A stretch of DNA of 64,000 bases from Bradyrhizobium manausense (lineage in GTDB: Bacteria > Pseudomonadota > Alphaproteobacteria > Rhizobiales > Xanthobacteraceae). Shown here piece after piece: positions 1 to 64,000 of this stretch. Position numbers and translations under genes: made by a program. The notes below the pieces were generated by a model. That model was not told where the DNA came from. It saw nothing but the letters and a program-made list of their open reading frames with translations, and made no database searches. Every line of letters begins with the position of its first letter. Within the stretch, counting starts at the first letter, position 1. The stretch covers positions 62,001-126,000 of the forward strand of contig NZ_JAFCLG010000011.1 of assembly GCF_018129685.1 (NCBI RefSeq), written 5' to 3'.

Positions 1-122
1 TCGGAATGTTGCCGTTGCCGGAGGCATATTTCCCGATCCTGGTCGCAATCCTGCTGAGTTACTGCCTGCTCACACAATTGATCAAGCGGCTCTACATCCG
101 CCGCTTCGATCAATGGCTGTAG
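1..122 (+). CDS. C-terminal end of an MgtA/MgtB-like P-type ATPase (partial)
   Basis: Only the last 39 residues are in the window, read in the frame starting at base 3 and ending at a TAG. They form one hydrophobic segment followed by the basic tail LLTQLIKRLYIRRF, which resembles the last transmembrane helix and cytoplasmic end of Mg2+-transporting P-type ATPases of the inner membrane. No catalytic domain is visible, so the assignment rests on this tail alone. Another multi-helix transporter with a similar end is possible. Confidence 0.55.
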   Translation, partial: GMLPLPEAYFPILVAILLSYCLLTQLIKRLYIRRFDQWL

Positions 123-131
123 GGAGGGATC

Positions 132-359
132 ATGCGAACCGGCCACGTTTGGGAGCGCATCGGAGATCGCGTCACGCGCTATGCCGCAAGCGCCTTGATC
201 CGCCTCGCTCGCGGCATACTGCTGAGTTCTCAGCAACTGTATCTCGCCGGTTTGATCGATCTGGCGGGCGCGAAGCGCGCCTACCGCTTAAGCGGCGGGG
301 TCTGGCGGCTCGGCTGGCTCTTGATCAGACCGAGGGGCCGTTGTCATCATCGGATTTGA
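132..359 (+). CDS. small hypothetical protein, 75 aa
   Basis: The ORF begins 10 bases after the upstream ATPase stop and has a purine-rich GGAGGG just before its ATG, so it is probably translated with that gene. The protein is basic, with an amphipathic leucine/alanine-rich middle (LIRLARGILLSSQQLYLAGL). I recognise no family. It could be a small membrane-associated partner of the transporter, or a chance ORF; the ribosome binding site is the main support. Confidence 0.45.
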   Translation: MRTGHVWERIGDRVTRYAASALIRLARGILLSSQQLYLAGLIDLAGAKRAYRLSGGVWRLGWLLIRPRGRCHHRI

Positions 360-514
360 AGCTGCGCTTCAATTCCAACTTCTAGGTTCGACCACGATCG
401 ATGAGCCGTCTTCGACAGATTCGATGAAGCCATAGTTGCAACTTTGTCACGCGCGAATGCAGGAAGCGGCGAGAGGTTTCTCCGCTGGTTAAAGCACGAC
501 CTTGGATAAGGCTC

Positions 515-2566
515 TTGAGCGAAATGAAGCGGATATGTCTGACCAGCGCAGTCGCGGGACTCGCCCTTGCCATGCCCGTTGCGGCCGGCGCGGCCGAGTC
601 CTATCCGACCAAGGCGCCGAAGCCTGATGTTGCGGAGTGGACCGGCCTTTATCTGGGCGGACACTTCGGATACGCGTACGGCTGGTCAGGCTGGAGCGCA
701 AGCGACGCCCTGTCGACGGCGAGTGGATCGACCCGCCTGTTCAACTCGTATGACGCCTTCAAGGGCACCGGCAGCTATCTGTTCGGCCTGCAGGCCGGCT
801 ACAATGTCATGTTGCCGTCGCGCGTGGTGCTCGGCGTCGAGACGGATTTCTCGGCCCCCAACACGATTGCCGGTGAGCGAACGGTGACGTCCGCCTCCGG
901 CGGCACGGCCAGCTATCGCGACACGGTCCTCGGCATGGGAACGGCACGCGGCAGGCTCGGCTACGCCTTCGATCATTGGCTGCTTTATGCGACCGCGGGC
1001 TTTGCCTGGTCCTACGACCGGCTGGAGCGCACGCAGCTTACCGGTACGCCGCTGGTCGGCAACGCCGGCATCGGCACCGTCGATACGGCGTTGACATGGC
1101 GTCTTGGCTGGGCCGCCGGCATCGGGGCCGAGGTGCCGATCGCACCGCACTGGACGGCCAAGGTCGAATATCTCGCCTCGGAATTCGGGGATCATCGCAA
1201 GGGCCTCGCCGCATCGGCGGAGTCGCTCAACTCCAATCTCTCGGTGCAGCGGGTCCAGGTCGGGCTGAACTATCAGCTCGGGCCCGACCCCGCGCGCACC
1301 GATATCGCGGTCAAGGGCATTTCACCTGCCGAGACGGACAACTTCGCCGTCCATGGACAGACGACGATCGTCACCCAGTACGCGCTGTCGTTTCGCGCGC
1401 CCTATGCCGGACAGAACAGCCTCTCCCCCAATCAGGTGCGCGAGACCTTCGACGCGGACCTCTATGTCGGCTTCCGCCCCTGGGACGGCGCCGAAATCTG
1501 GATCAACCCGGAGATCGACCAGGGCTTCGGCCTCAACGGCACGTTCGGCGTGGCCGGCTTCCCCAGCGCGGAGGCTTACAAGGTCGGGGCCACCTATCCC
1601 TATGCGAGGATCCCGCGCGCGTTTCTGCGGCAGACGATCGATCTCGGCGGCGAGGCGCAGAAAGTCGAGTCCGGGCTCACGCAATTCGCGGGCTCGCAGA
1701 CCAGCGATCGTCTCGTACTCACGGTCGGCAAGTTCAGCGTCGTCGATATCTTCGATTCCAACAAGTACGCCCACGACCCCCGCGGCGACTTCCTCAACTG
1801 GACGCTGGTCACCACGGGTGCATTCGACTACGCGGCCGATGCGTGGGCCTTCACATATGGCGTCGCAGCCGAATGGTACACCGGGGCGTGGACGTTCCGC
1901 GCCGGCGCATTCGACGGCCCCGCGGTTCCGAACAGCACGGATCTGGATCCGGCCTTCGGACAATTCCAGATGGTCGGCGAGATCGAGCGCCGCTACAGCC
2001 TGTTGAACCAGCCCGGCAAGATCGCTGTGACCGGCTATCTGACCCGTGCGCGGATGGGCAACTTCCAGGACGCCGTCAACCTCGCCAACCTCACGGGCGC
2101 GCCGCCGGACCTCTCGCTCGTGCGCAGCTACACGAGCAAGCTCGGCGTTGCCGGCAATGTCGAGCAGCAGGTCATTCCCGGCGTGGGCCTGTTCGCGCGG
2201 GCCGGCTACACGCCCGGCAGGCTCGAGGCCTACGCGTTCACCGACGCCGACGCCACGCTCGCCGGCGGCGCCTCGATCTCCGGAAAATTCTGGAACAGGC
2301 CGAACGATACGCTCGGAATCGCCGGAATTCGCAACATGATCTCCGCGGTGCACCAGGCCTATTTCGCGGTCGGTGGATACAGCGCATTGATCGGCGATGG
2401 GCGGCTTCCGCATCCGGGCGCGGAGAAGATCCTGGAAGTATACTACACGCTTCCGATCGCTACCTGGATGCTGAGCTTCGACTATCAGTTCATCGCCAAT
2501 CCGGCCTATAACCGTGACCGCGGGCCAGTCTCGATCGTCGCCACGCGCCTGCATGCACAATTCTGA
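515..2566 (+). CDS. outer-membrane porin, Omp25-like barrel joined to an OprB-like carbohydrate porin
   Basis: Translation gives a signal peptide (MKRICLTSAVAGLALAMPVA, then AGAAES) and two parts. Residues about 40-250 have the WTGLYLGGHFGYAYG opening and alternating aromatic strands of Omp25/RopB-type 8-stranded barrels. Residues about 270-683 look like the carbohydrate-selective OprB family (HGQTTIVTQY, VGKFSVVDIFDSN, YAHDPRGDFLNW) and end with the strand-like RLHAQF. The protein should sit in the outer membrane and pass small solutes, probably sugars. The start may be TTG at 515 or ATG at 524; an AAGG lies just before 515, while ATG 524 gives the cleaner signal peptide. The fusion of two barrel types in one chain is unusual, but homologous fusions occur in Bradyrhizobium. 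Confidence 0.85.
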   Translation: MSEMKRICLTSAVAGLALAMPVAAGAAESYPTKAPKPDVAEWTGLYLGGHFGYAYGWSGWSASDALSTASGSTRLFNSYDAFKGTGSYLFGLQAGYNVMLPSRVVLGVETDFSAPNTIAGERTVTSASGGTASYRDTVLGMGTARGRLGYAFDHWLLYATAGFAWSYDRLERTQLTGTPLVGNAGIGTVDTALTWRLGWAAGIGAEVPIAPHWTAKVEYLASEFGDHRKGLAASAESLNSNLSVQRVQVGLNYQLGPDPARTDIAVKGISPAETDNFAVHGQTTIVTQYALSFRAPYAGQNSLSPNQVRETFDADLYVGFRPWDGAEIWINPEIDQGFGLNGTFGVAGFPSAEAYKVGATYPYARIPRAFLRQTIDLGGEAQKVESGLTQFAGSQTSDRLVLTVGKFSVVDIFDSNKYAHDPRGDFLNWTLVTTGAFDYAADAWAFTYGVAAEWYTGAWTFRAGAFDGPAVPNSTDLDPAFGQFQMVGEIERRYSLLNQPGKIAVTGYLTRARMGNFQDAVNLANLTGAPPDLSLVRSYTSKLGVAGNVEQQVIPGVGLFARAGYTPGRLEAYAFTDADATLAGGASISGKFWNRPNDTLGIAGIRNMISAVHQAYFAVGGYSALIGDGRLPHPGAEKILEVYYTLPIATWMLSFDYQFIANPAYNRDRGPVSIVATRLHAQF

Positions 2567-2640
2567 TTTTTCTTCTCAACTGATGCCGCAATGTTTGATA
2601 GCATTCGCCCCGTTCAAATCAGTGGCCCTACGGTGCTCCA

Positions 2641-3018
2641 ATGCGCAAACGAAAGCCACACCTGCTCTTCTTGCTCGCAACCTGCCTGTTGATTGAAGTA
2701 GCCTTCTTTCAAGGCCTCGCGGTGGCTCTCGGAAGCTCAAGTTCACACGACGAGCCATGGAATCCGGATCATATCGACCGGCTACCTCCCGACGTTCGAA
2801 ACGTGTTACTCCATAGCTGTCGCGGACGTATCCAGGCCGCGCACTACTTCGCAACCTATCTCGACCATGCGCGGACGGTTCGGCTCCATTTTGAGAACCT
2901 GCGGTGCGATGGCGAGCAGAGATTCAAACGACGTGATAGCTGCCTTCACGAGGAATTTGTCGCATTCGGCGCCGGTCATCGGCTGATGAAGCGCTACTAC
3001 GCTCCCTGTAATGACTAA
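2641..3018 (+). CDS. exported hypothetical protein, 125 aa
   Basis: The N-terminus is a clear signal or anchor sequence (basic MRKRKPH, then a hydrophobic run LLFLLATCLLIEVAFFQG). The remaining part is soluble, with four cysteines (SCRG, LRCD, SCLH, APCND) that could form disulfides in the periplasm, and a histidine-rich region. It follows the porin by 74 bases in the same direction. I recognise no domain. Length and cysteine spacing suggest a small periplasmic protein, but this is inference. Confidence 0.5.
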   Translation: MRKRKPHLLFLLATCLLIEVAFFQGLAVALGSSSSHDEPWNPDHIDRLPPDVRNVLLHSCRGRIQAAHYFATYLDHARTVRLHFENLRCDGEQRFKRRDSCLHEEFVAFGAGHRLMKRYYAPCND

Positions 3019-3329
3019 GCTCGTACGGTCCCTTTATTGCCCTAATCACCATCGCTCGAATCGCCAAGCCGCGACACTTCGGCAAGGGCTGGCGGTCTAG
3101 GCCATCAATGATAAACCGGTGCTTGTAAGCTTCCTGTAAGGTTTCTGAGCCACGCGGGTGTGTAGGCGAATCCACGTATACTTGTTATCAACATAAGGCG
3201 TTCTACTTTGATCGGGATCGCGGCCTGTTCTCCCAACACAGGGCGTCGATTACGAGGTCCGGTTGGGTTCGCCTCCATTTCCGGACCTCGTTCCGCCGGA
3301 ACATACGACAACGGCAATGGTTTGAAACG

Positions 3330-4741
3330 ACTCGGGGCGAGCTATCGCCGAATCTTGGTGACGGACGGGGTCAGGCGGCAGCGGATTGAGCTTGCGATCT
3401 GACGACTTCGATTCCGTCGGCGAAGTTTACACCGAGGATGAGTTTCGGCAACTGGTTGTGACCATCGAGACGACGCCAGCTTTTCTCGGCGGCCTCGGCG
3501 AGCTTGAAGATCATAGCGAGCGCAGTCTTGTTCGACAGACATCCCTTGGCGCGCACGGTGCGGTGGCGCACGGTCGCGAACGCGCTTTCGATGACGTTGG
3601 TGGTGCGCAGATGCTTCCAATGCTCGGCCGGGAAGTCGTAGAAGGCGAGCAGCGCGTCGCGATCCTTGGTCAAACACTCGACTGCCTTGTCGTATTTGAC
3701 GCCCCAGGTTTCGACGAAGGCGTCGAAGGCTGCCAGCGCATCCTTCTTGGTCTCGGCCATCCAGATCTCCTGCAGCGCCCGCTTGGCTTTCGGTTGCTGG
3801 CTCTTCGGCAGCTTGTTGAGGACGTTTGCGGTCTTGTGCACCCAGCAGCGCTGGCCGCGCGTCTTCGGCCACACCTCCTCGACCGCCTGCCAGAAGCCGA
3901 GCGCGCCGTCGGCAACCGCGAGCTCGGGCGCCGTCGCAAGCCCGCGCCGCTTCAGATCGAGGAGCAGCTCCCTCCAGGATTGGGCACTCTCGCGCACGCC
4001 GTCGATGAGGCCGACGAGCTCCTTCTTGCCCTCGGGCGTGGCCCCGATGATGACCAGCAGGCATTGCGCCTCGTCCTCGAGCCGGGCCTGGACATGGATG
4101 CCGTCGACCCAGAAGTAGACGTAGCGTTTGGCTGACAGATCGCGCTTGCTCCAGCGCGCGTGCTCCTCCGACCAGGCCTCCTTGAGCCGCCCGACGGTCG
4201 AGGCCGAGAGCCCGCCGGCATCCTTGCCGAGCAACGCAACGAGCGCCTCCTCGAAGTCGCCGGTGGAAACGCCCTTGAGGTAGAGGATCGGGATCAGCAC
4301 TTCGAGACTCTTCGACCGGCGCGCGTAGGGAGGCAGAATCGCCGACGAAAAGCGGATGCGCTCCGAGCCCTCGCCGACACGGTCGCGCACCCGCGGGCAG
4401 CGCACCGCGACCGGGCCGATGCCGGTCATGACCTCGCGCTCGGGCAGATGGCCGTGGCGCACCAGCCGTTGGCGGCCATCATCGGTAACCTTATCGGCGT
4501 GCCTGCCGAGCAAAGCCGCCACTTCGGCCTCCACGGCCTGCGTCAGCAGCGCTCGCGCGCCGTTGCGCAAAACCTCGGTCAGCGGGTCCGCGAAACTTCC
4601 TGGCTGAGAAAATTGAAAAACGTTAGTGTCGGTCACGGCGTATCTTCCTTCGATGGAAAGTGGAGGCGTCAAGCACCCCCACGATACGCCGCCTTACCCC
4701 TTTATGCCGTCACCAACTTTCGCCCATAGCTCACTCGGGGC
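3330..4741 (-). mobile_element. complete IS256-family insertion sequence with 9-bp target duplication
   Basis: Imperfect 26-bp inverted repeats lie at 3339-3364 and 4707-4732 (22 of 26 match; outer GAGCTAT and inner TTGGTGACGG are identical). Directly outside both ends is the same 9-mer ACTCGGGGC (3330-3338 and 4733-4741), as expected for an IS256 target duplication of 8-9 bp. The element body is 1394 bp and holds one transposase gene on the minus strand. Intact ends plus an intact transposase suggest a recent, possibly still active insertion. Confidence 0.93.
3371..4636 (-). CDS. IS256-family transposase, 421 aa
   Basis: The protein is a full-length Mutator/IS256 transposase that cuts and joins DNA at the ends of its element. 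Visible DDE catalytic surroundings are D in YFWVDGIHV, D in LAVADGALGFW and E in TTNVIESAFATVRHR. I place the start at the GTG giving MTDTNVFQFSQPG at 4636, because GAAGGAAG lies just upstream and IS256 proteins usually begin this way; an ATG at 4672 is an alternative. It is the only gene within the inverted repeats. No frameshift is seen. Confidence 0.93.
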   Translation of the reverse strand: MTDTNVFQFSQPGSFADPLTEVLRNGARALLTQAVEAEVAALLGRHADKVTDDGRQRLVRHGHLPEREVMTGIGPVAVRCPRVRDRVGEGSERIRFSSAILPPYARRSKSLEVLIPILYLKGVSTGDFEEALVALLGKDAGGLSASTVGRLKEAWSEEHARWSKRDLSAKRYVYFWVDGIHVQARLEDEAQCLLVIIGATPEGKKELVGLIDGVRESAQSWRELLLDLKRRGLATAPELAVADGALGFWQAVEEVWPKTRGQRCWVHKTANVLNKLPKSQQPKAKRALQEIWMAETKKDALAAFDAFVETWGVKYDKAVECLTKDRDALLAFYDFPAEHWKHLRTTNVIESAFATVRHRTVRAKGCLSNKTALAMIFKLAEAAEKSWRRLDGHNQLPKLILGVNFADGIEVVRSQAQSAAA

Positions 4742-4897
4742 GATTATCTGCAAGTAGCCCTTCAATTGTGACTCTCTGAAGTGTCGCGCATCTAGCAGGC
4801 TGTTGAAGAACTCGGCCGAGGTTGCAAATTAGGCGTTTCGGTCTCTGTCGATCGCGACGATGGCCGAGGGTCTTCGCGCGGCCGGGCACTTTGGCCA

Positions 4898-5023
4898 TCA
4901 GCCGGCCGCTGCCATCAGCTTTGGCAGCCGAACCAGATTGTAGGCGGCGGCAGCAAAGGTAAAGGCCCATGCGACGCGATCACGGCCACGGATGTCATTC
5001 GGCCCTTTAATTGCGGATTGTTG
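4898..5023 (-). pseudogene. C-terminal remnant of an IS5-like transposase
   Basis: About 40 codons remain, ending in a stop: GRDRVAWAFTFAAAAYNL followed by VRLPKLMAAAG. This is the familiar C-terminal end of IS5-group transposases in rhizobia. Nothing upstream continues the frame as a transposase. It shows that this intergenic region has been hit by more than one insertion element. Around 4801-4860, between this remnant and the IS256 element, the sequence resembles an IS end but I could not define a repeat. Confidence 0.75.
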
Positions 5024-5476
5024 TCAATCACCTTTTAAACTTTCCGAACGGCACGACGGTAGCGCTCGCGCCGTCGGAGCTGGTCAGGGTTGCGGAGACG
5101 GCGCGAGCGCGGCTGATACGTAGTTTGCCGGCCAGGCTGTCAATCGGCGTGGGGTCCCGACGCCGATCGGCGAGCTAATCTATTGATCTATTGAGCGGCA
5201 GAGGGGTCAATCTTAGACGCCTGTTCACAATCAAGCGCTGGAATTGCTCGCTGGTGTGCTGGGCCTTTCCGGGTCGTGCAGTACCATGATGACGGGGGTT
5301 GGGACGAACATTTTGGCAAACCTCTCCTGTATTTCGTAAGTCATTCGTTGCCGAGCGCCTTGGTTAAACAAGAGTTAACTACGGTTGTTAGCCGAACATA
5401 AGTGCATGGCCGATAGCTATTAACGGCGAGCGCGGAGAAAGCGCGCACCGAAGAGCGATAAGAAGGAAACGGCCCC

Positions 5477-5596
5477 ATGCCCGCCGCCGCGTTTACCGCC
5501 ACCGTCACAGAAGTGTGCGAGGGCAGATATCTCCTTCGGCTTTTTCAGCGGCCTGAACCGCCGTTCAACGGGCATCAACGGCTAGGCGATTTCTAA
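5477..5596 (+). CDS. possible 39-aa leader ORF
   Basis: An ATG preceded by AGAAGGAAAC opens a 39-residue frame ending 46 bases before the downstream GGDEF-EAL gene. The peptide (MPAAAFTATVTEVCEGRYLL...) resembles nothing I know. The ribosome binding site is convincing, the peptide less so. The rest of 5024-5640 shows only an AT-richer stretch at about 5360-5420 that could hold promoters; no other gene is supported there. Confidence 0.3.
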   Translation: MPAAAFTATVTEVCEGRYLLRLFQRPEPPFNGHQRLGDF

Positions 5597-5642
5597 TAAT
5601 CGGGACGCGATTCCGCCCCTCCTGCACTAAGTTGAGACGCCA

Positions 5643-7598
5643 ATGACCGCCTTTCGACTACTCTGGATGCTGATACTCACCGTGTTTGTCGGTGAGTTGA
5701 CCATCATGTTCGGCCTCCAATTCGTTCACGTCGACAATCGGCTTATCGAGGCCATGGTCGACGCCTCGTCTCTGGTCGTCATCGTCTTTCCCTTCCTGTA
5801 TCTTTTCGTTTTCCGGACGATGTCGAACAACATCCACGAGCTGGAGCTCGCAAAGCATCAGCTATGGGATGCAAACGAAACACTTGAACACCGAATCAAG
5901 GAACGGACGGAAGAAGTTTCCGAGCAGGCAGCGGAGCTTCGACGCGCCAACGAGCGCTTTGAGAGCGCCGTCGAAAACGTACCCCAGGGCATTTGCCTGT
6001 TCGATGCCAACCAGCGGGTCATCGTGGCCAATGCCCGTTATGGAGAAATCTACAAACTCACACCCGAGGAGATCAAGCCCGGCACCACGCTGCAGGAGAT
6101 TCTCGAGAGCCGAAAAAGGCAGGGGACGAATTTCGCGATTGCGACCGACGTCTACCGCGCCGTCAACATCAAGAAGGTCCATGAAATCCTGGATCTGGCC
6201 GATGGCCGCACGGTGTCGATTTCGCGCAGCGTTCTGTCGGACGGTGGCTGGCTCACCTCTCACGAAGACATCACCCAGCGACGGCAGAACGAGAGGAAGG
6301 TGGCCTACCTTGCCACCCACGATCCGCTCACCGGCCTGCCGAACCGCGCCTGTTTCGTCAGCGAGCTCGAGCGGGTCACTGCCGAGTCCGGCGCAATCGG
6401 GAATACCGCCGTCTTCCTGCTCGATCTCGATCGCTTCAAGGCGGTCAACGATACGCTTGGCCATGCGGCAGGGGACCAATTGCTCAAGGAGGTGGCGAGC
6501 CGTCTCAGCTCCGAAATTCGCGAACACGACCTCGTTGCGCGCCTCGGCGGCGATGAATTCGCGATCATCCAGAACCTCGACGCTGCAGTCCATGAGCCGG
6601 TGATCTCGCTCGCCCTGCGGATCATCGACGTTATCGGCAGGCCATTTGAACTCGACGGCCATATCGCAAGTGTCGGAACGAGCATCGGCATAGCGCTGTG
6701 TCCCGAGCAGGGCCGCGACGGAACGGAGCTGATAAAGAAGGCGGATCTGGCCCTCTACGCGGTCAAGGAAGGGGGACGAAACAACTTCCGGATCTACGAC
6801 GCCGAAATGACGGAGGTGGTCGAGCATCAGAAGCTGCTCGAGAGCGAACTAACTCGTGCAATCGAGCGGGAGGAGTTCGAGCTCTATTACCAGCCCGTTC
6901 TCGACCTGAAGACTCGCAGGGTGACCGGGGCCGAGGCGCTCATTCGCTGGAATCATCCCGAGCGCGGCATGCTCTCGCCGGATCAGTTCATACCGCTGGC
7001 CGAAGAAACGGGCTTGATCGTTACGCTCGGGGAATGGGTCTTGCAGCAAGGCTGCAGGGATGCTGCGGCCTGGCCCGAGAACCTGAGGGTTGCGATCAAT
7101 CTGTCGGCCCATCAGTTCAACTGTGGCAACCTGTTCGACCTGGTGCTCTGTGCGTTGGTGGAATCCGGGCTTAGCCCCTGGCGGCTCGAATTGGAGATCA
7201 CTGAATTCGTATTGCTGGACAATCGGCCCGAATATCTCCAGACGTTGCGCCAGCTGAAAAACATCGGGGTCTCGATCGTGCTGGATGATTTCGCGACCGG
7301 GCATTCTGCGACCCGCCAGCTGATGCTTGAAGCGGTTGACAGGATCAAGATCGACAAGTCCTTCGTGCATGGCATGACCAGCCAACGCGAAAGCTCGGCG
7401 ATTGTCGCCTCAACGATTGCTCTGGCGCGAGGTCTGGGCATCTCGGTAACGGCCGAAGGCGTCGAGACACATGAGCAGCTGCATCAGCTGTCGCTTGCCG
7501 GAGCAGATCTTGCGCAGGGCTATCTCATCGGCCGACCGATGCCCCTTGGCGATTTCCTGAGCGAGGGCCGCCAGTCGCATGCCGAAATCGTTGCCTGA
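5643..7598 (+). CDS. membrane-bound PAS-GGDEF-EAL c-di-GMP protein, 651 aa
   Basis: Two transmembrane helices (about residues 5-28 and 38-58) are followed by a coiled coil (60-105), a PAS domain (about 105-215), a GGDEF domain (LGGDEF at 301-306) and an EAL domain (EAL at 431-433). Both catalytic sets look complete: GGDEF with the inhibitory RxxD site (REHD, five residues upstream), and EAL with LEITE, DDF, KIDKSF and TAEGVET. The protein could therefore make and degrade cyclic di-GMP, switching between motile and attached growth. Which activity dominates cannot be read from the sequence. It is followed after 31 bases by a DUF2336 gene, probably in the same transcript. Confidence 0.93.
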   Translation: MTAFRLLWMLILTVFVGELTIMFGLQFVHVDNRLIEAMVDASSLVVIVFPFLYLFVFRTMSNNIHELELAKHQLWDANETLEHRIKERTEEVSEQAAELRRANERFESAVENVPQGICLFDANQRVIVANARYGEIYKLTPEEIKPGTTLQEILESRKRQGTNFAIATDVYRAVNIKKVHEILDLADGRTVSISRSVLSDGGWLTSHEDITQRRQNERKVAYLATHDPLTGLPNRACFVSELERVTAESGAIGNTAVFLLDLDRFKAVNDTLGHAAGDQLLKEVASRLSSEIREHDLVARLGGDEFAIIQNLDAAVHEPVISLALRIIDVIGRPFELDGHIASVGTSIGIALCPEQGRDGTELIKKADLALYAVKEGGRNNFRIYDAEMTEVVEHQKLLESELTRAIEREEFELYYQPVLDLKTRRVTGAEALIRWNHPERGMLSPDQFIPLAEETGLIVTLGEWVLQQGCRDAAAWPENLRVAINLSAHQFNCGNLFDLVLCALVESGLSPWRLELEITEFVLLDNRPEYLQTLRQLKNIGVSIVLDDFATGHSATRQLMLEAVDRIKIDKSFVHGMTSQRESSAIVASTIALARGLGISVTAEGVETHEQLHQLSLAGADLAQGYLIGRPMPLGDFLSEGRQSHAEIVA

Positions 7599-7629
7599 GC
7601 GCCTTGTCGGAAGGACCGGTTAGTTTGGC

Positions 7630-8751
7630 ATGAAGTCCCAGGAAAGTCTGATAGACCAGCTCGAAGATGCCGTGTCAGGCAAGAGCCTTGCGCGGCGAGC
7701 CGACATGCTCAAGCGCGTGACCGATCTGTTTCTTTGCAGTTCCGGGACGCACTCCCCGGCGGAGATAGACCTCTTCGATGAGGTCATGACCAGGCTGGTC
7801 GACAGCGTCGAGGTCGCGGCCCGGGCTCAGTTTGGCAACCGGCTGGCCGACGCAGCCGATGCCCCGGGCAACGTCATGCGCCTGCTGGCTTTCGATAGGG
7901 CGATCGAAGTCGCCGGCCCCGTTCTTTCCCGATCGGAGCGCCTCAGCGACGAAGACCTGATCAGAAACGCCGAGACAATGAGCCAGGACCATCTGCTCGC
8001 GATCTCGAAACGTCGCGAGCTGAAAGAGGGCTTGACGGACGTTCTCATCACGCGCGGCAATCGGGCGGTGCTGGTCAGTACCGCAACCAATTCCGGCAGC
8101 CGGTTCTCTCCAGTTGGTGTCTCCAGCCTCGTCGAAAAGGCCGGATCGGACGATACCCTTGCGCTCTCCATTTGGGCTCGCCGGGATATTCCGCGCCAGC
8201 AGATGGTCAGGCTATTCCGACAGGCGTCCGAAGGCCTGAGATTGCAGCTCGAGGCTGCAAATCCTTTGCAGGTCGGCTCGATCCGTGCAGCCATCACTCT
8301 CGCCTCGGAACACGTGCAGGCGGTTGCCCGGGCCGGGTCCTCCGACTTCCGTCTTCTGAGCGGTTATCTCAAAGACCTCCATTCCAGCGACAATCTCGAC
8401 GAGAGCGTCCTCGATGAACTCGTGAGGGAGGAGAATTTCGACGGAGTCGCCGCGGCACTGTCGCTGATGTGCGACCTTCCGATAGGCACGGTCGAACGCG
8501 CGCTCGCACAAGGCCGCCATGAGCAAATCCTGCTGTTTGCGAGAGCCGCCGGACTGTCCTGGAACACAACCCTGGCCCTGATCAGGTTCCAGGCGTGTGG
8601 GCAGGCCGTTGCCCAGCCGGAAGCGGATCAGTATTTTGCCAGCTATTCCCGAATGCGGGTGAAGACAGCTCAGACCGCGCTCCAGTTCTATAGACTTCGC
8701 GAGGCCTCGGATCGGCCGACGATGCCGATGGCACCCAGTAGCAGGAAGTGA
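7630..8751 (+). CDS. DUF2336 domain protein, 373 aa
   Basis: A soluble all-helical protein matching the alphaproteobacterial DUF2336 family: an N-terminal helical repeat region (DMLKRVTDLFL..., EVAARAQFGNRLAD...), a middle region with VLITRGNRAVLVSTATNSG, and a C-terminal region with MCDLPIGTVERAL. The function of the family is not established. Its position directly behind a GGDEF-EAL gene and a shared promoter suggest a link to cyclic di-GMP signalling or cell-cycle control; that is inference from context. No enzyme motif is visible. Confidence 0.82.
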   Translation: MKSQESLIDQLEDAVSGKSLARRADMLKRVTDLFLCSSGTHSPAEIDLFDEVMTRLVDSVEVAARAQFGNRLADAADAPGNVMRLLAFDRAIEVAGPVLSRSERLSDEDLIRNAETMSQDHLLAISKRRELKEGLTDVLITRGNRAVLVSTATNSGSRFSPVGVSSLVEKAGSDDTLALSIWARRDIPRQQMVRLFRQASEGLRLQLEAANPLQVGSIRAAITLASEHVQAVARAGSSDFRLLSGYLKDLHSSDNLDESVLDELVREENFDGVAAALSLMCDLPIGTVERALAQGRHEQILLFARAAGLSWNTTLALIRFQACGQAVAQPEADQYFASYSRMRVKTAQTALQFYRLREASDRPTMPMAPSSRK

Positions 8752-9062
8752 AGCGAGTCGACTATCAAGTGCCACGCCGCTATCCAACCCTTGTGATGAT
8801 CTCCTTGGCCGCGATCATCATGTCTCCTTGAAGACCACGACCGCCGGGGCGTTAGCCCGATTTCATCATCCATTTTAGCGTTATCGTTCTCCGGAGAGCC
8901 GTCCCATCAAAAAAGTTCTTGCCATGTGGGTGTCATCCACAGATGCACAGGTGTGAGTTCTGCAAACTTCTGCATCTCTCTGCTTCGATCTGCATTGTTT
9001 TGCAGAGGATTGCAGAGCCTAGGGCGGCTTCCTATTTCTTGCTGGTTCGATGAGGCTTTGAG
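8752..9062. other. 311-bp intergenic region with phased repeat array
   Basis: No gene is supported. The distal half carries an array of six 10-bp repeats (listed separately) close to the next start codon at 9063. It may mark the transition from chromosome to island, because genes to the right are accessory in type, but I found no tRNA fragment or direct repeat here. Confidence 0.5.
8961..9020 (+). repeat. six 10-bp-phased TGC(A/T) repeats upstream of the 9063 gene
   Basis: The sequence is six consecutive 10-mers each beginning with TGCA or TGCT, at 8961, 8971, 8981, 8991, 9001 and 9011; each is preceded by TC, TT or AT. The spacing is exactly one DNA helical turn, so all copies face the same side of the double helix. 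This is typical of cooperative binding sites (operator iterons or partition sites). The array ends 42 bp before the start of a basic protein gene, which may be autoregulated through it. Confidence 0.7.
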
Positions 9063-9578
9063 ATGACCAGCAACAAAGAGCTAGAGGCCAGGCTAAATGC
9101 AATGGCCGACGACTTCCATCTCCCAGGTGGGGGCCGCAAAAAGCTGTCGAAGCTTGTTGCCGAACACTATGCCTGGTTCGAGGCCGCCGCACGGCGGGGC
9201 ATGAGCTGGCCGGACATGATCCGGGCTCTGACCGCCGCCGGCGTGACCGGCAGAGACGGCAAGCCCTTGAGCGTCGGTACGCTGTCATCGACGGTTTGGC
9301 GCAAGCGCGCCGAAACCGAGGGAGAGATGGGCCGCCCCGCCGGGTCAGCCACATCCATCCCGCCTCGAGCCAAATCCGGAAAAGAGGTAAGGCCAGGCCC
9401 CGCGAAGGCTGCCGAGCAGAAGCGGTCCGCGGTCTCCTCCCATACCACCAAAAACGCCGGAGACCGAGGCAGAATGACGGGCTCGGCGAAGCCGGCTGAG
9501 GGCGCTGGTCGTCGAGCGAACGAAGACGTTCTCGCGTTTATGAACCGGGCCCGAAGCGTGCGGCGGAAGTCGGAATAG
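9063..9578 (+). CDS. probable DNA-binding island protein, 171 aa
   Basis: Residues 20-80 are a compact helical region (KKLSKLVAEHYAWFEAAARR, then GMSWPDMIRALTAAGVTGRD) with the look of a helix-turn-helix; the remainder is a basic, disordered tail rich in Lys, Arg, Ala and Ser. Similar short proteins occur near transfer or recombination genes of rhizobial islands. I do not recognise a named family. The array of phased repeats just upstream supports a DNA-binding, possibly autoregulatory role, which is inference. The ATG start is preceded by GAGGCTTTGAG. Confidence 0.6.
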   Translation: MTSNKELEARLNAMADDFHLPGGGRKKLSKLVAEHYAWFEAAARRGMSWPDMIRALTAAGVTGRDGKPLSVGTLSSTVWRKRAETEGEMGRPAGSATSIPPRAKSGKEVRPGPAKAAEQKRSAVSSHTTKNAGDRGRMTGSAKPAEGAGRRANEDVLAFMNRARSVRRKSE

Positions 9579-9761
9579 ACCGAGAAGGTCCGCTCGTTTG
9601 GCGGGGCAGAGATCTATCTATTAGATCAAAGCTGACGCGAGAACCCAGGCGGAATAGACGAGTATTCGACGCGCAAGGCGAAAGTGAGTGTCAGGCATGA
9701 TCGCGCCCCTGACGATCGTGCAGTCCCCTGTGGTCCTCGGCGGATCCGTGACAACAGATAG

Positions 9762-10412
9762 TCACTTGTCGATCTTGCTTGCATTCCGCTGAGCGGGGCG
9801 ACCGGAGCGCTGGCCAAGAACAGTTTGAAGAATTTCGCCGACAGATCCGGCCGCGCACCAGATGTCGCCCGTGACGCGATGTGGCAGGCCCCGTTCTTTG
9901 TCAAGTTGATATGCTCCCTCGAAGGCCTTGTATGCCTCCGAGACTGGGGCAACGTCGAGATCCGCAACTGCTTCGAACAAGTCCACCGCGACATTGAACA
10001 TGCAGGGCTGAATGTTCGCGACGTCTCCATACCACTTGAACGTAGTAAACGCGGAGCGGACCTGATCGCGATGCCGCCGGTCAGTCTCGCGTTCCGCGCG
10101 CTCGACGAGTGAGCGCGGGACGAGACAAACGACGATCAGATCCGTGGTCATTGCCGGCAGCTCCTCGACCGGAATGATCCTGGCCTCGTGCACCAGCTCA
10201 AGGTGATGATGAAAGAGATTGCGCAGCGCCTTGAGCGCAATGAAATCCGAGGACCCAAAAAGATCCCGACCGGATTCGTGCTTCAGCTTGTCATTCAACC
10301 CGTGAAGCGCGTTCAGGAAATTGAGCAACGTGTCGGGATCCGGCGCCTGAAGCTGGTTGAAGTAACATCGGAAGAACCGATCGATCGCGGCATTCAAAGC
10401 ATCGTAGCTCAT
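9762..10412 (-). CDS. HEPN-like hypothetical protein, 216 aa (second gene of a pair)
   Basis: All-helical protein of unknown family. A segment near residue 65 reads LKALRNLFHHHLELVHEA. The RNLFHH part fits the Rx4-6H signature of HEPN ribonucleases, in which the residue after Arg is usually polar (here Asn). This is a motif match by eye, not a domain proof. The gene follows the 192-aa gene after 43 bases on the same strand, so the two are likely co-transcribed. A toxin or defence role is possible; a structural or regulatory role is equally open. The tail after about residue 195 is basic and probably disordered. Confidence 0.5.
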   Translation of the reverse strand: MSYDALNAAIDRFFRCYFNQLQAPDPDTLLNFLNALHGLNDKLKHESGRDLFGSSDFIALKALRNLFHHHLELVHEARIIPVEELPAMTTDLIVVCLVPRSLVERAERETDRRHRDQVRSAFTTFKWYGDVANIQPCMFNVAVDLFEAVADLDVAPVSEAYKAFEGAYQLDKERGLPHRVTGDIWCAAGSVGEILQTVLGQRSGRPAQRNASKIDK

Positions 10413-10455
10413 GGACGGTGTCCGTGTGTAATGAGGTCTGGACCGCGGAGTTCTG

Positions 10456-11034
10456 CTAAAGGCGCCGCATCAATTCGAGATCCGGAAACTCGTTCGCGCA
10501 GGCCTGCACCCTTTCATAGATGGCGTGATCATCACCGTGGATACCCAACGTAAGGTAGGTATTTCTGTCGTCTTGCCGGGCGTAGATAATCCATTCGCCC
10601 GTCAATCGTCGGGCTTGGCTACGATCGCGGTATCCCGAGATGACGAACTCGTGCAGCAGGAAGCCCATCATCTTGTCATCGGCAATTGGTATCTTGGCCG
10701 CCGTCTCTTTGAGGTGATCGGCAAAGCCGTTTGCGCGCCAGTGATTTACGACATTCGTCGGAATAAAAGCGGATTGATGGTAGTGCTTGTGCCACAGCCC
10801 CTGTAGCGGCGACTTTGCAAACCGCGACGGCGGCTTGGTCAGGCTAGGACGTGCGATGGGATGGCCCTCGAGGCCGGCTATTTCATCAAAGATCGCAAAC
10901 ACGTTGTCGGTACGGCCGTCGTACATCTCGGTGAGCTCGCGAACCAGGCCCGAGGCATATCGGCCATTCACCAGGTTGAGGTCGAGGTTTTCACGGATGT
11001 AGGTCGTGCTGTGGCTATGTGCATCTGATCCCAT
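10456..11034 (-). CDS. hypothetical protein, 192 aa (first gene of a pair)
   Basis: The ATG start is preceded by AGAGGC. The protein is soluble with mixed charge. It contains a histidine cluster (LWHKHYHQS near residue 80) and a C-terminal region that predicts as beta-rich (GEWIIYARQ, NTYLTLGIHGDD). I recognise no family. Gene order and spacing suggest it acts with the following HEPN-like gene. It is flanked by small accessory genes pointing in different directions, as is usual in island cargo. Confidence 0.5.
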   Translation of the reverse strand: MGSDAHSHSTTYIRENLDLNLVNGRYASGLVRELTEMYDGRTDNVFAIFDEIAGLEGHPIARPSLTKPPSRFAKSPLQGLWHKHYHQSAFIPTNVVNHWRANGFADHLKETAAKIPIADDKMMGFLLHEFVISGYRDRSQARRLTGEWIIYARQDDRNTYLTLGIHGDDHAIYERVQACANEFPDLELMRRL

Positions 11035-11142
11035 TTGCCTCTAGTCATAGAACCATGGGTCAACCTGTGCAATGCGAGCGCCCGGGCTCCGTATGCACCT
11101 CAAGTGCCGCCGGGGTTCTGCTGGTTGATCGGTTGGCCTGGC

Positions 11143-11424
11143 CTAAGGCGTTCCCTCCATCTGTTTGCACCTGGTCAAGACTTTCTTCGGGAGCCAACCA
11201 TAATCGGTGCTGCCGTCGCTACTATGCATGACGAACCACCAATCCTGGTACTCATCGCGGACCGCGACCTTGTCGCCCTTGTTGACCGGCATGTAGCGCG
11301 GCTCGGTTTGGCCGTCAGGCCGGTTCGCGAGTTCGATGTCTTTCGAGACTGTGCACTCGGTGTAGAATGCGCTGGCCGGGGCCGTCAGAGCGAAGAGCGC
11401 AACAACGGCGAGAAAAGACTTCAT
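11143..11424 (-). CDS. exported SH3-type domain protein, 93 aa
   Basis: The frame is longer upstream, but the start giving MKSFLAVVALFALTAPASA is chosen because it yields a textbook signal peptide ending in AxA, with AAGGA upstream. The mature part (about 74 residues) has the pattern of a bacterial SH3 domain: LANRPDGQTEPRYMPVNKGD, then KVAVRDEYQDWWFV and YGWLPKKVL. Such domains bind peptides or cell-wall material in the periplasm. Two cysteines could pair. It stands alone, without an obvious operon partner. Confidence 0.65.
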   Translation of the reverse strand: MKSFLAVVALFALTAPASAFYTECTVSKDIELANRPDGQTEPRYMPVNKGDKVAVRDEYQDWWFVMHSSDGSTDYGWLPKKVLTRCKQMEGTP

Positions 11425-11666
11425 CAGGTTCTTGTGTCCTTCAGCGTCCTCATGCCCTTGTTGACCATGCCGGTTCCACGCCTGGCGGTGTCTTGCGTCT
11501 TTGGGCATGGGAATTCATTACATTCAGAACGCTTGGCGGGTGTGCCGTCCGATTTCAGAGAGGTCAAGTTGGGATTTTTCGGGGGTGTGAGTTGCGGGCA
11601 AGGCAAAACGATTTGTTAGGGGTCCCGCAAGCAAGTTATGGGATGATACCCGCAGAGATTGCAAGC

Positions 11667-11891
11667 ATGCCCTCGCATTGGAAGAAGCGACTTCAAGATC
11701 TGATCGATTTGACGAACGACCGCATCCGGCGGCTTGAGGCCGGCGAAACGCTGAGGATGGCCGTCGGCGTACATTCGGCAGACGCCACTCGGCAGACGAT
11801 CGAAAACGAGCGCGCGATCGTTGTGCGGCTACAGCAGACGATCGAGGCGCTGAATGCCGCCGTCCAGAACCGACACTCCAGCACCGGTTAG
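11667..11891 (+). CDS. small helical hypothetical protein, 74 aa
   Basis: The peptide MPSHWKKRLQDLIDLTNDRI begins a protein that is nearly all amphipathic helix, with a second helix ENERAIVVRLQQTIEALNAA. It could form a coiled-coil dimer. An in-frame ATG at 11643 would add eight residues. Homologous small proteins are common in Bradyrhizobium without known function. Confidence 0.45.
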   Translation: MPSHWKKRLQDLIDLTNDRIRRLEAGETLRMAVGVHSADATRQTIENERAIVVRLQQTIEALNAAVQNRHSSTG

Positions 11892-12028
11892 CGGCGCGTC
11901 GTGATAGTCGTCCACCAGTTCAGCGGAGCCGCGCGCTAGTCTCGTGTGAGCTCAAGACAGCGAAAGGCGAGCGCGACGAATACAATAGCGCTGCAGCAGC
12001 CTTGACGAAGGGATCGAAAATTGTGGTC

Positions 12029-12280
12029 CTATGTTACCACAAAGATGACCCCGACCCGTCTCTCCTTGCGCCACGCGATCTGACACGGTTTGCGCAATTG
12101 CTCGCTGTCGATGACCAGCGTGAACCGTTCAGGAAACCACAGCGGACTATTGATCTCGATGGCCGCGCCTGTTTCAGAGAGATTGCGAACCGTGCACGGG
12201 AGTGCGCTGCCGGAAAATTCAATAGTCCCCGATTTCAGCACTCGGCGTCTGGGCGAGATGCGATGGTCTTCATTCGTCAT
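12029..12280 (-). CDS. PilZ domain protein, 83 aa
   Basis: The short chain matches a single PilZ domain, the cyclic di-GMP receptor fold: an RxxxR-type motif near the N-terminus (SPRRRVLKSG) and the second motif NLSETGAAIE. The ATG at 12280 (MTNEDHRISPRRR) is chosen because the RxxxR motif then sits close to the start, as in single-domain PilZ proteins; the longer frame upstream has no PilZ features. The protein may link cyclic di-GMP levels to a cell process. It has no operon partner. Confidence 0.75.
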   Translation of the reverse strand: MTNEDHRISPRRRVLKSGTIEFSGSALPCTVRNLSETGAAIEINSPLWFPERFTLVIDSEQLRKPCQIAWRKERRVGVIFVVT

Positions 12281-12701
12281 GGTTCGCGCGCGATTCACTC
12301 CCAACGAGTGCGCATAAGACGGCTCGTAGATCGGATTTTCAATCCCCCGGATTGATGTAAGACGGTCGGCGGGCCCTCTATGGCGTACCTGCGATGCTGG
12401 CACGCACAATAGACCTGAACGTCCTAGCGGCTGCCCGTCTCGTCGAGAGCCGCACCAGAAAGTTCGATCTTGCGGGGCGCGCCGGATATCTCTTCAGCCC
12501 GGGTTTGAGCGGCTGCTTACCTTGAAGGAAGCCGGTTCCCTGGCAAGCCCGGCAAGGTGCTCGCCGATCTCGGCAAACTGCTCTGATGGCTCTGCTCACA
12601 AGAACGATCTGGGAGCGCGCGGGACTCCCGTAGTTCATCTGCAGAGATTCGTTGCCGGCAGCCTCGCATCGCGAGGCGCGGGCGCCGGAAGAATGGCGGT
12701 G
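12281..12701. other. intergenic, 421 bp, no supported gene
   Basis: Frames cross this stretch on both strands, but none has a ribosome binding site or recognisable protein character. The best, at 12378-12638 on the minus strand, is arginine-rich in the way chance frames in high-GC DNA are. Confidence 0.4.
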
Positions 12702-12953
12702 CTAGGTTGTCGATCGCTTCGACCCGATGTGGGACGCAAGCAGATCCGCCACGTCCACATCGAGGGCGGCGGCAATCCGGTCCAGCGATTCCAGGGTGGG
12801 ATTGGCTTTGGCGACCTCCAACGCACTGACGAGTGCCTGGCGAACGTCCGCCTCATCGGCGAGATCGTGCTGCGACCATGATTTCTCATTTCGCAGCCGA
12901 CGGAGATTGCGGGCAAGCAGCCGTCTCGTATGTGCAGGGTTTCGCCGCCTCAT
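12702..12953 (-). CDS. XRE-family transcriptional regulator, 83 aa
   Basis: The protein is a single Cro/CI helix-turn-helix domain: LARNLRRLRNEKSWSQHDLA, then DEADVRQALVSALEVAKANP and TLESLDRIAAALDVDVADLL. It should bind DNA as a dimer. A dyad-symmetric sequence with a TATAAT at its centre lies 38 bp upstream (12991-13021) and is a likely operator, so autoregulation is probable. No toxin gene is adjacent, so an antitoxin role is not supported. Confidence 0.82.
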   Translation of the reverse strand: MRRRNPAHTRRLLARNLRRLRNEKSWSQHDLADEADVRQALVSALEVAKANPTLESLDRIAAALDVDVADLLASHIGSKRSTT

Positions 12954-12990
12954 CCATCAGGATGATGCATTTGCGAGGAAGTCGCGCTAC

Positions 12991-13021
12991 ACGCTTTAAC
13001 GTATAATACACGTCTAAGCGT
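12991..13021. promoter_or_regulatory. dyad operator with embedded TATAAT upstream of the XRE gene
   Basis: Arms at 12991-13001 (ACGCTTTAACG) and 13011-13021 (CGTCTAAGCGT) match at 9 of 11 positions as inverted repeats, around a centre containing TATAAT at 13003-13008. A repressor bound here would cover a -10 box. The position upstream of the minus-strand XRE gene fits autorepression. A possible further half site (AGCGTATAGCG) follows. Confidence 0.55.
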
Positions 13022-13298
13022 ATAGCGTTGGCGGCGTATACTCTTGCGAGCAAGACGATGTTGTTGGGTCGCGCCCCGTTACGTCAATCAACGCCAGACA
13101 AGCTGGTACCAACCTTCATGCGCGGAACGTTGCCGCACAGACTTCATGCCGTGGCTTGCGACCGAGGTTTCGTGATCGAGGATGAGCTTTATACTGCGCC
13201 AAACATGCAATTCTGTCGGGCAAGATTGCGTCGGGCGAAGCTCGTATCGCCGCAATCGGATAGGCAGTTCGATTCCGTGACTATGGCTTTGGGGGAGA

Positions 13299-13553
13299 GT
13301 GATGATGGCAACAGACGACGGCAACGTCGTGCCGTTCGACTACATCTACCGTGGCGAGCGGCATCAATGCGGATATCGGATCGTCGGCGACAAGCTCGTC
13401 GTGGTCGTGGGGGAGAAAGAACGCATCGCCGAGCGTGGGCGAATGATGCCTGACCGGCTCGCCCGCGTTCTCGTCCACGAATTGCTGGTGGAGGCCGAAT
13501 TCGCCAGGAGGGCCCGGGAGACCAGCAATCGGCCCGATGCGCCGCCCTGTTGA
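13299..13553 (+). CDS. hypothetical protein, 84 aa
   Basis: A GGGGGAG lies a few bases before a GTG/ATG/ATG cluster; ATG 13302 or 13305 is the likely start. The protein (MATDDGNVVPFDYIYRGERH...) has a beta-rich first half (GYRIVGDKLVVVVGEKE) and a helical second half (ARVLVHELLVEAEFARRARE). No known domain was recognised. The 277 bp before it (13022-13298) holds no supported gene. Confidence 0.5.
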   Translation: MMMATDDGNVVPFDYIYRGERHQCGYRIVGDKLVVVVGEKERIAERGRMMPDRLARVLVHELLVEAEFARRARETSNRPDAPPC

Positions 13554-13733
13554 AACCTCGGAGGCGTCGCTGTGGCACATGCACGATCCGATCGGGGCGT
13601 CTCTTCACACTTCACATCCCGGCAGATGCCTCCTAGTGTCAACAACGCTGGGTTTAACCCGACGCTAACCCGCAACTCTCTAATCTCGACCGCAACGCAA
13701 GCCTGCGAAACCGGTCGATACGGCAGAACGCTC

Positions 13734-13865
13734 ATGTCGAACGTCGCGAAATTCCGGAAGCCGATCTCGTCGCAACCCAATCCCAGGCCCGAGAACGCGC
13801 CGGCCGTCGCCGAGGCTCTACTTCGCACTCCAGGCCGGGGCGACGAAATACCGAGGCGTGTTTGA
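13734..13865 (+). CDS. possible small protein, 43 aa
   Basis: The N-terminus MSNVAKFRKP resembles the opening of several short Bradyrhizobium proteins, but the rest is proline/arginine-rich and ends soon, so it may be a truncated or frameshifted gene. It ends 21 bases before the next small frame. Confidence 0.3.
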   Translation: MSNVAKFRKPISSQPNPRPENAPAVAEALLRTPGRGDEIPRRV

Positions 13866-13886
13866 CGGGACCTTCGCTATATCCTC

Positions 13887-14024
13887 TTGTTTATCGAGCT
13901 GGCCGCCGCTCATCTGCGCCGCGCCGCGATGAACCCCGATCCAAATGCCACGGATGTTTCGGTATGCATCACGCAAGCCGAAGAATTGATCGAGAGGGCA
14001 CGAATGCGAGCGTCAGAGCTCTGA
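13887..14024 (+). CDS. possible small helical protein, 45 aa
   Basis: From a TTG (or an ATG at 13929) the frame reads MFIELAAAHLRRAAMNPDPN and ends QAEELIERARMRASEL. Alanine-rich helices separated by an NPD turn look like a real small protein. The start is unclear and no ribosome binding site is obvious. It may be the tail of a gene interrupted upstream. Confidence 0.35.
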   Translation: MFIELAAAHLRRAAMNPDPNATDVSVCITQAEELIERARMRASEL

Positions 14025-14126
14025 TGGACGGCTGCGCGCCCGGTTTCGGAAACAGCGCGTTGACATCATAGTTAAGTCTGGTTCGATGACTGGGACTTGT
14101 TCCTTTCCCTATATTGGGGTTCTGAA

Positions 14127-14516
14127 TTGGCGAAACGGAAAGACGAATCCATCGACGCAGCTATCGGTGCCCGTATCCGGAGCCTGCGTCTCCATCAGGG
14201 ACTCACCCAGGAGACACTGGCCGGCAAGCTCGGGATCACGTTCCAGCAGATTCAGAAGTACGAACAGGGCAAGAACCAGGTCAACCCGACAAGGCTTCTC
14301 AAGTTCGCCAACATTTTTGGCGTCTCGGCCGGCTTCCTGCTCGGCGAGAGGCAACTGAAATCGCAAGGCGCTCAATTGCCGGCAATCTTGACCGCCGATG
14401 TGGACAAGGACGCCGTCAGGATGTTCGAGGCATTTCAGCAGATTACCGATCGGAGGCTCAGACGGCAGCTCTCGGTGCTCGCAGAGCGGATCGCCAGGGC
14501 GGGTGAGAACGCCTGA
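14127..14516 (+). CDS. XRE-family regulator, 129 aa
   Basis: The helix-turn-helix domain covers residues 10-70: GARIRSLRLHQGLTQETLAG, KLGITFQQIQKYEQGKNQVN and FANIFGVSAGFLLGE. The C-terminal 50 residues form helices (VRMFEAFQQITDRRLRRQL) typical of the Bradyrhizobium homologues. I prefer the TTG at 14127 giving MAKRKDESIDAAIG, as in related proteins; an upstream TTG at 14097 adds ten residues. A TTGACA at 14060 could be the -35 box. The target genes are unknown, but the divergent DUF736 cluster is a candidate. Confidence 0.85.
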   Translation: MAKRKDESIDAAIGARIRSLRLHQGLTQETLAGKLGITFQQIQKYEQGKNQVNPTRLLKFANIFGVSAGFLLGERQLKSQGAQLPAILTADVDKDAVRMFEAFQQITDRRLRRQLSVLAERIARAGENA

Positions 14517-14525
14517 CCCGTAGTC

Positions 14526-14801
14526 TCAGCGCCGCATCATTGCGGGCTGGCGCCGTGCAGCGGCGACCTTCGCTTGAAGCCGCTCCGTTTCACTGGGCGG
14601 ACGCCCCTGGCCTTCGGGCCGCGCCACGTCCTGCGCCAAGGACCCCATGCTGGGCTCGCCGGCAATATCCTGCGGCTCCTCAGCACAAGGTGCGGTCATC
14701 GCGCGCCACGCCGCCGTGTCCGGCGCAAGGTGCGATGGACCATGCACTTTGCCCGGCCGGCGACATGGCGGATGCGGTCGAAAGAGTTCGCCAAGGCGCA
14801 T
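14526..14801 (-). CDS. hypothetical protein, 91 aa, doubtful
   Basis: The frame lies just downstream of DUF736 on the same strand. Its C-terminal half (SETERLQAKVAAARRQPAMM) looks like a plausible helical tail, while the N-terminal half is Pro/Arg/His-rich and may be chance coding. It could be the tail of a decayed island gene. Confidence 0.3.
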   Translation of the reverse strand: MRLGELFRPHPPCRRPGKVHGPSHLAPDTAAWRAMTAPCAEEPQDIAGEPSMGSLAQDVARPEGQGRPPSETERLQAKVAAARRQPAMMRR

Positions 14802-14872
14802 CTTCGCGGCGTGCCGCGCGAGGTAGAAGAGCTGCGGCGCCTCGCGAGGGGCGAGGCGCCGTGATGCTCGGT

Positions 14873-15169
14873 TCAGCGCGACCAGACCAGCGCGTAGCCG
14901 TCATCGACTGCGACGAGGTTCGCATAGATCGGCGCCGGGAAGGAGGGGTCGTCGAGCTTCACCGAGTGGTAGACGGTCTTCTCTTTCGAGGTGCGCTGCC
15001 ACGCGGCTCCAATCTCGACATTGCCTGCCAGCACGCGCAGGTCGGGAGCCTTCTCATTCTCGGAGGATTCGGCTGGGGTGAAGCGCGCCTTGATGTTGAG
15101 CGAGAGCGTCTTGATGGTGCCGGTGTACGAGCCGTCTTCAGCGCGGGTGAAGGTGCCAATCTGAGCCAT
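14873..15169 (-). CDS. DUF736 protein, 98 aa
   Basis: The sequence matches DUF736 over its whole length: [50 protein letters not shown] and [19 protein letters not shown]. It is a small beta-rich protein found almost only on plasmids and integrative elements of Proteobacteria, near transfer and replication genes; its role is not established. GGAGATCACC precedes the ATG. Upstream lie a short hairpin (15195-15213) and a nested palindrome (15290-15346), both with counterparts upstream of the DUF2493 gene. Confidence 0.92.
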
Positions 15170-15194
15170 GGTGATCTCCTGTTGCTTGTTTCAA

Positions 15195-15213
15195 GCCCGC
15201 GACCATCGCGGCC
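15195..15213 (-). promoter_or_regulatory. type B leader hairpin before DUF736
   Basis: On the minus strand the sequence GGCCGCGATGGTCGCGGGC can fold into a short stem, ending about 25 bases before the DUF736 start. A near copy sits in the same place before DUF2493 (16926-16944). Position and sequence conservation between two genes suggest a regulatory role at the RNA or DNA level. Confidence 0.55.
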
Positions 15214-15270
15214 TTGATGGCGGTCAGTGAGAGCCGCAACGACCGACCTGCAGCCGTCAGGCCCGCAGCA

Positions 15271-15346
15271 CAGCGGAGGATGGCGTCGAGCGATCTTGTT
15301 GTCTCGCGAGGAATGCCGCCGCTTGGCGGCAGGGGAAGAAGATCGC
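15271..15346. repeat. CGGAGGATGGCG box and nested palindrome upstream of DUF736
   Basis: A GCGGAGGATGGCG box (15273-15285) is followed by an outer inverted repeat (GCGATCTTGTTG at 15290-15301 against GAAGAAGATCGC at 15335-15346, one mismatch) that encloses a perfect inner stem, GCCGCC-GCTT-GGCGGC (15315-15330). The same box and architecture occur at 17002-17089. Confidence 0.6.
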
Positions 15347-15965
15347 GATCAAGCCATTGCAGGGCAAAGGTCGGCGAGCGCAGCGAGCGTATTGTGGCGC
15401 GTGATCCGCCAGCAAAAAAGGCCCGCATGGACGAGGGCATCTGCAACTCACGGGAGAGCACTGGCTCAAGGTCGCACCAAGCACAGCCGATGATGGCTGG
15501 CCGGCCGCAGCAATCGTCTGGCTCTCGCAGCAAGGCTCACCCCCGATCACGATCGGACGAAGGCTCCGGATCTCTTTGTGAAGGTTGGCCTTGGTCGAAC
15601 GCCGCGCGACAGTGGACCCGAGCAGACCGTCGGAACGGGTGATGCCGAGCTCTCGGCTGGCGACGGCAATGCAATCTCCAATCAAGAGGCGATCAACGCG
15701 TCAGGGCGGTGAACAGATCGCGGCGCGGCTCCAGCGGATTGACCGCTCCTGCCGCCGTCGGCCTCTCGACGCGATCGCACGTCAACTCCTTGGTGCTGAT
15801 CGGCATGACCGAGCCGCAGTGCCATCGTTCGGACATTGTCCTTGGGAAGCAACAGTGGCGCTGCGCGGTTCCGAGTCAGGGACATGAGATCTTGAACGAG
15901 CACCATTTGATGCGGGCATTCTTGTCGGGTCAGGACCGAGAATTTCTTGTCGGCCGTGGCGGCGC
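15347..15965. other. 619 bp without a supported gene
   Basis: Frames exist on both strands, the longest on the minus strand within 15257-15685. None has recognisable domains, and strings such as GDCIAVASRELGITRSDGLL in the minus frame are the only protein-like part. It may be a decayed gene or the long leader region of DUF736. Confidence 0.35.
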
Positions 15966-16904
15966 TTACGCGCCGCCATTGCCGAACTGCCAGACGGGAA
16001 TTCCGAGCTTGCGCGCCTTGTCGGCCAGATTATCCTGGATGCCGGTACCCGGGAAGACCATGACGCCGATCGGCATCAACGTCAGCATGAGATCGTTGCG
16101 CTTGAAGGGTGCCGCCTTGGCGTGCTTCGTCCAGTCCGGCCTGAAAGCGACTTGCGGCACCTTGCGGTTCGTCGCCCATTTGGCGGCGATCAACTCGGCG
16201 CCTTTCGGCGAGCCGCCGTGCAGCAGGACCATGTCGGGGTGCTTGCCATGCACCTTGTCGAGACGATCCCAGATGAGGTGGTAGTCATCGAAGTCGAGGC
16301 CTCCGGTGAGTGCGATCTTGGGTCCGACCGGGACGAGCACCTCGGTATCGGCACGACGCTTTGCGGCCAGAAAATCCCTGGAGTCGATGATCGCTGCGGT
16401 GACCGCGCGATGGTCGACCAGCGATCCGGATCGGGGCCGCCAGAGTGAGCCGGTGTGGGTTTCGAATTGCTCGATGGCCAGCTCGCGGAAGAGCTCGATG
16501 GCGTTGCGCCGCTCGATCAGGGTCATGCCCTCGGCGATGAGCCGTTCCAGTTCGACCGAGCGGATTTCTGAGCCGTCCTGATCCTTCTGGCTGCGCTTTT
16601 GCGCCAGTTCGTTGCCGTCGAGCTCGCGTTCGATCCGTTCGGTGGCGCGGTGGAAGAGATTGACGCTGCCCCACAGCAGGTTCTCCAGATCGGGTTCGAG
16701 GCGGGTGTCGCTGAGTGTCGCGATCAGGGCGTCGAAGATGTCGGCGACGGCGTTGGCGACGGTGCGCGCTTCGGGCAGTAGTCTGGGGTCCGGTTCGTCC
16801 TGGAACGGGCGATAGCCGTGAAGCTGGAGTTCAGTGAGGACGTGATCGGTTGGGGATGTCGTGAGCACGGGATCGAAAACCTGGTCGTCACGATCGGTCG
16901 TCAT
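15966..16904 (-). CDS. DUF2493 (SLOG-fold) protein, 312 aa
   Basis: The C-terminal third carries the DUF2493/YspA SLOG signature: strand KIALTGGLDFDDYHLIWDRL, then DMVLLHGGSPKGAELIAAKW and VMVFPGTGIQDNLADKARKL. SLOG domains bind nucleotides or nucleotide-derived signals. The N-terminal two-thirds is helical (NLFHRATERIERELDGNELA) and specific to the island version. The ATG at 16904 is chosen because AAGGAAATCGCC precedes it. It lies downstream of the toprim gene, separated by a nested palindrome. It is a standard member of rhizobial island core modules; its biochemical role is unknown. Confidence 0.88.
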   Translation of the reverse strand: MTTDRDDQVFDPVLTTSPTDHVLTELQLHGYRPFQDEPDPRLLPEARTVANAVADIFDALIATLSDTRLEPDLENLLWGSVNLFHRATERIERELDGNELAQKRSQKDQDGSEIRSVELERLIAEGMTLIERRNAIELFRELAIEQFETHTGSLWRPRSGSLVDHRAVTAAIIDSRDFLAAKRRADTEVLVPVGPKIALTGGLDFDDYHLIWDRLDKVHGKHPDMVLLHGGSPKGAELIAAKWATNRKVPQVAFRPDWTKHAKAAPFKRNDLMLTLMPIGVMVFPGTGIQDNLADKARKLGIPVWQFGNGGA

Positions 16905-16925
16905 GGCGATTTCCTTTGTCGGATC

Positions 16926-16944
16926 GGCCGCGCCCATCGCGGCC
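16926..16944 (-). promoter_or_regulatory. type B leader hairpin before DUF2493
   Basis: A perfect 7-bp stem, GGCCGCG against CGCGGCC with a 5-base loop, ends about 20 bases before the DUF2493 start. It matches the element before DUF736 in sequence and position. Confidence 0.6.
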
Positions 16945-17001
16945 TTCGTGGCGACGAAAGGCGGCGGGCGGACCGGACCTGCACCGCGCAGCGGCCGAAG
17001 C

Positions 17002-17089
17002 GGAGCGGAGGATGGCGGGAGCCGGCTATTTTGCTTCGCGATGTAAAGCGCCCGTTAGGGCGCGACGGAAAATAGCCGGCTCCCGCCAT
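17002..17089. repeat. long nested palindrome between toprim and DUF2493 genes
   Basis: Perfect 21-bp inverted arms lie at 17012-17032 and 17069-17089 (outer ATGGCGGGAGCCGGC, inner end TATTTT). The 36-bp centre holds a second perfect stem, GCGCCC-GTTA-GGGCGC (17048-17063). An upstream GCGGAGGATGGCG box precedes it. A simple terminator would have a T-run after the stem; here the T-run is inside the outer stem, so a protein-binding, replication or RNA-structure role is at least as likely. Confidence 0.8.
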
Positions 17090-17229
17090 TGCGTGGCCGG
17101 ACCGCTTGCCGCAGGGTCGCCCTCTCAGAAGGCCGGGGATGCGGCCTCTCCGGCATCGCAGGAAACGTTGGCGATCTCGTCCGACCGAACATGCGAGCCG
17201 CGCGCTCGCTTCCCCTTATCGGCGTCGCC

Positions 17230-18279
17230 TCAGAGCGCCATGAAGCGTGCCAGGTCCTCTGGAGTGAAGTGCACCCGCAGGGCTACCCGAAGGGTATCCG
17301 TGCCAAGGTTCTGAAGATCCTCGTTGAAATCCCCATAGCGCGGTGACAGCGGGATCGCCTCGATGCCCTGGGTGCCGGCCCGTGCGCTCAAGCTTTCCAC
17401 GGCGTTGTCGCCAGCGGGATCGTCGTCGCGCACGATATAAAGCCGGCGCAGACCCGCAGGGAAGAGCACGGCTGCCAAGTGAGCGGCTGAAAGCGCTGCC
17501 ACCATCGGCATATCAGGCAAGACGTAGCGGAGCGACAAGATCGTCTCAATACCCTCGCCGGCCGCCATGACATCCCTGGCGATGCCGAAGCGAACGGCGT
17601 GACCGAGCAGATGACCCATCGCGCGCCTGGGCGTGTCGATCGGCGCCTTGCCGCTGGCGGAGCGGTCGAAGCCCTGCGGATTGAGGTAGGTGCGATGAAC
17701 GCCGGTGATCCGGCCCTCGAGATCGGTGACGGCGGCGATCATCGCCGGCCAGGTCTCGGTCGGCGAACTGTCATCCGGGCGATAGTAGCAACGTGGATGG
17801 AACCGCAGCGCGCCTGCGTCGTGGACAGCCTTGATGCCGCGGTGGCACAGATAGCTCTCGACCAGCGTCCGTCGGATCGGTTGCGACATCGCAAACAGCC
17901 GCCGCGCCGCGTCCGGCGACCCGGCGGGGACGGGTGTGCGAACGGGTTTTGGGGTTTGGTACGGTTCGGCGCGGGGCAGACGCAAAAAGCGTCGCGCCTC
18001 CTCGGCGACATCGCGAAAGTCAACGAGACCGCAGCTTTCGCGGATGACGTCGAGAAGATCGCCATATTCGGCCGAGGCGGCGTCGGTCCAATGCCCGGCG
18101 GCGCCGCGACCGGATTCCGGTCCGCTGAGCCGGACGAACATCGACCGGCCGGGCGTATTGCGAACGTCGCCCACCGTCCAGTAGCGGCCCTGGCGCCGCC
18201 CGTTGGACAGGTAATGGCGGCACACCGCCTCAGCTTCGCGCGCGAGGCGGCGCGCCAGTTCGGAAGCATCGCGCGACAT
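17230..18279 (-). CDS. toprim domain protein (plasmid-type primase-like), 349 aa
   Basis: The C-terminal half is a toprim domain: AAGEGIETILSLRY with the conserved glutamate, then LRRLYIVRDDDPAGDNAV with the metal-binding aspartates. The N-terminal part (residues 1-120) has the WTVGDVRNTPGRSMFVRLSG arrangement seen in DUF7146 primase-associated proteins. Family knowledge suggests DNA priming or nucleotidyl transfer in island or plasmid replication. The ATG at 18279 follows the helicase stop by one base (TGA-C-ATG), so the two are translationally coupled. Confidence 0.88.
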   Translation of the reverse strand: MSRDASELARRLAREAEAVCRHYLSNGRRQGRYWTVGDVRNTPGRSMFVRLSGPESGRGAAGHWTDAASAEYGDLLDVIRESCGLVDFRDVAEEARRFLRLPRAEPYQTPKPVRTPVPAGSPDAARRLFAMSQPIRRTLVESYLCHRGIKAVHDAGALRFHPRCYYRPDDSSPTETWPAMIAAVTDLEGRITGVHRTYLNPQGFDRSASGKAPIDTPRRAMGHLLGHAVRFGIARDVMAAGEGIETILSLRYVLPDMPMVAALSAAHLAAVLFPAGLRRLYIVRDDDPAGDNAVESLSARAGTQGIEAIPLSPRYGDFNEDLQNLGTDTLRVALRVHFTPEDLARFMAL

Positions 18280-18280
18280 G

Positions 18281-21200
18281 TCATGCCGCCGCCCGATCGG
18301 AGATGCGCGAGAGCGGATAGCGCTCCAGCACCTTGCCGAGGATTGCCAGCCCGGACGCATCCGTCGGCACGAACATCCGCAGCTTCCAGGAGATGATTTC
18401 GTGGAACAGGCCGTAGACTCGCAACCGGTCTCGCATCGCATCGGTAAAGCCGGTAAGCTCGATGCGGTTGGCGCCCATGACGCGGACGCGACGAAGCTGT
18501 AACCCGTCGGTGAGATCGAGGACGGTCTTGCCGTCCAGCAATGCCATAAAGGCCTGCTCCGGCGTCAGCGTCGTCATCCCGGTTGACAGCGCGCCTACGA
18601 CCCATGCGGGTGAGACCTTGCGTCCGATGATCCGCTCACCTGTGTCGGTCTGGAGCCGATAGACGCGCGTCGATTCGTTGGGCAGCCGCTTCCAGATCGG
18701 CAACAACAATCCCGACACGATGTGGATCTCGCTGTCGGTAAACTCTGGCACCTCGGCGACCTCCGCCGCCCAGACCCGCGAGAACGTCGCGCGGTCGGTC
18801 TGCTGCCAGTGGGTCTGCGGCATCGTCGTCAGTGCGACCGTCGGATGCTCCATGGGGCGGATGAGCCGGACGCGGCGTTCGACCTCGCCGTCGTCCGTCA
18901 TCAGGCTACGCGCCGGCACCTGGACGGCGGCGCGACCAGACTGACTGTTCACCAGCAGCACGGCACGCGGGTCGGAGAGACGGCCCAAGGCCTCGTCCAG
19001 GGCGACGGGGCGGTTTCGGTCGCGTTGGGCGATGGTCAAGAGGCAGGTTCCGGCCGAAGTGCCGGGATGGGTGTAGATGGTCTGCCGTCCCGTCACGACG
19101 AAAGATTCCGCCGTCAGCGTCTCAAGCCCGACATCGTAGGTCCCGCTTGCGATCGCGCCCTCGATCCGTGCGGTGAGCAACTGCTCGAACGCTGTGAACA
19201 GGATATTCTGAAGGTTGATGGTCAGCGCCAGCAATCGGTTGAGGAACGTCGTGATCGGCGGCAACTCGTCTCTGATGCCGTTGGCGTCTGTGAGCTTCAG
19301 CCCGGTGGCATCCTCGAACGTCTGGAGCGAACAATCCTCCACCTTGCCCATGACGAGGAGGACATAGAGCTGCCGCAGCGCGTCGCGGGCATAGTGGCTC
19401 TCCAGATTGTCCTCGGACCTGAACAGTCCCTCGCCGCCGGTCTGGCGCTGGCCCCTTGTGATCGCGCCGAGGGTGTCGAGACGACGGGCGATGGTCGAGA
19501 GGAAACGCTTCTCGGCTTTCACATTGGTCGCGATCGGGCGGAACAGCGGCGGCTGCGCCTGGTTGGTGCGATTGGTGCGGCCAAGGCCCTGAATGGCGGC
19601 ATCGGCCTTCCATCCGGCCTCAAGCAGGTAGTGAACGCGGAGCCGGCGGTTCTTCGCCGAGAGCTCCGCATGGTAGCTGCGCCCGGTACCGCCGGCTTCC
19701 GAGAAGACGAGGATGCGCTTGTCGTCATCCATGAATGCCTGGGTTTCGGCGAGATTGGCAGAACCGGCACGGTTCTCGACCACGAGCCGATCGATACCAT
19801 CCGCTCCGCGCGTGCGAACGATCCGCCGGGACCGGCCGGTGACTTCGGCGACCTCCTCGGTGCCGAAGCGCTGGATGATCTGATCGAGCGCGCCGTGCAC
19901 GGGTGGCAGAGAGGCGAGCCTCTCGATCAGCCGGTCGCGGCGTGCGACCGCGTCTCGGCACTGCACCGGCTGGCCGTCACGATGGACCGGACGCGACGAC
20001 AGGTTGCCCTCGTTGTCGGTAAAGGGTTCATAGAGCTGGGTCGGGAACGAGTGCGCGAGATAGTCCAGGACGTATTCGCGCGGGGTGATGTCGACCTGGA
20101 CGTCGCCCCAGTCCTCCGTCGGAATGTCGGCGAGTCGCCGCTCCATCAGCGCTTCGCCGGTCGACACGATCTGGATCACGGCGGCATGGCCCGCCGCGAG
20201 ATCGCGCTCGACGGCTGATATCAGCGACGGCGTCTTCATCGCCGTGATGAGGTGGTTGAAGAAGCGCTGCTTGGCACTTTCAAAGGCGGACCGCGCGGCA
20301 GACTTTGCCTGCGCGTTCAACGTGCCGGTCGAACCGGTGATGTTCGCCGCCTGCATCGCCGCGTCGAGATTGTTGTGGATGATGCCGAACGCGCCGGCGT
20401 AGGCGTCGTAGATCCGGATCTGCTCTTCACTGAGGGTGTGTTCGACCAACTCGTATTCGACGCCTTCGTAGGAGAGCGAGCGCGCGGCATAGAGACCGAG
20501 CGCCTTGAGGTCGCGCGCCAGCACCTCCAGCGCGGCGACGCCGCCGGCTTCGATGGCCTCGACGAACTCGGCCCGGGTGGCGAAGGGAGAGTCCTCGCCG
20601 CCCCAGAGGCCGAGCCGCTGCGCATAGGCGAGGTTGTGAACCGTGGTGGCGCCGGTCGCCGAGACATAGACGACGCGCGCGTTCGGCAGGGCATGTTGCA
20701 GGCGAAGCCCGGCTCGGCCCTGCTGCGAAGCGGCCACGTCGCCACGGTCGCCCTTGCTGCCGCCAGCATTCTGCATTGCGTGAGACTCGTCGAAGACGAT
20801 GACGCCGTCGAAATCACGGCCCAACCACTCGACGATCTGCCTGACACGCGAAACCTTCTCGTCGCGCGCGTCGGAGCGCAGCGTGGCGTAGGTCGTGAAC
20901 AGGATGCCCTGCTCCAGACGAATGGGCGTGCCTTGCCGGAACCGCGACAGCGGGGTCACCAGCAGGCGCTCCTGGCCGAGCGCCGACCAGTCGCGCTGCG
21001 CGTCCTCGATCAGCTTGTCGGATTTCGAGACCCAGAGCGCGCGGCGCCGGCCCTTGAGCCAATTGTCGAGCAGGATGCCCGCGACCTGGCGGCCCTTGCC
21101 GGCGCCAGTGCCGTCGCCCAGAAACCAGCCCCGCCGAAACCGGACGGCGCTCTCGGCATCATCCGGCGCGGCCGAGACGACATCGAAGGTCTCGTCGACC

Positions 21201-22633
21201 GTCCACGCCCCCGCGAGAATGCCGCCGTGGGCTTCGCCGGCGTAAATGACGGATTCAAGCTGGGCGTCGGACAGCAGGCCGTCCGGCACCACAATCGCGG
21301 GGAGATGTGGCCGGTAGGACGGAGTGGGCGGCGCGACCGAGGCCATGGCTGCCGACTGCACCAGCCTGGTCGGATGCGCCTGGGCGCCGGGAATACGGAT
21401 CGATTGCAATCCATAGGGCTCGTAGAGCGCTTCGGTGATGCCGCCATGTTCGACCGGCTTCCAGGTCACGGATTCATAGGCGAGCTCGATCGCCTCGGGC
21501 GCCATCGCCGACACCGGGACGGCGGCCGGACGCATGGCGTAAGCGCGGACTGTTCTGGGAATGGCCGGCCGCGCGGCCGCTGGAATGGCGACGGCCGATC
21601 CGATCGGCAACCGCGGCGGCACCTGTTGTATCACCCAGCTGAGCAGTGTCGCGACATCCGGCGCGGTGCCCGGAGATGGCGGGAACGACTTGATGTCTCG
21701 CGCGGGCGCCTTGTCGATCACCGTCAGGCATGTCTCGACGGTGGTGCCGTGCTTGGCAAAGACCGCGCCGTCAATGGCGGCGGAGAACACCACGCGCCCA
21801 CGTTCCTGCAAGGCGATGAAGGCATCCCTCCATGCGGGATTGTCGGGCGCGCAGCTCGCGGCCGTGATCGCGACCAGACGGCCGCCTTCGGCGAGACGTG
21901 CCAGGGCCGAGGACATATGGCAGAGCGCCGCGCCGGCCATTCGGCGGTCGACGTTGGCGATGGCCGAGAATGGCGGATTCATCAGCACCACGCTCGGAAC
22001 GATAGCGGTGTCGAGATGATCGTCAATGTTCGCGGCGTCGAACGAGGTGACGGCGATAGCGGGGAAAAGGCGCGACAGAAGTTCCGCGCGGGCCTCGGCC
22101 AGTTCGTTGAGCACCAGCGATCCGCCAGCGAGCTCGGCCAGGATGGCGAGCAGCCCGGTGCCGGCGGACGGCTCCAGAACAACGTCATCGGGGCGGATCG
22201 CTGCGGCCACGCTCGCTACAAAGGCGAGAGGAATGGGCGTCGAGAACTGCTGAAACGTCTCGCTCTCTTCCGAGCGGCGGGTGTGGGTGGGAAGAAGACT
22301 GGCGATCCTGGCCAGCAGCGGCAGCATGGCGGCAGGCGATGCGGCGCGTGCGCGGATCGCCGGGCCGAACTTGCGCAGGAACAGCACGGTCGCGGCCTCC
22401 ACGGCGTCATAGCCGGTCTTCCAGTCCCAGGCGCCCGACGCGTCAGTACCGCCGAAGGCGGTCTCCATGGCGGCGCGCAAGAGGGCAGCGTCGATGCGGC
22501 GGCCCCGTTCGAGATGAGGAAGAAGAAGATGGGCGGCTCGGCCGGTCGCGGCGGAACGGTCCGCGATATCCAAAGCGACAACAGAAGATGGGGCGATCGC
22601 GGAGACGGCGGCGGAAGCAGAGAAGTTTGTCAT
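18281..22633 (-). CDS. fused adenine methyltransferase and strawberry-notch helicase, 1450 aa
   Basis: The first 330 residues hold a class I methyltransferase with the SAM loop EPSAGTG (154-160) and the catalytic NPPF (219-222), typical of N6-adenine methylation. The rest is an SF2 helicase of the strawberry-notch family: Walker A GDGTGAGKGRQ (about 507), Walker B FDESH (about 614), motif III VSATGAT (about 655) and motif VI LGRTNRTNQ (about 1013), followed by a large C-terminal domain. Such proteins are core to alphaproteobacterial islands; protection from restriction, replication and remodelling have been suggested but not shown. The ATG (MTNFSASAAV) at 22633 is preceded by a type A leader hairpin. 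It is the first gene of a cluster with the toprim gene. Confidence 0.92.
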   Translation of the reverse strand: MTNFSASAAVSAIAPSSVVALDIADRSAATGRAAHLLLPHLERGRRIDAALLRAAMETAFGGTDASGAWDWKTGYDAVEAATVLFLRKFGPAIRARAASPAAMLPLLARIASLLPTHTRRSEESETFQQFSTPIPLAFVASVAAAIRPDDVVLEPSAGTGLLAILAELAGGSLVLNELAEARAELLSRLFPAIAVTSFDAANIDDHLDTAIVPSVVLMNPPFSAIANVDRRMAGAALCHMSSALARLAEGGRLVAITAASCAPDNPAWRDAFIALQERGRVVFSAAIDGAVFAKHGTTVETCLTVIDKAPARDIKSFPPSPGTAPDVATLLSWVIQQVPPRLPIGSAVAIPAAARPAIPRTVRAYAMRPAAVPVSAMAPEAIELAYESVTWKPVEHGGITEALYEPYGLQSIRIPGAQAHPTRLVQSAAMASVAPPTPSYRPHLPAIVVPDGLLSDAQLESVIYAGEAHGGILAGAWTVDETFDVVSAAPDDAESAVRFRRGWFLGDGTGAGKGRQVAGILLDNWLKGRRRALWVSKSDKLIEDAQRDWSALGQERLLVTPLSRFRQGTPIRLEQGILFTTYATLRSDARDEKVSRVRQIVEWLGRDFDGVIVFDESHAMQNAGGSKGDRGDVAASQQGRAGLRLQHALPNARVVYVSATGATTVHNLAYAQRLGLWGGEDSPFATRAEFVEAIEAGGVAALEVLARDLKALGLYAARSLSYEGVEYELVEHTLSEEQIRIYDAYAGAFGIIHNNLDAAMQAANITGSTGTLNAQAKSAARSAFESAKQRFFNHLITAMKTPSLISAVERDLAAGHAAVIQIVSTGEALMERRLADIPTEDWGDVQVDITPREYVLDYLAHSFPTQLYEPFTDNEGNLSSRPVHRDGQPVQCRDAVARRDRLIERLASLPPVHGALDQIIQRFGTEEVAEVTGRSRRIVRTRGADGIDRLVVENRAGSANLAETQAFMDDDKRILVFSEAGGTGRSYHAELSAKNRRLRVHYLLEAGWKADAAIQGLGRTNRTNQAQPPLFRPIATNVKAEKRFLSTIARRLDTLGAITRGQRQTGGEGLFRSEDNLESHYARDALRQLYVLLVMGKVEDCSLQTFEDATGLKLTDANGIRDELPPITTFLNRLLALTINLQNILFTAFEQLLTARIEGAIASGTYDVGLETLTAESFVVTGRQTIYTHPGTSAGTCLLTIAQRDRNRPVALDEALGRLSDPRAVLLVNSQSGRAAVQVPARSLMTDDGEVERRVRLIRPMEHPTVALTTMPQTHWQQTDRATFSRVWAAEVAEVPEFTDSEIHIVSGLLLPIWKRLPNESTRVYRLQTDTGERIIGRKVSPAWVVGALSTGMTTLTPEQAFMALLDGKTVLDLTDGLQLRRVRVMGANRIELTGFTDAMRDRLRVYGLFHEIISWKLRMFVPTDASGLAILGKVLERYPLSRISDRAAA

Positions 22634-22658
22634 GGAGGCAGGCCTCGGGAGAGCGAAA

Positions 22659-22708
22659 ACGGGTGGAGCCCGCGGGCGCTCTCTCGACCTCGCCGGCTCA
22701 AACCCGTC
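22659..22708 (-). promoter_or_regulatory. type A leader hairpin before the methyltransferase-helicase gene
   Basis: On the minus strand GACGGGTTTGAG opens a region that includes GAGAGAG and GCGGGC and closes with CCCGT, ending about 25 bases before the start codon. It shares GACGGGTT, GAG, GAGAGAG and the closing CCCGT with leaders of the ParB and DUF932 genes. Confidence 0.55.
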
Positions 22709-22847
22709 CCGGCCGCGCTCGTCCTCTAAGAACGCGGGGCCCCGCCGCGCCAATCGAGGCACCGCCGAGCTACACACATGCTGATGGGTTGCGGATGATG
22801 AGACCGCGCCACCAAGCGACGCGTTCGTCGCGGCAGGCATTGGCGAG

Positions 22848-23090
22848 TCACGGCAGACAATCGCCATGGCAGGCGAGCGGCGCGCAGAAGCAGACGAGAT
22901 CGCAGCCGCGGAACTCGTCGAGCGTATGCAGCAGGGGATGCTGATCGCGGAGCCAACGCTCGTTCTTCTTGACGACCGCAACGCGGACGCCATCGTGGCC
23001 GATCCGGAACGGGTTGCCCCATTTGCTGCCGCGGCCGATGTTGAGGGCATCCGACTGCACGCCGGTCTGATGCTTGTTGAGAACCTGCAC
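22848..23090 (-). CDS. DUF4326 protein, 80 aa
   Basis: From the GTG at 23090 the protein reads MQVLNKHQTGVQSDALNIGR, then GSKWGNPFRIG and ends RGCDLVCFCAPLACHGDCLP. The SKWGNPF motif and the C-terminal CFC...CHGD motif are the DUF4326 signature. The cysteines and histidine may bind metal. GTG is chosen because AGGAGGG lies eight bases upstream. The family is common in phages and plasmids; its function is unknown. Confidence 0.85.
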   Translation of the reverse strand: MQVLNKHQTGVQSDALNIGRGSKWGNPFRIGHDGVRVAVVKKNERWLRDQHPLLHTLDEFRGCDLVCFCAPLACHGDCLP

Positions 23091-23236
23091 ATCACTGTCC
23101 CTCCTGACCCGTCTGTTGCGATGGACTGGCCGTGAGGGCACGGTTCAGGGATGGATGTCACGCATCGCCCTTGGGGATGTGGGGACGGCTTGCCCATTGA
23201 CGTTGCCGCGGCCAGACAGGTCCCTGCGCGGCAGGG

Positions 23237-23479
23237 TCAGGTTGGGGATGATCGGGCCCGCGGTTCGGATGGCGGCAGATAGGCGGTGTAGGGATTGCCA
23301 TCCGCGAGATGGCCAAAGGGCGTGAGAACAAGGTCGGTGCCGTCGCGGCCGACGCCGCAAATCACGTAACGGGGCTCAGCGGTCACCGCGTCGGTACATT
23401 CTATCAGCGCGAGGTTGCCGTCAGCCGCCGCACGCAGCAATGACTGGAAATTGGCGCTGATGTAGTCGGGAATGCTCAT
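23237..23479 (-). CDS. DUF6117-type protein, 80 aa
   Basis: The protein reads MSIPDYISANFQSLLRAAAD, then GNLALIECTDAVTAEPRYVI and PFGHLADGNPYTAYLPP. This matches the short DUF6117-type proteins seen next to ParB in rhizobial and sphingomonad islands. It is likely a soluble alpha/beta protein of unknown role. It sits 141 bases downstream of the ParB stop. Confidence 0.8.
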   Translation of the reverse strand: MSIPDYISANFQSLLRAAADGNLALIECTDAVTAEPRYVICGVGRDGTDLVLTPFGHLADGNPYTAYLPPSEPRARSSPT

Positions 23480-23620
23480 TGCACGGCCCTCCCAGGCGTT
23501 GAGGTTGATTGCGGATGGTCATGATCGTTCTCCGGAGATGAAAGAGCCCGGCGCGCTGGCCGGGCTCAGAGGAGAAATGGAAGTCTTCAGATGCGGCGGT
23601 GAGCCGCTCCCGCATGAGAG

Positions 23621-25732
23621 CTATTCGGCGGCAACGACCAGGAGCCGGTCGTCTTCGGGATAGCCCCGCCCCTCGTCATCCTCAGCGAGGAATTCCGGCA
23701 ACGCCTCGGCTTCCCCAACCGGGGCGTGCTCGCTGTCCGGATCGGCCAGCCGCAGCGGCTCGGGCAACCAGCCGGTGCCGTCGAGCAGACGCTCGGCTTC
23801 CCGCGCCATGTCCCCCTTCTTGAGGTGATCGATGAGTTGCACGGATGCCTCACCCTTGGCCTCCCGCACCGCTTGGAGAATCCGGGGTTTGGTCACGCGC
23901 CCGAGATAGTTCTCGGCGGTCGGCTTCCAACCTGCCGTCACCATGTCAAGCCCGATCGCGCGTGCCAGGACATCGGCCTGATCGAGCCTGCGCCGGACAC
24001 CGTGGGCGAAGACTCGGCCCTCGTTGTACCGGTTCGCCGGTTCATATAGCGCGTTGACAGCAGACGCGGCGCAATGCGCGAACAGTGCCGCCTGCGTGGT
24101 TCCGTCGAGTGCGGTGAGCGCGTCCCACAGATCGGCCTCATCCTTCGGCAGGCGCGCCTTCCACGCCGCAGAACGCGCGTCGATGGCGATGGCCGATGCG
24201 CTCTCCTTCAAGCCCGGAGCCTGAGCGGGGAACGTCGGCGTTCGGATCGCAATCTCCAGGCAGCCACTCGACGATGCGAAGCGGTAGAAGCTGGCCAGTA
24301 CGAAAGTGTGGAGCACCGCCTGGAACGCCATGGCAGGATGGTTTGCCAAGGCATCGCGCAACGCCAGCGTGCGATGGGCCGTCAGCTCGGTGATAAGCCG
24401 GTCCGGCAGCGGTTTTGCAATGTCGTCATCCTCATCCTCCACGGGTTCGGCCGGGGCGCCGCCGATACTGATGACCGCGCGCTTACTCGCGCCAGCCGGT
24501 TGGGTACGATCCTCATGGCCCTCCCCGTCGGATTCGATGGCCGAGACTTCGGACGCCTCGTCTTCCGGCCGGACATAGCCGCGATCGACCGAGAGCCTCC
24601 CTTCGGCGTCGATGCCGACGAAGGCGCCGGCGCGGGCGACCTCGGCGAGATCGTAGCTGAGCGAGCGGGATTCGAAGGCGGAGCGAGCCGCTTCGATCTC
24701 GCCGAGGCGCTGGTCGATTTCATCGGGCAGTTCGCCGGCGTCCTGGTAGTCGGTCTCGATCTTGGCATACTCGGCGTTGAGGGCGTCGAGGGTGGCCTGC
24801 TCGTCATCCGTGAGATCGACGGGTCGACCTTCGAGTTCACGCAGGTCATTGGTGTGGCCGTAGGGGAAGTCGACCGCCACGCCAATCCACTTCCAGCCCT
24901 CGGCGGCGATGGTCTCGGCTTCCGCCTTGAGCTTTTCGGTGACGAGACGGTCGAGCAGCGGCACATCCTTTAGCCAGCCCCCGTCGTCCTGCTCGAACAG
25001 GTCACGCATGATGACGCCACCAGCCTGCTCGTAGGCGTCGAGCCCGACGAACTGGGCGCGGCGGTCGGAGGCCCGAACCGTGTTCTCCGTCAGCATGCGG
25101 CGGATCTGATACGGTTCGTCGTAGCCTGACTTGCTGACGATGTCCCAGACCTGCTCCTGGCGTGCATGGTCGCCGGTGACGGAGAACGCCATGAGCTGCT
25201 CCAACGTCATGCCGTCCTCGGCATAGATGTCGTGCAGCTTTGGTGAGACGGATGCCAGGCGCAAGCGCTGCTTGACGATCGCCGGCGAAACGAAGTGCCG
25301 CGCTGCGATGTCTTCTTCGCTCATACCGCTCTCGCGGAGGGTCTGAAACGCGCGGAACTGATCGAGGGGGTGAAGTCCGATTCGCTCATCATTTTCTGCG
25401 AGAGAGTCGTCCTCGGCGAGGCCCTCGTCTCTCACCACGCAAGGCACGGCTTGCGTCTTCGCCATCCGCTTCTGTTTCACCAGGAGTTCGAGGGCGCGAT
25501 ACCGCCGGCCGCCGGCGGGGACCTCGAACATGCCGGTCTCCCGGCCATCGCCGTCGATAACGGCGCGGACACTGAGGCTTTGCAGCAAGGTGCGTTGCGC
25601 GATGCTTTCCGCCAATTGCTCGATCGAGACGCCCGCCTTGACGCGGCGGACGTTGGACTGGCTCAACACCAGCTTATTGAAGGGAATATCGCGGGACGGA
25701 CTGAGCTTGATCTTCTGAACGGCGCTTGCCAT
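23621..25732 (-). CDS. ParB/RepB-type protein with long C-terminal extension, 703 aa
   Basis: The N-terminal 200 residues are ParB-like: IPFNKLVLSQSNVRR, then EVPAGGRRYRALELL (the ParB box) and ENDERIGLHPLDQFRAF, followed by a helix-turn-helix (MSEEDIAARHFVSPAIVKQR). Canonical ParB proteins are about 300 residues; the extra 400 residues are acidic and helical, typical of island ParB homologues, and of unknown function. No ParA lies next to it. By family it may bind DNA in a sequence-specific, CTP-dependent way. The ATG at 25732 is preceded by GGAG, and a type A leader hairpin lies just upstream. Confidence 0.92.
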   Translation of the reverse strand: MASAVQKIKLSPSRDIPFNKLVLSQSNVRRVKAGVSIEQLAESIAQRTLLQSLSVRAVIDGDGRETGMFEVPAGGRRYRALELLVKQKRMAKTQAVPCVVRDEGLAEDDSLAENDERIGLHPLDQFRAFQTLRESGMSEEDIAARHFVSPAIVKQRLRLASVSPKLHDIYAEDGMTLEQLMAFSVTGDHARQEQVWDIVSKSGYDEPYQIRRMLTENTVRASDRRAQFVGLDAYEQAGGVIMRDLFEQDDGGWLKDVPLLDRLVTEKLKAEAETIAAEGWKWIGVAVDFPYGHTNDLRELEGRPVDLTDDEQATLDALNAEYAKIETDYQDAGELPDEIDQRLGEIEAARSAFESRSLSYDLAEVARAGAFVGIDAEGRLSVDRGYVRPEDEASEVSAIESDGEGHEDRTQPAGASKRAVISIGGAPAEPVEDEDDDIAKPLPDRLITELTAHRTLALRDALANHPAMAFQAVLHTFVLASFYRFASSSGCLEIAIRTPTFPAQAPGLKESASAIAIDARSAAWKARLPKDEADLWDALTALDGTTQAALFAHCAASAVNALYEPANRYNEGRVFAHGVRRRLDQADVLARAIGLDMVTAGWKPTAENYLGRVTKPRILQAVREAKGEASVQLIDHLKKGDMAREAERLLDGTGWLPEPLRLADPDSEHAPVGEAEALPEFLAEDDEGRGYPEDDRLLVVAAE

Positions 25733-25746
25733 GTCGGATTCTCCAC

Positions 25747-25787
25747 GACGGGCGGCCGGGAGACTCTCTCTCGACCTCCAACCCGTC
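25747..25787 (-). promoter_or_regulatory. type A leader hairpin before ParB
   Basis: On the minus strand the leader opens GACGGGTTGGAGG, continues GAGAGAGAGTCTC and closes GCCCGTC, so the ends pair GACGGG with CCCGTC. It ends 14 bases before the start codon. It is nearly the same as the leader before the DUF932 remnant. Confidence 0.7.
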
Positions 25788-25932
25788 AGTGAAATCCGCA
25801 CGCCCCTCTCACTCTCCGGCGCGCCCCGGGAATGAAAATCGAGACGGGGAATACATGCGATCACCCGGCTCGCACAGGCGAACCGATGTTGGTGGGGACA
25901 AGCGGATTTGTGCCCGGCGCGGTTGGTTCGGA

Positions 25933-26919
25933 TCAGGTGCCACTGGCACAACGCGCCAGCGAGATCTGGAGCAGGTGCGGGCCTACATCCGTCTCGTCGG
26001 GGATGGCGGATGACGCCTGATGCGCTTCGGTGGATACGGGCTGCCTGGCGTGCATCCAGTCGGCGGCCTGCTGCGCCTTGCTGGCGGCAGTGAAGATAGC
26101 ACGAGGATCGTCCTTCAGCACTTGGACCCACGAGGCAATATATGCTGCATGATCGGGCCGCGGATGGTGAGCTATACCCAGATCGGCAAGGACGAGACCG
26201 CTGAGAATCTCCACGCAGCATTCCTCGGCGGCATAGGCAGCCGAACCGAACCGGCCCGAGAGATCGCGGTCAAGCCGGTGCTTTGCCCCTGAGGCATGTC
26301 CGTTCTCATGCAGCCAAACTCCATAGAATGACGCAGCATCACGGAAGGAAGCAAAATCCGGCATGAACACCGCGTCCGATGAAGGCAGATAGTAGGCTTC
26401 CGAACCACCGAACACGGTCCTGATCCCGAGATTGGTGATGAAAGCCTCGGCATGCGCCAGACGCTCGCTCTCCGGCAGGACGTCAATGGGCTGCCGTTCG
26501 TATCCATCCACCTGCGCGACATTGAATACCGAGAATGCCCGGGCAAACATCCGCTGGCGACCATCATCACCACCGTCATCGCCGTCAGCCGACTCCCGGG
26601 AAGCGATCTGCTTCCACAGCACGACGGTGGTTGAGCGTTCGCCTTTGCGGACCTGCGCGCCGGCAGCCTGCCATTGCCGATAAGTGCCCCATAGGCCATC
26701 AGCGTAACCGCCAGCCATGGCTGCGTGCCAAAGCGCCAACGTGTTTATGCCCCGGTAGCGCTTGCCGGAAGCAACATTGGTCGGACGGGCAACGCTCGTC
26801 CCGTTGTGGAACCACGGCGCACGCCACTCGCCTGCACCTTGTTCGATTGCCGCGATGATCTCGGCGGTGATGCGCGTGTAAACATCGGCTCGCGCTCCGG
26901 GCTGCTTCTGGGAAGACAT
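25933..26919 (-). CDS. ardC: ArdC-like antirestriction protein, 328 aa
   Basis: The N-terminal domain matches ArdC/DUF1738 (VYTRITAEIIAAIEQGAGEW, RPTNVASGKRYRGINTLALW), which binds single-stranded DNA. The C-terminal half is a metallopeptidase-like domain with HENGH (an HExxH motif) in GVWLHENGHASGAKHRLDR. Members help incoming DNA escape restriction in a new host. The ATG at 26919 (MSSQKQPGARAD) is chosen by homology, and GGAGCCATCACG precedes it. A C-terminal tail of about 25 residues after the family core looks unrelated. Confidence 0.9.
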   Translation of the reverse strand: MSSQKQPGARADVYTRITAEIIAAIEQGAGEWRAPWFHNGTSVARPTNVASGKRYRGINTLALWHAAMAGGYADGLWGTYRQWQAAGAQVRKGERSTTVVLWKQIASRESADGDDGGDDGRQRMFARAFSVFNVAQVDGYERQPIDVLPESERLAHAEAFITNLGIRTVFGGSEAYYLPSSDAVFMPDFASFRDAASFYGVWLHENGHASGAKHRLDRDLSGRFGSAAYAAEECCVEILSGLVLADLGIAHHPRPDHAAYIASWVQVLKDDPRAIFTAASKAQQAADWMHARQPVSTEAHQASSAIPDETDVGPHLLQISLARCASGT

Positions 26920-27004
26920 CGTGATGGCTCCTTGGGAGCGACGCGAGCGCAAGGGATCGCCACCGCGTGCGGGCGGCATCAGGCTCAACGTCGATGGAAA
27001 GGAA

Positions 27005-27519
27005 TCAGTGAACGGCTGGTGAGACAGCTTGACTGTTCAGATAACAGCCGTAGTCCGGGCTTGTGACCGCGCGCAGCTCGACGCGCCCATCCTCGACCTC
27101 AAGCGTCTTGATCTGTTCCGGCGATTCGAAGTCAGTCCATATTGTAGATTGATCGCCGCGAGCGGTGCCGGAAGTTGGCGCAAATAGGCGGATGCCGCGC
27201 CGACCATCGTTGCGAGGTGACCGAAACTCCAATGGGTCGGCGCGACTGGTGTCTCGCCCGGCAGCATCAACGTCAGCCGCTCGCCATCGTCGCGGCTCGC
27301 CTCCACCCGGATCGCCGCGCTCTCGATGGTCCGGGTCCGGCTGCGTTCGGCCCGGCCGAGCACCGCGGCTTGCAACTCCGACAGCGAAAGGTAGCGCTCG
27401 TCGGCCGACCGGGAAAACCACTCCGAGGACACGCGGCCTATGCGCTCGCCGCGGCTCGTATCCACTTTGTAACCGGCGCGTACACCGCGATCGGCGTCCA
27501 GAACATTCAGTTGGGTCAT
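27005..27519 (-). pseudogene. truncated, frameshifted DUF932 gene
   Basis: The first 125 residues match the DUF932 N-terminus found on rhizobial islands (MTQLNVLDADRGVRAGYKVD, then ESAAIRVEASRDDGERLTLM). After INLQYGLTSNR the reading shifts; the true continuation EQIKTLEVEDGRVELRAVTS is in the neighbouring frame, consistent with loss of one base near 27118-27123. Even that frame stops after another 20 codons, so about 60% of the normal gene is missing. DUF932 proteins are thought to act in plasmid or phage DNA biology. This copy should be inactive. Confidence 0.85.
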
Positions 27520-27532
27520 GGGACATCTCCAT

Positions 27533-27572
27533 GACGGGCGCCGCGAGACTCTCTCGCCTGCCTCAACCCGTC
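27533..27572 (-). promoter_or_regulatory. type A leader hairpin before the DUF932 remnant
   Basis: On the minus strand the leader opens GACGGGTTGAGGC, continues GAGAGAGTCTCGCGGCG and closes CCCGTC, so GACGGG can pair with CCCGTC and GAGA with TCTC inside. The match to the ParB leader is close although the two genes are unrelated in sequence. Confidence 0.7.
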
Positions 27573-27700
27573 ACGGAAATTCCTGCCAAACTCTGACTCT
27601 ACGATCGGTCGGACGCATCCAAAGGACCTGCCCAACGCGGGATAAGAAGCTGCGATAGCAGGGCCCGACCTGCGGCTGATGTACTCGCCGCACGGTACCT

Positions 27701-27875
27701 CCTATGATCCCTATGCCCCCTATGACTTGATGTTTCGGTGACTGCAGCTACAAGCATCGATCGTATGCTGAGGGAGCGTAGAATTGATGCAGTTACCAAG
27801 CCGCGTACAAACTGCTGAGTGCCCATCGCTGCAATCCCCCCGATGGCACCCATGGTCCCTATGCCCCCTATGACC
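27701..27875 (-). repeat. two clusters of 9-bp-period CATAGGG-type repeats
   Basis: Plus-strand TATG occurs at 27703, 27712 and 27721, and TATG/CATG/GATG at 27842, 27851, 27860 and 27869: a strict 9-bp period in two clusters. In one minus frame they encode Gly/Ile/Met triplets (VIGGIGTMGAIGG). The rest of 27573-27955 shows no gene. The clusters lie just past the stop of the P-loop ATPase gene. Confidence 0.6.
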
Positions 27876-27955
27876 GCGTTGTCGTGGCGTTTGCTGATTC
27901 ATTCGCAGCGTTTGCGCGCCGAGGTCCGTGATGTCGGAGGTCCTTTGCTGGCCTC

Positions 27956-29563
27956 CTATTCGGTCCTCTTCAGCGCGTAGCTCGACGGGCTCCACTTGGA
28001 GGGGGACTTGATGCGGAGCATCACGAAGCCGCCAGCACGCGTCCCCTCGAGTCGTGCCACAAAGCTCGCGAGACTCTGCCGGCTGCCGCGCTCCTGCGGG
28101 TCAGCCAACCGGCATAAGCGAATGTCGAGCTCCTTCACCTTCATAGGGCGCTCCCCATACAGCTCGTGCCAGGTGGTAAAGAACTCAACCACCTGCGCGC
28201 GGAGCGGATCATCGCGCTTGATCTCGGAGATGCGGCGAACCGGGTCGGGGCAGCCGAGGGCAAGGAGCGGATCACGACACCAAGTGGCCCACTGCTCAAA
28301 GCTGCCGAGCGCCAGGCCAGGCTTGCTCTGATTGCGGCGTCCCCACCGCCAGATGGTGAGCGCCGCAGCGAGGAGCTCATTTCGCTTCTCCTTGATGGTC
28401 AAACGAAAATCCTCATCGAACCGGCGCTGCTCGGGGTCCTCGCAGCCGGCATCGAGTTCGACAATCAGGAAGCGCCGCGCCAGGTCCTCTGACACCGTCG
28501 TGGCATTCCCGGTCATCGCCAGAAAGGCGGAGCTCGTGATCGAAACCACCTTCGTATTCTCGCGGAACCGACGGATCGCACACGGGTTCTCAGTGGCGAT
28601 CTGCGCCAGCAAATTCGAACGCACGACCTCCGCGTTGACGTTGTCGAGGAAGATGATCGGGTCGGCCGCGACGAGGGCGGCCGTCAATCGCTTCTCGAGC
28701 TCGGCGCGTTCGCCGGAGCTGGTGAAGGCCTTCGGAGAGAAGTTGAAGGCGATTTGTGACGCCGCACGAACGAGCAGACCTTTGCCGGTGCCAGCGCCCG
28801 AATACTGCGGCGAACGTATGATGAAACCGGGCGCGAGCGGCAAGCTCGGACGACACACCGCGGTCAAAACCGCGAGGACGTAGGTGGCTTCGTCGATGCC
28901 CGGAGGGTGTGAGGGATCGACGATGGACTGGCCGCTGGGGCTGGCGATCGTCTGTGCGTCCGCAAAGGGAAAGCTGGCAAAGGGCTTGCGAAGGGTACGC
29001 TAGGCCGCCTCGGCCTGCTTGCGTGACGGGCGCTCGGGAATGCTCGGCAGCTCGATGCCCGTGCACCAGAAACGCGTATCCTTGTCGTAGCCACGCGCGA
29101 CGCGGATCGAGCCATCGTTCGCAAGAATCGGAGCGCGGCAGATCCCGTCGAGGTGGGGAACGCCCCAGGCGTCGTGCCGGTTGAGATACAACCGAGCGAC
29201 CCGATCGGGGAGGGTCACGGCTTCGACGACGACTTCACCACGGACGATCTTCTTCACAACCGGGCGGCACACCTGGTGCGCATGATTGACGACGTCGTGG
29301 ACGTTGAGATCGAGAGTCGAGAACCCATCAGCGGTCTCGATCAGCTTGACGAGTCCGGCGCCACGCTGGAAGAGCTTTGACGAGCTCGCGAGGCGCTCGG
29401 CCAATCTGCCAGCCGCGGCCGGCAGATTGGACTGATCGATGAGCAACGAACGGAGCTCCTCAGCGCCCCGCGGTGCAGCGGACGTCGATGCGCCCGCCTT
29501 GTGTTGGTCATTGGATTTCGAAGAGCGGTTCCGCTTGGCGCGCTGCGACTTGTTGCTGGACAT
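27956..29563 (-). pseudogene. P-loop ATPase (primase/helicase-like) gene interrupted by one in-frame TAG
   Basis: A single frame runs from 29563 to 27956 with only one interruption, a TAG at 29002-29000. The N-terminal part (187 aa) holds a conserved region (LPDRVARLYLNRHDAWGVPH, then NDGSIRVARGYDKDTRFWCT). The C-terminal part (about 347 codons) has Walker A GAGTGKG and a Walker B-like PIIFLDN. Homologues in rhizobial islands appear as one protein and probably act in element replication. Either the gene is dead, or the C-terminal piece is made separately (TTG at 28867, 303 aa), or the TAG is read through. No other frameshift is seen, so the mutation is probably recent. Confidence 0.75.
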
Positions 29564-29715
29564 GTGCTTCCCACTGAACGTTCAGTCGTACGACTGCTTG
29601 GGGGAAGCACTAGTCCAACATGTCAGGACAACATAGGAAGGTTACCCCAGAGGGTTTGCTCAAAACTCCACGCACACGATCGAGCTTTTGACGCCGTGTC
29701 TCCTCAAACAAAGGA

Positions 29716-30276
29716 TCAGGCCAATTCCTTGGGCTTGTGCGCCAGCCAATTCTTGAGCCGGTCTCGATTGTCGACAGCGCCGTTGCCGATCTCCTTGAAG
29801 AATAACTTGACGTCCGCCAGGAAACGCGGCGTCCGTCGCAGCTCCGGCAGAGGTCGCCTGAGATGAGGCTCAAGCCGGTCGATTCTGTTTTCAACGTCCG
29901 CCACGGTCACGGGCGCGACGGCGCACTCGCAGAATCGCTCAATCACTCGAAGACAACAGGAATTGCCGTCGGTCAGGTGACTCATGTCGGGGACGACCAC
30001 GGTGCCGTGCTCATCTATCGCATCTATCAGCTCTGCCAGGTGAGGCCGATACTCGATTTCGACTTCGAAAATGGTCCGGGCGCGCCAATCGATTTCGCGC
30101 AAATCTTGCTGGTTATTGTAGATCACCTGCTTGAGACCGATCTCTCGAACGAGAGGATGCGCGACGAAATTGAAGAATTTGTCCAGCTTCTGCTGACTCC
30201 TGGGATTCCACCCACGGTCTTCCTCATCGCGGACGCTATTGTGACCTTTCGCCGAATAGTAGGCGTAGGCAGGCAT
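29716..30276 (-). CDS. hypothetical protein with distant resolvase-like features, 186 aa
   Basis: The start MPAYAYYSAKG and a middle segment YRPHLAELIDAIDEHGTVVV followed by PDMSHL faintly resemble the N-terminal fold of serine recombinases (strand with YxRVS, then PxLxxLL...VVVxxxDRL). Key residues such as the catalytic arginines are not evident, so I do not call it a recombinase. The C-terminus is helical and basic. An ATG at 30288 would add four residues. The 319 bp upstream (30277-30595) holds no supported gene. Confidence 0.45.
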   Translation of the reverse strand: MPAYAYYSAKGHNSVRDEEDRGWNPRSQQKLDKFFNFVAHPLVREIGLKQVIYNNQQDLREIDWRARTIFEVEIEYRPHLAELIDAIDEHGTVVVPDMSHLTDGNSCCLRVIERFCECAVAPVTVADVENRIDRLEPHLRRPLPELRRTPRFLADVKLFFKEIGNGAVDNRDRLKNWLAHKPKELA

Positions 30277-30595
30277 CTTGAGCCCCATCTCTTACCTCCG
30301 ATTCCAAGGACCATTCTTCATTGCGCACGAAAGGTGGTATTGTGTCATAGGACATCGGCTTGAAATAATTCGTTACACAAATGGCGAGAATGCTCACTGC
30401 TGAGGGCGTACGAGACGGCTCCAGGGATCATTCTCAGATCGGCCGACAGAACCGTCCATTCAAGGCCATCGGCTGATCTCAGCCAAAACTACCCCGGGTA
30501 ACCCTTCTGAATCTTCCGATCCGACCTCGCTATCGGATGTCGCGAGCGAGAGATCCGCAACGATCTCCGCAAGTGCGACGAAGGAGAGTCAGAAG

Positions 30596-31624
30596 ATGCG
30601 TGCGTGGCTGGACGAGATTACGGAAGAGACGGGCCATGTGGTCCGGACGCTGGCGGACGACGAGGCGCGCGCGGCGGGGTTTCATCGGCTGACTGACTAT
30701 CAGTTGATGCGCATGCTGACTGAGGATGCCGCGGCGGAGACGGTCCGAGCGGCTAGGCGGGGGCGTAAGGCAGACGACGACAGTCAATTTCTCGCTGCTC
30801 TGGCTCCGTTCTTCGCCCGGCCGGACGATCTTCGGGTGACGCCCTTCGCCTGCGCCGTAGGACGGGATCTTGCTCCTTTGTTTGCCGGTGCGGGCGCATC
30901 CGAAGAAGTCGTTCGCCGGGCGCGCGATTTCGCCCGGGAAAAGTTCGCGATCTATATCGACGTCGCCGAAGGAGCGTTTCGCCTCGGTCAAACCCATCAG
31001 CTTCGGGCCGTTTTCGTTTACCGCGTACCGCGGCCGGATCGTTACATGAGGCCCCGCTCACTCGATCCTTATGTGCCTGATGCATCGGATCGACTTCGGA
31101 TCTTCGCCGTAGCCGGCGCCATCGGCGGCTTGGCGTGCGCCCGCGCCAGCTGGGTCGTCGGCAGCCAGTCCGGTCGCGGTGACGACCTATTCCACGAGCT
31201 GGTCCGTCATCGTCATCACGAATCTGGCCTGCAATTCGACAGCCTCGTGACGGAGATCGAGGATCTGGTTTGGCTGACGCTTGCCTATGCGGCCGTTGCT
31301 CAGCCGGATCGGCGCGAGATCCTGCCGATGGCCACGATCAACAGAGAGGGGCGCCTGCCCAATCGGGCGGCGCGAAGGCGGCAGCGCGGACTCAGCCTTT
31401 TCCGTGTTGAGCGCCTGCGTGCCCCCGCCGACAATTTCGGGCGCCGCGTCCGGGCCAACAACCAAGAGGGCTGGCAGCTCGGGCGCCGCATCAGGGTTCG
31501 CGGTCACTTCAAGATGCAGCGTCACGGGACCGAAGGTAGGCTCCGCAAGCTGATCTTCGTCGCCTCTCATTGTCGTGGTCCGCTCGACGCCGCGCCCCTT
31601 CACTCGATGAGGTTGTTGGATTGA
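30596..31624 (+). CDS. hypothetical island protein, 342 aa
   Basis: GAAGGAGAG precedes the ATG. The protein is soluble; its N-terminal 130 residues are helical (MRAWLDEITEETGHVVRTLA), and its C-terminal 100 residues have the pattern FRVERLRAPADNFGRRV and LGRRIRVRGHFKMQRHG, which recurs in many Bradyrhizobium hypothetical proteins. The RVRGHFKMQRHG string suggests nucleic acid contact. The stop abuts the stop of the convergent gene at 31625 with no gap. No function is known. Confidence 0.6.
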   Translation: MRAWLDEITEETGHVVRTLADDEARAAGFHRLTDYQLMRMLTEDAAAETVRAARRGRKADDDSQFLAALAPFFARPDDLRVTPFACAVGRDLAPLFAGAGASEEVVRRARDFAREKFAIYIDVAEGAFRLGQTHQLRAVFVYRVPRPDRYMRPRSLDPYVPDASDRLRIFAVAGAIGGLACARASWVVGSQSGRGDDLFHELVRHRHHESGLQFDSLVTEIEDLVWLTLAYAAVAQPDRREILPMATINREGRLPNRAARRRQRGLSLFRVERLRAPADNFGRRVRANNQEGWQLGRRIRVRGHFKMQRHGTEGRLRKLIFVASHCRGPLDAAPLHSMRLLD

Positions 31625-32398
31625 TCATGCGGTAGGATCGTTCAGCTGAGCGAAGAACTCATCAAGTAATTTTTCGAGCAAGCTGCGCTGCTCAGCAAGA
31701 TCGAGGCCAAGCTGCAGAAGGAGCTTCAGTATACCGTCTCGGTCCATGCGCCCGATCTGATCACAGATAGTGTCCTTGAGCGTGAGAAATGGGATGCTCT
31801 CGGTCCTTCTGAGGCGCCAAAGGCCGGGAACGAGGGACCTGTATGGCGCGACTGGCAGATCAAGGCCAAGGAATCGCGGGGCTGCAACAAGCTCATCGAG
31901 GAACGCACGGGCGTTTCTTCGCAGCTTGGCCAAATGGCGGGACTCGGCCTGCTGCTTCGAGCGCGCCGCGGTCAGGGCAGCCGCCACCGCCTGCGCGGGA
32001 TGCCAATGGGCAACCGGTTGGTTTTCCTCAACCCTCGCGATGAAGGCGGGACCTGCGATGAGATTTCCGGTGAAGCGTCCGCCACGCCACTCTCGCTCAA
32101 GTGTGACGGCTCTGCACATCATGACTCGGTGTTGGCGCCATTGCATGCGGTGGCGTTCCAGGACCTCGCGGGGATCGACGACGTCGAACGGCTCGATCGC
32201 AAGAGGATAGTGTCGGGTGACATGGGCTAGACGAGGCTCGTGAATCGACGTGCGCCAGTTCTTGTGAATGCGAACTGTCCCCAGTTCGGGCTCAGCGCCG
32301 GCATCACCGAGATGATCAACAAGACGAACGTCCCAGGGCAGTCCTCCTGAGAGGGCCGGCAAAGCAGCGCGAACCAGATCAACAAGATCATGGCTCAC
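31625..32398 (-). CDS. hypothetical protein, 257 aa
   Basis: Soluble, mainly helical protein: MSHDLVDLVRAALPALSGGL at the N-terminus, a basic central region (HLAKLRRNARAFLDELVAAP) and a leucine-rich helical tail (LKLLLQLGLDLAEQRSLLEK). I recognise no domain. It is convergent with the 342-aa gene. The 604 bp upstream (32399-33002) shows no supported gene and should contain its promoter and that of the plus-strand cluster. Confidence 0.5.
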   Translation of the reverse strand: MSHDLVDLVRAALPALSGGLPWDVRLVDHLGDAGAEPELGTVRIHKNWRTSIHEPRLAHVTRHYPLAIEPFDVVDPREVLERHRMQWRQHRVMMCRAVTLEREWRGGRFTGNLIAGPAFIARVEENQPVAHWHPAQAVAAALTAARSKQQAESRHLAKLRRNARAFLDELVAAPRFLGLDLPVAPYRSLVPGLWRLRRTESIPFLTLKDTICDQIGRMDRDGILKLLLQLGLDLAEQRSLLEKLLDEFFAQLNDPTA

Positions 32399-33002
32399 GT
32401 GACGTGCTCGCGAGGAGCGGTTTTACCGACTGTGCTTAACAAAGAGCTTCTCCGTTTCGCCGTCGCGGGTCGCGCGTGCGCTCCAGCGAGGTCCTCAGCA
32501 GGGCGGGTCGCAGACAACGACGTTTAGCGCATAGAAGCTTAACTCTCACTTTCATCAGTGCTCAATCCGTCCATCGCAGCGCTCGATCGGCGGTGCCGGG
32601 TATCGCAACATCGGAATGGACGCTCGAACAAGCTCTCTGAAGGAAGCAAGGCGGAATTAAACACAGCGCGCGCGGCGATGACTCTAGTATCGCGCTACCG
32701 CTTGTTTGATCCGACCCTCGGCGGCTCGAGTCGGGACCATGTCGGTGACATCGCGAAGAACCGCCTGCCGAGCCCCGCGCTCTCCTTGGAAACTGTTGAA
32801 CCGTCCGCCTCGCGTACGTCGGCGATGGTCAATCGAGAGCCGACCGTCAACGCGAATGATGTCCACCTGCCATCATAGAAGTGATCAGCACCGAAACCCA
32901 TGGGGGTTACCCGCCTGGGTCTTGGTCAAGGGAGACCCTAACGTATTCGCACGACAGGGGCGCTCGAGCCGAGCTTAATCGAAGTGCCAGTTAGCGTGAG
33001 TG

Positions 33003-33400
33003 GCATGCATTTCTTCACATACGAGAAGAGGATCAAGAGGGACGCCAGGCGTCTGAGGAATTCGTTGGCGAGGTACGGCCACGACCTGAAGTACACCAAG
33101 TGCCTCGACTTGATGGCCCGCCTACACGGCTTTGTCCATTTCTCCCAATGGCAGAACACGATTTGGGATGGGCCGCTGAGCCCCTTCGACGATGATGCCG
33201 ACGACGAGACAGTCGAAGCCCGCTTCCAGCACCAGGAGCGCGTGATGGCAGAAGCCGGGTTCGCCGACGTTGCAGGCGCGGTGCTCGATGAAGTGAACCC
33301 CACAGGACGGCGCAAGTCGATGTTGTGTAGTGACAACGAGTTCGCGGACGATGCGGCCGCGACCTCGAACCTCATCAAGGGGAGCGAGAGCGATGTTTGA
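33003..33400 (+). CDS. glyoxalase-related small protein, 131 aa
   Basis: The ATG giving MHFFTYEKRIKRDARRLRNS is preferred to an upstream GTG. The region LARYGHDLKYTKCLDLMARL followed by HGFVHFSQWQ matches a short helical domain common in plasmid proteins (sometimes labelled glyoxalase-related). The C-terminal half is acidic. It is the first gene of the plus-strand cluster leading to the coupling protein. Its function is unknown. Confidence 0.55.
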
Positions 33401-33532
33401 TACTGACGTCGAACAGACGATCACCATGACGCGTCCCGGCATCCGCCCCTCAGTGGGAAATCACCACAATGGGGCGAAAGCGGCGATGCCGCAGTCTTCT
33501 CGGTGCTGGTCCATCGAGGACGGAGCAGCCTG

Positions 33533-34249
33533 ATGGCGACCACCGGCAGGGTCAATCGGCGTCGCAAGCACGCGTTGCTTGATCGTACGATACAAAAGCA
33601 CCGCAAGGTAAAGGCTGGCCCCAGGATCGATCCGATCCCGCAGTCATACCGTCCGCTGCGTCAGGCCTGCGTTCGGTTCAACAACCAGCTGTTCGGCGGC
33701 AAGCTGCCGCCGTGCCTGGTGACACTGCAACGCAAGCGCAGCGCTCTGGGCTATTTCGCCGGCCGCCGCTTCAAGTCATCCGACGGCGCCGTCGTCACCG
33801 ACGAGATCGCGCTCAACCCCGCGTGCTTCGCCGCCCGCGGCGCGAAGAGGGTGCTGTCGACGCTTGCTCACGAGCTCGTGCACCAGTGGCAACATCACTA
33901 CGGCAAGCCCTCGCGCAGCGGGTACCACAACTCGGAGTGGGCGGCGAAGATGGCCGAGATCGGCCTTATTCCCTCGCACACGGGGCGTCCCGGCGGCAAT
34001 AAGACCGGCCAGCGGATGACGCACTTCATCCAGCCGGGCGGGCGCTTCGATCGTATTGCCGACGCGCTGATCGCCAAGGGCTTCGCGCTCGCCTACGTCG
34101 AGCGCACGACCAAGACCCAGCGCAAGGTCGCGCTGAAGAAGCGCCAGAGCAAGACCCGCTATCGGTGCCCGTGCTGTCAGCAGAACGCCTGGGCCAAGCC
34201 CGTGGCCAATCTCGTCTGCGGCGACTGCCAAGAGCGGCTCGTGCCTTAG
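33533..34249 (+). CDS. SprT-like metalloprotease domain protein, 238 aa
   Basis: The SprT/SPRTN signature is clear: a core with LSTLAHELVHQWQHHYGKPS, where HELVH is the zinc-binding HExxH, preceded by RFNNQLFGGKLPPCLVTLQR and followed by GYHNSEWAAKMAEIGL. The C-terminus ends in a zinc ribbon (YRCPCCQQNAW ... LVCGDCQERL). Eukaryotic SPRTN cleaves proteins crosslinked to DNA; the bacterial family is less known. On an island the target could be a relaxase-DNA adduct or host DNA-bound proteins, which is inference. The ATG at 33533 (MATTGRVNRRR) has GGACGGAG upstream. Confidence 0.85.
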   Translation: MATTGRVNRRRKHALLDRTIQKHRKVKAGPRIDPIPQSYRPLRQACVRFNNQLFGGKLPPCLVTLQRKRSALGYFAGRRFKSSDGAVVTDEIALNPACFAARGAKRVLSTLAHELVHQWQHHYGKPSRSGYHNSEWAAKMAEIGLIPSHTGRPGGNKTGQRMTHFIQPGGRFDRIADALIAKGFALAYVERTTKTQRKVALKKRQSKTRYRCPCCQQNAWAKPVANLVCGDCQERLVP

Positions 34250-34291
34250 GTAGGCGAAGAACATCACCATATCACGGAAGGAAGATCGAAC

Positions 34292-35878
34292 ATGAATGCC
34301 GCCTGGAACTTCATTTGCGCGATCGAGGCCGCCGGCGAAAAGCCCGGCGGGGCACGGATTCAGCGAGAGCTCATCGGGGACATGACCGCGAGGTTGATGT
34401 TGTCCGCGGGCGGCGAGCGTCCCAGCGTCCTGGAGTGCTCGGCTAAGCTTGAGCTTCCCTTCGACGTTATCACGGCGACCGTTCCTATCCGCTTTCGCAT
34501 CGGCGATTGGGCGCTGGTCGGGGCCGTGGTGGGCATGGTGCGCGACAAGGTTCTGACGATCTGCCCTGCCAAGCTGCGAGAGGAAGATGGCCTGGTCACG
34601 GACGGCGTGCTGGGGATGTTCAAGGACAGGCCGGTTGTCGCACTCACTGCTTCACGCGAGGTCGACAAGCTCTTTGTTCGGATCGGCGGCTTCGGGAACT
34701 CCGCGATCACCTCGGATCGCGCAACCCAGTCGGCAGCGTGCGCAGTAAAGGAGCAAGACGGGAGAGCGAAGGCGGGCAAACAAGCGCAGCCGAAAGATGA
34801 AGACGCAAGGCGCGAACACAGCCGCAGGCTGCGCGAAACGGCAGCCGAGCGCCAGCGGGAGAAGGAGAAGCGGGAATACGGCGACATTCCGGCGCCGCTC
34901 GCGACCATCAACATCCGCCCGACGGTGCTGAAGACGGGCGATAGCAATCTCGTGATGGCCGTCCTCAGCGAGATTCCAGCGACTAAGAGCACGTCGGGAC
35001 AGTACAAGCACGAAGGCAGCGTGCAACAGCTCAAGGTCGCGCTTTCAGTGCAGATGCTGTTGACCTTCCATGGTCTCAGAGCGCTTCTCGGCGGCGCCGG
35101 TCGCGCGGTAAAGGAACTCGCCGCCATGCCGATCGGGCTCGGCGACATCCCCAGCCGCTTGGTCACGGGTCGCGAGCACCTTGCGAGCCTGACTGCGTTC
35201 AGATCGGAGCAAGAGCTTGAGAAGTGGGCAAATCACAAGTATGCCGCATCGAGAAGTGGGGGCGAGCGGCATACGAACGACTGGCTGGGCGACGCCATTC
35301 GCGCGGAAACGGAAACGGTGAGAATCCTGTTTCGCGCCTATCAGCGTGCGCAGTTGGTGGTCACAGCACAACGCAAGGCCTCCGGCACGAAAGAGGACGC
35401 CACCGCCGCAACGTTGGAAGCAGCATACAATGATGCCAACACGCACCTGTCGGTGATCGAGGCCTGTCAGGTCGCGATCTTCGCCGACATCAACCCGGCT
35501 GCGCTCTGGATACAGAACGGCGCGGTCTGCGGAAGGACGTTCGAACTGGCACGCTTCGTCGGACGTATTGCAAGGGGCGTCGATGCTGAGCTCGACCGCG
35601 ACCTGTGGGGGGCTGCAAATCAACTGCTGACAGCGCGGCCCGAGGGAACCGTTCTGTCCGGCATGCAGATCGATCTCCGCGAGGTCCTGAGCAAGACCAT
35701 CGCGCCCGCGAAATTCAAGTTTGCGTTGGAGATCGCGGGATCGGTGAACGGGACGATTCGTGCCGCGCGAGCAACGCGGGAGGTTACCGTCAAGGAGCAC
35801 GACGGACGGCGCTACGCCATCGTCGCGGGACCAAAGGGCTCGCTTGCCGTCGTCGTCCTGCCCCCGGACATCCAGTAA
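34292..35878 (+). CDS. large protein of unknown family, 528 aa
   Basis: AAGGAAG precedes the ATG. Residues 1-140 look beta-rich (VLECSAKLELPFDVITATVP). Residues 150-200 are a charged Lys/Arg/Glu linker (RREHSRRLRETAAERQREKE) likely to be coiled coil. Residues 220-480 are helical, and the end is again beta-rich (GRRYAIVAGPKGSLAVVVLP). No enzyme motif is visible. It lies between the SprT-like and M41-like genes in a same-strand cluster, so it may be part of the same complex. It may be specific to this island family. Confidence 0.6.
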   Translation: MNAAWNFICAIEAAGEKPGGARIQRELIGDMTARLMLSAGGERPSVLECSAKLELPFDVITATVPIRFRIGDWALVGAVVGMVRDKVLTICPAKLREEDGLVTDGVLGMFKDRPVVALTASREVDKLFVRIGGFGNSAITSDRATQSAACAVKEQDGRAKAGKQAQPKDEDARREHSRRLRETAAERQREKEKREYGDIPAPLATINIRPTVLKTGDSNLVMAVLSEIPATKSTSGQYKHEGSVQQLKVALSVQMLLTFHGLRALLGGAGRAVKELAAMPIGLGDIPSRLVTGREHLASLTAFRSEQELEKWANHKYAASRSGGERHTNDWLGDAIRAETETVRILFRAYQRAQLVVTAQRKASGTKEDATAATLEAAYNDANTHLSVIEACQVAIFADINPAALWIQNGAVCGRTFELARFVGRIARGVDAELDRDLWGAANQLLTARPEGTVLSGMQIDLREVLSKTIAPAKFKFALEIAGSVNGTIRAARATREVTVKEHDGRRYAIVAGPKGSLAVVVLPPDIQ

Positions 35879-35998
35879 GGCACTGATAGGACGTTTCATT
35901 TCTGTCTCGATTCATTCTTTGGACGGACGGCGTGCGCTGCCCGCACGATCGCGGTCGGGCGGATCAAAGCGCCCGTCAACCGAGGAGAAGGACCAAGC

Positions 35999-36634
35999 AT
36001 GCTGCCGAATCTCAATGCCTACCCCCTCCCGCGCGGCGCGAGCGCCACGGAGGAGGTCCCCGTCATGAGCCGCCTCCTGGTGCACGAGACCGGTCACGTC
36101 GTTGTGGCCGCGACCGCAGGCATCCCGACCGACTACATCATCATCGATCCGCACAATGGGCGGCATGCCGGCTACATCGATGAGAGCTATCGCGCCCGGA
36201 TCGCTGCCAAGCCCGCCCTGAAGAGCCGCCTCCTCGCGGGGGGCGCGGCGGCAGAGATTGCCACGTTTGGCGCCGCCGAGCTGTCGATCTCGCGCGATGA
36301 TCTCGAGCCCCTCGCCGAGCACCTGGACATCCCCAAGAGCAACGATAGCGAGAATTGGATGAAGCACACGTTCTTCCGCGCGCTGTGCCAGCCGCTGCTG
36401 CCGCGTGATGCCGTCGACATGATCCGGCCGACGTATGTGCAGCTCGTGCAGGCGATCGAAAACGAGACGTATCTGATCGACGGCGCACACGTCATCCCGA
36501 TCGAAGCCTACCACACCATCGCGCTGCCCTTGCCGCAGGCCGAATACTGGCGGGCGCGCGAGCGTACTCGGGAGGGGCGCGACCGCGAGCTGATCCTGGC
36601 CACCTTGCGGGCCGGCGCCAAGTCGGGAGCGTAG
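35999..36634 (+). CDS. M41-like (FtsH-type) HExxH protein, 211 aa
   Basis: LLVHETGHVVVAATAGIPTD carries HExxH, as in the FtsH/M41 peptidase core, and AGGAAAEIATFG resembles the following M41 segment (GGRAAEE). There is no AAA+ ATPase domain and no transmembrane helix, so this is a free-standing peptidase-like domain. GAGGAGAAGGACC precedes the ATG. The gene sits in the same cluster as the SprT-like gene, so the cluster encodes two putative zinc metallopeptidases. Whether it cleaves anything is unknown. Confidence 0.7.
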   Translation: MLPNLNAYPLPRGASATEEVPVMSRLLVHETGHVVVAATAGIPTDYIIIDPHNGRHAGYIDESYRARIAAKPALKSRLLAGGAAAEIATFGAAELSISRDDLEPLAEHLDIPKSNDSENWMKHTFFRALCQPLLPRDAVDMIRPTYVQLVQAIENETYLIDGAHVIPIEAYHTIALPLPQAEYWRARERTREGRDRELILATLRAGAKSGA

Positions 36635-36749
36635 CATCGAAGCCGCCGCGCCATTCAGCGCGGCGCCTTTCTCCAAGACGTATCGCGCATCCTGAAACAG
36701 CAAGCGCGCAACCAAGCCGTCGCGCAGCCCCAACCGAAAAGTGGCAAGA

Positions 36750-37604
36750 ATGAACGACCAGAATATTGAGAAAAAGAACATCTCCTTCGCCGAGAGCGGT
36801 CCTGTCAGCGTGATCCTGAGCTCCGATGAAGGCGCAGCGGGCAAAACCACGACCGCGCTGCAGCTCGTCACTGCTTTCGCATTGGCGGAGCAGCCGCTCG
36901 ATCTCTTCCAGATGGATTCCAAGCGAAAGCTTGCCATGAAGTCCGGTGTTACCGTCGCGAGCTTGCTCGTCCCGGAGCATCGGGAGAGCCGCGGAGAGGA
37001 TCTCGTTCCCAGCGATCTCATCGCGCCCTGGTATCGCGCGGTCACCGATATGCCGCAGTCCAAGCGGTCCGTGCTGCTCGAAGTCGGAGGCGCGCTCGCG
37101 CCGTTGTTCCATGCCGGCATCACCGACCTCGACCTCGATGAGGATATCACGAGCCTGGGCCTGCAGGTGTTGGCGCTCGTGGTATGCAAAGCCGGTGAAG
37201 ACTCCGCCTCGCAGATGCTCCGCGAGCTCAAGCGCATCGAGCGCAATCTGCCGAATGCCACCACGGTCGTGGTCCTGAACTACTACGCGGGCGATCCGAT
37301 CGAGGCGATCCGCTACGTCGACGGGGACACGCGCAAGGCCTTCTTGGGCGCCACGAAGCGCTATCCCGTGATCAAGATGCCCAGGGTGCGCCCTCGCAGC
37401 ATGGCCATCTTCGAGCGCCTGCAGGCGCTGCCCTCGACGGTCGTATCCTGGCATGTCGACAACTATGCGGAAGCGATCCGCCGCACCGGCCGCCCGCGCG
37501 ACGAAGCGAAAATCCTGGTCAAAGATATCGCCGAATGGTCGGGCATCATGCAGGACGAGATCGTCCGCATCCTGCCGTTCCTCTCGGGAGCGCGCGATGG
37601 CTGA
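36750..37604 (+). CDS. ParA/TraL-like P-loop protein, 284 aa
   Basis: The P-loop VILSSDEGAAGKTTTALQLV is a ParA-like Walker A in which the usual KGGxGKT lysine is replaced (EGAAGKT). The later region (KRSVLLEVGGALAPLF, TTVVVLNYYAGDPI) follows the ParA/MinD fold. Position before a coupling-protein gene recalls TraL of IncP plasmids. ATG 36750 or GTG 36741 may be the start. The frame overlaps the next gene by eight bases. It could position the transfer apparatus or plasmid-like DNA. Confidence 0.7.
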   Translation: MNDQNIEKKNISFAESGPVSVILSSDEGAAGKTTTALQLVTAFALAEQPLDLFQMDSKRKLAMKSGVTVASLLVPEHRESRGEDLVPSDLIAPWYRAVTDMPQSKRSVLLEVGGALAPLFHAGITDLDLDEDITSLGLQVLALVVCKAGEDSASQMLRELKRIERNLPNATTVVVLNYYAGDPIEAIRYVDGDTRKAFLGATKRYPVIKMPRVRPRSMAIFERLQALPSTVVSWHVDNYAEAIRRTGRPRDEAKILVKDIAEWSGIMQDEIVRILPFLSGARDG

Positions 37605-38205
37605 TCGCCGCGCCCTCTTCCGCAAGGATGTGACGAAGGTAAAGAGAGACGCCACGAGCGAATCGCGGCAGCTCATGAATCGCCTCAAGCAGATGACGCC
37701 GGCGCAATTCGTGCGCCTGCCGGCTAAGACACTGGCACGTTTGACCGCCGCCCAGTATCGCGAGGTTGTCGGCACGATCGCGCCGGAGATCAGGTTGCCG
37801 GCGCCTTCGCCGCCGGCCAAGCCTGAGCGCGAGACGCTCGGATGGCGTGAGCGGTGGCGGCTGTTGCCGTCCTCTGCGCAGATGACGGCGGTCACGTCGG
37901 TGTTGACCACCGCCATTGTCATGATGGCAATTGCGAGTCCGCAGGTCTGGAGGTGGACCCTGACCCACATCGAAATCGTGCGGCCGGGCGAGCGGGGGAA
38001 CTGGCCGCGCTGCACCCGGCTGAGCCCGTACACCGATGGCTGCCTGTATTTCCCGACCCATGACATGGACTGGAACGCTGTTGCCGCGCAACTGCGCATG
38101 CCGCGGCAACAGCTTTACGACGACAACAAGCATCTTCCCCCGCAATTCATTCCTGCGCGTGCGCCAATCGCGGTTTGGCGCCATCGTGGCCGTCTGGTGG
38201 AGTAG
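37597..38205 (+). CDS. single-pass membrane protein with a LysM-like tail, 202 aa
   Basis: From the ATG overlapping the ParA-like stop, the protein has a basic cytoplasmic N-terminus (MADRRALFRKDVTKVKRDAT), one transmembrane helix at about residues 100-120 (MTAVTSVLTTAIVMMAIA) and a periplasmic domain of about 75 residues. The latter (CTRLSPYTDGCLYFPT, then DWNAVAAQLRMPRQQLYDDN) looks LysM-like, with two cysteines that may pair. It is a likely envelope-spanning partner of the coupling protein six bases downstream. Confidence 0.65.
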   Translation: MADRRALFRKDVTKVKRDATSESRQLMNRLKQMTPAQFVRLPAKTLARLTAAQYREVVGTIAPEIRLPAPSPPAKPERETLGWRERWRLLPSSAQMTAVTSVLTTAIVMMAIASPQVWRWTLTHIEIVRPGERGNWPRCTRLSPYTDGCLYFPTHDMDWNAVAAQLRMPRQQLYDDNKHLPPQFIPARAPIAVWRHRGRLVE

Positions 38206-38210
38206 TCAGC

Positions 38211-39911
38211 ATGGATCGTCTCGCAAACTACGAATATCGTCCGGCGACGCCAGCGGCATTCGCCCTCGTTGGCATGGCCTTGCTATCGTGCCTGATCGGG
38301 CTCGCGCTGTCCTTCGCGCTCATTCCGCCGACGGCGTGGCGGCAGGATACGGCGGTCGCAGTTAGCGTTACCGAGATGGTCTCAAACATCAACAGGCACG
38401 GCCCGCTCGCCGCCCTTTCTGCTGACGATCTGCTCCGCGAAACACTGCCGCGGCTAATCGGTATAACCCTCGCTGCGCTCATGTCGGGAATTATCGCGTT
38501 TCGGGTGCGCCGTCGCGCCACGCCCATTGTGGATGGTCGCGAGCACTACGAAGGGCTCAAACTCCTGAAAGGGCCAGCCGCGATCGCGAGCGCCAATGAG
38601 CTGTTGGGTAAAGGGCCCAAAGGAGGTGACCGTACGATACAATGGCTGCCGGGCGTGTTCATCCCGCGCGTCATGGAAGTTCAAAACCTTTTGATCCTTG
38701 GCGCTATCGCTTCCGGCAAGACGCGCATCATTCTCTACCTGCTGGAAGAAATGATCGGTCGATTGCTGCGAAATCCCTCCGCCGATTACGGCCTGTTCGT
38801 TCACGACACGACCGGTGAGATTTTGGATGGGTTTCCGATGGAGGACGATCAGTTCGCCTTCATCAATCCGGATCGTCCGGGAACGTTTGCCTGGGCGATG
38901 GGGCGGGATCTTCGTGACGACGGCGATTGTGAGAGCGCGGCCGAGCAGATCATCGGCCAGACCAGCGAGGCGTTCTGGGGCAAAGGCGCCGCGACGCTCT
39001 TTGCGGGTTGCATGATCGTGTGCAAGGCCAAGTGCGGCGACACTTGGGGACTGCCGCAGCTCTATATGGCCTGCCTCCGCGAGCCCGCGCGAATGAAGAC
39101 GGAATTCGAGCAGTTCTATCGCCCAGCAGCGGGTCTTATCGAATTCGATGGGTCGGGCGAGCTCAGCAAGACCACCGTCTCGCTGTTGCTAACGTTCCGC
39201 GGCAGCGTGCTGCGAGTGCTCCGACCACTGGCGAGAGCATGGGTAGGCATTCCGCGAGAGCGGCAATTCTCGTTCGGCGAATGGGTTAGCGGATCGAACC
39301 CGAATCAGCCCAAGGTCGTCATCGTTCAGCGGTCCGGCCGTCATCCGGAAACCAGCGCGGCCTGGATCGGGATGGCCGTCGATTTCATCACGGCGGCGGT
39401 CGGCGACAACAGATTGTCGGTAAGCCAAACGCGCATCCGGAACTTCGTGCTTGACGAGGCCCCTGCGCTAGGCCGGCTGCGGCGATGGCCCGATCTCTTG
39501 GATGTCGCAAGGAACAAGGGAGCATCTACAATCGCCGCTATTCAGGATATCGCACAGTTCAAGCGAATCTATGAGGATGCGGCTCCGAGCATCTTCCAGC
39601 GCTTCAGGACCAAGATCGTCTGCGCACAGACCCAAGGCCCCGAAACGACGGAGCTTGCCGAAGAGACGATTGGCAAGCGCTCCATCCTCGAGGCGGACGT
39701 GACGGTGACCGTCGAGCGTGGGCCCGCAGGTCGAACTGAGCAAAGCGCGATGGCGAAACGCGTGCGAGAGGTGCCAATCGTCCGAGCGGAATACCTTGCG
39801 TACCGACTTGGCGTTGCCCATCGGAAGGTCAAAGCTCTCGTTCTTGGGCTCGGCGACGTGCTCGAAGTGGAATGGCCGATGCGAGTCTGGCGAAGGCAGA
39901 GGCGCACTTAG
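38211..39911 (+). CDS. TraD/VirD4-like type IV coupling protein, 566 aa
   Basis: Two N-terminal transmembrane helices (about residues 14-38 and 80-100) are followed by a cytoplasmic ATPase: Walker A LILGAIASGKTRIILYLLEE and Walker B IRNFVLDEAPALGRL, then the conserved glutamine region (STIAAIQDIAQFKRIYEDA). Coupling proteins pump relaxase-bound DNA into a type IV secretion channel. The ATG at 38211 (MDRLANYEYRPATP) is chosen because GGTGGAG precedes it. It ends the plus-strand cluster; no mating-pair formation genes follow in this window. Confidence 0.9.
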   Translation: MDRLANYEYRPATPAAFALVGMALLSCLIGLALSFALIPPTAWRQDTAVAVSVTEMVSNINRHGPLAALSADDLLRETLPRLIGITLAALMSGIIAFRVRRRATPIVDGREHYEGLKLLKGPAAIASANELLGKGPKGGDRTIQWLPGVFIPRVMEVQNLLILGAIASGKTRIILYLLEEMIGRLLRNPSADYGLFVHDTTGEILDGFPMEDDQFAFINPDRPGTFAWAMGRDLRDDGDCESAAEQIIGQTSEAFWGKGAATLFAGCMIVCKAKCGDTWGLPQLYMACLREPARMKTEFEQFYRPAAGLIEFDGSGELSKTTVSLLLTFRGSVLRVLRPLARAWVGIPRERQFSFGEWVSGSNPNQPKVVIVQRSGRHPETSAAWIGMAVDFITAAVGDNRLSVSQTRIRNFVLDEAPALGRLRRWPDLLDVARNKGASTIAAIQDIAQFKRIYEDAAPSIFQRFRTKIVCAQTQGPETTELAEETIGKRSILEADVTVTVERGPAGRTEQSAMAKRVREVPIVRAEYLAYRLGVAHRKVKALVLGLGDVLEVEWPMRVWRRQRRT

Positions 39912-40517
39912 CGCAAGTGTCGCATTACTAGTGGCGAGGCGCATAATCTTCGTTATGGTATGCTTTGGTCCAAATCGCGACGAGACGCGCATCGCCTCAA
40001 GCGCCGCAGGCATGCGCGGCGACACATCCCGGCTGCACCACAGCCCGTCTGACTCTCGAAGATTACTCCTTCGGCGGCACGTTCGGCAATTAAATTCAAG
40101 TCGATAACGCCTCCAGCAATAATGCCGTCTCGCCAGACCTTCAGCCGGACAGGGCTTCGCTGCTCCTTTGAATCTACGCTCTCGTCACCAGCCGATAAAT
40201 AGGTCGCGCGATCGTCAGTCCAAAATCCTACGGTATTCCCGGAGGCAATTGCCTCCCTGGCCGCGCCGATCGGAGGCTTGTAACCAGGTCGAAATGCCCG
40301 CCCGCCGTCGGGCCGAAATTAAGGTCGTCTCATGCGCTGCGTGTCGCTAGCGCAATTCCTTATCTACCTGTGCTATGTAACGCCCCCGGGGCGTAAAATG
40401 GTTGTCCGGCAACCTCGAGCGCAACCAGACGCGTCGCGTCGTGCCGTGAGTAAGATCAAGTTTGGATCGATAGCGCGACAGGCCGCGCGTGAGCACCTAT
40501 AAAGGAGGGCCGCTTCT
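39912..40517. other. 606 bp without a supported gene
   Basis: No coding frame is convincing. The last part, just before 40518, has a strong AAAGGAGGG ribosome binding site for the kinase gene. A promoter is expected here but I could not identify boxes with confidence. Confidence 0.4.
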
Positions 40518-42269
40518 GTGACCGCGCTTGAGCTTGCAGGTCTGATCGCAACGGGAGCGCTTTTGCTGGTGCTCGCGGCTGCAGTCGGGGCATTGGCCTT
40601 TCGCGCTGTCGAGCGCACCCGGTATGAAGCCGCCCTTCAAAAAAGCGAGCAGCGGTTTCGCCAAGTGGTCGAGCACTCACCGAACGCCAAGGTGCTGGTC
40701 GGTACCGATGGGCGCATTCATCTGGTGAATGCGCAAACCGAAGCTCTATTCGGCTGGTCGCGGCAGGAATTGCTCGGTGAGGCGGTCGAGATGCTCGTGC
40801 CTGAACGTTTCCGTTCGGGGCATCCCCACCATCGCTCCGCTTTCCTTCAACAACCAGTATCGCGCCCGATGGGAGCGGGCCGCGATCTCTACGGCCTCAG
40901 GAAGGACGGGAGTGAATTTCCGATTGAAATTGGTTTGAATCCAATCGAAACGGACGAGGGTTTATTTATCTTGTCGGCCATCATCGACATCTCCGATCGC
41001 AAGCAGATCGAAGAACGGCTTGAGAGGCTGGTTGAGGCACGAACTGCTGAACTGCAGGATCAGATCGAACAGCGGAGAAGGGCAGAAGACACGCTCCGTC
41101 AGTCCCAGAAGATGGACGCTATTGGGAAGCTGACCGGTGGCGTTGCGCATGACTTCAACAATATGCTGGCGATCGTCATTGGTAGCTTGGACATTGCCCT
41201 TCGGCGGCTGGCTACCGAACCTGAAAAAGCCACGGCCTGCATCGAGAATGCGCAGGAGGGCGCACGCCGCGCGGCAATCTTGACTGCGCGGCTGCTGGCG
41301 TTCTCCCGTCAGCAACCTCTCGAGCCCGAATCTGTAGATGCCAACAAACTGGTCGGCGGAATGTCCGAAATGCTTCGGCGAACGATCGGCGAGGATTTAC
41401 GTGTCGAAGCCGTCTTAGCGGGTGGGCTTTGGCGGACCTATGCCGACGCCAGCCAGCTTGAGAACGCCCTCCTGAACTTGTGCGTCAATGCCCGCGACGC
41501 CATGCCCGACGGCGGCCGCCTGACGATTGAAACTTCTAACACGCACCTTGACGAAGCTTATGCCGGTCAGCACGCGGAGGTTACCGCAGGCCAATACGTG
41601 CTCATCGCTGTCACCGACACGGGGACAGGCATGCCGCCAGAGGTCATCGAGCGCGCGTTTGACCCGTTCTACACAACGAAGGGCGCTGGCCGCGGAACGG
41701 GCCTGGGCTTGAGCCAAGTCTATGGCTTCGTGAAACAATCCGGCGGGCACGTAAAGATTTACTCCGAGCCTGGCCAAGGCACGACCGTCAAGATCTATTT
41801 ACCACGGTTCATGGGGCAGGCCTCGTCCAGTCCGGTACGGGGCTCAACTGAACCTCGCCCTGCTGGCATGGTTAACGAGATCATCCTGGTCGTGGAGGAT
41901 GAGGCCGGCGTCAGACATATGAGCGTAGATGCCCTACGGGAGCTCGGCTACACCGTTATCCAGGCAGAGAACGCTGCGCAGGCGCTTCAGCTGTTGGACT
42001 TGCAGCCATCGGTGAGCCTGCTGTTCACCGACATTGTCATGCCCGACATGAATGGCCGCCGGCTCGCCGACGAAGCCCTCGAAAGGCGACCGGATCTCAA
42101 GATCCTCTTCACGACCGGGTACACGCGCAACGCTGTGATCCACAACGGTACCCTTGATCCCGGTGTCGCGTTTCTCCCCAAGCCCTTCTCGCTCGATGCG
42201 CTCGCCCGAAAGGTGCGCCAAGTTCTTGATGGGAACGGGGCCAACCGGCCCCGCGGCCATCGTAGTTAG
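40518..42269 (+). CDS. PAS hybrid histidine kinase with receiver domain, 583 aa
   Basis: One N-terminal transmembrane helix (about residues 5-27), a PAS domain (about 40-165, [20 protein letters not shown]), a histidine kinase core with H-box [12 protein letters not shown]-box [11 protein letters not shown]1 DTGTGM, F-box FDPFYTTK and G2 GTGLGL, and a receiver domain (VVEDEAG, phosphoacceptor in [11 protein letters not shown], lysine in PKPF). All key residues are present. No separate response regulator lies nearby, so output would be through a distant partner. The GTG start follows AAAGGAGGG. It is likely cargo of the island. Confidence 0.92.
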
Positions 42270-42479
42270 GCCTGAAGAACCGGAATCTTCAGGAGGCGAC
42301 CCCACAGCAGCCCCACCACCGCCCTGTCTCAGCTAGAAAACGGGTCCACGCGGACAACTTAAATTCCGACCGCAGCTTCACTTCGAACTGCAATTTGGGT
42401 CGCACGGGCTCCGCTCCACCTCTTCTGCGCGTGGCCGAATGCCTACAATCACCGCATTGAGGCGAGTGAAGGAGCCTTG

Positions 42480-42830
42480 TGGGCTTTATCGAAGGCGATA
42501 GCCGACGATCAAATCAGCCGGTTGCCGGCGCGCGTGGACGATTACGTCGCGTCCGTATGGTCGACGCATTCGTCGCCAGCCTGGACATGGCCGACGTTGG
42601 CTTCAACCGAGCGATCGCTTTCGACGAAGTGGCAGCCCGGATTCGAGCCTGGTGATGCTCAGGCTCTACATGTGGGCTTATCTCAATCAGGTCCGATCGT
42701 CGCGGCATTTTGAGCGCGCCTGCTCGAGACCTTAAAGCTATAAGGCTGATCCGCCGGCTGGCTCCGGACTACCGGACCATGGCCGCCTGCCGCGACCTTG
42801 TAAGCGTTGGCCGACGAGAAGAAGCCCCGA
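42480..42830 (+). pseudogene. decayed N-terminal piece of an IS1182-like transposase
   Basis: Pieces in different frames read DAFVASLDMADVGFNRAIAF, then MLRLYMWAYLNQVRSSRHFE-like text, then RDLKAIRLIRRLAPDYRTMA. Together they match the N-terminal region of IS1182/DUF772 transposases, but at least two frameshifts break it, so it is a remnant. The rest of 42270-42892 holds no gene. Confidence 0.75.
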
Positions 42831-42892
42831 GCAACCGGCGGAGATCTACAACTGACGCCCGCAAGCTCCGGAATGACGTCAGTATCGAGCAA

Positions 42893-42922
42893 TGAAAAAC
42901 ACCCCGAGCCGCAGCCCGGGGG
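42893..42922 (-). terminator. rho-independent terminator after the Omp25-like gene
   Basis: A GC-rich stem (CCCCGAGC against GCCCGGGG, one mismatch, loop CGCA) lies 29 bases past the porin stop. On the minus strand it is followed by GTTTTT. Position and shape are classical. Confidence 0.85.
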
Positions 42923-42950
42923 CTTTCAACGTCGCGTTCAGAAGCAGCGA

Positions 42951-43688
42951 TTAATAACGCGCGAGAACCGGACCGCCGAACTTATAATTCAGACGACCGA
43001 GAACCAGGTCGGTGTCGCCGCCAGTGCTAAAGCCGGTAAAGCTGGCGCCAGCCGGCGTCGTGAAAGTCGCAGTGTGTTTGTTCTCGAAGATGTGGTCGTA
43101 CTCGATACCGAACGACCAATTTGGGGCAAAGCCGTACTCGAAGCCGACACCGACGGTTCCGCCGAGCCGGGTGCCATAGCCGGTCTGAGACGCCAGCGCG
43201 CCACCGGGCGCCAGAAACTGGTAGTTGCGATCGGTAATCGCCGCACCGCCTTTGACATAGAACAGGGCGTTGTTCCAGGCCATGCCGACCTGACCGGTGA
43301 ACAGACCGAACGCATCCAATTTTGAGCGGACGGCCCCACCCGGCAGGATCAGGTTCGCCGTGCTGCCCGAGATGTCAGCCCAGTTACCCTGAGCTTCCAG
43401 ACCGAACACCCACTGGCTGCTCTGCCAGCGATAGCCGATCTGGCCACCTACCGTGCCGCCATTGGCATCATAACTGCCGAACGGGGTTGCCGTCGGATCG
43501 AACGAGCGGTTGTCGTGGCTCTGGCCCCAGCCCCCGTTGACGCCAATGTAGAAGCCGCTCCAGTCGTAGATCTGGGCGACCATCGGGGGCGCCTTTGTAT
43601 AAGGACGCGCCGCAAGATCGGCAGCAGAGGCTGACGCCGTCCCTAGGAGGAGCATGCCGAGTGCGGCGGATGACAAGAACGTCTTCAT
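42951..43688 (-). CDS. Omp25/RopB-like outer-membrane protein, 245 aa
   Basis: A signal peptide (MKTFLSSAALGMLLLGTASA, SAAD) is followed by an 8-stranded barrel: YDWSGFYIGVNGGWGQS, GGQIGYRWQSSQWVFGLEAQ, NWSFGIEYDHIF, and the last strand VLGRLNYKFGGPVLARY ending in an aromatic residue as expected for insertion by BamA. Such porin-like proteins are abundant in Bradyrhizobium envelopes. A GGGGAT box precedes the ATG, and a strong terminator follows. It appears as a single-gene unit. Confidence 0.92.
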   Translation of the reverse strand: MKTFLSSAALGMLLLGTASASAADLAARPYTKAPPMVAQIYDWSGFYIGVNGGWGQSHDNRSFDPTATPFGSYDANGGTVGGQIGYRWQSSQWVFGLEAQGNWADISGSTANLILPGGAVRSKLDAFGLFTGQVGMAWNNALFYVKGGAAITDRNYQFLAPGGALASQTGYGTRLGGTVGVGFEYGFAPNWSFGIEYDHIFENKHTATFTTPAGASFTGFSTGGDTDLVLGRLNYKFGGPVLARY

Positions 43689-44141
43689 GTGAGTGATCCC
43701 CTAAAAAACCATGGGCTTCGATCGTTTGCCCGCATCACAACGCATGAGGACGCCAAACAGCTGTGGCGGCATGGTCACAGTTCAACCGAAAACGCTTTGG
43801 AGCGGGCCCGGCTTTGGCTTCTACTTCGGACTTGGAGCTTCCAAGCAAGCCCTCAGGCTCAGACGCGCGCAGACCGCTCTGCAGCTTCGGGAAACGAGTA
43901 TTCGGGTCGCCGAGTTTTCCTAAGGCGGCGCACCTCAAGGATCAGCGAGCTACAAGTCCACGACCGGCGACCGACAGGAAAGCGCCGCCTCCTGATGCCC
44001 GTGGGTTGGAGGAAATCCTTCACTCCCGGTTGGTTGTGACCGATACTGTGAGTATCAACTGCGCCTCAACGGGGTGCAAAGGCACACACTCCCCCGCCGA
44101 ACTGGCGCTCGGTTGAGTCCGCTTCAAACCGCTGAGCAGAG
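43689..44141. other. 453 bp without a supported gene
   Basis: Several overlapping frames occur on both strands but none shows a domain, signal peptide or good start site. The left edge must contain the porin promoter. Confidence 0.35.
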
Positions 44142-44396
44142 TTAGTGACGTCGCATATTGCTGGTGAGCGGGTCCGATGTCTCATCCAACACTTTCATGA
44201 GATCTCCTGGCTTCAGCCCAATGCTCTTTATCGAAGCCTCGTCTATCTCGCCGTCTACCACCGCGGCATCGCTGTTGGCGACCTTCAATGCAAACTGCGC
44301 GGCTTGGGCCGGATCGTCAATTGCAACCGCATACATCTCATGACCGAGTTCGTCGTTTTCTCTCACGACGGCGACCGTTACCATCCAACCCGCCAT
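44142..44396 (-). CDS. small hypothetical protein, 84 aa
   Basis: The chain reads MAGWMVTVAVVRENDELGHE, then MYAVAIDDPAQAAQFALKVA and DEASIKSIGLKPGDLMKVLD. It is acidic, alpha/beta in pattern, and typical of small conserved Bradyrhizobium proteins. No family is recognised. Confidence 0.5.
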   Translation of the reverse strand: MAGWMVTVAVVRENDELGHEMYAVAIDDPAQAAQFALKVANSDAAVVDGEIDEASIKSIGLKPGDLMKVLDETSDPLTSNMRRH

Positions 44397-44658
44397 CAGT
44401 GGTGCATCCAGTGGTTCACATCAGAGCATCCCTTATCCCCTTGGGGCGCGTTGGTTTCAAGCGGGCTGAAGGGATTGGTTAAAGTAAGTTGCGCCGGGGC
44501 GTAATTGAGCCGAGCTTGGTTCGCACAGCCGAATGCCGATACAATTCGGGGCAGAAACCTCCATTACGGAATGTCTCGAGGCTGTCGCGACAAGCATCAA
44601 GCGGAAACGACCGACCGGACTGCACGACTACGGGATGGCCCTGTCCGTTGCTAAGCAA

Positions 44659-44841
44659 CTACTCGTTGGCGGCGCGTTCGGCGAGGGCGTCCAGGTCGAT
44701 TACGCGCCCGGCAAAATCCTTGACCACCACATCGACACCATCTTCGGCAAACTCGGCTGCTTTAACCAGCGCGTCTTTCGCGGTCTCGACGATAATGCCA
44801 ACCGCACCGACGCTCGCCTTCGAATAAACCCGGTAAGCCAT
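44659..44841 (-). CDS. small hypothetical protein, 60 aa
   Basis: From the ATG at 44841: MAYRVYSKASVGAVGIIVET, then AKDALVKAAEFAEDGVDVVV and KDFAGRVIDLDALAERA. The alternating strand-helix-strand pattern is convincing for a compact alpha/beta protein. An ATG at 44886 would add 15 residues. Its function is unknown. It and the 84-aa gene at 44142 share strand and size but are 262 bp apart. Confidence 0.5.
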   Translation of the reverse strand: MAYRVYSKASVGAVGIIVETAKDALVKAAEFAEDGVDVVVKDFAGRVIDLDALAERAANE

Positions 44842-45363
44842 TTTTGAATTTGGACGCGCGGCGCCCATCCTTTTCCGGTCAGACAACTAGCCATTGTTGA
44901 GAGCAAAGACCGCATCAAAGGTGTACCTTACCGAAAGAAATGCGAACTGCGGCTTTTCTGTCACAGCGAGCAACCCGTCTCTTCCGCGAGGCTCTACGTT
45001 CTACCAAAGCCTCGAATTATTTTACTTTCTTCGGTCCGACCACACGCATCTTCCAGCACAAACGATCGCAAGTTCCGGTAGAATGTCAGAGGCGCCTTTC
45101 CAAGTTGGCGTCACGACCTCGTCGGCGAAGGATCCATTGCCCCTTCTTTGGCGAGGTCGTCTCCTGCTCTCCTCAAAAGATTTGTCCGCAAGATGCCCCA
45201 GAAATCCGCAAAATTTTTTACGCTCCCATTCTCGGCCGCCGGCTGAAGGCGCGGGCAGGCTTCGAAAAGACAATCAAGTTCTAAAAACGCTGGTAACGTT
45301 CGTTCAACCTGAAGATGTTAAGGCCATGGTTGCGAAAACCAACTCCCGAAGAACGGGGCACCT
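44842..45363. other. 522 bp without a supported gene
   Basis: This stretch is more AT-rich than its neighbours and contains frames with no protein character. Promoters for both flanking genes should lie here. Confidence 0.35.
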
Positions 45364-45642
45364 ATGAAATCCGCCGGCGAGGCTCTCCAACTAATCGCCG
45401 AAAACGACTTCCGACTTCTGGTGGATGAGAGGACACCGAACGATGTCTGGATCGTCACGGCGGAACGAAAGCACGTGCGGATGTTGGCAGCAAATGGAAG
45501 CTATCGCGCCGCGCTACGCATTCCGAAAGCCATGTTTGCGGCCTTCGCCGAGACATCGCTCATCGAGCAGGGCCCTGATACGCTTTACCGGCTCACAGCT
45601 GATGGGATCGCGCGGACGGCAAAGGTCGATGAAAGTCGCTGA
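45364..45642 (+). CDS. hypothetical protein, 92 aa
   Basis: The protein reads MKSAGEALQLIAENDFRLLV, then DVWIVTAERKHVRMLAANGS and IEQGPDTLYRLTADGIART. The C-terminal part resembles a small winged-helix wing (LYRLTADGIA), so it may bind DNA, but this is a weak impression. It is a single gene. Confidence 0.5.
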   Translation: MKSAGEALQLIAENDFRLLVDERTPNDVWIVTAERKHVRMLAANGSYRAALRIPKAMFAAFAETSLIEQGPDTLYRLTADGIARTAKVDESR

Positions 45643-46052
45643 ATGGCCCTGAGCGAAAAAGCGATGCCCCCTTCTGAAGCAAGAGGGCGACAACGCTCGT
45701 ACCGAAGCAATATTAGCAACCTGCTCGTTCCGAATGAGGCAACTACTGATCTCACCGGGCACGGCACGACGGCACACTGGCCCAAATGATTCTCACAGCA
45801 CCCGGGCCGGCGACATCCAACGACTTTCAGCCCAGTAGTTTCCCGCCCTTAGCGCAATAACGAGTTGCAAGGCGAGCGAGATGAGCAGACGCTGCCCTCC
45901 CCTTTTGTCATCCAAAACTGGGCAAGAGTCATGTGGCGACTTTCTCAATAGAACAAATTCGCAACCGAGACGTTGCCGTCAACAGCTTCGCCGGACCCTT
46001 GCAGGGAAATGACGCTGTGGCGAAATTGCAGATAGCCGTGATGCGGTGAGAG

Positions 46053-46283
46053 TTAGAACTCGTTTTCAGGCAGAGAACCGGGCGGCAGCTTGAGCTCTTG
46101 GAGCCCCGCCTCCACAATCGACAATTCCTCCTGCACGGCCTGTGCGGCGTTCGCTGGATTGATGCCCGTCACGGCCTGAAGCTCGGCCAGCACCTTCCGG
46201 CGGTGGGCAAGAAGATCCGATAGAGCGCGCCGGTTCTTACCCTTGACATAACCTGCGACGATCAATTCCATAGCTTTTGACAT
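46053..46283 (-). CDS. small helical hypothetical protein, 76 aa
   Basis: Two helices are visible: MSKAMELIVAGYVKGKNRRA, then LSDLLAHRRKVLAELQAVTG and NAAQAVQEELSIVEAGLQEL. The amphipathic pattern suggests a helical hairpin or a dimer. No function is known. The 410 bp on its downstream side (45643-46052) is without a supported gene. Confidence 0.5.
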   Translation of the reverse strand: MSKAMELIVAGYVKGKNRRALSDLLAHRRKVLAELQAVTGINPANAAQAVQEELSIVEAGLQELKLPPGSLPENEF

Positions 46284-47206
46284 GGGGCATCTACGCCTTG
46301 CGCTACACTCTTGTTATCGTTGCAACTGCAGCTCGGCAAGGCCGCTCTGCGCTATTCGATACTCGACCCCCGCAATCGCATACGCCGCTCGATCCATCCA
46401 TTTTGGCCTAGCGTGCGCCGTATGCTTGAATGATCTGAGAGTTTTGAGACTGATATCCAGTCGCGGTTTCGCAGCCGGTCAATGAGTTGCCTATGGCGGC
46501 CATTAAAGCTCGCTCGGGGCGATGATGGTCTCGGCGAGACGATACGCCTTGCCTTTCAAGGTCCGACATTTGTGCTTCTTCGCAGTGGCTTGTGCGCCTT
46601 GATTTAGAACGCGGCATCCGAGGTTCAAGGTCTTCGAGCTTGTGGTCACGGATCGAAATTCTTGGTGTGGCACTGGGGTTAGGCTATGAGTTGCAAGGCG
46701 TCAAATGCGTCCAGGAAAAGATCGCCTCCCTATGCGAGGCTGCACAAACGGTATTCCATCGGAAAAGAGCTCATTCGTCGCGCTTCGCAATGAGACCGCC
46801 AGACACACTCAAATTTGAGTACTACAATCGACGATTCTCGCTGACCTGATGGCCTTCGGTGGAACTTGTCTTGCGGTGGCACGGATCTCTCCATGCGGAG
46901 AAAGCTCGTCGTGCAGGTGTCAGCACAGGGTCCACCGCTGAAGGATTTGCCCTGGAATTCTCATCCACCGGATTTGACTATTGTGATTGGTCCCCGATCG
47001 GCGGCGGGTGATCGGCACGGCCTCTTTGAGGAACGGTCGTAAGTGGTGGATCAAGGTAACGCAGGTGGCGCCATAGAGCTGAGCTTTCAAGCATTCAGCG
47101 CCAACGCCAAGCCATTGAGATATCTATAACAATCTGACCGCATTGATTCAATCGCAATTGGTCGAGATATGCATATTGAAGAAGGCCTCCATTGGGGGCT
47201 TTCTTC
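46284..47206. other. 923 bp without a confident gene, upstream of the relaxase
   Basis: A short frame at 46893-47042 (49 aa) reads partly like protein (LVVQVSAQGPPLKDLPWNSH) but lacks a clear start signal and is probably a remnant. The region before a MobF relaxase is where an origin of transfer is often found; I could not identify a nic site or a convincing inverted repeat. Confidence 0.4.
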
Positions 47207-49852
47207 GTGGTTGCGACCTGGAATCCGGCAGCGGCGAGCACGTACTACACGCGTCAGCGCGAGACGGAGTATTACGCCGGCAGCAGCGAACCGGCTGGCA
47301 TCTGGTACGCGCCTGCAGGAGAGTTTGCCATCGTCGACGGCTCACCCGTCGACCGCGCCACCTTCGATCGCCTGTATCACGCGCGCGATGAAGATGGTGC
47401 CCCACTGCTCGAACAGATTCGTCGGCACAAGGAGCGCACGCCCGCCTTCGACATCACCCTGAGTGCCCCGCGTTCAGTCGGGGTGGTCTGGGGTCTTGCA
47501 CCGTACGATACAAAACGTCTGATCGAAGCGGCTCAGCAGAAGGCCGTTCGCGCCACACTGTCGATGTTGGAGCGCGAGGCGACGTGGGCGCGTCGCGGCC
47601 GCAACGGTGCCTTTCTCGAAAAGGTGGCCCTGACTTCTGCGACGTTTCGGCATGGCGAAAGCCGGCCGGCTCAGCATAGCGATGGGAAGGTATTCGCCGA
47701 CCCAAATCTGCATACGCATTGCGTCTGTTTGAACATTGCTACACGTCAAAGCGATCACACGATCGGTGGGCTGCATTCAAAAATCATCCGCGATTTCAAG
47801 ATGGCCGCGGGTGCGACGTATCACGCCGCTCTCGCGCATGAGCTCGAGAAGATCGGTTTTGCGATCGACCGCGTCGGCAAGAATGGCGTGTTCGAGATTG
47901 CAGGCGTCGACGATGCGACCATCAGATATTTCAGCGCGCGACGACAGGAGATCGAGGACGAACTTGCGGAGCACGGTGTCATCAGCGGCGAGGCAGCCGC
48001 ACTCGCCGGCGCAATCGCCAAGGCGACGCGAAGCAGCAAGCTTGAGGGCGAAAGCCTCCGGCGGGAAGACGTCTGGCGCGATGCGGCGCAGTCGCTCGGC
48101 TTGGACACGGAATCATTCGCCGACAGCTTGCGGGATCACTCCACGGTGCTTGATCAGCAGGCGGCCGAACGGCTGCTTTCGGAGAGGATGGCAGCCCTGC
48201 CGGCCAATCTCACCGAGCATGAGAGCGTTATCGAGCGGCGCGAGCTCTTGCGCGCGGTGGCCGCCGCCCTCGTCGGCACCAGCTTGCCAGCGGAGCGTGC
48301 GAATGTCGAGCTCAATTGCCTGCTGAGCCAGGGGGCCGTTGTCGAGATCGGCCGCGATCCCCTCGGGCTGCCCTGTTACTCCACCCCCGAAATGCTCGCG
48401 ATCGAGCGGAATGTCGTCGAGCAGGCGCGACGTCTCGCGAACCAGTCCTGGCTTGCCGTCGATCCGGGGGCGCTGCGGGATCGTTGCAACGCCTCCGGCC
48501 TCACGGCAGAACAGACCGACGCGGCGCTGGCGGCGACCACTAGCTCCGCGGTCGCGATCGTCGAGGGGGCCCCCGGGGTCGGCAAGTCCACGCTCTTGGC
48601 GCCGGTCGTGGGTGGATACGCTGCAGCCGGGTGCCGGGTGATCGCCACCGCATCCGCCTGGCGGATCGCAAACATGCTCCGGGACGATCTTGGAATCGAG
48701 GCGCGGGCGACGGCCTCCTGGATCGCGCGACTGAGAGCCGGCGAAAAGATTCTCGACAGCCGGACCGTTCTGATCGTCGACGAGGCGGGCCTATTGTCCT
48801 CGCGGGACATGGGCGCGCTGCTCGACGCCGTAACCAATGCCGGCGCCAAGATCATACTGGTGGGGGATCGCCGGCAGCTCCAGGCGATTGGCGCCGGCCC
48901 TGGTCTCGACCTCGTGGCGCGGGCCGTTGAAGCAGCGCGAGTGAGCAACATTGTCCGCCAGCGGGAGCCCTGGGCCCGAGAGGCCATCACTTCCTTCGGC
49001 GGCGGGCGGGCAGCCCCCGCGCTCGAGGCCTTCGCAGACCGAGGTTTGTTGATCGAGGCGGACGGAGCCAAAGCGGCCGTTACGGCGGCGCTTGATGCCG
49101 CCGAGCAGATCCATGCGCACGATCGAGGCGCCTCAGTCCTGATCCTCGCCAAGTCCAACGCGACAGTTGCCGCTATCTCGCGAGCGGCACGCGAGCGCCT
49201 CAAGGAGGCCGGGATTATCAGGGGGACCGAGGTTAGCTTCACCGCGGCCACGCCCTCCGGCCACACCGCCCAGATCTCACTGGCCGCGGGGGACAGGATC
49301 AGATTCCTCGGCCGTGATGACGAACTGGGCGTGGTCAACGGCTCTGCAGCCACCATTGTCAACGTCAGCGAAACCGCTCAGTCCTCGAGCGATGCGAGCC
49401 GCATCCTCATCGAAGCCGATATCAACGGGCGACAGACCACTTTCGATCCCATGCGGCTTGCTGACGCGCAGGGGCGGCCGCGTCTTGGCTGGGCCTACGC
49501 CTCGACGGTCTACGGAAGCCAGGGCCTAACGGTCGACCACGCCATCGCCTATCTGGACCACAGCTACAATCGTCATGACATTTACGTGGCGGCGAGCCGA
49601 GCACGCGAGCGGACGACGCTCGTCCTTGACGCCAAGAGCATTGATCGGCGGCTCGCCTCCGAACTGCCGTTCGATCAGCAGCGTGACGGCCTGGTCTTCG
49701 CGGAAGCACAGCGCCGGGGCTGGCTGGCCGAGCGGCTTTCCCGCGCAGCACCCAAGATCTCCACGCTCGATGTGATCGAGGGGATAAGGCCCCTCGGTCG
49801 GACGGCCGAACGTTCACGCGAACGGCGACGGGAGCTCAGCCATGAGCTCTAG
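47207..49852 (+). CDS. MobF (TrwC/TraI-type) relaxase-helicase, 881 aa
   Basis: The N-terminus has the tyrosine-rich catalytic segment TYYTRQRETEYYAG, and the HUH metal site appears as LHTHCVCLNIATR. The second half is a RecD-like helicase: Walker A EGAPGVGKST, Walker B LIVDEAGLL, VGDRRQLQAIG, STVYGSQGLTVDHA and VAASRARERTT. It should nick the origin of transfer, stay bound to the 5' end and unwind the strand. I prefer the GTG at 47207 (MVATWNPAAAST); a TTG at 47192 adds five residues. The last codons overlap the start of the next gene. Confidence 0.92.
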   Translation: MVATWNPAAASTYYTRQRETEYYAGSSEPAGIWYAPAGEFAIVDGSPVDRATFDRLYHARDEDGAPLLEQIRRHKERTPAFDITLSAPRSVGVVWGLAPYDTKRLIEAAQQKAVRATLSMLEREATWARRGRNGAFLEKVALTSATFRHGESRPAQHSDGKVFADPNLHTHCVCLNIATRQSDHTIGGLHSKIIRDFKMAAGATYHAALAHELEKIGFAIDRVGKNGVFEIAGVDDATIRYFSARRQEIEDELAEHGVISGEAAALAGAIAKATRSSKLEGESLRREDVWRDAAQSLGLDTESFADSLRDHSTVLDQQAAERLLSERMAALPANLTEHESVIERRELLRAVAAALVGTSLPAERANVELNCLLSQGAVVEIGRDPLGLPCYSTPEMLAIERNVVEQARRLANQSWLAVDPGALRDRCNASGLTAEQTDAALAATTSSAVAIVEGAPGVGKSTLLAPVVGGYAAAGCRVIATASAWRIANMLRDDLGIEARATASWIARLRAGEKILDSRTVLIVDEAGLLSSRDMGALLDAVTNAGAKIILVGDRRQLQAIGAGPGLDLVARAVEAARVSNIVRQREPWAREAITSFGGGRAAPALEAFADRGLLIEADGAKAAVTAALDAAEQIHAHDRGASVLILAKSNATVAAISRAARERLKEAGIIRGTEVSFTAATPSGHTAQISLAAGDRIRFLGRDDELGVVNGSAATIVNVSETAQSSSDASRILIEADINGRQTTFDPMRLADAQGRPRLGWAYASTVYGSQGLTVDHAIAYLDHSYNRHDIYVAASRARERTTLVLDAKSIDRRLASELPFDQQRDGLVFAEAQRRGWLAERLSRAAPKISTLDVIEGIRPLGRTAERSRERRRELSHEL

Positions 49853-50081
49853 GCGCGCAAGCCTTCGCAAACGAGCTATCTTGGTGTTCGGCAATGTCGC
49901 GCCTGGTAAGTCCAGTGCGCCGCGGAAGCGTGGCCCGCGCCAGCCACAACCGGCCGATTTCCAGGTGACGATTGAGATACCGCAGTCCGTGCCGATCCTT
50001 GAGAGAGAACTGCGCGCAATTGAAATTTTACTGGGTGCAGAACTCCAGGACTTGCTCGGCAACACCCCGAAGGAACGCTGA
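49842..50081 (+). CDS. small basic protein coupled to the relaxase, 79 aa
   Basis: The ATG lies inside the final codons of the relaxase gene (11-base overlap), so translation is coupled. The N-terminal 35 residues are very basic (RRASLRKRAILVFGNVAPGK), the rest acidic with a helix (VPILERELRAIEILLGAELQ). A DNA-binding relaxosome accessory is a reasonable guess; no family is recognised. Confidence 0.55.
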   Translation: MSSRRASLRKRAILVFGNVAPGKSSAPRKRGPRQPQPADFQVTIEIPQSVPILERELRAIEILLGAELQDLLGNTPKER

Positions 50082-50179
50082 TCTTGTGCGCAGATTTTGA
50101 TTGACAGGGTACCTTATCTGCTGCGCAGATTCGATCCGAGACAGCCAAGACTTAGCACTGTGCAATCGCAGGTCTGACC

Positions 50180-51880
50180 ATGAACAAGCACGTATTTCGC
50201 AACTCGGTTCAGAAGCAAGACGATGCGCCAAGGCGCGTTGCGACCTATTACAGGGTCAGCACCGGGCGACAATTTTCCAACGAAGCTTCGATCCCGAGCC
50301 AGCGCAAGATCACGGCGGGCTTCTGCGATCAGAATGGTTGCGCGATCGTCGAGGAATTCGTCGAGGCGAAGACAGCGACGGACGACCGCAGGCCCGTGCT
50401 GCAGGCGATGATTGACAGGGCCTGCGCGCCGGACCATCCCTACGATGCGATCGTGTTCTACGCATTCAATCGCTTCTTTCGCAACGTCGCCGAGATGGAG
50501 CTGACCATCCGCAAGTTGCGCAAGCATGGCGTCGAGGTCATCTCGGTGACCCAACCGACTGGCGATGATCCCAGCCAAATCCTTGTAAGACAAATCATCG
50601 GAGCCTTTGACGAGCACACCTCCCGTGAAATCTCCAAAAACACGACGCGGGCGATGCGCGAGTCGGCGCGGCAGGGCTTTTGGAATGGTGCCACGCCGCC
50701 ACTCGGCTACAAGATCGTTGAAGCGGAGCGACGCGGACAGAAGGTCAAGAAGAAGCTCGATATCGATCCCGTCGAAGCCGAGACTGTCCGGTTGCTCTAC
50801 AAGCTCTATCTGGACGGGGACGGCACAACCGGCCCGCTCGGCGTGAAGGAGGCGACGAAGTGGCTCAACAGCCACGGCTACCGCACGCGACGGGGCGCCA
50901 CTTTCGGCGTCGGGCCGGTGCACAAGATCCTGACCAACGCTTGCTATGCCACTGGCCAGTGGCCCTACGGCGTGCGCAGCTCGCGTGATGGGCGCCACCA
51001 TGATCCGTCCAGCGTCGTCCACATCACTATCCCGGTTCTGATCGAGAAGAACGACTTCGAGCGCGTGCAAGCAAAACTGGCGCGTAACAATCCTAAGACC
51101 ACGCCGCCCCGTGTAGTCAACGGCCCTTCGCTGCTCACGGGCATCGCGGTCTGCGCGTCCTGCGGAGCGGGAATGACCCGTACGGGAACGACTAACCGGC
51201 AGGGCCGGTCGTATTCGTATTATTCCTGTGCGGGTTGCCAGCAGAAGGGCAAAACTGTCTGCAAGGGTCGTCATATCCCGGCCGCGACCTTGGATGACAT
51301 CGTTTTGACCAACCTAAAGGCGTGCGTGCTGGCTCCTGACCGGCTCGCCGACCTCCTAAAGTCGCTGATCGAACGCCAGGCCGCGAAGACTGAATCCGCG
51401 AGCCAGCGGCTGGTTGCCTTGCAAAAAGAACTGAGCGACTCGGAAGATCGCCTGAAGCGCCTTTATCGGTCTATTGAGGATGGCATCGTTGAGTTGGATG
51501 ATATCCTGAGGGAGCGTACCGCCGCCCTGAAAGGCCAACGCGAGCGCGCGAAGGCAGCCCTCGACCAGGCCCGGGCCCTTTGCGGCACGGCCGCAGCTGT
51601 CGACGCCCAGAAGATCGATGCATTTGCGCGACTGATGTCCGACAAGTTGGACGCCGGCGATACCAATACGCGCAAGGCTTACATCCGTTCGATCCTCGAT
51701 GCGGTCGAGGTTGACGACCGTGCCATCCGGATCATCGGCAGCAAGGACGTCCTGCAAGCCGCCATCGCCGGCAAACAGACCGAGAACGGAAATGTTCGTG
51801 GTTTTGTACGCAAATGGCGCGCCCGACACGATTCGAACGTGTGGCCTCCACCTTCGGAGGGTGGCGCTCTATCCAGCTGA
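50180..51880 (+). CDS. large serine recombinase (integrase), 566 aa
   Basis: The resolvase domain is clear: VATYYRVSTGRQ with the catalytic serine, then DAIVFYAFNRFFRN and QILVRQIIGAFDEHTSREIS. The Recombinase domain (FWNGATPPLGYKI ... GVKEATKWLNSHGYRTRRGA) and a zinc ribbon (CASCGAGM ... YYSCAGCQQKGKTVCKG) follow, with a coiled coil (residues about 400-470). It should catalyse insertion and excision of the island. The last 21 codons lie antisense to the tRNA-Arg gene at 51815-51891, so the reading frame of the C-terminus comes from the tRNA sequence. This places the recombinase at the island end, beside its attachment site. Confidence 0.93.
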   Translation: MNKHVFRNSVQKQDDAPRRVATYYRVSTGRQFSNEASIPSQRKITAGFCDQNGCAIVEEFVEAKTATDDRRPVLQAMIDRACAPDHPYDAIVFYAFNRFFRNVAEMELTIRKLRKHGVEVISVTQPTGDDPSQILVRQIIGAFDEHTSREISKNTTRAMRESARQGFWNGATPPLGYKIVEAERRGQKVKKKLDIDPVEAETVRLLYKLYLDGDGTTGPLGVKEATKWLNSHGYRTRRGATFGVGPVHKILTNACYATGQWPYGVRSSRDGRHHDPSSVVHITIPVLIEKNDFERVQAKLARNNPKTTPPRVVNGPSLLTGIAVCASCGAGMTRTGTTNRQGRSYSYYSCAGCQQKGKTVCKGRHIPAATLDDIVLTNLKACVLAPDRLADLLKSLIERQAAKTESASQRLVALQKELSDSEDRLKRLYRSIEDGIVELDDILRERTAALKGQRERAKAALDQARALCGTAAAVDAQKIDAFARLMSDKLDAGDTNTRKAYIRSILDAVEVDDRAIRIIGSKDVLQAAIAGKQTENGNVRGFVRKWRARHDSNVWPPPSEGGALSS

Positions 51881-51891
51881 GCTACGGGCGC
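51815..51891 (-). tRNA. tRNA-Arg (anticodon CCG), intact, CCA encoded
   Basis: On the minus strand all arms pair: acceptor GCGCCCG with CGGGCGC, D stem GCTC/GAGC, anticodon stem CCACC/GGTGG with loop CTCCGAA (anticodon CCG, arginine), T stem ACACG/CGTGT with loop TTCGAAT, and a terminal GCCA. Length is 77 with CCA. The 3' end points into the island and is overlapped, antisense, by the recombinase gene. Its acceptor and anticodon stems differ from those of the split tRNA halves at 52.1-54.2 kb, so it is a different gene, probably carried by the island. Confidence 0.95.
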
Positions 51892-52135
51892 ATCGATATT
51901 CAGATAGTGTCCGAGATCGACCACGGTCAATCGCGAATTCTAGAATCGACATGGCTCAAACGACGCGGGCTAAAGCCTCGCCGATCATCGCCATTCGTAC
52001 TCCACAACCTCCTTTCGGTTTGCTTCCGTGGTGCTTCCGCGACCTCGAATGCGATTTTCGTGCTTCCTTCGAGTTTCGCCAATCGCTTGGTTTCACTCGT
52101 TTTTTACGACACCCTCGACCATCAGAAAGAGCTTG

Positions 52136-52182
52136 CATTTGCCTTCGGAGGGCAACGCTCTATCCAGCTGAGCTACGGGTGC
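52136..52182 (-). pseudogene. 5' half of a second tRNA-Arg(CCG)
   Basis: Minus-strand sequence from 52182 matches tRNA positions 1 to about 44: acceptor GCACCCG, D arm, anticodon arm TTGCC-CTCCGAA-GGCAA, then diverges (ATGCAAGC). No T arm follows. The fragment belongs to an 81-bp repeat that also includes 41 bp of 5' flank (52143-52223). Confidence 0.85.
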
Positions 52183-52223
52183 AGCGCCGCCTCAATAGCC
52201 TAATGGCGAGGGATGGGCAACCG
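52143..52223 (-). repeat. 81-bp direct repeat, copy 1 (tRNA-Arg 5' half plus flank)
   Basis: Identical over all 81 bases to 54159-54239, in the same orientation. It covers tRNA positions 1-40 and the 41 bp upstream of the tRNA. The two copies enclose about 1.94 kb of cargo. Confidence 0.95.
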
Positions 52224-52271
52224 CTTGGTTTGCCTGGGCTGGCTCGGTAGCATGGTTGCGGGGCCCTCCTC

Positions 52272-52310
52272 AGGCAAAGGTCGCACGTTCGAATCGTGTC
52301 GGGTGCGCCA
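52272..52310 (+). pseudogene. 3' half of the second tRNA-Arg, inverted
   Basis: On the plus strand AGGCAAAGGTCGCACGTTCG continues with a T arm, the acceptor 3' strand CGGGTGC, then GCCA. CGGGTGC pairs exactly with GCACCCG of the 5' halves, which lie on the minus strand, so the halves belong to one ancestral gene but now face away from each other. The sequence upstream of the half does not supply a 5' acceptor strand. Confidence 0.85.
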
Positions 52311-52343
52311 AAAAATGCCGAGCGTGCCGGGGCTGTGGCGGTT

Positions 52344-52371
52344 CTAATTCGCCGCTGCTGCGGCGAATTAG
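52344..52371. terminator. perfect 12-bp hairpin, possible terminator
   Basis: CTAATTCGCCGC (52344-52355), loop TGCT, and GCGGCGAATTAG (52360-52371) form a perfect stem five bases beyond the phosphatase stop. There is no T-run, so termination is likely but not certain. Confidence 0.5.
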
Positions 52372-52375
52372 CTCC

Positions 52376-53311
52376 CTATGCAGCGACCGATATTAGGTTT
52401 TCGGTCAACAGATCGGTTTCTCCCGACCATCGATAAGCCGTTAGATGACCGTTTTTGGCTACACTGAAGTCGAGACAGGCAGCGTTCCGGGCGGTGAGCT
52501 CAGGGAGGCCTTGCAGCCAATAGTGGCCGAAGAACACTGGCTTGTTCCCGGTGTATCGGAAGTCTCTGGGGAGCGCTGAATCAGGCAACTCGTCTTCTCG
52601 CCCGTCCATGCTGAGGGCGGCGCTTCGGAACGTCGTCGCGGCGTCGTCCCACCACCGGAGGCGCACCTCCTCTCGCTTGTGCCCATCCTTATCGAAGAAA
52701 TGAATACCCTCGGGCAATCGTTGTTCTGGGCCCTTGAGGAGTGTCTCGACAGCGGCATGTGCGGCTGTTCCGCGACGATAACTTTCCCGGATTCCTGTCT
52801 CCGTGATGCAGCCTCGCTCGTCCAAAAATGGCATGAGGGCCACGCGGGACGTTTCATGCCAGCACGCGTGGACTACACGAAGGCCCGGAAGGTCCAGCCA
52901 AATCGGCAGGCTTCTAAACCAACCGACGGCTTCCATATGAGCAGCGGAGCCCTCTCCGAATTGGAGGAGAAATTCAGCGTGCTGGCGCGCATTTTTGGCA
53001 GAATGCTCTCGAAGGAAGTGCCCGTCCTCATTCTGGGCCGCCCAACCGATGGCGTTGAACTCATGATTTCCTAAGACCGCTCTAGCGGTCCCGGCCTTGC
53101 ACATCGCGCGGGCAATACGAAGAACCTCCCGTTGTTGCGGACCGCGATCGATGAAGTCACCGACAAAGATCATTTTCCGCGCGGCATGTCGGAAAATTCC
53201 CTCGACCTCTGTATAGCCGAGTTCATCCAGCAACCGACGTAGAGGGCCTGCGTGACCGTGGATGTCGCCGACGAGATCGTATCCTTGATTAGGTCTCTGC
53301 AAATTGCTCAT
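52376..53311 (-). CDS. PPP-type metallophosphatase, 311 aa
   Basis: The PPP/metallophosphoesterase motifs are in order: GDIHGHAG (residue about 16), VGDFIDRGPQ (about 51), LGNHEFN (about 81), VVHACWHE and VFFGHYW. These residues bind two metal ions. Bacterial members act on phosphoproteins or dinucleotides. The gene starts within the stop of the Ada-like gene (ATGA overlap at 53308-53311), so both are one transcription unit. It lies within the cassette bounded by 81-bp repeats. Confidence 0.88.
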   Translation of the reverse strand: MSNLQRPNQGYDLVGDIHGHAGPLRRLLDELGYTEVEGIFRHAARKMIFVGDFIDRGPQQREVLRIARAMCKAGTARAVLGNHEFNAIGWAAQNEDGHFLREHSAKNARQHAEFLLQFGEGSAAHMEAVGWFRSLPIWLDLPGLRVVHACWHETSRVALMPFLDERGCITETGIRESYRRGTAAHAAVETLLKGPEQRLPEGIHFFDKDGHKREEVRLRWWDDAATTFRSAALSMDGREDELPDSALPRDFRYTGNKPVFFGHYWLQGLPELTARNAACLDFSVAKNGHLTAYRWSGETDLLTENLISVAA

Positions 53312-53577
53312 CTTTGCGATTGGGTGGCGCGCCAGGCTTTGTATTTCTCACGCATGCAATTACCGCACGGTCGATAGCCAGCCCCGATCGCGGTGGCTTC
53401 GTCGGCAAAGAATACTCGATGTTTTTGGTAGCTGTTGCCAGCGGCAACCGCTCGCATGGCAGACGAGCAGTTTAGCTGGCCGTAAATCTTCATTTGGCCG
53501 TTTCCGCCGAGCGCCCCCGGTGTGCTGCTCGAATAAATCTGCCGATCCTTGCCGAGCAACCGATAGGTTTTCTCCAT
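53308..53577 (-). CDS. Ada-like zinc-binding protein, 89 aa
   Basis: The chain resembles the metal-binding N-terminal domain of Ada: KIYGQLNCSSAMRAVAAGNS, then HRVFFADEATAIGAGYRPCG and NCMREKYKAW. Two cysteines in RPCGNC and one in LNCSS are candidate zinc ligands. The methyltransferase and helix-turn-helix domains of Ada are absent, so it is a stand-alone domain that may sense or bind DNA damage. It is translationally coupled to the phosphatase gene. Confidence 0.75.
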   Translation of the reverse strand: MEKTYRLLGKDRQIYSSSTPGALGGNGQMKIYGQLNCSSAMRAVAAGNSYQKHRVFFADEATAIGAGYRPCGNCMREKYKAWRATQSQR

Positions 53578-53603
53578 CTTCTCCGTTTCCCTAGCAAATA
53601 GTT

Positions 53604-53909
53604 GTGTGGCGCCTTAGCCGCAACTATTGTCCTATCCGGGTCAGTAAGGCCACACTGGAAGCGGGGAAACTTGAGGCTGGGGCTTTTGTGGAGCTCCGGG
53701 GGCGGCCTTGGCTGGTCGAGGAGACCGTGGCGGGGGACGGAGAGTTCGAGTCGCTGAGGCTTTCGTGCATTGCTGACGACGCCCAGGGCGAGATCAACCC
53801 GCAGGGCCAGTTTCTATTCTTGGAGCCTCTAACCGACTTTCCGTTTGCGGAAGTGTTTGCCGAATTTCTTATTGCTGAAGGAGCGTCTCCCGAAGGCAAC
53901 GCCAGCTGA
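53604..53909 (+). CDS. hypothetical protein, possibly a helicase N-terminal fragment, 101 aa
   Basis: The string FVELRGRPWLVEETVAGDGE followed by RLSCIADDAQGE resembles the N-terminal beta-rich region of SNF2-type helicases such as DISARM DrmD. No helicase motor follows, and the text after residue 70 does not fit, so it would be a truncated fragment. The start codon is uncertain (GTG at 53604). The resemblance is from memory and should be tested. The 249 bp after it (53910-54158) holds no supported gene. Confidence 0.4.
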   Translation: MWRLSRNYCPIRVSKATLEAGKLEAGAFVELRGRPWLVEETVAGDGEFESLRLSCIADDAQGEINPQGQFLFLEPLTDFPFAEVFAEFLIAEGASPEGNAS

Positions 53910-54158
53910 GGCCTCTCTTCGGATCCGCCATAATGGAAAGGCCGAGGTTAGGCTTCTATAAAAAAGCGATCGCGAGTTGAGTCCGAGTGCAGGCTCATAG
54001 GCCAGTGCTTTGGCTGCAATTGCTCGCCGAACTTCTTCGGAGCGAAGATAGTTTTCACGTCGTCTAGTGTGGCCCGGTCGTGCCGCAGAGGAGAAAATGA
54101 CGCTCTGGTCGCTTTGAGGAGTTCATTTTTTCAGCAAAAAGCTATGTTACCGGTCCAG

Positions 54159-54239
54159 CTTCGGAGGGCAACGCTCTATCCAGCTGAGCTACGGGTGCAG
54201 CGCCGCCTCAATAGCCTAATGGCGAGGGATGGGCAACCG
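54159..54239 (-). repeat. 81-bp direct repeat, copy 2 (tRNA-Arg 5' half plus flank)
   Basis: Identical to 52143-52223. Here the match to the tRNA stops at position 40, just after the anticodon loop; different sequence follows at 54158. To the right lies ordinary chromosome, so this copy is likely the original location of the resident tRNA-Arg 5' half with its promoter region, and marks the right island junction. Confidence 0.9.
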
Positions 54240-54530
54240 TCGCTTGACTTGCGATGATGCCATCATGGCACTGTTTTGCCCGACGCGTCAACGGATTTTC
54301 CGAAGTCGATGGCGCCTCGTTCGGCGAGGTCCAAGTCGCAGGCAAAATCCCGCATTGCGCTGCGTTCCCCGCGGGCTGCCGTCGCATCGGTGGGGCTCGT
54401 GCTAAGCCTTTGATTTGGCGAGAGCCGTCTACTGTGCATGGGGTTGTTTTCGCGGTCATGGTTTCGACAAAGGCTAGCCGTCGCCCAGGCGCGACCGCGA
54501 CGTCGTTCTTCAAACGGCAATAGCTGCGCT
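54240..54530. other. 291 bp without a supported gene
   Basis: The region between the tRNA relic and the cyclase stop. Frames are present but none is convincing. It should contain the promoter of the resident tRNA on the minus strand. Confidence 0.4.
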
Positions 54531-55598
54531 TCAGGCCGATCTGCGCGGGGCGAGGCCAGGAACCTGATCGCCAACCGTCGGATGATCCCGGCCGAGGCCT
54601 ACGAATTCGGTCAGCACCCGCTCGGAGCAGACCACCCGGTTGCGGCCGAGCCGCTTGGCGGCATAGAGCGCCTGGTCGGCTGCGCCCAGCAGACCGTCGG
54701 GGGAGCCATCGGCCTCGCCGGGGACGTGACTGGCGACGCCGACACTGAGGGTGACGTGCTCGCCGGCCCCGTTGGCGCCATGGGTGATCCGCAAGCCCAT
54801 CACGGCGCTGCGGATCTCCTCGGCGATGGCGCAGGCCTCGTCGCGGCTCATGTCGGGCAGGATCAGCGCGAATTCCTCGCCGCCGTAGCGGCTGGCGAGA
54901 TCCAGCGGGCGCACGGCATGGCGGCTGACCACGCGCGCGACCTCGCGCAGGCACTCGTCGCCGGTCTGGTGGCCGTGCGCGTCGTTGAACAGCTTGAAAT
55001 GATCGACGTCGACGAACAGCAGCGCCAGCGGCTTCTGCGTCCGTTGCGCGCGCGCCCATTCGCTCATCAGCATCTGATCGAACGCGCGACGGTTCGAAAG
55101 CCCGGTCAGCCCGTCCTTGGTCGCGAGCTCCTTCAGCGCCATCTCGGCGCGCTTCTGGTCGGTGAGATCGCGCAGCGTCTCCACCACGGCGATCAGATTG
55201 CCGGCCTCGTCGTGGATCGGGCCGGCGTCGATCGCAAGATAGAGCTGGCTGCCGAGCTTCGGCATCACGCACCAGTTCTCGGCGCTGAAGCCGAGCCCGT
55301 TGTGGCCGCGCGCGGCGTATTCCGAATAGAATTCCGGCAGCTGCTCGGGGCGGTCGAGCGCGACCAGATCGGCGAGGCAGGGGCGCTTGATCTCGTAGAA
55401 GGCCTGCCAATGCCTGTTGGTGCCGATCACCTCGGAGGCGGCAACGCCAGTCAGGCGCTCGCAGGCCCTGTTCCAGATCACGACGCGCCGCTTCGGATCG
55501 ATCACGAAGGTCGGCACCACCAGATGCTGCATCAGCCGCACCGCGTAGGAATCGGCGACATCAACGGTCTTCGCGGGAGTCTTGGTGAGCCTTGCCAT
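54531..55598 (-). CDS. PAS-GGDEF diguanylate cyclase, 355 aa
   Basis: A PAS domain (about residues 22-160, LVVPTFVIDPKRRVVIWNRA) precedes a GGDEF domain with an intact active site (RYGGEEFALILPD) and the inhibitory RxxD site (RPLD five residues earlier). There is no transmembrane helix, so it is cytosolic. It should make cyclic di-GMP with product inhibition. The ATG at 55598 (MARLTKTPAKTVDV) follows the upstream stop by one base, so it is co-translated with the dCache-GGDEF-EAL gene. Confidence 0.92.
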   Translation of the reverse strand: MARLTKTPAKTVDVADSYAVRLMQHLVVPTFVIDPKRRVVIWNRACERLTGVAASEVIGTNRHWQAFYEIKRPCLADLVALDRPEQLPEFYSEYAARGHNGLGFSAENWCVMPKLGSQLYLAIDAGPIHDEAGNLIAVVETLRDLTDQKRAEMALKELATKDGLTGLSNRRAFDQMLMSEWARAQRTQKPLALLFVDVDHFKLFNDAHGHQTGDECLREVARVVSRHAVRPLDLASRYGGEEFALILPDMSRDEACAIAEEIRSAVMGLRITHGANGAGEHVTLSVGVASHVPGEADGSPDGLLGAADQALYAAKRLGRNRVVCSERVLTEFVGLGRDHPTVGDQVPGLAPRRSA

Positions 55599-55599
55599 G

Positions 55600-58500
55600 T
55601 CAGGCCACCGCAGCGACAGGAATCGCATCGCCGGCGCCGAACAGCTCGCGCACCTCGGCCGCCGGCCTCGGCCTGCTGAACAGATAGCCCTGCATTTCCG
55701 TGCAGCCCAGGTTGCGCAGCAGGTCGCGCTGGGCTTCGGTCTCGACGCCTTCGGCAACGGTGGTCATGTTGCTGGCGGAGGCGATGTTCACCACCGCCTG
55801 CACGATCACGGGCGATTCGCTGGTTTCGGCGATGTCGGCGACGAAGCAGCGGTCGATCTTGATCTTGTCGAACGGGAAGCGTTTCAGATAGCTCAACGAG
55901 GAATAGCCGGTGCCGAAATCGTCAAGCGCAATGCGCACGCCGATCGAGCGGAGCTGGTGCAGGATCGCGAGCGCCGCCTCGTCGTCGCGGATCAGCACGG
56001 CTTCGGTGATCTCGAGCTCGAGCCGGTGCGGTGCGAGGCCGGAGGCGGCCAGCGCCCCCGCGATCCGCAGCGCCAGCGTGTCGCATTTGAGCTGTACCGG
56101 CGAGACGTTGACGGCGAGACGCACATGGGCGGGCCAGGTCGCGGCCTCGTTGCAGGCCGTGCGCAGCACCCAGTCGCCGAGCTCGTTGATCAGGCCGGTG
56201 TCCTCGGCAATCGGAATGAATTCGGCCGGCGACACCATGCCGCGTTCCGGATGGCGCCAGCGCAGCAGCGCCTCGCAGCCGGAGACCTCGCCCGACTGCA
56301 AATTGACCAGCGGCTGGTAGTGGATTTCGAAGCCGCCATTGACCAGCGCCTGGCGCAAATCCTGCTCCAGGCTGAGGCGGGCCTTGGCGCTCGCATCCAT
56401 CTCCGGCACGAAAAAGCGATAGGTGCGTCGGCCCTGCGCCTTGGCGCCGTACATCGCAAGGTCGGCGTTCTTGATGAGCTGGTCGAGATCGGCGCCATCC
56501 TGCGGTGCCAGCGCGATGCCGATGCTGGCGTCGGTGGAGAGCTGATGGCCGAGGCAGTGATAGGGGCGGCGGATCGCTTCATGGATTTGCGTCACGAAGG
56601 CCAGCACGTCACTGGATGACCCGACCCCGGTCTGGATCACGGCAAATTCGTCGCCGCCGAGGCGCGCGATCAGATCATCAGGCTTGAGGCAGGCACGGAT
56701 GCGGCCCGCGATCGCTTTCAGCAGCTCGTCGCCGACGTGGTGGCCAAGCGAATCGTTGATGCCCTTGAATTCGTCGACGTCGATATAGAGCAGCGCGAAC
56801 TGCTCGCCGCCTGCGACCTTCTCCAGCTCGCGCTCGATCTGCTCGCGGAACAGCGTGCGGTTGGGCAGGTCGGTCAGCGCATCGTAGTGCGCCATATGCG
56901 CGATCTTGTCGTGGGCGCGCCGCCGCTCGGTGACGTCCTCGACGACATTGATGAGGTAGCGCGGCTCGCCCGAGCCGTCGCGGATGCCGATCCGGGTCGA
57001 GGTGATGTAGCGCAGTCCCATGGTCTGGCTCAGCCAGGGATGCTCGTCCGTGAACAGGCCTCCGGTCGTCTGCAGCGCCTCGCCGTCGGCCTCGTTGACG
57101 AGCCTGGCGATGTCGCCAGGGTATATGTCGAGGGGGGTCTTGCCAACGACGGCTTCGCGCGACTGGCCGAACTGCTCCGCAGCGGTGCGGTTGATGAGCA
57201 GGTATTGGCGGGTCCTGGCATCCTTGACCGTGATCTGCGACGGGATGTGGTCGATGATCTCGCGCAGGAACGTGTAGTTGCGGTCGCGCTCCTGTTCCAG
57301 ATTGCGCCGTTCGGTGATCTCCTCGATCGTGGCGACCCAACCGCCCTGGGCGAGCGGCGTGTTGATGACCTGGAAGGCGCGGCCGTTCGGCAATTGATGC
57401 GTTCTGGTGGCGACCTTGCCTTCGGCGACGCCGTTCATGACCTCGGCGCAGAACGCCTCCACGTCGCCGCTGAACGCGTTGCGCTCCTTGCGGTGGCGCA
57501 TCGCTTCGGTGATGTGGCAGCCGGGCTTGATGACGTCGTGAGAGAGGCCGAACATGTCGGCATAGCGGCGATTGCAGGCGACGATATAGCCGGCGGCGTC
57601 GTACAGGATCAGCCCCTGCGACATGTTGTTGATGGCGGTGTCGAGCCGCAGCCGCTCCGCCTCCAGCCGCTGCTGGGCCTCGCTGTTCTGCCGCTTGATC
57701 TGACGGATGATCAAGAACAGGATCGACGCGATCACGGCGGCCGATACCGTGGCGGTGGTGACCATGAACCCGGTCTGCTGCCGCCAGTCGGCAAGCGCGG
57801 TCGACATGGTATCGGTGGCGACGATGGTCAGCGGAAAGTGGGTCAGCAACACGGCCGAGCCGAGTCTCTCCTCGCCGTCGACCGGGCTCTTGACGCGGAG
57901 AGTATGCTGACCGCCGTGGGCCAGCACCTTCTGCATCAGCGGCGCGCTCTTGAAGCTTGTCCCGATCATCGATTCGACATGCGGGTAGCGCGCCAGCATC
58001 ACGCCTTCGCGATCGAAGAGCGAGATGGATGCGCCCTCGGCCAGCGCGACGGAGGCGAAATAGCGTTGATAGCTGTCGGGGTCGATCCGCCTGACCATCA
58101 CACCGACGAAGGTGCCATCGGGCAGGCTGAGCCGGCGCGCGACGATCGTGGTCCATTTGCCGATCAGGAAGCTGCGCACGGATTCCAGCAGCACCGGCTC
58201 CGACACCGGATTGGTCTTGAACGACTGGAAATAGGCTCGCGAGGAAATGTTGATTTTGGGTAGCGGCCCCGCGCGCGACCAGGCGATCAGCTCACCGTCG
58301 GCATCGTAGATCGCGATGTCGCCGAGATAGGAGACCGGGCTGATCTTGCCTCTCAGCATCCGGTTGGCCTCGGGCCCCGACATACGCTCGCGGAACATCT
58401 GCGGCGAGGTGATCTCCGGCATCCGCATCTGATCGATTAGATCGGCCGCGACGACGTCCGAATCTTCAAATTGCTGATCGAAGTGCCGTGCGATCAGCTG

Positions 58501-58710
58501 CACGGTGTTTTCAATCTCGCGCTCGCGGTTGGTGAGCGTCCTCTCGCGAAACTCGCCGACGGCCATCGCGGTCACGACGAAGATGCCGGCGACAAGCAAC
58601 ATGCCCGACAGTGTCAACCACAGCACCGGGCCGCGCCGCATGGCCGCGTCCCAGCCGCCTTTCGCGGCCAGGACCATCGCAGCTGCCATCTGTCGCAAAA
58701 CCTGGCGCAT
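55600..58710 (-). CDS. dCache-PAS-PAS-GGDEF-EAL protein, 1036 aa
   Basis: Two transmembrane helices (about 30-55 and 315-335) enclose a periplasmic dCache-like sensor domain; two PAS domains follow (about 365-480 and 495-620), then GGDEF (RLGGDEFAVIQ) and EAL (GCEALLRW, LEITEAV, DDFGTGYSSLSYLKRF, TVAEGVET). Both catalytic sites look complete. The RxxD inhibitory site is missing (KPDD at that position), so the cyclase would lack product inhibition there. The ATG at 58710 is chosen because GGGAG lies just upstream. It forms an operon with the cyclase downstream. Confidence 0.92.
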   Translation of the reverse strand: MRQVLRQMAAAMVLAAKGGWDAAMRRGPVLWLTLSGMLLVAGIFVVTAMAVGEFRERTLTNREREIENTVQLIARHFDQQFEDSDVVAADLIDQMRMPEITSPQMFRERMSGPEANRMLRGKISPVSYLGDIAIYDADGELIAWSRAGPLPKINISSRAYFQSFKTNPVSEPVLLESVRSFLIGKWTTIVARRLSLPDGTFVGVMVRRIDPDSYQRYFASVALAEGASISLFDREGVMLARYPHVESMIGTSFKSAPLMQKVLAHGGQHTLRVKSPVDGEERLGSAVLLTHFPLTIVATDTMSTALADWRQQTGFMVTTATVSAAVIASILFLIIRQIKRQNSEAQQRLEAERLRLDTAINNMSQGLILYDAAGYIVACNRRYADMFGLSHDVIKPGCHITEAMRHRKERNAFSGDVEAFCAEVMNGVAEGKVATRTHQLPNGRAFQVINTPLAQGGWVATIEEITERRNLEQERDRNYTFLREIIDHIPSQITVKDARTRQYLLINRTAAEQFGQSREAVVGKTPLDIYPGDIARLVNEADGEALQTTGGLFTDEHPWLSQTMGLRYITSTRIGIRDGSGEPRYLINVVEDVTERRRAHDKIAHMAHYDALTDLPNRTLFREQIERELEKVAGGEQFALLYIDVDEFKGINDSLGHHVGDELLKAIAGRIRACLKPDDLIARLGGDEFAVIQTGVGSSSDVLAFVTQIHEAIRRPYHCLGHQLSTDASIGIALAPQDGADLDQLIKNADLAMYGAKAQGRRTYRFFVPEMDASAKARLSLEQDLRQALVNGGFEIHYQPLVNLQSGEVSGCEALLRWRHPERGMVSPAEFIPIAEDTGLINELGDWVLRTACNEAATWPAHVRLAVNVSPVQLKCDTLALRIAGALAASGLAPHRLELEITEAVLIRDDEAALAILHQLRSIGVRIALDDFGTGYSSLSYLKRFPFDKIKIDRCFVADIAETSESPVIVQAVVNIASASNMTTVAEGVETEAQRDLLRNLGCTEMQGYLFSRPRPAAEVRELFGAGDAIPVAAVA

Positions 58711-58892
58711 CCCACTCCCCTGGAGGAGCAGAAATACCATGGACACATGGCGCAATGCTTAGGAAAGCCGGTTACCCATGGCTTAAACAGGTGGCGGAAT
58801 AGTACGGATATCCAGCAGCGCGGGAGCCGCCGCGCGTCACGTGTCGGTTGCGCGCGACGTGAAGCGCGCTGCGCTGCATCGTTAACGAACGC

Positions 58893-59978
58893 TTAATGCG
58901 AAGCGCCGGCGCTCCTCTCGCCACCGCGCTGGCGCAGCCGTCCGACCACACCGGTCGGGAAGAAATAGACGCTGGCGATGAACAGCAGCCCGAGCCAGAG
59001 CAGCCAGCGGTCGGGATGCAGCAGCCCCGGCAGCAGCGGCAGGCCGGCCTCGCTTGCAGCCTTGGAGGCGACGCCCATCAGCGACTGCAGATAGTTCTGG
59101 GCGAGGATGAAGATCGTGGCGCCGATGATCGCGCCATAGATCGTGCCCATGCCGCCGATCACGACCATCAAGAGAATATCCAGCATGATGGAGAAGCTGA
59201 GCGATGTGTCCGGGCCGGCATAGCGCAGCCACAGCGCATTGAGAATGCCGGCGCTGGCGGCGACCAGGGCCGCGAGGCAGTTCGCGTAAGTGAGATGAAA
59301 GACGGTGCGGAAGCCGAGCGCCTCGGCGCGAAAGCGGTTCTCGCGGATCGCCTGCAGCACGCGGCCGAACGGCGAGTTCACCACGCGCAGCAGCGCGAGG
59401 ATCATCAGGGCCGAGATCGCGAACACCAGATAGAAGGTCAGGATACGGCCGTTGATCTCGAAGCCGAGCAGGTTCCTGGAGATCAGCACCGTGCCGGGGC
59501 GCAGCAGCCCCGGCAGCTGGAAGCTGCGCCCGTCCTCGCCCCCCGTGAGCCACGAAAGCTGCGAAGCCAGCACCTGGAAGGCGGAGGCGACCGCCAGCGT
59601 GATCATCGCGAAGAAGATCGCGGCCACCCGCAGCGAGAACAGGCCGATCGCAAGCGCCAGCAGCGCGGCGAGCGGCAGGCCGACGACGATGCCGGTTGCG
59701 ACCGCGGCCCAGTTCGGGCCCATGCCGTACAGCGCGATCGCGATCGCGTAGCTGCCGATGCCGTAGAACATCGTGTGCGCGAACGACACCGTGCCGGTAT
59801 AGCCGAGCAGCAGATCGTAGGACGCGACCAAGGCGGCAAAGACGCAGATCTTGGCCGCGACGTTCAGTGCTTTTGCTCCCGGAAACAGGAACGGCGTCGC
59901 CGCCAGCGCCAGGATGATGACGACGAGAATGAGCGTGAGCACGCGGCTCTTCGGCGGATCGCCTGACAGGATCATCAT
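58893..59978 (-). CDS. livM: LivM-like branched-chain amino acid ABC permease
   Basis: About nine transmembrane helices, with the LivM signature VASYDLLLGYTGTVSFAHTM at the second segment and the EAA-like region NSPFGRVLQAIRENRFRAEA. It is the second permease of a Liv-type importer in the inner membrane. The start overlaps the LivH stop (ATGATGA), so the two are coupled. Its length (361 aa) is normal. It is the last gene of the livK-G-F-H-M operon. Confidence 0.93.
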   Translation of the reverse strand: MMILSGDPPKSRVLTLILVVIILALAATPFLFPGAKALNVAAKICVFAALVASYDLLLGYTGTVSFAHTMFYGIGSYAIAIALYGMGPNWAAVATGIVVGLPLAALLALAIGLFSLRVAAIFFAMITLAVASAFQVLASQLSWLTGGEDGRSFQLPGLLRPGTVLISRNLLGFEINGRILTFYLVFAISALMILALLRVVNSPFGRVLQAIRENRFRAEALGFRTVFHLTYANCLAALVAASAGILNALWLRYAGPDTSLSFSIMLDILLMVVIGGMGTIYGAIIGATIFILAQNYLQSLMGVASKAASEAGLPLLPGLLHPDRWLLWLGLLFIASVYFFPTGVVGRLRQRGGERSAGASH

Positions 59979-60985
59979 CGGCTGGTCACCGCATAGAGGC
60001 CGCGCGGCCGCCACATCAGAATGGCCACCATCAGCAGGATATTGGAAACGAGAGCGAGTTTCGGCACCAGGAAGCCGCCGTAATTGGCGATCATCGCCAC
60101 CAGGATCGCGCCGATGAAGCAGCCGCCGATCGATCCAAGCCCGCCGATGATGACCACGACGAAGATCAACACCGTGAGCTCGTCGCTCATGGAGGCATGG
60201 ACCTGCTCGCGATAGAGCGCCCACATCACGCCGCCGAGGCCGGCCAGCGCCGATCCCGTCATGAACACGCCGAGGAACAGCCGGCGGATGCGATAGCCGA
60301 GCGCCTCGACCATCTCGCGGTTCTCGACGCCGGCGCGGATCAGGAGGCCGAGCTTGGTGCGGTTGAGCACGAGCTGGATCGCGACGAAGACCGCGAGCCC
60401 GATCAGCGTCGCCAGCACGCGGTACTTGGCGATCGCAACGTCGCCGAAGATGAAGGAGCCGCGCAGCGACGATGGCAGTGGCATGGGAATGATCTGCGGT
60501 CCCCACAGCGCGTACAGCGTCTGCTCCGCGACGATGAGCCCGCCCGTCGTCATCAGGATCTGCTTCAGATGCTGGCCGTACACCGGCAGGATCAGCACGC
60601 GCTCGACGACGAGGCCGAGCGCGCCCGAGACCGCCATCGACAGCAGCGCCGCCGGCGCCAACACTGCGAGATTGACCCAGAGCGAATCCGCCTGAACGGA
60701 AGCTGCGAACGGCGCGAACACAAGCGTCGCGACATAGGCACCGACCGCGATGAAGGCGCCGTGGCCGAAATTCAACACGTCCATCAGGCCGAACACCAGC
60801 GTCAGGCCGGAGGCCATGATGAAGATCATCATGCCCATGGCAAGGCTCGCCGCGGTCAGCGTCAGCCAGGTCGAGGGCGATCCGACCAGCGGAATCATGA
60901 CAAGCGCGAGTGCGATCGGCAGCAGGACCGGCGCGAAGTCGCGCTTCGGCTTGGGCAGCGGATCGGATGCGGCGAGCTCAGTCAC
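59975..60985 (-). CDS. livH: LivH-like branched-chain amino acid ABC permease
   Basis: Eight or nine transmembrane helices with the LivH pattern SGLTLVFGLMDVLNFGHGAF and the coupling loop NRTKLGLLIRAGVENREMVE. It starts with a GTG that overlaps the livF stop (GTGA). A 25-residue cytoplasmic lead before the first helix is slightly longer than usual. It forms the membrane channel with LivM. Confidence 0.93.
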   Translation of the reverse strand: MTELAASDPLPKPKRDFAPVLLPIALALVMIPLVGSPSTWLTLTAASLAMGMMIFIMASGLTLVFGLMDVLNFGHGAFIAVGAYVATLVFAPFAASVQADSLWVNLAVLAPAALLSMAVSGALGLVVERVLILPVYGQHLKQILMTTGGLIVAEQTLYALWGPQIIPMPLPSSLRGSFIFGDVAIAKYRVLATLIGLAVFVAIQLVLNRTKLGLLIRAGVENREMVEALGYRIRRLFLGVFMTGSALAGLGGVMWALYREQVHASMSDELTVLIFVVVIIGGLGSIGGCFIGAILVAMIANYGGFLVPKLALVSNILLMVAILMWRPRGLYAVTSR

Positions 60986-61704
60986 TGATGTGCCTCCAGG
61001 CTCAGGCCCAGCAGCCGCTCCTGCAGCGGCACGTCGGCGGCGAGATCAGCCATCTCGCCGCGATGAACGATGGTGCCGTTGTCCATGACCAGCACGCTAT
61101 CGCCGAGCTCGCGCGCGGCAAAGAAATTCTGTTCGACGAGGAGAATGGTCGCGCCCTTGCGCTTGATCTCCTTCAGGCACTCGATCAGCGCCATCACGAT
61201 CGCGGGCGCGAGACCCTTGGTCGGCTCGTCGATCAGCAGCAGCTTGCGCGGTTCGATGATCGCGCGCGCGATCGACAGCATCTGCTTCTGCCCGCCGGAG
61301 AGGCTACCCGCGCGCGACAGCCAGAACCGGCGCAGCGCCGGGAAGAAGCCGAAAATCCATTCCAGCTGCGTGTCGTCCATCGCCGCGTCGCGCGCGGCGA
61401 GGATGAGATTTTCCTTCACCGTGAGGTCGGAAAACACGGCCATGCTTTCGGGCACATAGCCGACGCCGAGTCTCGCGATGTCGGGCGTGGCCAGGCTCTC
61501 GATGCGCATCCCACCGAGTGTGATCTCGCCGGAGGAGGCCTGCCACAGCCCCATGATGGTCCGCAGCGTCGTGGTCTTGCCGGCGCCGTTGCGCCCGAGC
61601 AGCATCGTCACCTGCCCTTGCGGGACGGCGAGGTCTATGCCCTGGAGAATGTGATAGCGGCCGATATGGGTGTGCACGCCCGAGAGCTTGAGAAGATCGG
61701 TCAT
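60982..61704 (-). CDS. livF: LivF-like ABC ATPase
   Basis: A 240-residue ABC ATPase with Walker A GRNGAGKTT, signature LSGGQKQML, Walker B LLLIDEPTKGLAP and the switch histidine replaced by glutamine region LLVEQN, as is usual for LivF. It overlaps livG by four bases (ATGA) and livH by four. It powers the importer together with LivG. Confidence 0.94.
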   Translation of the reverse strand: MTDLLKLSGVHTHIGRYHILQGIDLAVPQGQVTMLLGRNGAGKTTTLRTIMGLWQASSGEITLGGMRIESLATPDIARLGVGYVPESMAVFSDLTVKENLILAARDAAMDDTQLEWIFGFFPALRRFWLSRAGSLSGGQKQMLSIARAIIEPRKLLLIDEPTKGLAPAIVMALIECLKEIKRKGATILLVEQNFFAARELGDSVLVMDNGTIVHRGEMADLAADVPLQERLLGLSLEAHQ

Positions 61705-62477
61705 GCTGCGCCCTCGGCAACCGTCTTGGGGGCAACGCCGAGATAGGCCTCCTGCACGATCGGCGAAGCGATCACGTCGGCCGGCGGGCCGTCGGCGACG
61801 AGTTGGCCGTTATGCAGCACGATGATGCGATCGGCGAGCGAGCGCACCACGTCCATCTTGTGCTCGACGAGCAGGATGATCTTGCTCTTGTCCTGCTTGA
61901 GCTGCGCGATGAGATTCAGCACGACGGGCACTTCGTCGATGCTCATGCCGGCGGTCGGCTCGTCGAACATGAACACCTTGGGCTCCAGCGCGATCATCAG
62001 CGCGACCTCGAGCTTGCGCTGGTCGCCATGCGACAGCGCCGTCGCGGCGACGCTGCGGCGGTTGCCCAGCGCGACCTGATCGAGGATGGCATCTGCGCGT
62101 GCGATCAGGTCGCGGCGGACCATCCAGGGCCGCAGCATGTCGTAATGGGTGCCGCTGGCTGCTTGCACGGCGAGCCGGACGTTCTCCTCCACAGTCAGGT
62201 TCGGAAAGAGATTTGTCAGTTGGAACGCCCGTCCTAGTCCCGCACGGGTGCGCAGCGGCGCGGAATGCCCCGTGATATCGGTGCCGTCGAACAGGATGCT
62301 GCCGCTCGACGCGCGCAGCTGTCCCGAGATCAGGTTGAAATAGGTGGTCTTGCCGGCGCCGTTCGGACCGACGATGGCGGTGAGTTCGCCGGGGCGGAAC
62401 GTGCAGGTGACGTTGTTGACGGCGACATGGCCGCCGAAGCGGATGGTGAGGTCGCGGGTCTCGAGGGTCAGGGCCAT
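61701..62477 (-). CDS. livG: LivG-like ABC ATPase
   Basis: A 258-residue ABC ATPase: Walker A GPNGAGKTT, GLGRAFQLTNLFPNLTVEEN typical of LivG, signature ALSHGDQRKLEVAL and Walker B VFMFDEPTAGM, with LLVEHKMD as H-loop. The signature reads LSHGDQ rather than LSGGQ, as is common in LivG of this group. It begins the block of overlapping genes after the palindromic gap following livK. Confidence 0.94.
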   Translation of the reverse strand: MALTLETRDLTIRFGGHVAVNNVTCTFRPGELTAIVGPNGAGKTTYFNLISGQLRASSGSILFDGTDITGHSAPLRTRAGLGRAFQLTNLFPNLTVEENVRLAVQAASGTHYDMLRPWMVRRDLIARADAILDQVALGNRRSVAATALSHGDQRKLEVALMIALEPKVFMFDEPTAGMSIDEVPVVLNLIAQLKQDKSKIILLVEHKMDVVRSLADRIIVLHNGQLVADGPPADVIASPIVQEAYLGVAPKTVAEGAA

Positions 62478-62531
62478 GGCAGTCTGGCGAATGAGGGTTG
62501 CGATGTATCTACGATCACACTGCGCTCCCTA

Positions 62532-62628
62532 CCCCGCTTGCGGGGGAGGGGTGGGGAGGGTGTTTCCGCAGGCGAGGACCCCCAAGAGGTGAGAGCCCTC
62601 TCCCGGCCTCTCCCGCAAGCGGGAGAGG
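62532..62628. repeat. REP-like palindrome pair between livK and livG
   Basis: Two GC-rich palindromes: CCCCGCTTGCGGGG (62532-62545) and CCTCTCCCGC-AA-GCGGGAGAGG (62607-62628). They are embedded in purine- and pyrimidine-rich runs. Such CCCGCAAGCGGG elements are dispersed in Bradyrhizobium and Rhodopseudomonas genomes. In this operon they may stabilise the livK message and set its level above that of the permease genes. Confidence 0.7.
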
Positions 62629-62642
62629 TGAAGGGAGGAGGA

Positions 62643-63827
62643 TCAGCGCTTGTTCTTGATCGGAACGTCCATGTCCTCGATCTTCAGCTCGCGCACCGGT
62701 TCGAGCACGGCCCAGGCGACGTTCGGATCGACCTTGACCTTGAAGTGATACATGCTCTGCAGCGCCTGGTGGTCCTCCTTGCGGAACACCATCTTGCCTT
62801 TCGGCGTATCGAACTCCATGCCTTCCATCGCCGTGATCAGCTTCTCGGTGTCGGTCGACTTCGCCTTGGTGACGGCGGTGACGACGGACATCGCGGCGGC
62901 AAAGCCGCCGGCGGTGAAGAAGTCCGGCGGCGCGTTGAAGCGCTTCTGGTGCTCGGCGACGAGCCAGTCGTTCACCGGATTCTTCGGGATGTCGTAGTAG
63001 TAATAGGTCGCGCCTTCCATGCCCGGCAGGCTCTTATAGGCCGCGAGCGCCGGCAGGATGTTGCCGCCGGTCGAAAGCTCGATGCCGTAGCGCTTCGGAT
63101 CCATGTCCTGCAGCTTGGCGAGCGGATTGCCGGCGCCGGCCCAGATCACCCAGATCACCTTGCGGCCGGGCTTGTCCTTCAGCGCATCAAACAGGCGCTG
63201 GCCGACCGCGGTGAAGTCCGTGGTGCTGGTTGGAGCATATTCTTCCGCGCCAAGCGTCGCGCCGGTCTTGGCGAGCGCTTCCTTGAAGGCCGCAACGCCG
63301 TCGCGGCCGAAAGCGTAGTCCTGGGCAAGCGTCGCAACGGTCACACCCTGCTTGCCGATCGCGACCGCGTTCGAGATCGCGTCCTGCGACGAATTGCGCG
63401 CGGTGCGGAAGATATAGCGATTCCACTTCTCGCCGGTAATCTGGTCCGCCACCGCTGGCTCGACGATCAGGATCTTCTTGTTCTCTTCTGCAACGGGAAG
63501 AATGGCGAGCGCTGCGGCCGACGATGTCGTGCCGATGGCGATGTCGACCTTGTCGTCCTGATAGGCTTCGGCGAGCGCCGCCTTCGAGAGGTCCGGCTTG
63601 CCCTGGTCGTCCTTGGTGATGATGACGATCTTGCGACCGTCGATCGTCATCGTGCCCTTGGTGGCGTATTCGAAGCCCATCTGCAGGCCGGTCTCGGTCT
63701 GCTTGGCATAGGCTTCAAGCGGGCCGGTCTTGCCGTAGATCAGCCCGATCTTGAGGTCGTCGGCGTGCGCGGAGGTGACCGCGGCCAAAGCGAGAATGGT
63801 TGTTGTTATGACGAGTGATCGACGCAC
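62643..63827 (-). CDS. livK: LivK-like periplasmic branched-chain amino acid binding protein
   Basis: The GTG at 63827 gives the signal peptide MRRSLVITTTILALAAVTSA, HADD and has AGGAGG seven bases upstream; an ATG at 63848 is in frame but less likely. The mature protein has the type I periplasmic binding fold: LKIGLIYGKTGPLEAYAKQT, GTTSSAAALAILPVAEENKK and YAFGRDGVAAFKEAL. It captures amino acids or related small organic compounds and delivers them to LivHM. It is the first gene of the operon. The 173 bp upstream, to the window end, holds no gene and should contain the promoter. Confidence 0.93.
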   Translation of the reverse strand: MRRSLVITTTILALAAVTSAHADDLKIGLIYGKTGPLEAYAKQTETGLQMGFEYATKGTMTIDGRKIVIITKDDQGKPDLSKAALAEAYQDDKVDIAIGTTSSAAALAILPVAEENKKILIVEPAVADQITGEKWNRYIFRTARNSSQDAISNAVAIGKQGVTVATLAQDYAFGRDGVAAFKEALAKTGATLGAEEYAPTSTTDFTAVGQRLFDALKDKPGRKVIWVIWAGAGNPLAKLQDMDPKRYGIELSTGGNILPALAAYKSLPGMEGATYYYYDIPKNPVNDWLVAEHQKRFNAPPDFFTAGGFAAAMSVVTAVTKAKSTDTEKLITAMEGMEFDTPKGKMVFRKEDHQALQSMYHFKVKVDPNVAWAVLEPVRELKIEDMDVPIKNKR

Positions 63828-64000
63828 GATGGTCCCTCCTGACTTCATTTGTTGGGCAATAGCGATTTGCACAGCCTGACGAACATTGCAATTCGACCTT
63901 ACGGCTGAGGCTGCTGCCCGCAAGCTCTGCATCATTTTTGACCTTGCCGGGCCGTGAGCCGCGAGCCGTCACTCGCGCCACCTGCCTCGATCTGCCAGTC

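Follow-up and report, generated by a model that had tools for sequence, protein, structure and literature searches.

The window analysed here, a stretch of 64,000 nucleotides from Bradyrhizobium manausense (contig NZ_JAFCLG010000011.1, positions 62,001 to 126,000), contains an island that looks conjugative, with a TraG/TrwB-type coupling protein encoded at 38175-39911, a TrwC-type relaxase at 47192-49852 and a large serine recombinase at 50180-51880, the last overlapping a tRNA-Arg gene. On the minus strand of the same island lie the genes for a strawberry-notch-type helicase of 1450 aa (18281-22633), a ParB-like protein of 703 aa (23621-25732) with a ParB/RepB/Spo0J-family relative on many conjugative plasmids, an ArdC-type protein (25933-26919) and a DUF932 protein (27037-27519). 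The DUF932 gene is a remnant, a 160-aa frame where its relatives are about 400 aa long. It covers roughly residues 5-171 of one relative of 402 residues, with a frame change inside, and its leader is intact. The helicase, ParB-like and DUF932 genes carry the leaders described below; the ArdC gene of this island, which starts at 26919 after the DUF932 gene, has an ordinary leader.

The original prediction held that these three leaders share one motif close to the start codon, and the motif is there. Three minus-strand sites, 22679-22708, 25764-25787 and 27549-27572, carry the letters GACGGGTT followed by GAGAGAG, against a mean of 0.00 expected per window in 100 shuffles, by which we rejected a chance origin of the shared pattern. 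The closing letters are CCCGTC in the ParB-like and DUF932 copies and CCCGT in the helicase copy, and the elements end 25 nt (helicase, start codon at 22633), 14 nt (ParB-like, 25732) and 13 nt (DUF932, 27519) before their genes. Across its own genome the plain pattern is found at seven places and a reversed control pattern at none; it also turns up in 28 of 60 relatives, with a few matches that their letters show to be chance ones.

Two of the three copies, here called type A, are predicted to form one long hairpin each, in which GACGGG pairs with CCCGTC as had been proposed. The ParB-like hairpin (25747-25787, minus strand; z -1.96 against shuffles) has an AGAG box, AGAGTGAGAG, upstream at 25806-25815 and a Shine-Dalgarno GGAG at 25741-25744, at the base of its outer stem; the DUF932 hairpin (27533-27572, minus strand; z -4.98) has its box, AGAGTCAGAG, at 27591-27600 and its GGAG at 27527-27530. 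Predicted energies for the two are -28.6 to -34.9 kcal/mol. The helicase leader, also on the minus strand, consists of the box AGAGGACGAG (22718-22727), a core with GACGGG, a GAGCC stem and GAGAGAG (22659-22708), and the letters CGCTCTC (22649-22655) beside a Shine-Dalgarno GAGG (22643-22646). Its predicted fold is not distinct from shuffles (z -0.56), and the idea of a single fold for all three leaders had to be given up: the helicase leader folds differently and represents a related sister type, type B.

How widely does the type A leader occur? A covariance model of the ParB/DUF932-type leader, R1, was built from 31 seeds picked by the plain pattern, the window copies included; these copies score 63.5 bits (whole match 25730-25795) and 66.7 bits (27516-27580) as seeds of their own model. 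R1 has matches in 87 of 347 genomes of the order, 22 of 289 of the class and 31 of 349 of the phylum, where only two fall outside Alphaproteobacteria, both weak (E 0.0017 and 0.0078). Dyella sp. AtDHG13 (L335), one named record from the Gammaproteobacteria, has the leader too, and two conjugative Agrobacterium plasmids have diverged versions of it ahead of their ParB gene (39.8 and 22.6 bits). In one set of loci 163 sense matches were kept out of 201, antisense and weak ones being left out; in the ParB loci 135 were kept out of 155, after removal of 11 antisense matches, 8 from near-identical loci and one weak match. Of the 289 distinct type A copies, 282 stand directly before an open reading frame of at least 100 aa, and the leader is therefore no dispersed repeat. 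The observation is thus genuine and reaches much wider than the window.

The association with genes was also approached from the protein side, by locating ParB-like genes with a protein pattern and tblastn in named genomes and taking the best 80 of at least 574 relatives. An R1 match lies directly before the start codon in 76 of the 77 ParB-like genes with enough upstream sequence; the exception (L339) has no leader, and three further loci could not be judged. The seed letters of R1 are present in 11 of these 80 loci. Of the class-sample genomes, the 15 whose ParB match exceeds 700 bits all contain R1 matches, as against 3 of the 17 with weaker ParB relatives only (14 are without), and four genomes have R1 matches with no such ParB. 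The element tracks the orthologous ParB-like gene, not ParB at large.

Sequence-only alignment of 76 ParB leaders, reduced to 62 by removal of near-identical ones (60 distinct rows; seed letters in 9 of the 62), supports a hairpin of two stems. In this alignment 96.9% of cells are paired, compared with 38.3-54.7% when the partners are slid by 1-3 columns, a comparison biased toward the tested structure, which was drawn after seeing the sequences. Eight pairs are changed on both sides, where shuffles average 2.3 and none of 500 reaches eight; rows with GGCGGG/CCCGCC, GACGGA/TCCGTC or AATGGG/CCCGTT in place of GACGGG/CCCGTC illustrate such changes. The seed alignment has the same stems. Double-sided changes affect five of its pairs, a count that 46 of 500 shuffles attain, and 20 of its cells, a count that no shuffle attains. 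The ArdC and DUF932/185-aa groups show the stems and covariation trend of the ParB leaders. Conserved structure with compensatory changes across homologues, placed before start codons, marks the element as a probable cis-regulatory RNA leader; the original proposal of an element shared by unrelated genes of a core module holds in this form.

Is it a known RNA? At the gathering cut-off, the 4227 families of Rfam 15 gave only a tRNA in the window and no family match in eight island loci, and a search of window positions 22000-28500 with E up to 5 returned one chance match, elsewhere than the leaders; membership of a known Rfam family was rejected on this absence of a match. No report of the element was found in the open-access literature searched. 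We are highly confident that the structured RNA is real and new to Rfam.

Beyond the hairpin, 272 of the 289 leaders have a box, GAGNNAGAG or AAGNNAGAG, 18-21 nt upstream of the start of the R1 model, at near-constant spacing and against a background of 0.9% per 41 nt; of the 17 exceptions, most resemble near-matches. The box GAGNNAGAG does not figure in the original prediction, which set the 5' edge too far downstream: the element starts at the box. The module reads AGAGNNAGAG, about 18 nt, the hairpin with its AGAG loop, the Shine-Dalgarno sequence and the start codon. Of 288 folded leaders, 192 have AGAGG as their apical loop and 52 have AGAGU, its GAG closed by A-U. GAGAGAG, taken earlier for one middle unit, is present in its letters and divides into two parts, its first letters belonging to the covarying stem and AGAG(G/U) forming the apical loop. 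Many ParB leaders also seem, by eye, to fold into a hairpin around the box; this feature is not general and was dropped.

Upstream of the box the ParB leaders show no clear conservation, and no common -35/-10 or other promoter sequence could be made out by eye in the aligned upstream letters. Ahead of the box, 60 of the 289 leaders (40 ArdC, 15 DUF932 and 5 other; none of 134 ParB and none of 13 185-aa leaders) have a further conserved block, detected through letters resembling GCAACGCC within 70 nt. Most of the examples viewed have inverted repeats of the GGGGAAAGCCTTCCCC type and begin abruptly after unrelated sequence. This block may contain a promoter for the whole module, or the module's edge.

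Which strand, and which molecule, does the structure serve? Wobble cells on the sense strand are G.T rather than A.C by 172 to 21 in the ParB leaders and by 121 to 7 and 100 to 7 in the ArdC and DUF932/185-aa groups; counted per pair in the ParB leaders, since cells from related sequences are not independent, G.T types occur in 15 of 19 pairs and A.C types in 3. A DNA operator predicts about equal G.T and A.C and a fold of the template strand predicts the reverse excess, so the transcript is most likely the acting form, and sense-strand single-stranded DNA less likely. A site where a shared DNA-binding repressor acts on the core module, one of the original suggestions, would explain inverted repeats at similar positions before several genes, but it is at odds with the G.T excess as well as with the asymmetry of the internal loop, the conservation of the loop letters and a position at the ribosome site rather than at a promoter, and we regard it as very improbable. 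Almost as improbable is an element acting in single-stranded DNA, the entering strand folding during transfer into a promoter or primer site of the Frpo/ssi type. The genes served are of a kind typical of plasmid leading regions, where structured promoters occur, and the inverted-repeat block seen in some leaders would suit such a role; a single-stranded promoter, however, requires a fold of the template strand, no common -35/-10 could be seen by eye, and the hairpin abuts the Shine-Dalgarno site.

The GGAG at the base of the outer stem faces T-rich columns 2-5 (T in 42, 36, 53 and 44 of 60 rows), and the outer base pairs there are often weak U.G (44 of 60). In 224 leaders a Shine-Dalgarno motif could be recognised; its predicted accessibility there averages 0.16, versus 0.31 for 216 control frames from the same loci (P 5e-13), these controls being long open reading frames with ATG and GGAG that are unproven as genes. 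The reduction is strong in ParB leaders, with a median of 0.01; DUF932 leaders (mean 0.39, 14 leaders) and 185-aa leaders (0.38, 9 leaders) are not below the controls, so occlusion of the Shine-Dalgarno sequence is not general. A Shine-Dalgarno sequence within a helix, together with conserved unpaired letters, would also be expected of an RNA thermometer or a metabolite riboswitch, both raised by the original prediction. We found nothing for either: the predicted energies are high for a thermometer, which has no need of conserved loop letters, a riboswitch would have little conserved material for a ligand pocket, and Rfam returned no match for the leaders. Either reading strikes us as highly unlikely.

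In 29 of 115 ParB leaders the box starts within 60 nt of the stop codon of the preceding frame, which places these leaders inside operons, where they are probably transcribed. This position bears on the possibility that the hairpin is solely a block to read-through, silencing expression from transcripts that enter from outside, while the proper transcript starts inside the element or is made only in the recipient. Transposase genes are a further case of such a block. The Shine-Dalgarno site at the stem base and the lack of a common promoter sequence visible 5' of the box in ParB leaders are in keeping with it, as is EGeRS1-B before ardC of plasmid pLS20, which stops read-through and has no usual promoter (PMC8708921). 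Leaders inside operons would, however, block their own operon, and a simple block leaves unexplained both the conserved AGAG box and apical loop and the existence of a related second fold with the same motifs. We consider this explanation rather unlikely.

The second fold, type B, is a sister and not a copy of type A: it has the box, GACGGG and GAGAGAG in common with it and is different in fold and longer. Its GAGCC stem pairs better with its own partner than in any of 1000 swaps (324 pairs; the swaps average 309.7), and an outer stem contains GGGACGGG; CGCUCUC adjoins the Shine-Dalgarno sequence. A consensus fold of seven helicase leaders was uninformative. R2, a sequence-only model built from 46 seeds, 24 of these rows coming from 23 ParB loci, finds the leader ahead of 72 of the 74 helicase genes that tblastn located in the same islands (L288 and L295 are without one), a count that is not independent of the seed because 23 loci supplied seeds. 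R2 also lies before a 145-aa gene in two loci and in 28 of 289 genomes of the class sample, many of these matches being weak. In an Agrobacterium plasmid the outer-stem letters of type B differ and, by eye, the pairing seems kept. CGCUCUC could pair with the box in 41 of 46 leaders and with the loop, over at least 5 bp, in 43; a computed ensemble gives 0.76 for the box and 0.03 for the loop, by a method that cannot form pseudoknots. A pseudoknot GAGAGCG-CGCTCTC is possible in type B, and alternative pairing of CGCUCUC with box or loop could constitute a switch.

The 289 type A copies precede 134 ParB-like, 89 ArdC and 25 DUF932 genes, 13 members of a 185-aa family and 28 other or misfiled genes; families were assigned by N-terminal pattern, and some of the "other" and one of the 185-aa assignments are misfiled ParB, ArdC or DUF932. 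Relatives of the ParB-like protein, mostly below 60% identity, are found in no fewer than 5000 plasmid records, and among the matches listed 3700 come from plasmids typed as conjugative. The annotated neighbours at two loci (L369 and L370) are a methyltransferase-helicase, toprim, DUF2493, DUF736, DUF2285/DUF6499, a relaxase and TraG. A ParB-like gene of this kind presumably belongs to the leading region of F-like plasmids as well. The leading region is described as the home of anti-defence genes with Frpo promoters (PMC11541004). From this gene content we infer that ArdC, DUF932, the plasmid-type ParB, the helicase-methyltransferase and the 185-aa family are probably a regulon for establishment after transfer. 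No report on the timing of such genes in this bacterial group was found in the open-access literature.

In conjunction, the conservation, structure, strand, position and gene set derived from sequence analysis lead us to propose the following model, to which we assign a probability of roughly 0.55: the element is a leader controlling translation of establishment genes of conjugative elements in Alphaproteobacteria, together with a trans-acting factor that reads AGAG. The whole leader would be transcribed. In type A, before ArdC, ParB-like, DUF932 and 185-aa genes, the hairpin would pair the Shine-Dalgarno sequence at its base and keep translation low by default in the cell. The strongly conserved unpaired AGAG sequences, two in the box, which lies about 27 nt upstream of the hairpin, and a third in the apical loop, would most likely be read by one putative factor that sets the translation of the whole regulon; this could be an RNA-binding protein of the element or the host, with a small RNA or the ribosome itself less likely. 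In type B the same box, GACGGG and GAGAGAG would be presented in another fold, in which CGCUCUC near the Shine-Dalgarno sequence would pair with box or loop. Joint control of establishment-gene translation by these leaders is thus probable, and a putative RNA-binding-protein site is the best fit among the options first raised, whose interpretation is supported in part. More speculatively, and with considerable doubt, the factor might shut the leaders in a settled host and its absence from a recipient open them all simultaneously, a translational zygotic induction with two folds around one AGAG code.

Several known systems invite comparison. CsrA/RsmA resembles the proposed factor in that one protein acts across many mRNAs through purine-rich loop motifs near the ribosome site. 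CsrA reads GGA; the loop here is AGAGG or AGAGU in 244 of 288 leaders rather than a hairpin loop with GGA. TRAP sites consist of many GAG triplets spaced by 2-3 nt and belong to Gram-positive bacteria; the triplets in GAGNNAGAG are similarly spaced, but the leader has two plus a loop only. We take Frpo/ssi elements to occur also before relatives of the ParB-like gene. Plasmids do carry regulators of the CsrA/RsmA kind, such as plasmid-borne RsmQ (PMC9928087). The Frpo/ssi elements of F and ColIb-P9 are likewise repeated structured elements before leading-region genes, and are described as template-strand promoters with -35/-10 sequences (PMC11541004), whereas our leader favours the sense strand, with G.T far above A.C, and ends at the Shine-Dalgarno sequence.

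The nearest functional parallel, judged by analogy, is EGeRS1 of pLS20. EGeRS1 consists of structured repeats that precede ardC as well as four further establishment operons, has no usual promoter and blocks read-through, its authors leaving open a role as RNA or as single-stranded DNA (PMC8708921). Like the leader, these repeats stand before ardC and other establishment genes and end at the ribosome site; compared by description only, they are 400-600 bp long, belong to Bacillus plasmids and block transcriptional read-through (same source), whereas the alphaproteobacterial leader has about 90 nt, two folds with AGAG, covariation and a strand preference.

What would such a leader mean for these bacteria? 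From sequence it outlines what is probably an establishment regulon in a large group of bacteria, soil and plant-associated ones among them, and it marks DUF932 and the 185-aa and 145-aa families as likely establishment genes. The covariance models make this regulon searchable.

In 60 of the 289 distinct type A leaders, the box, the conserved AGAG-containing motif 5′ of the hairpin, is itself preceded by a block that holds several inverted repeats (GGGGAAAGCCTTCCCC ... CCCCGCAACGCCCC), and in most cases these leaders belong to ArdC and DUF932 genes. The block has an abrupt left edge and lies upstream of the first-gene leader in locus L284 (about 4030–4130), as it does in L208, L209, L273 and L275. 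It may be a promoter, a single-stranded DNA element or the edge of the module.

The DUF932 gene of the window is a remnant (27037–27519), with a change of frame and without its C-terminal half, and its leader is still intact. The ParB-like copy of the window is intact, whereas those of two further islands in the same Bradyrhizobium genome, on contigs C45 (383560–385383) and C2 (14596–16365), are interrupted by stop codons.

Genes of a 185-aa family are preceded by the leader in L245 (3051–3605), L284 (10355–10909) and relatives; the members tested had no match in Pfam or NCBIfam. On the Agrobacterium plasmid L369, other module genes (starts at 22228, 23661, 24934 and 27415) have different leaders, which contain GCCCGGC...GCCGGGC hairpins 5′ of the Shine-Dalgarno sequence. 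The Bradyrhizobium element L370 encodes a cold-shock protein (38761–38967) between relaxase and traG, an RNA-binding protein suitably placed to be a candidate for the proposed trans factor reading AGAG motifs.

Between 38175 and 51891 the window encodes a coupling protein, a relaxase of the TrwC type and a large serine recombinase; the recombinase gene overlaps a tRNA-Arg gene that is perhaps the attachment site. Type A leaders also occur on three contigs filed as viral (L020 at 8602, L076 at 12740, and L083), which could be conjugative elements placed in the wrong category, or phage-plasmids. Both leader types are present in a gammaproteobacterial record, L335 (Dyella sp. AtDHG13), suggesting that the element has been transferred beyond Alphaproteobacteria.
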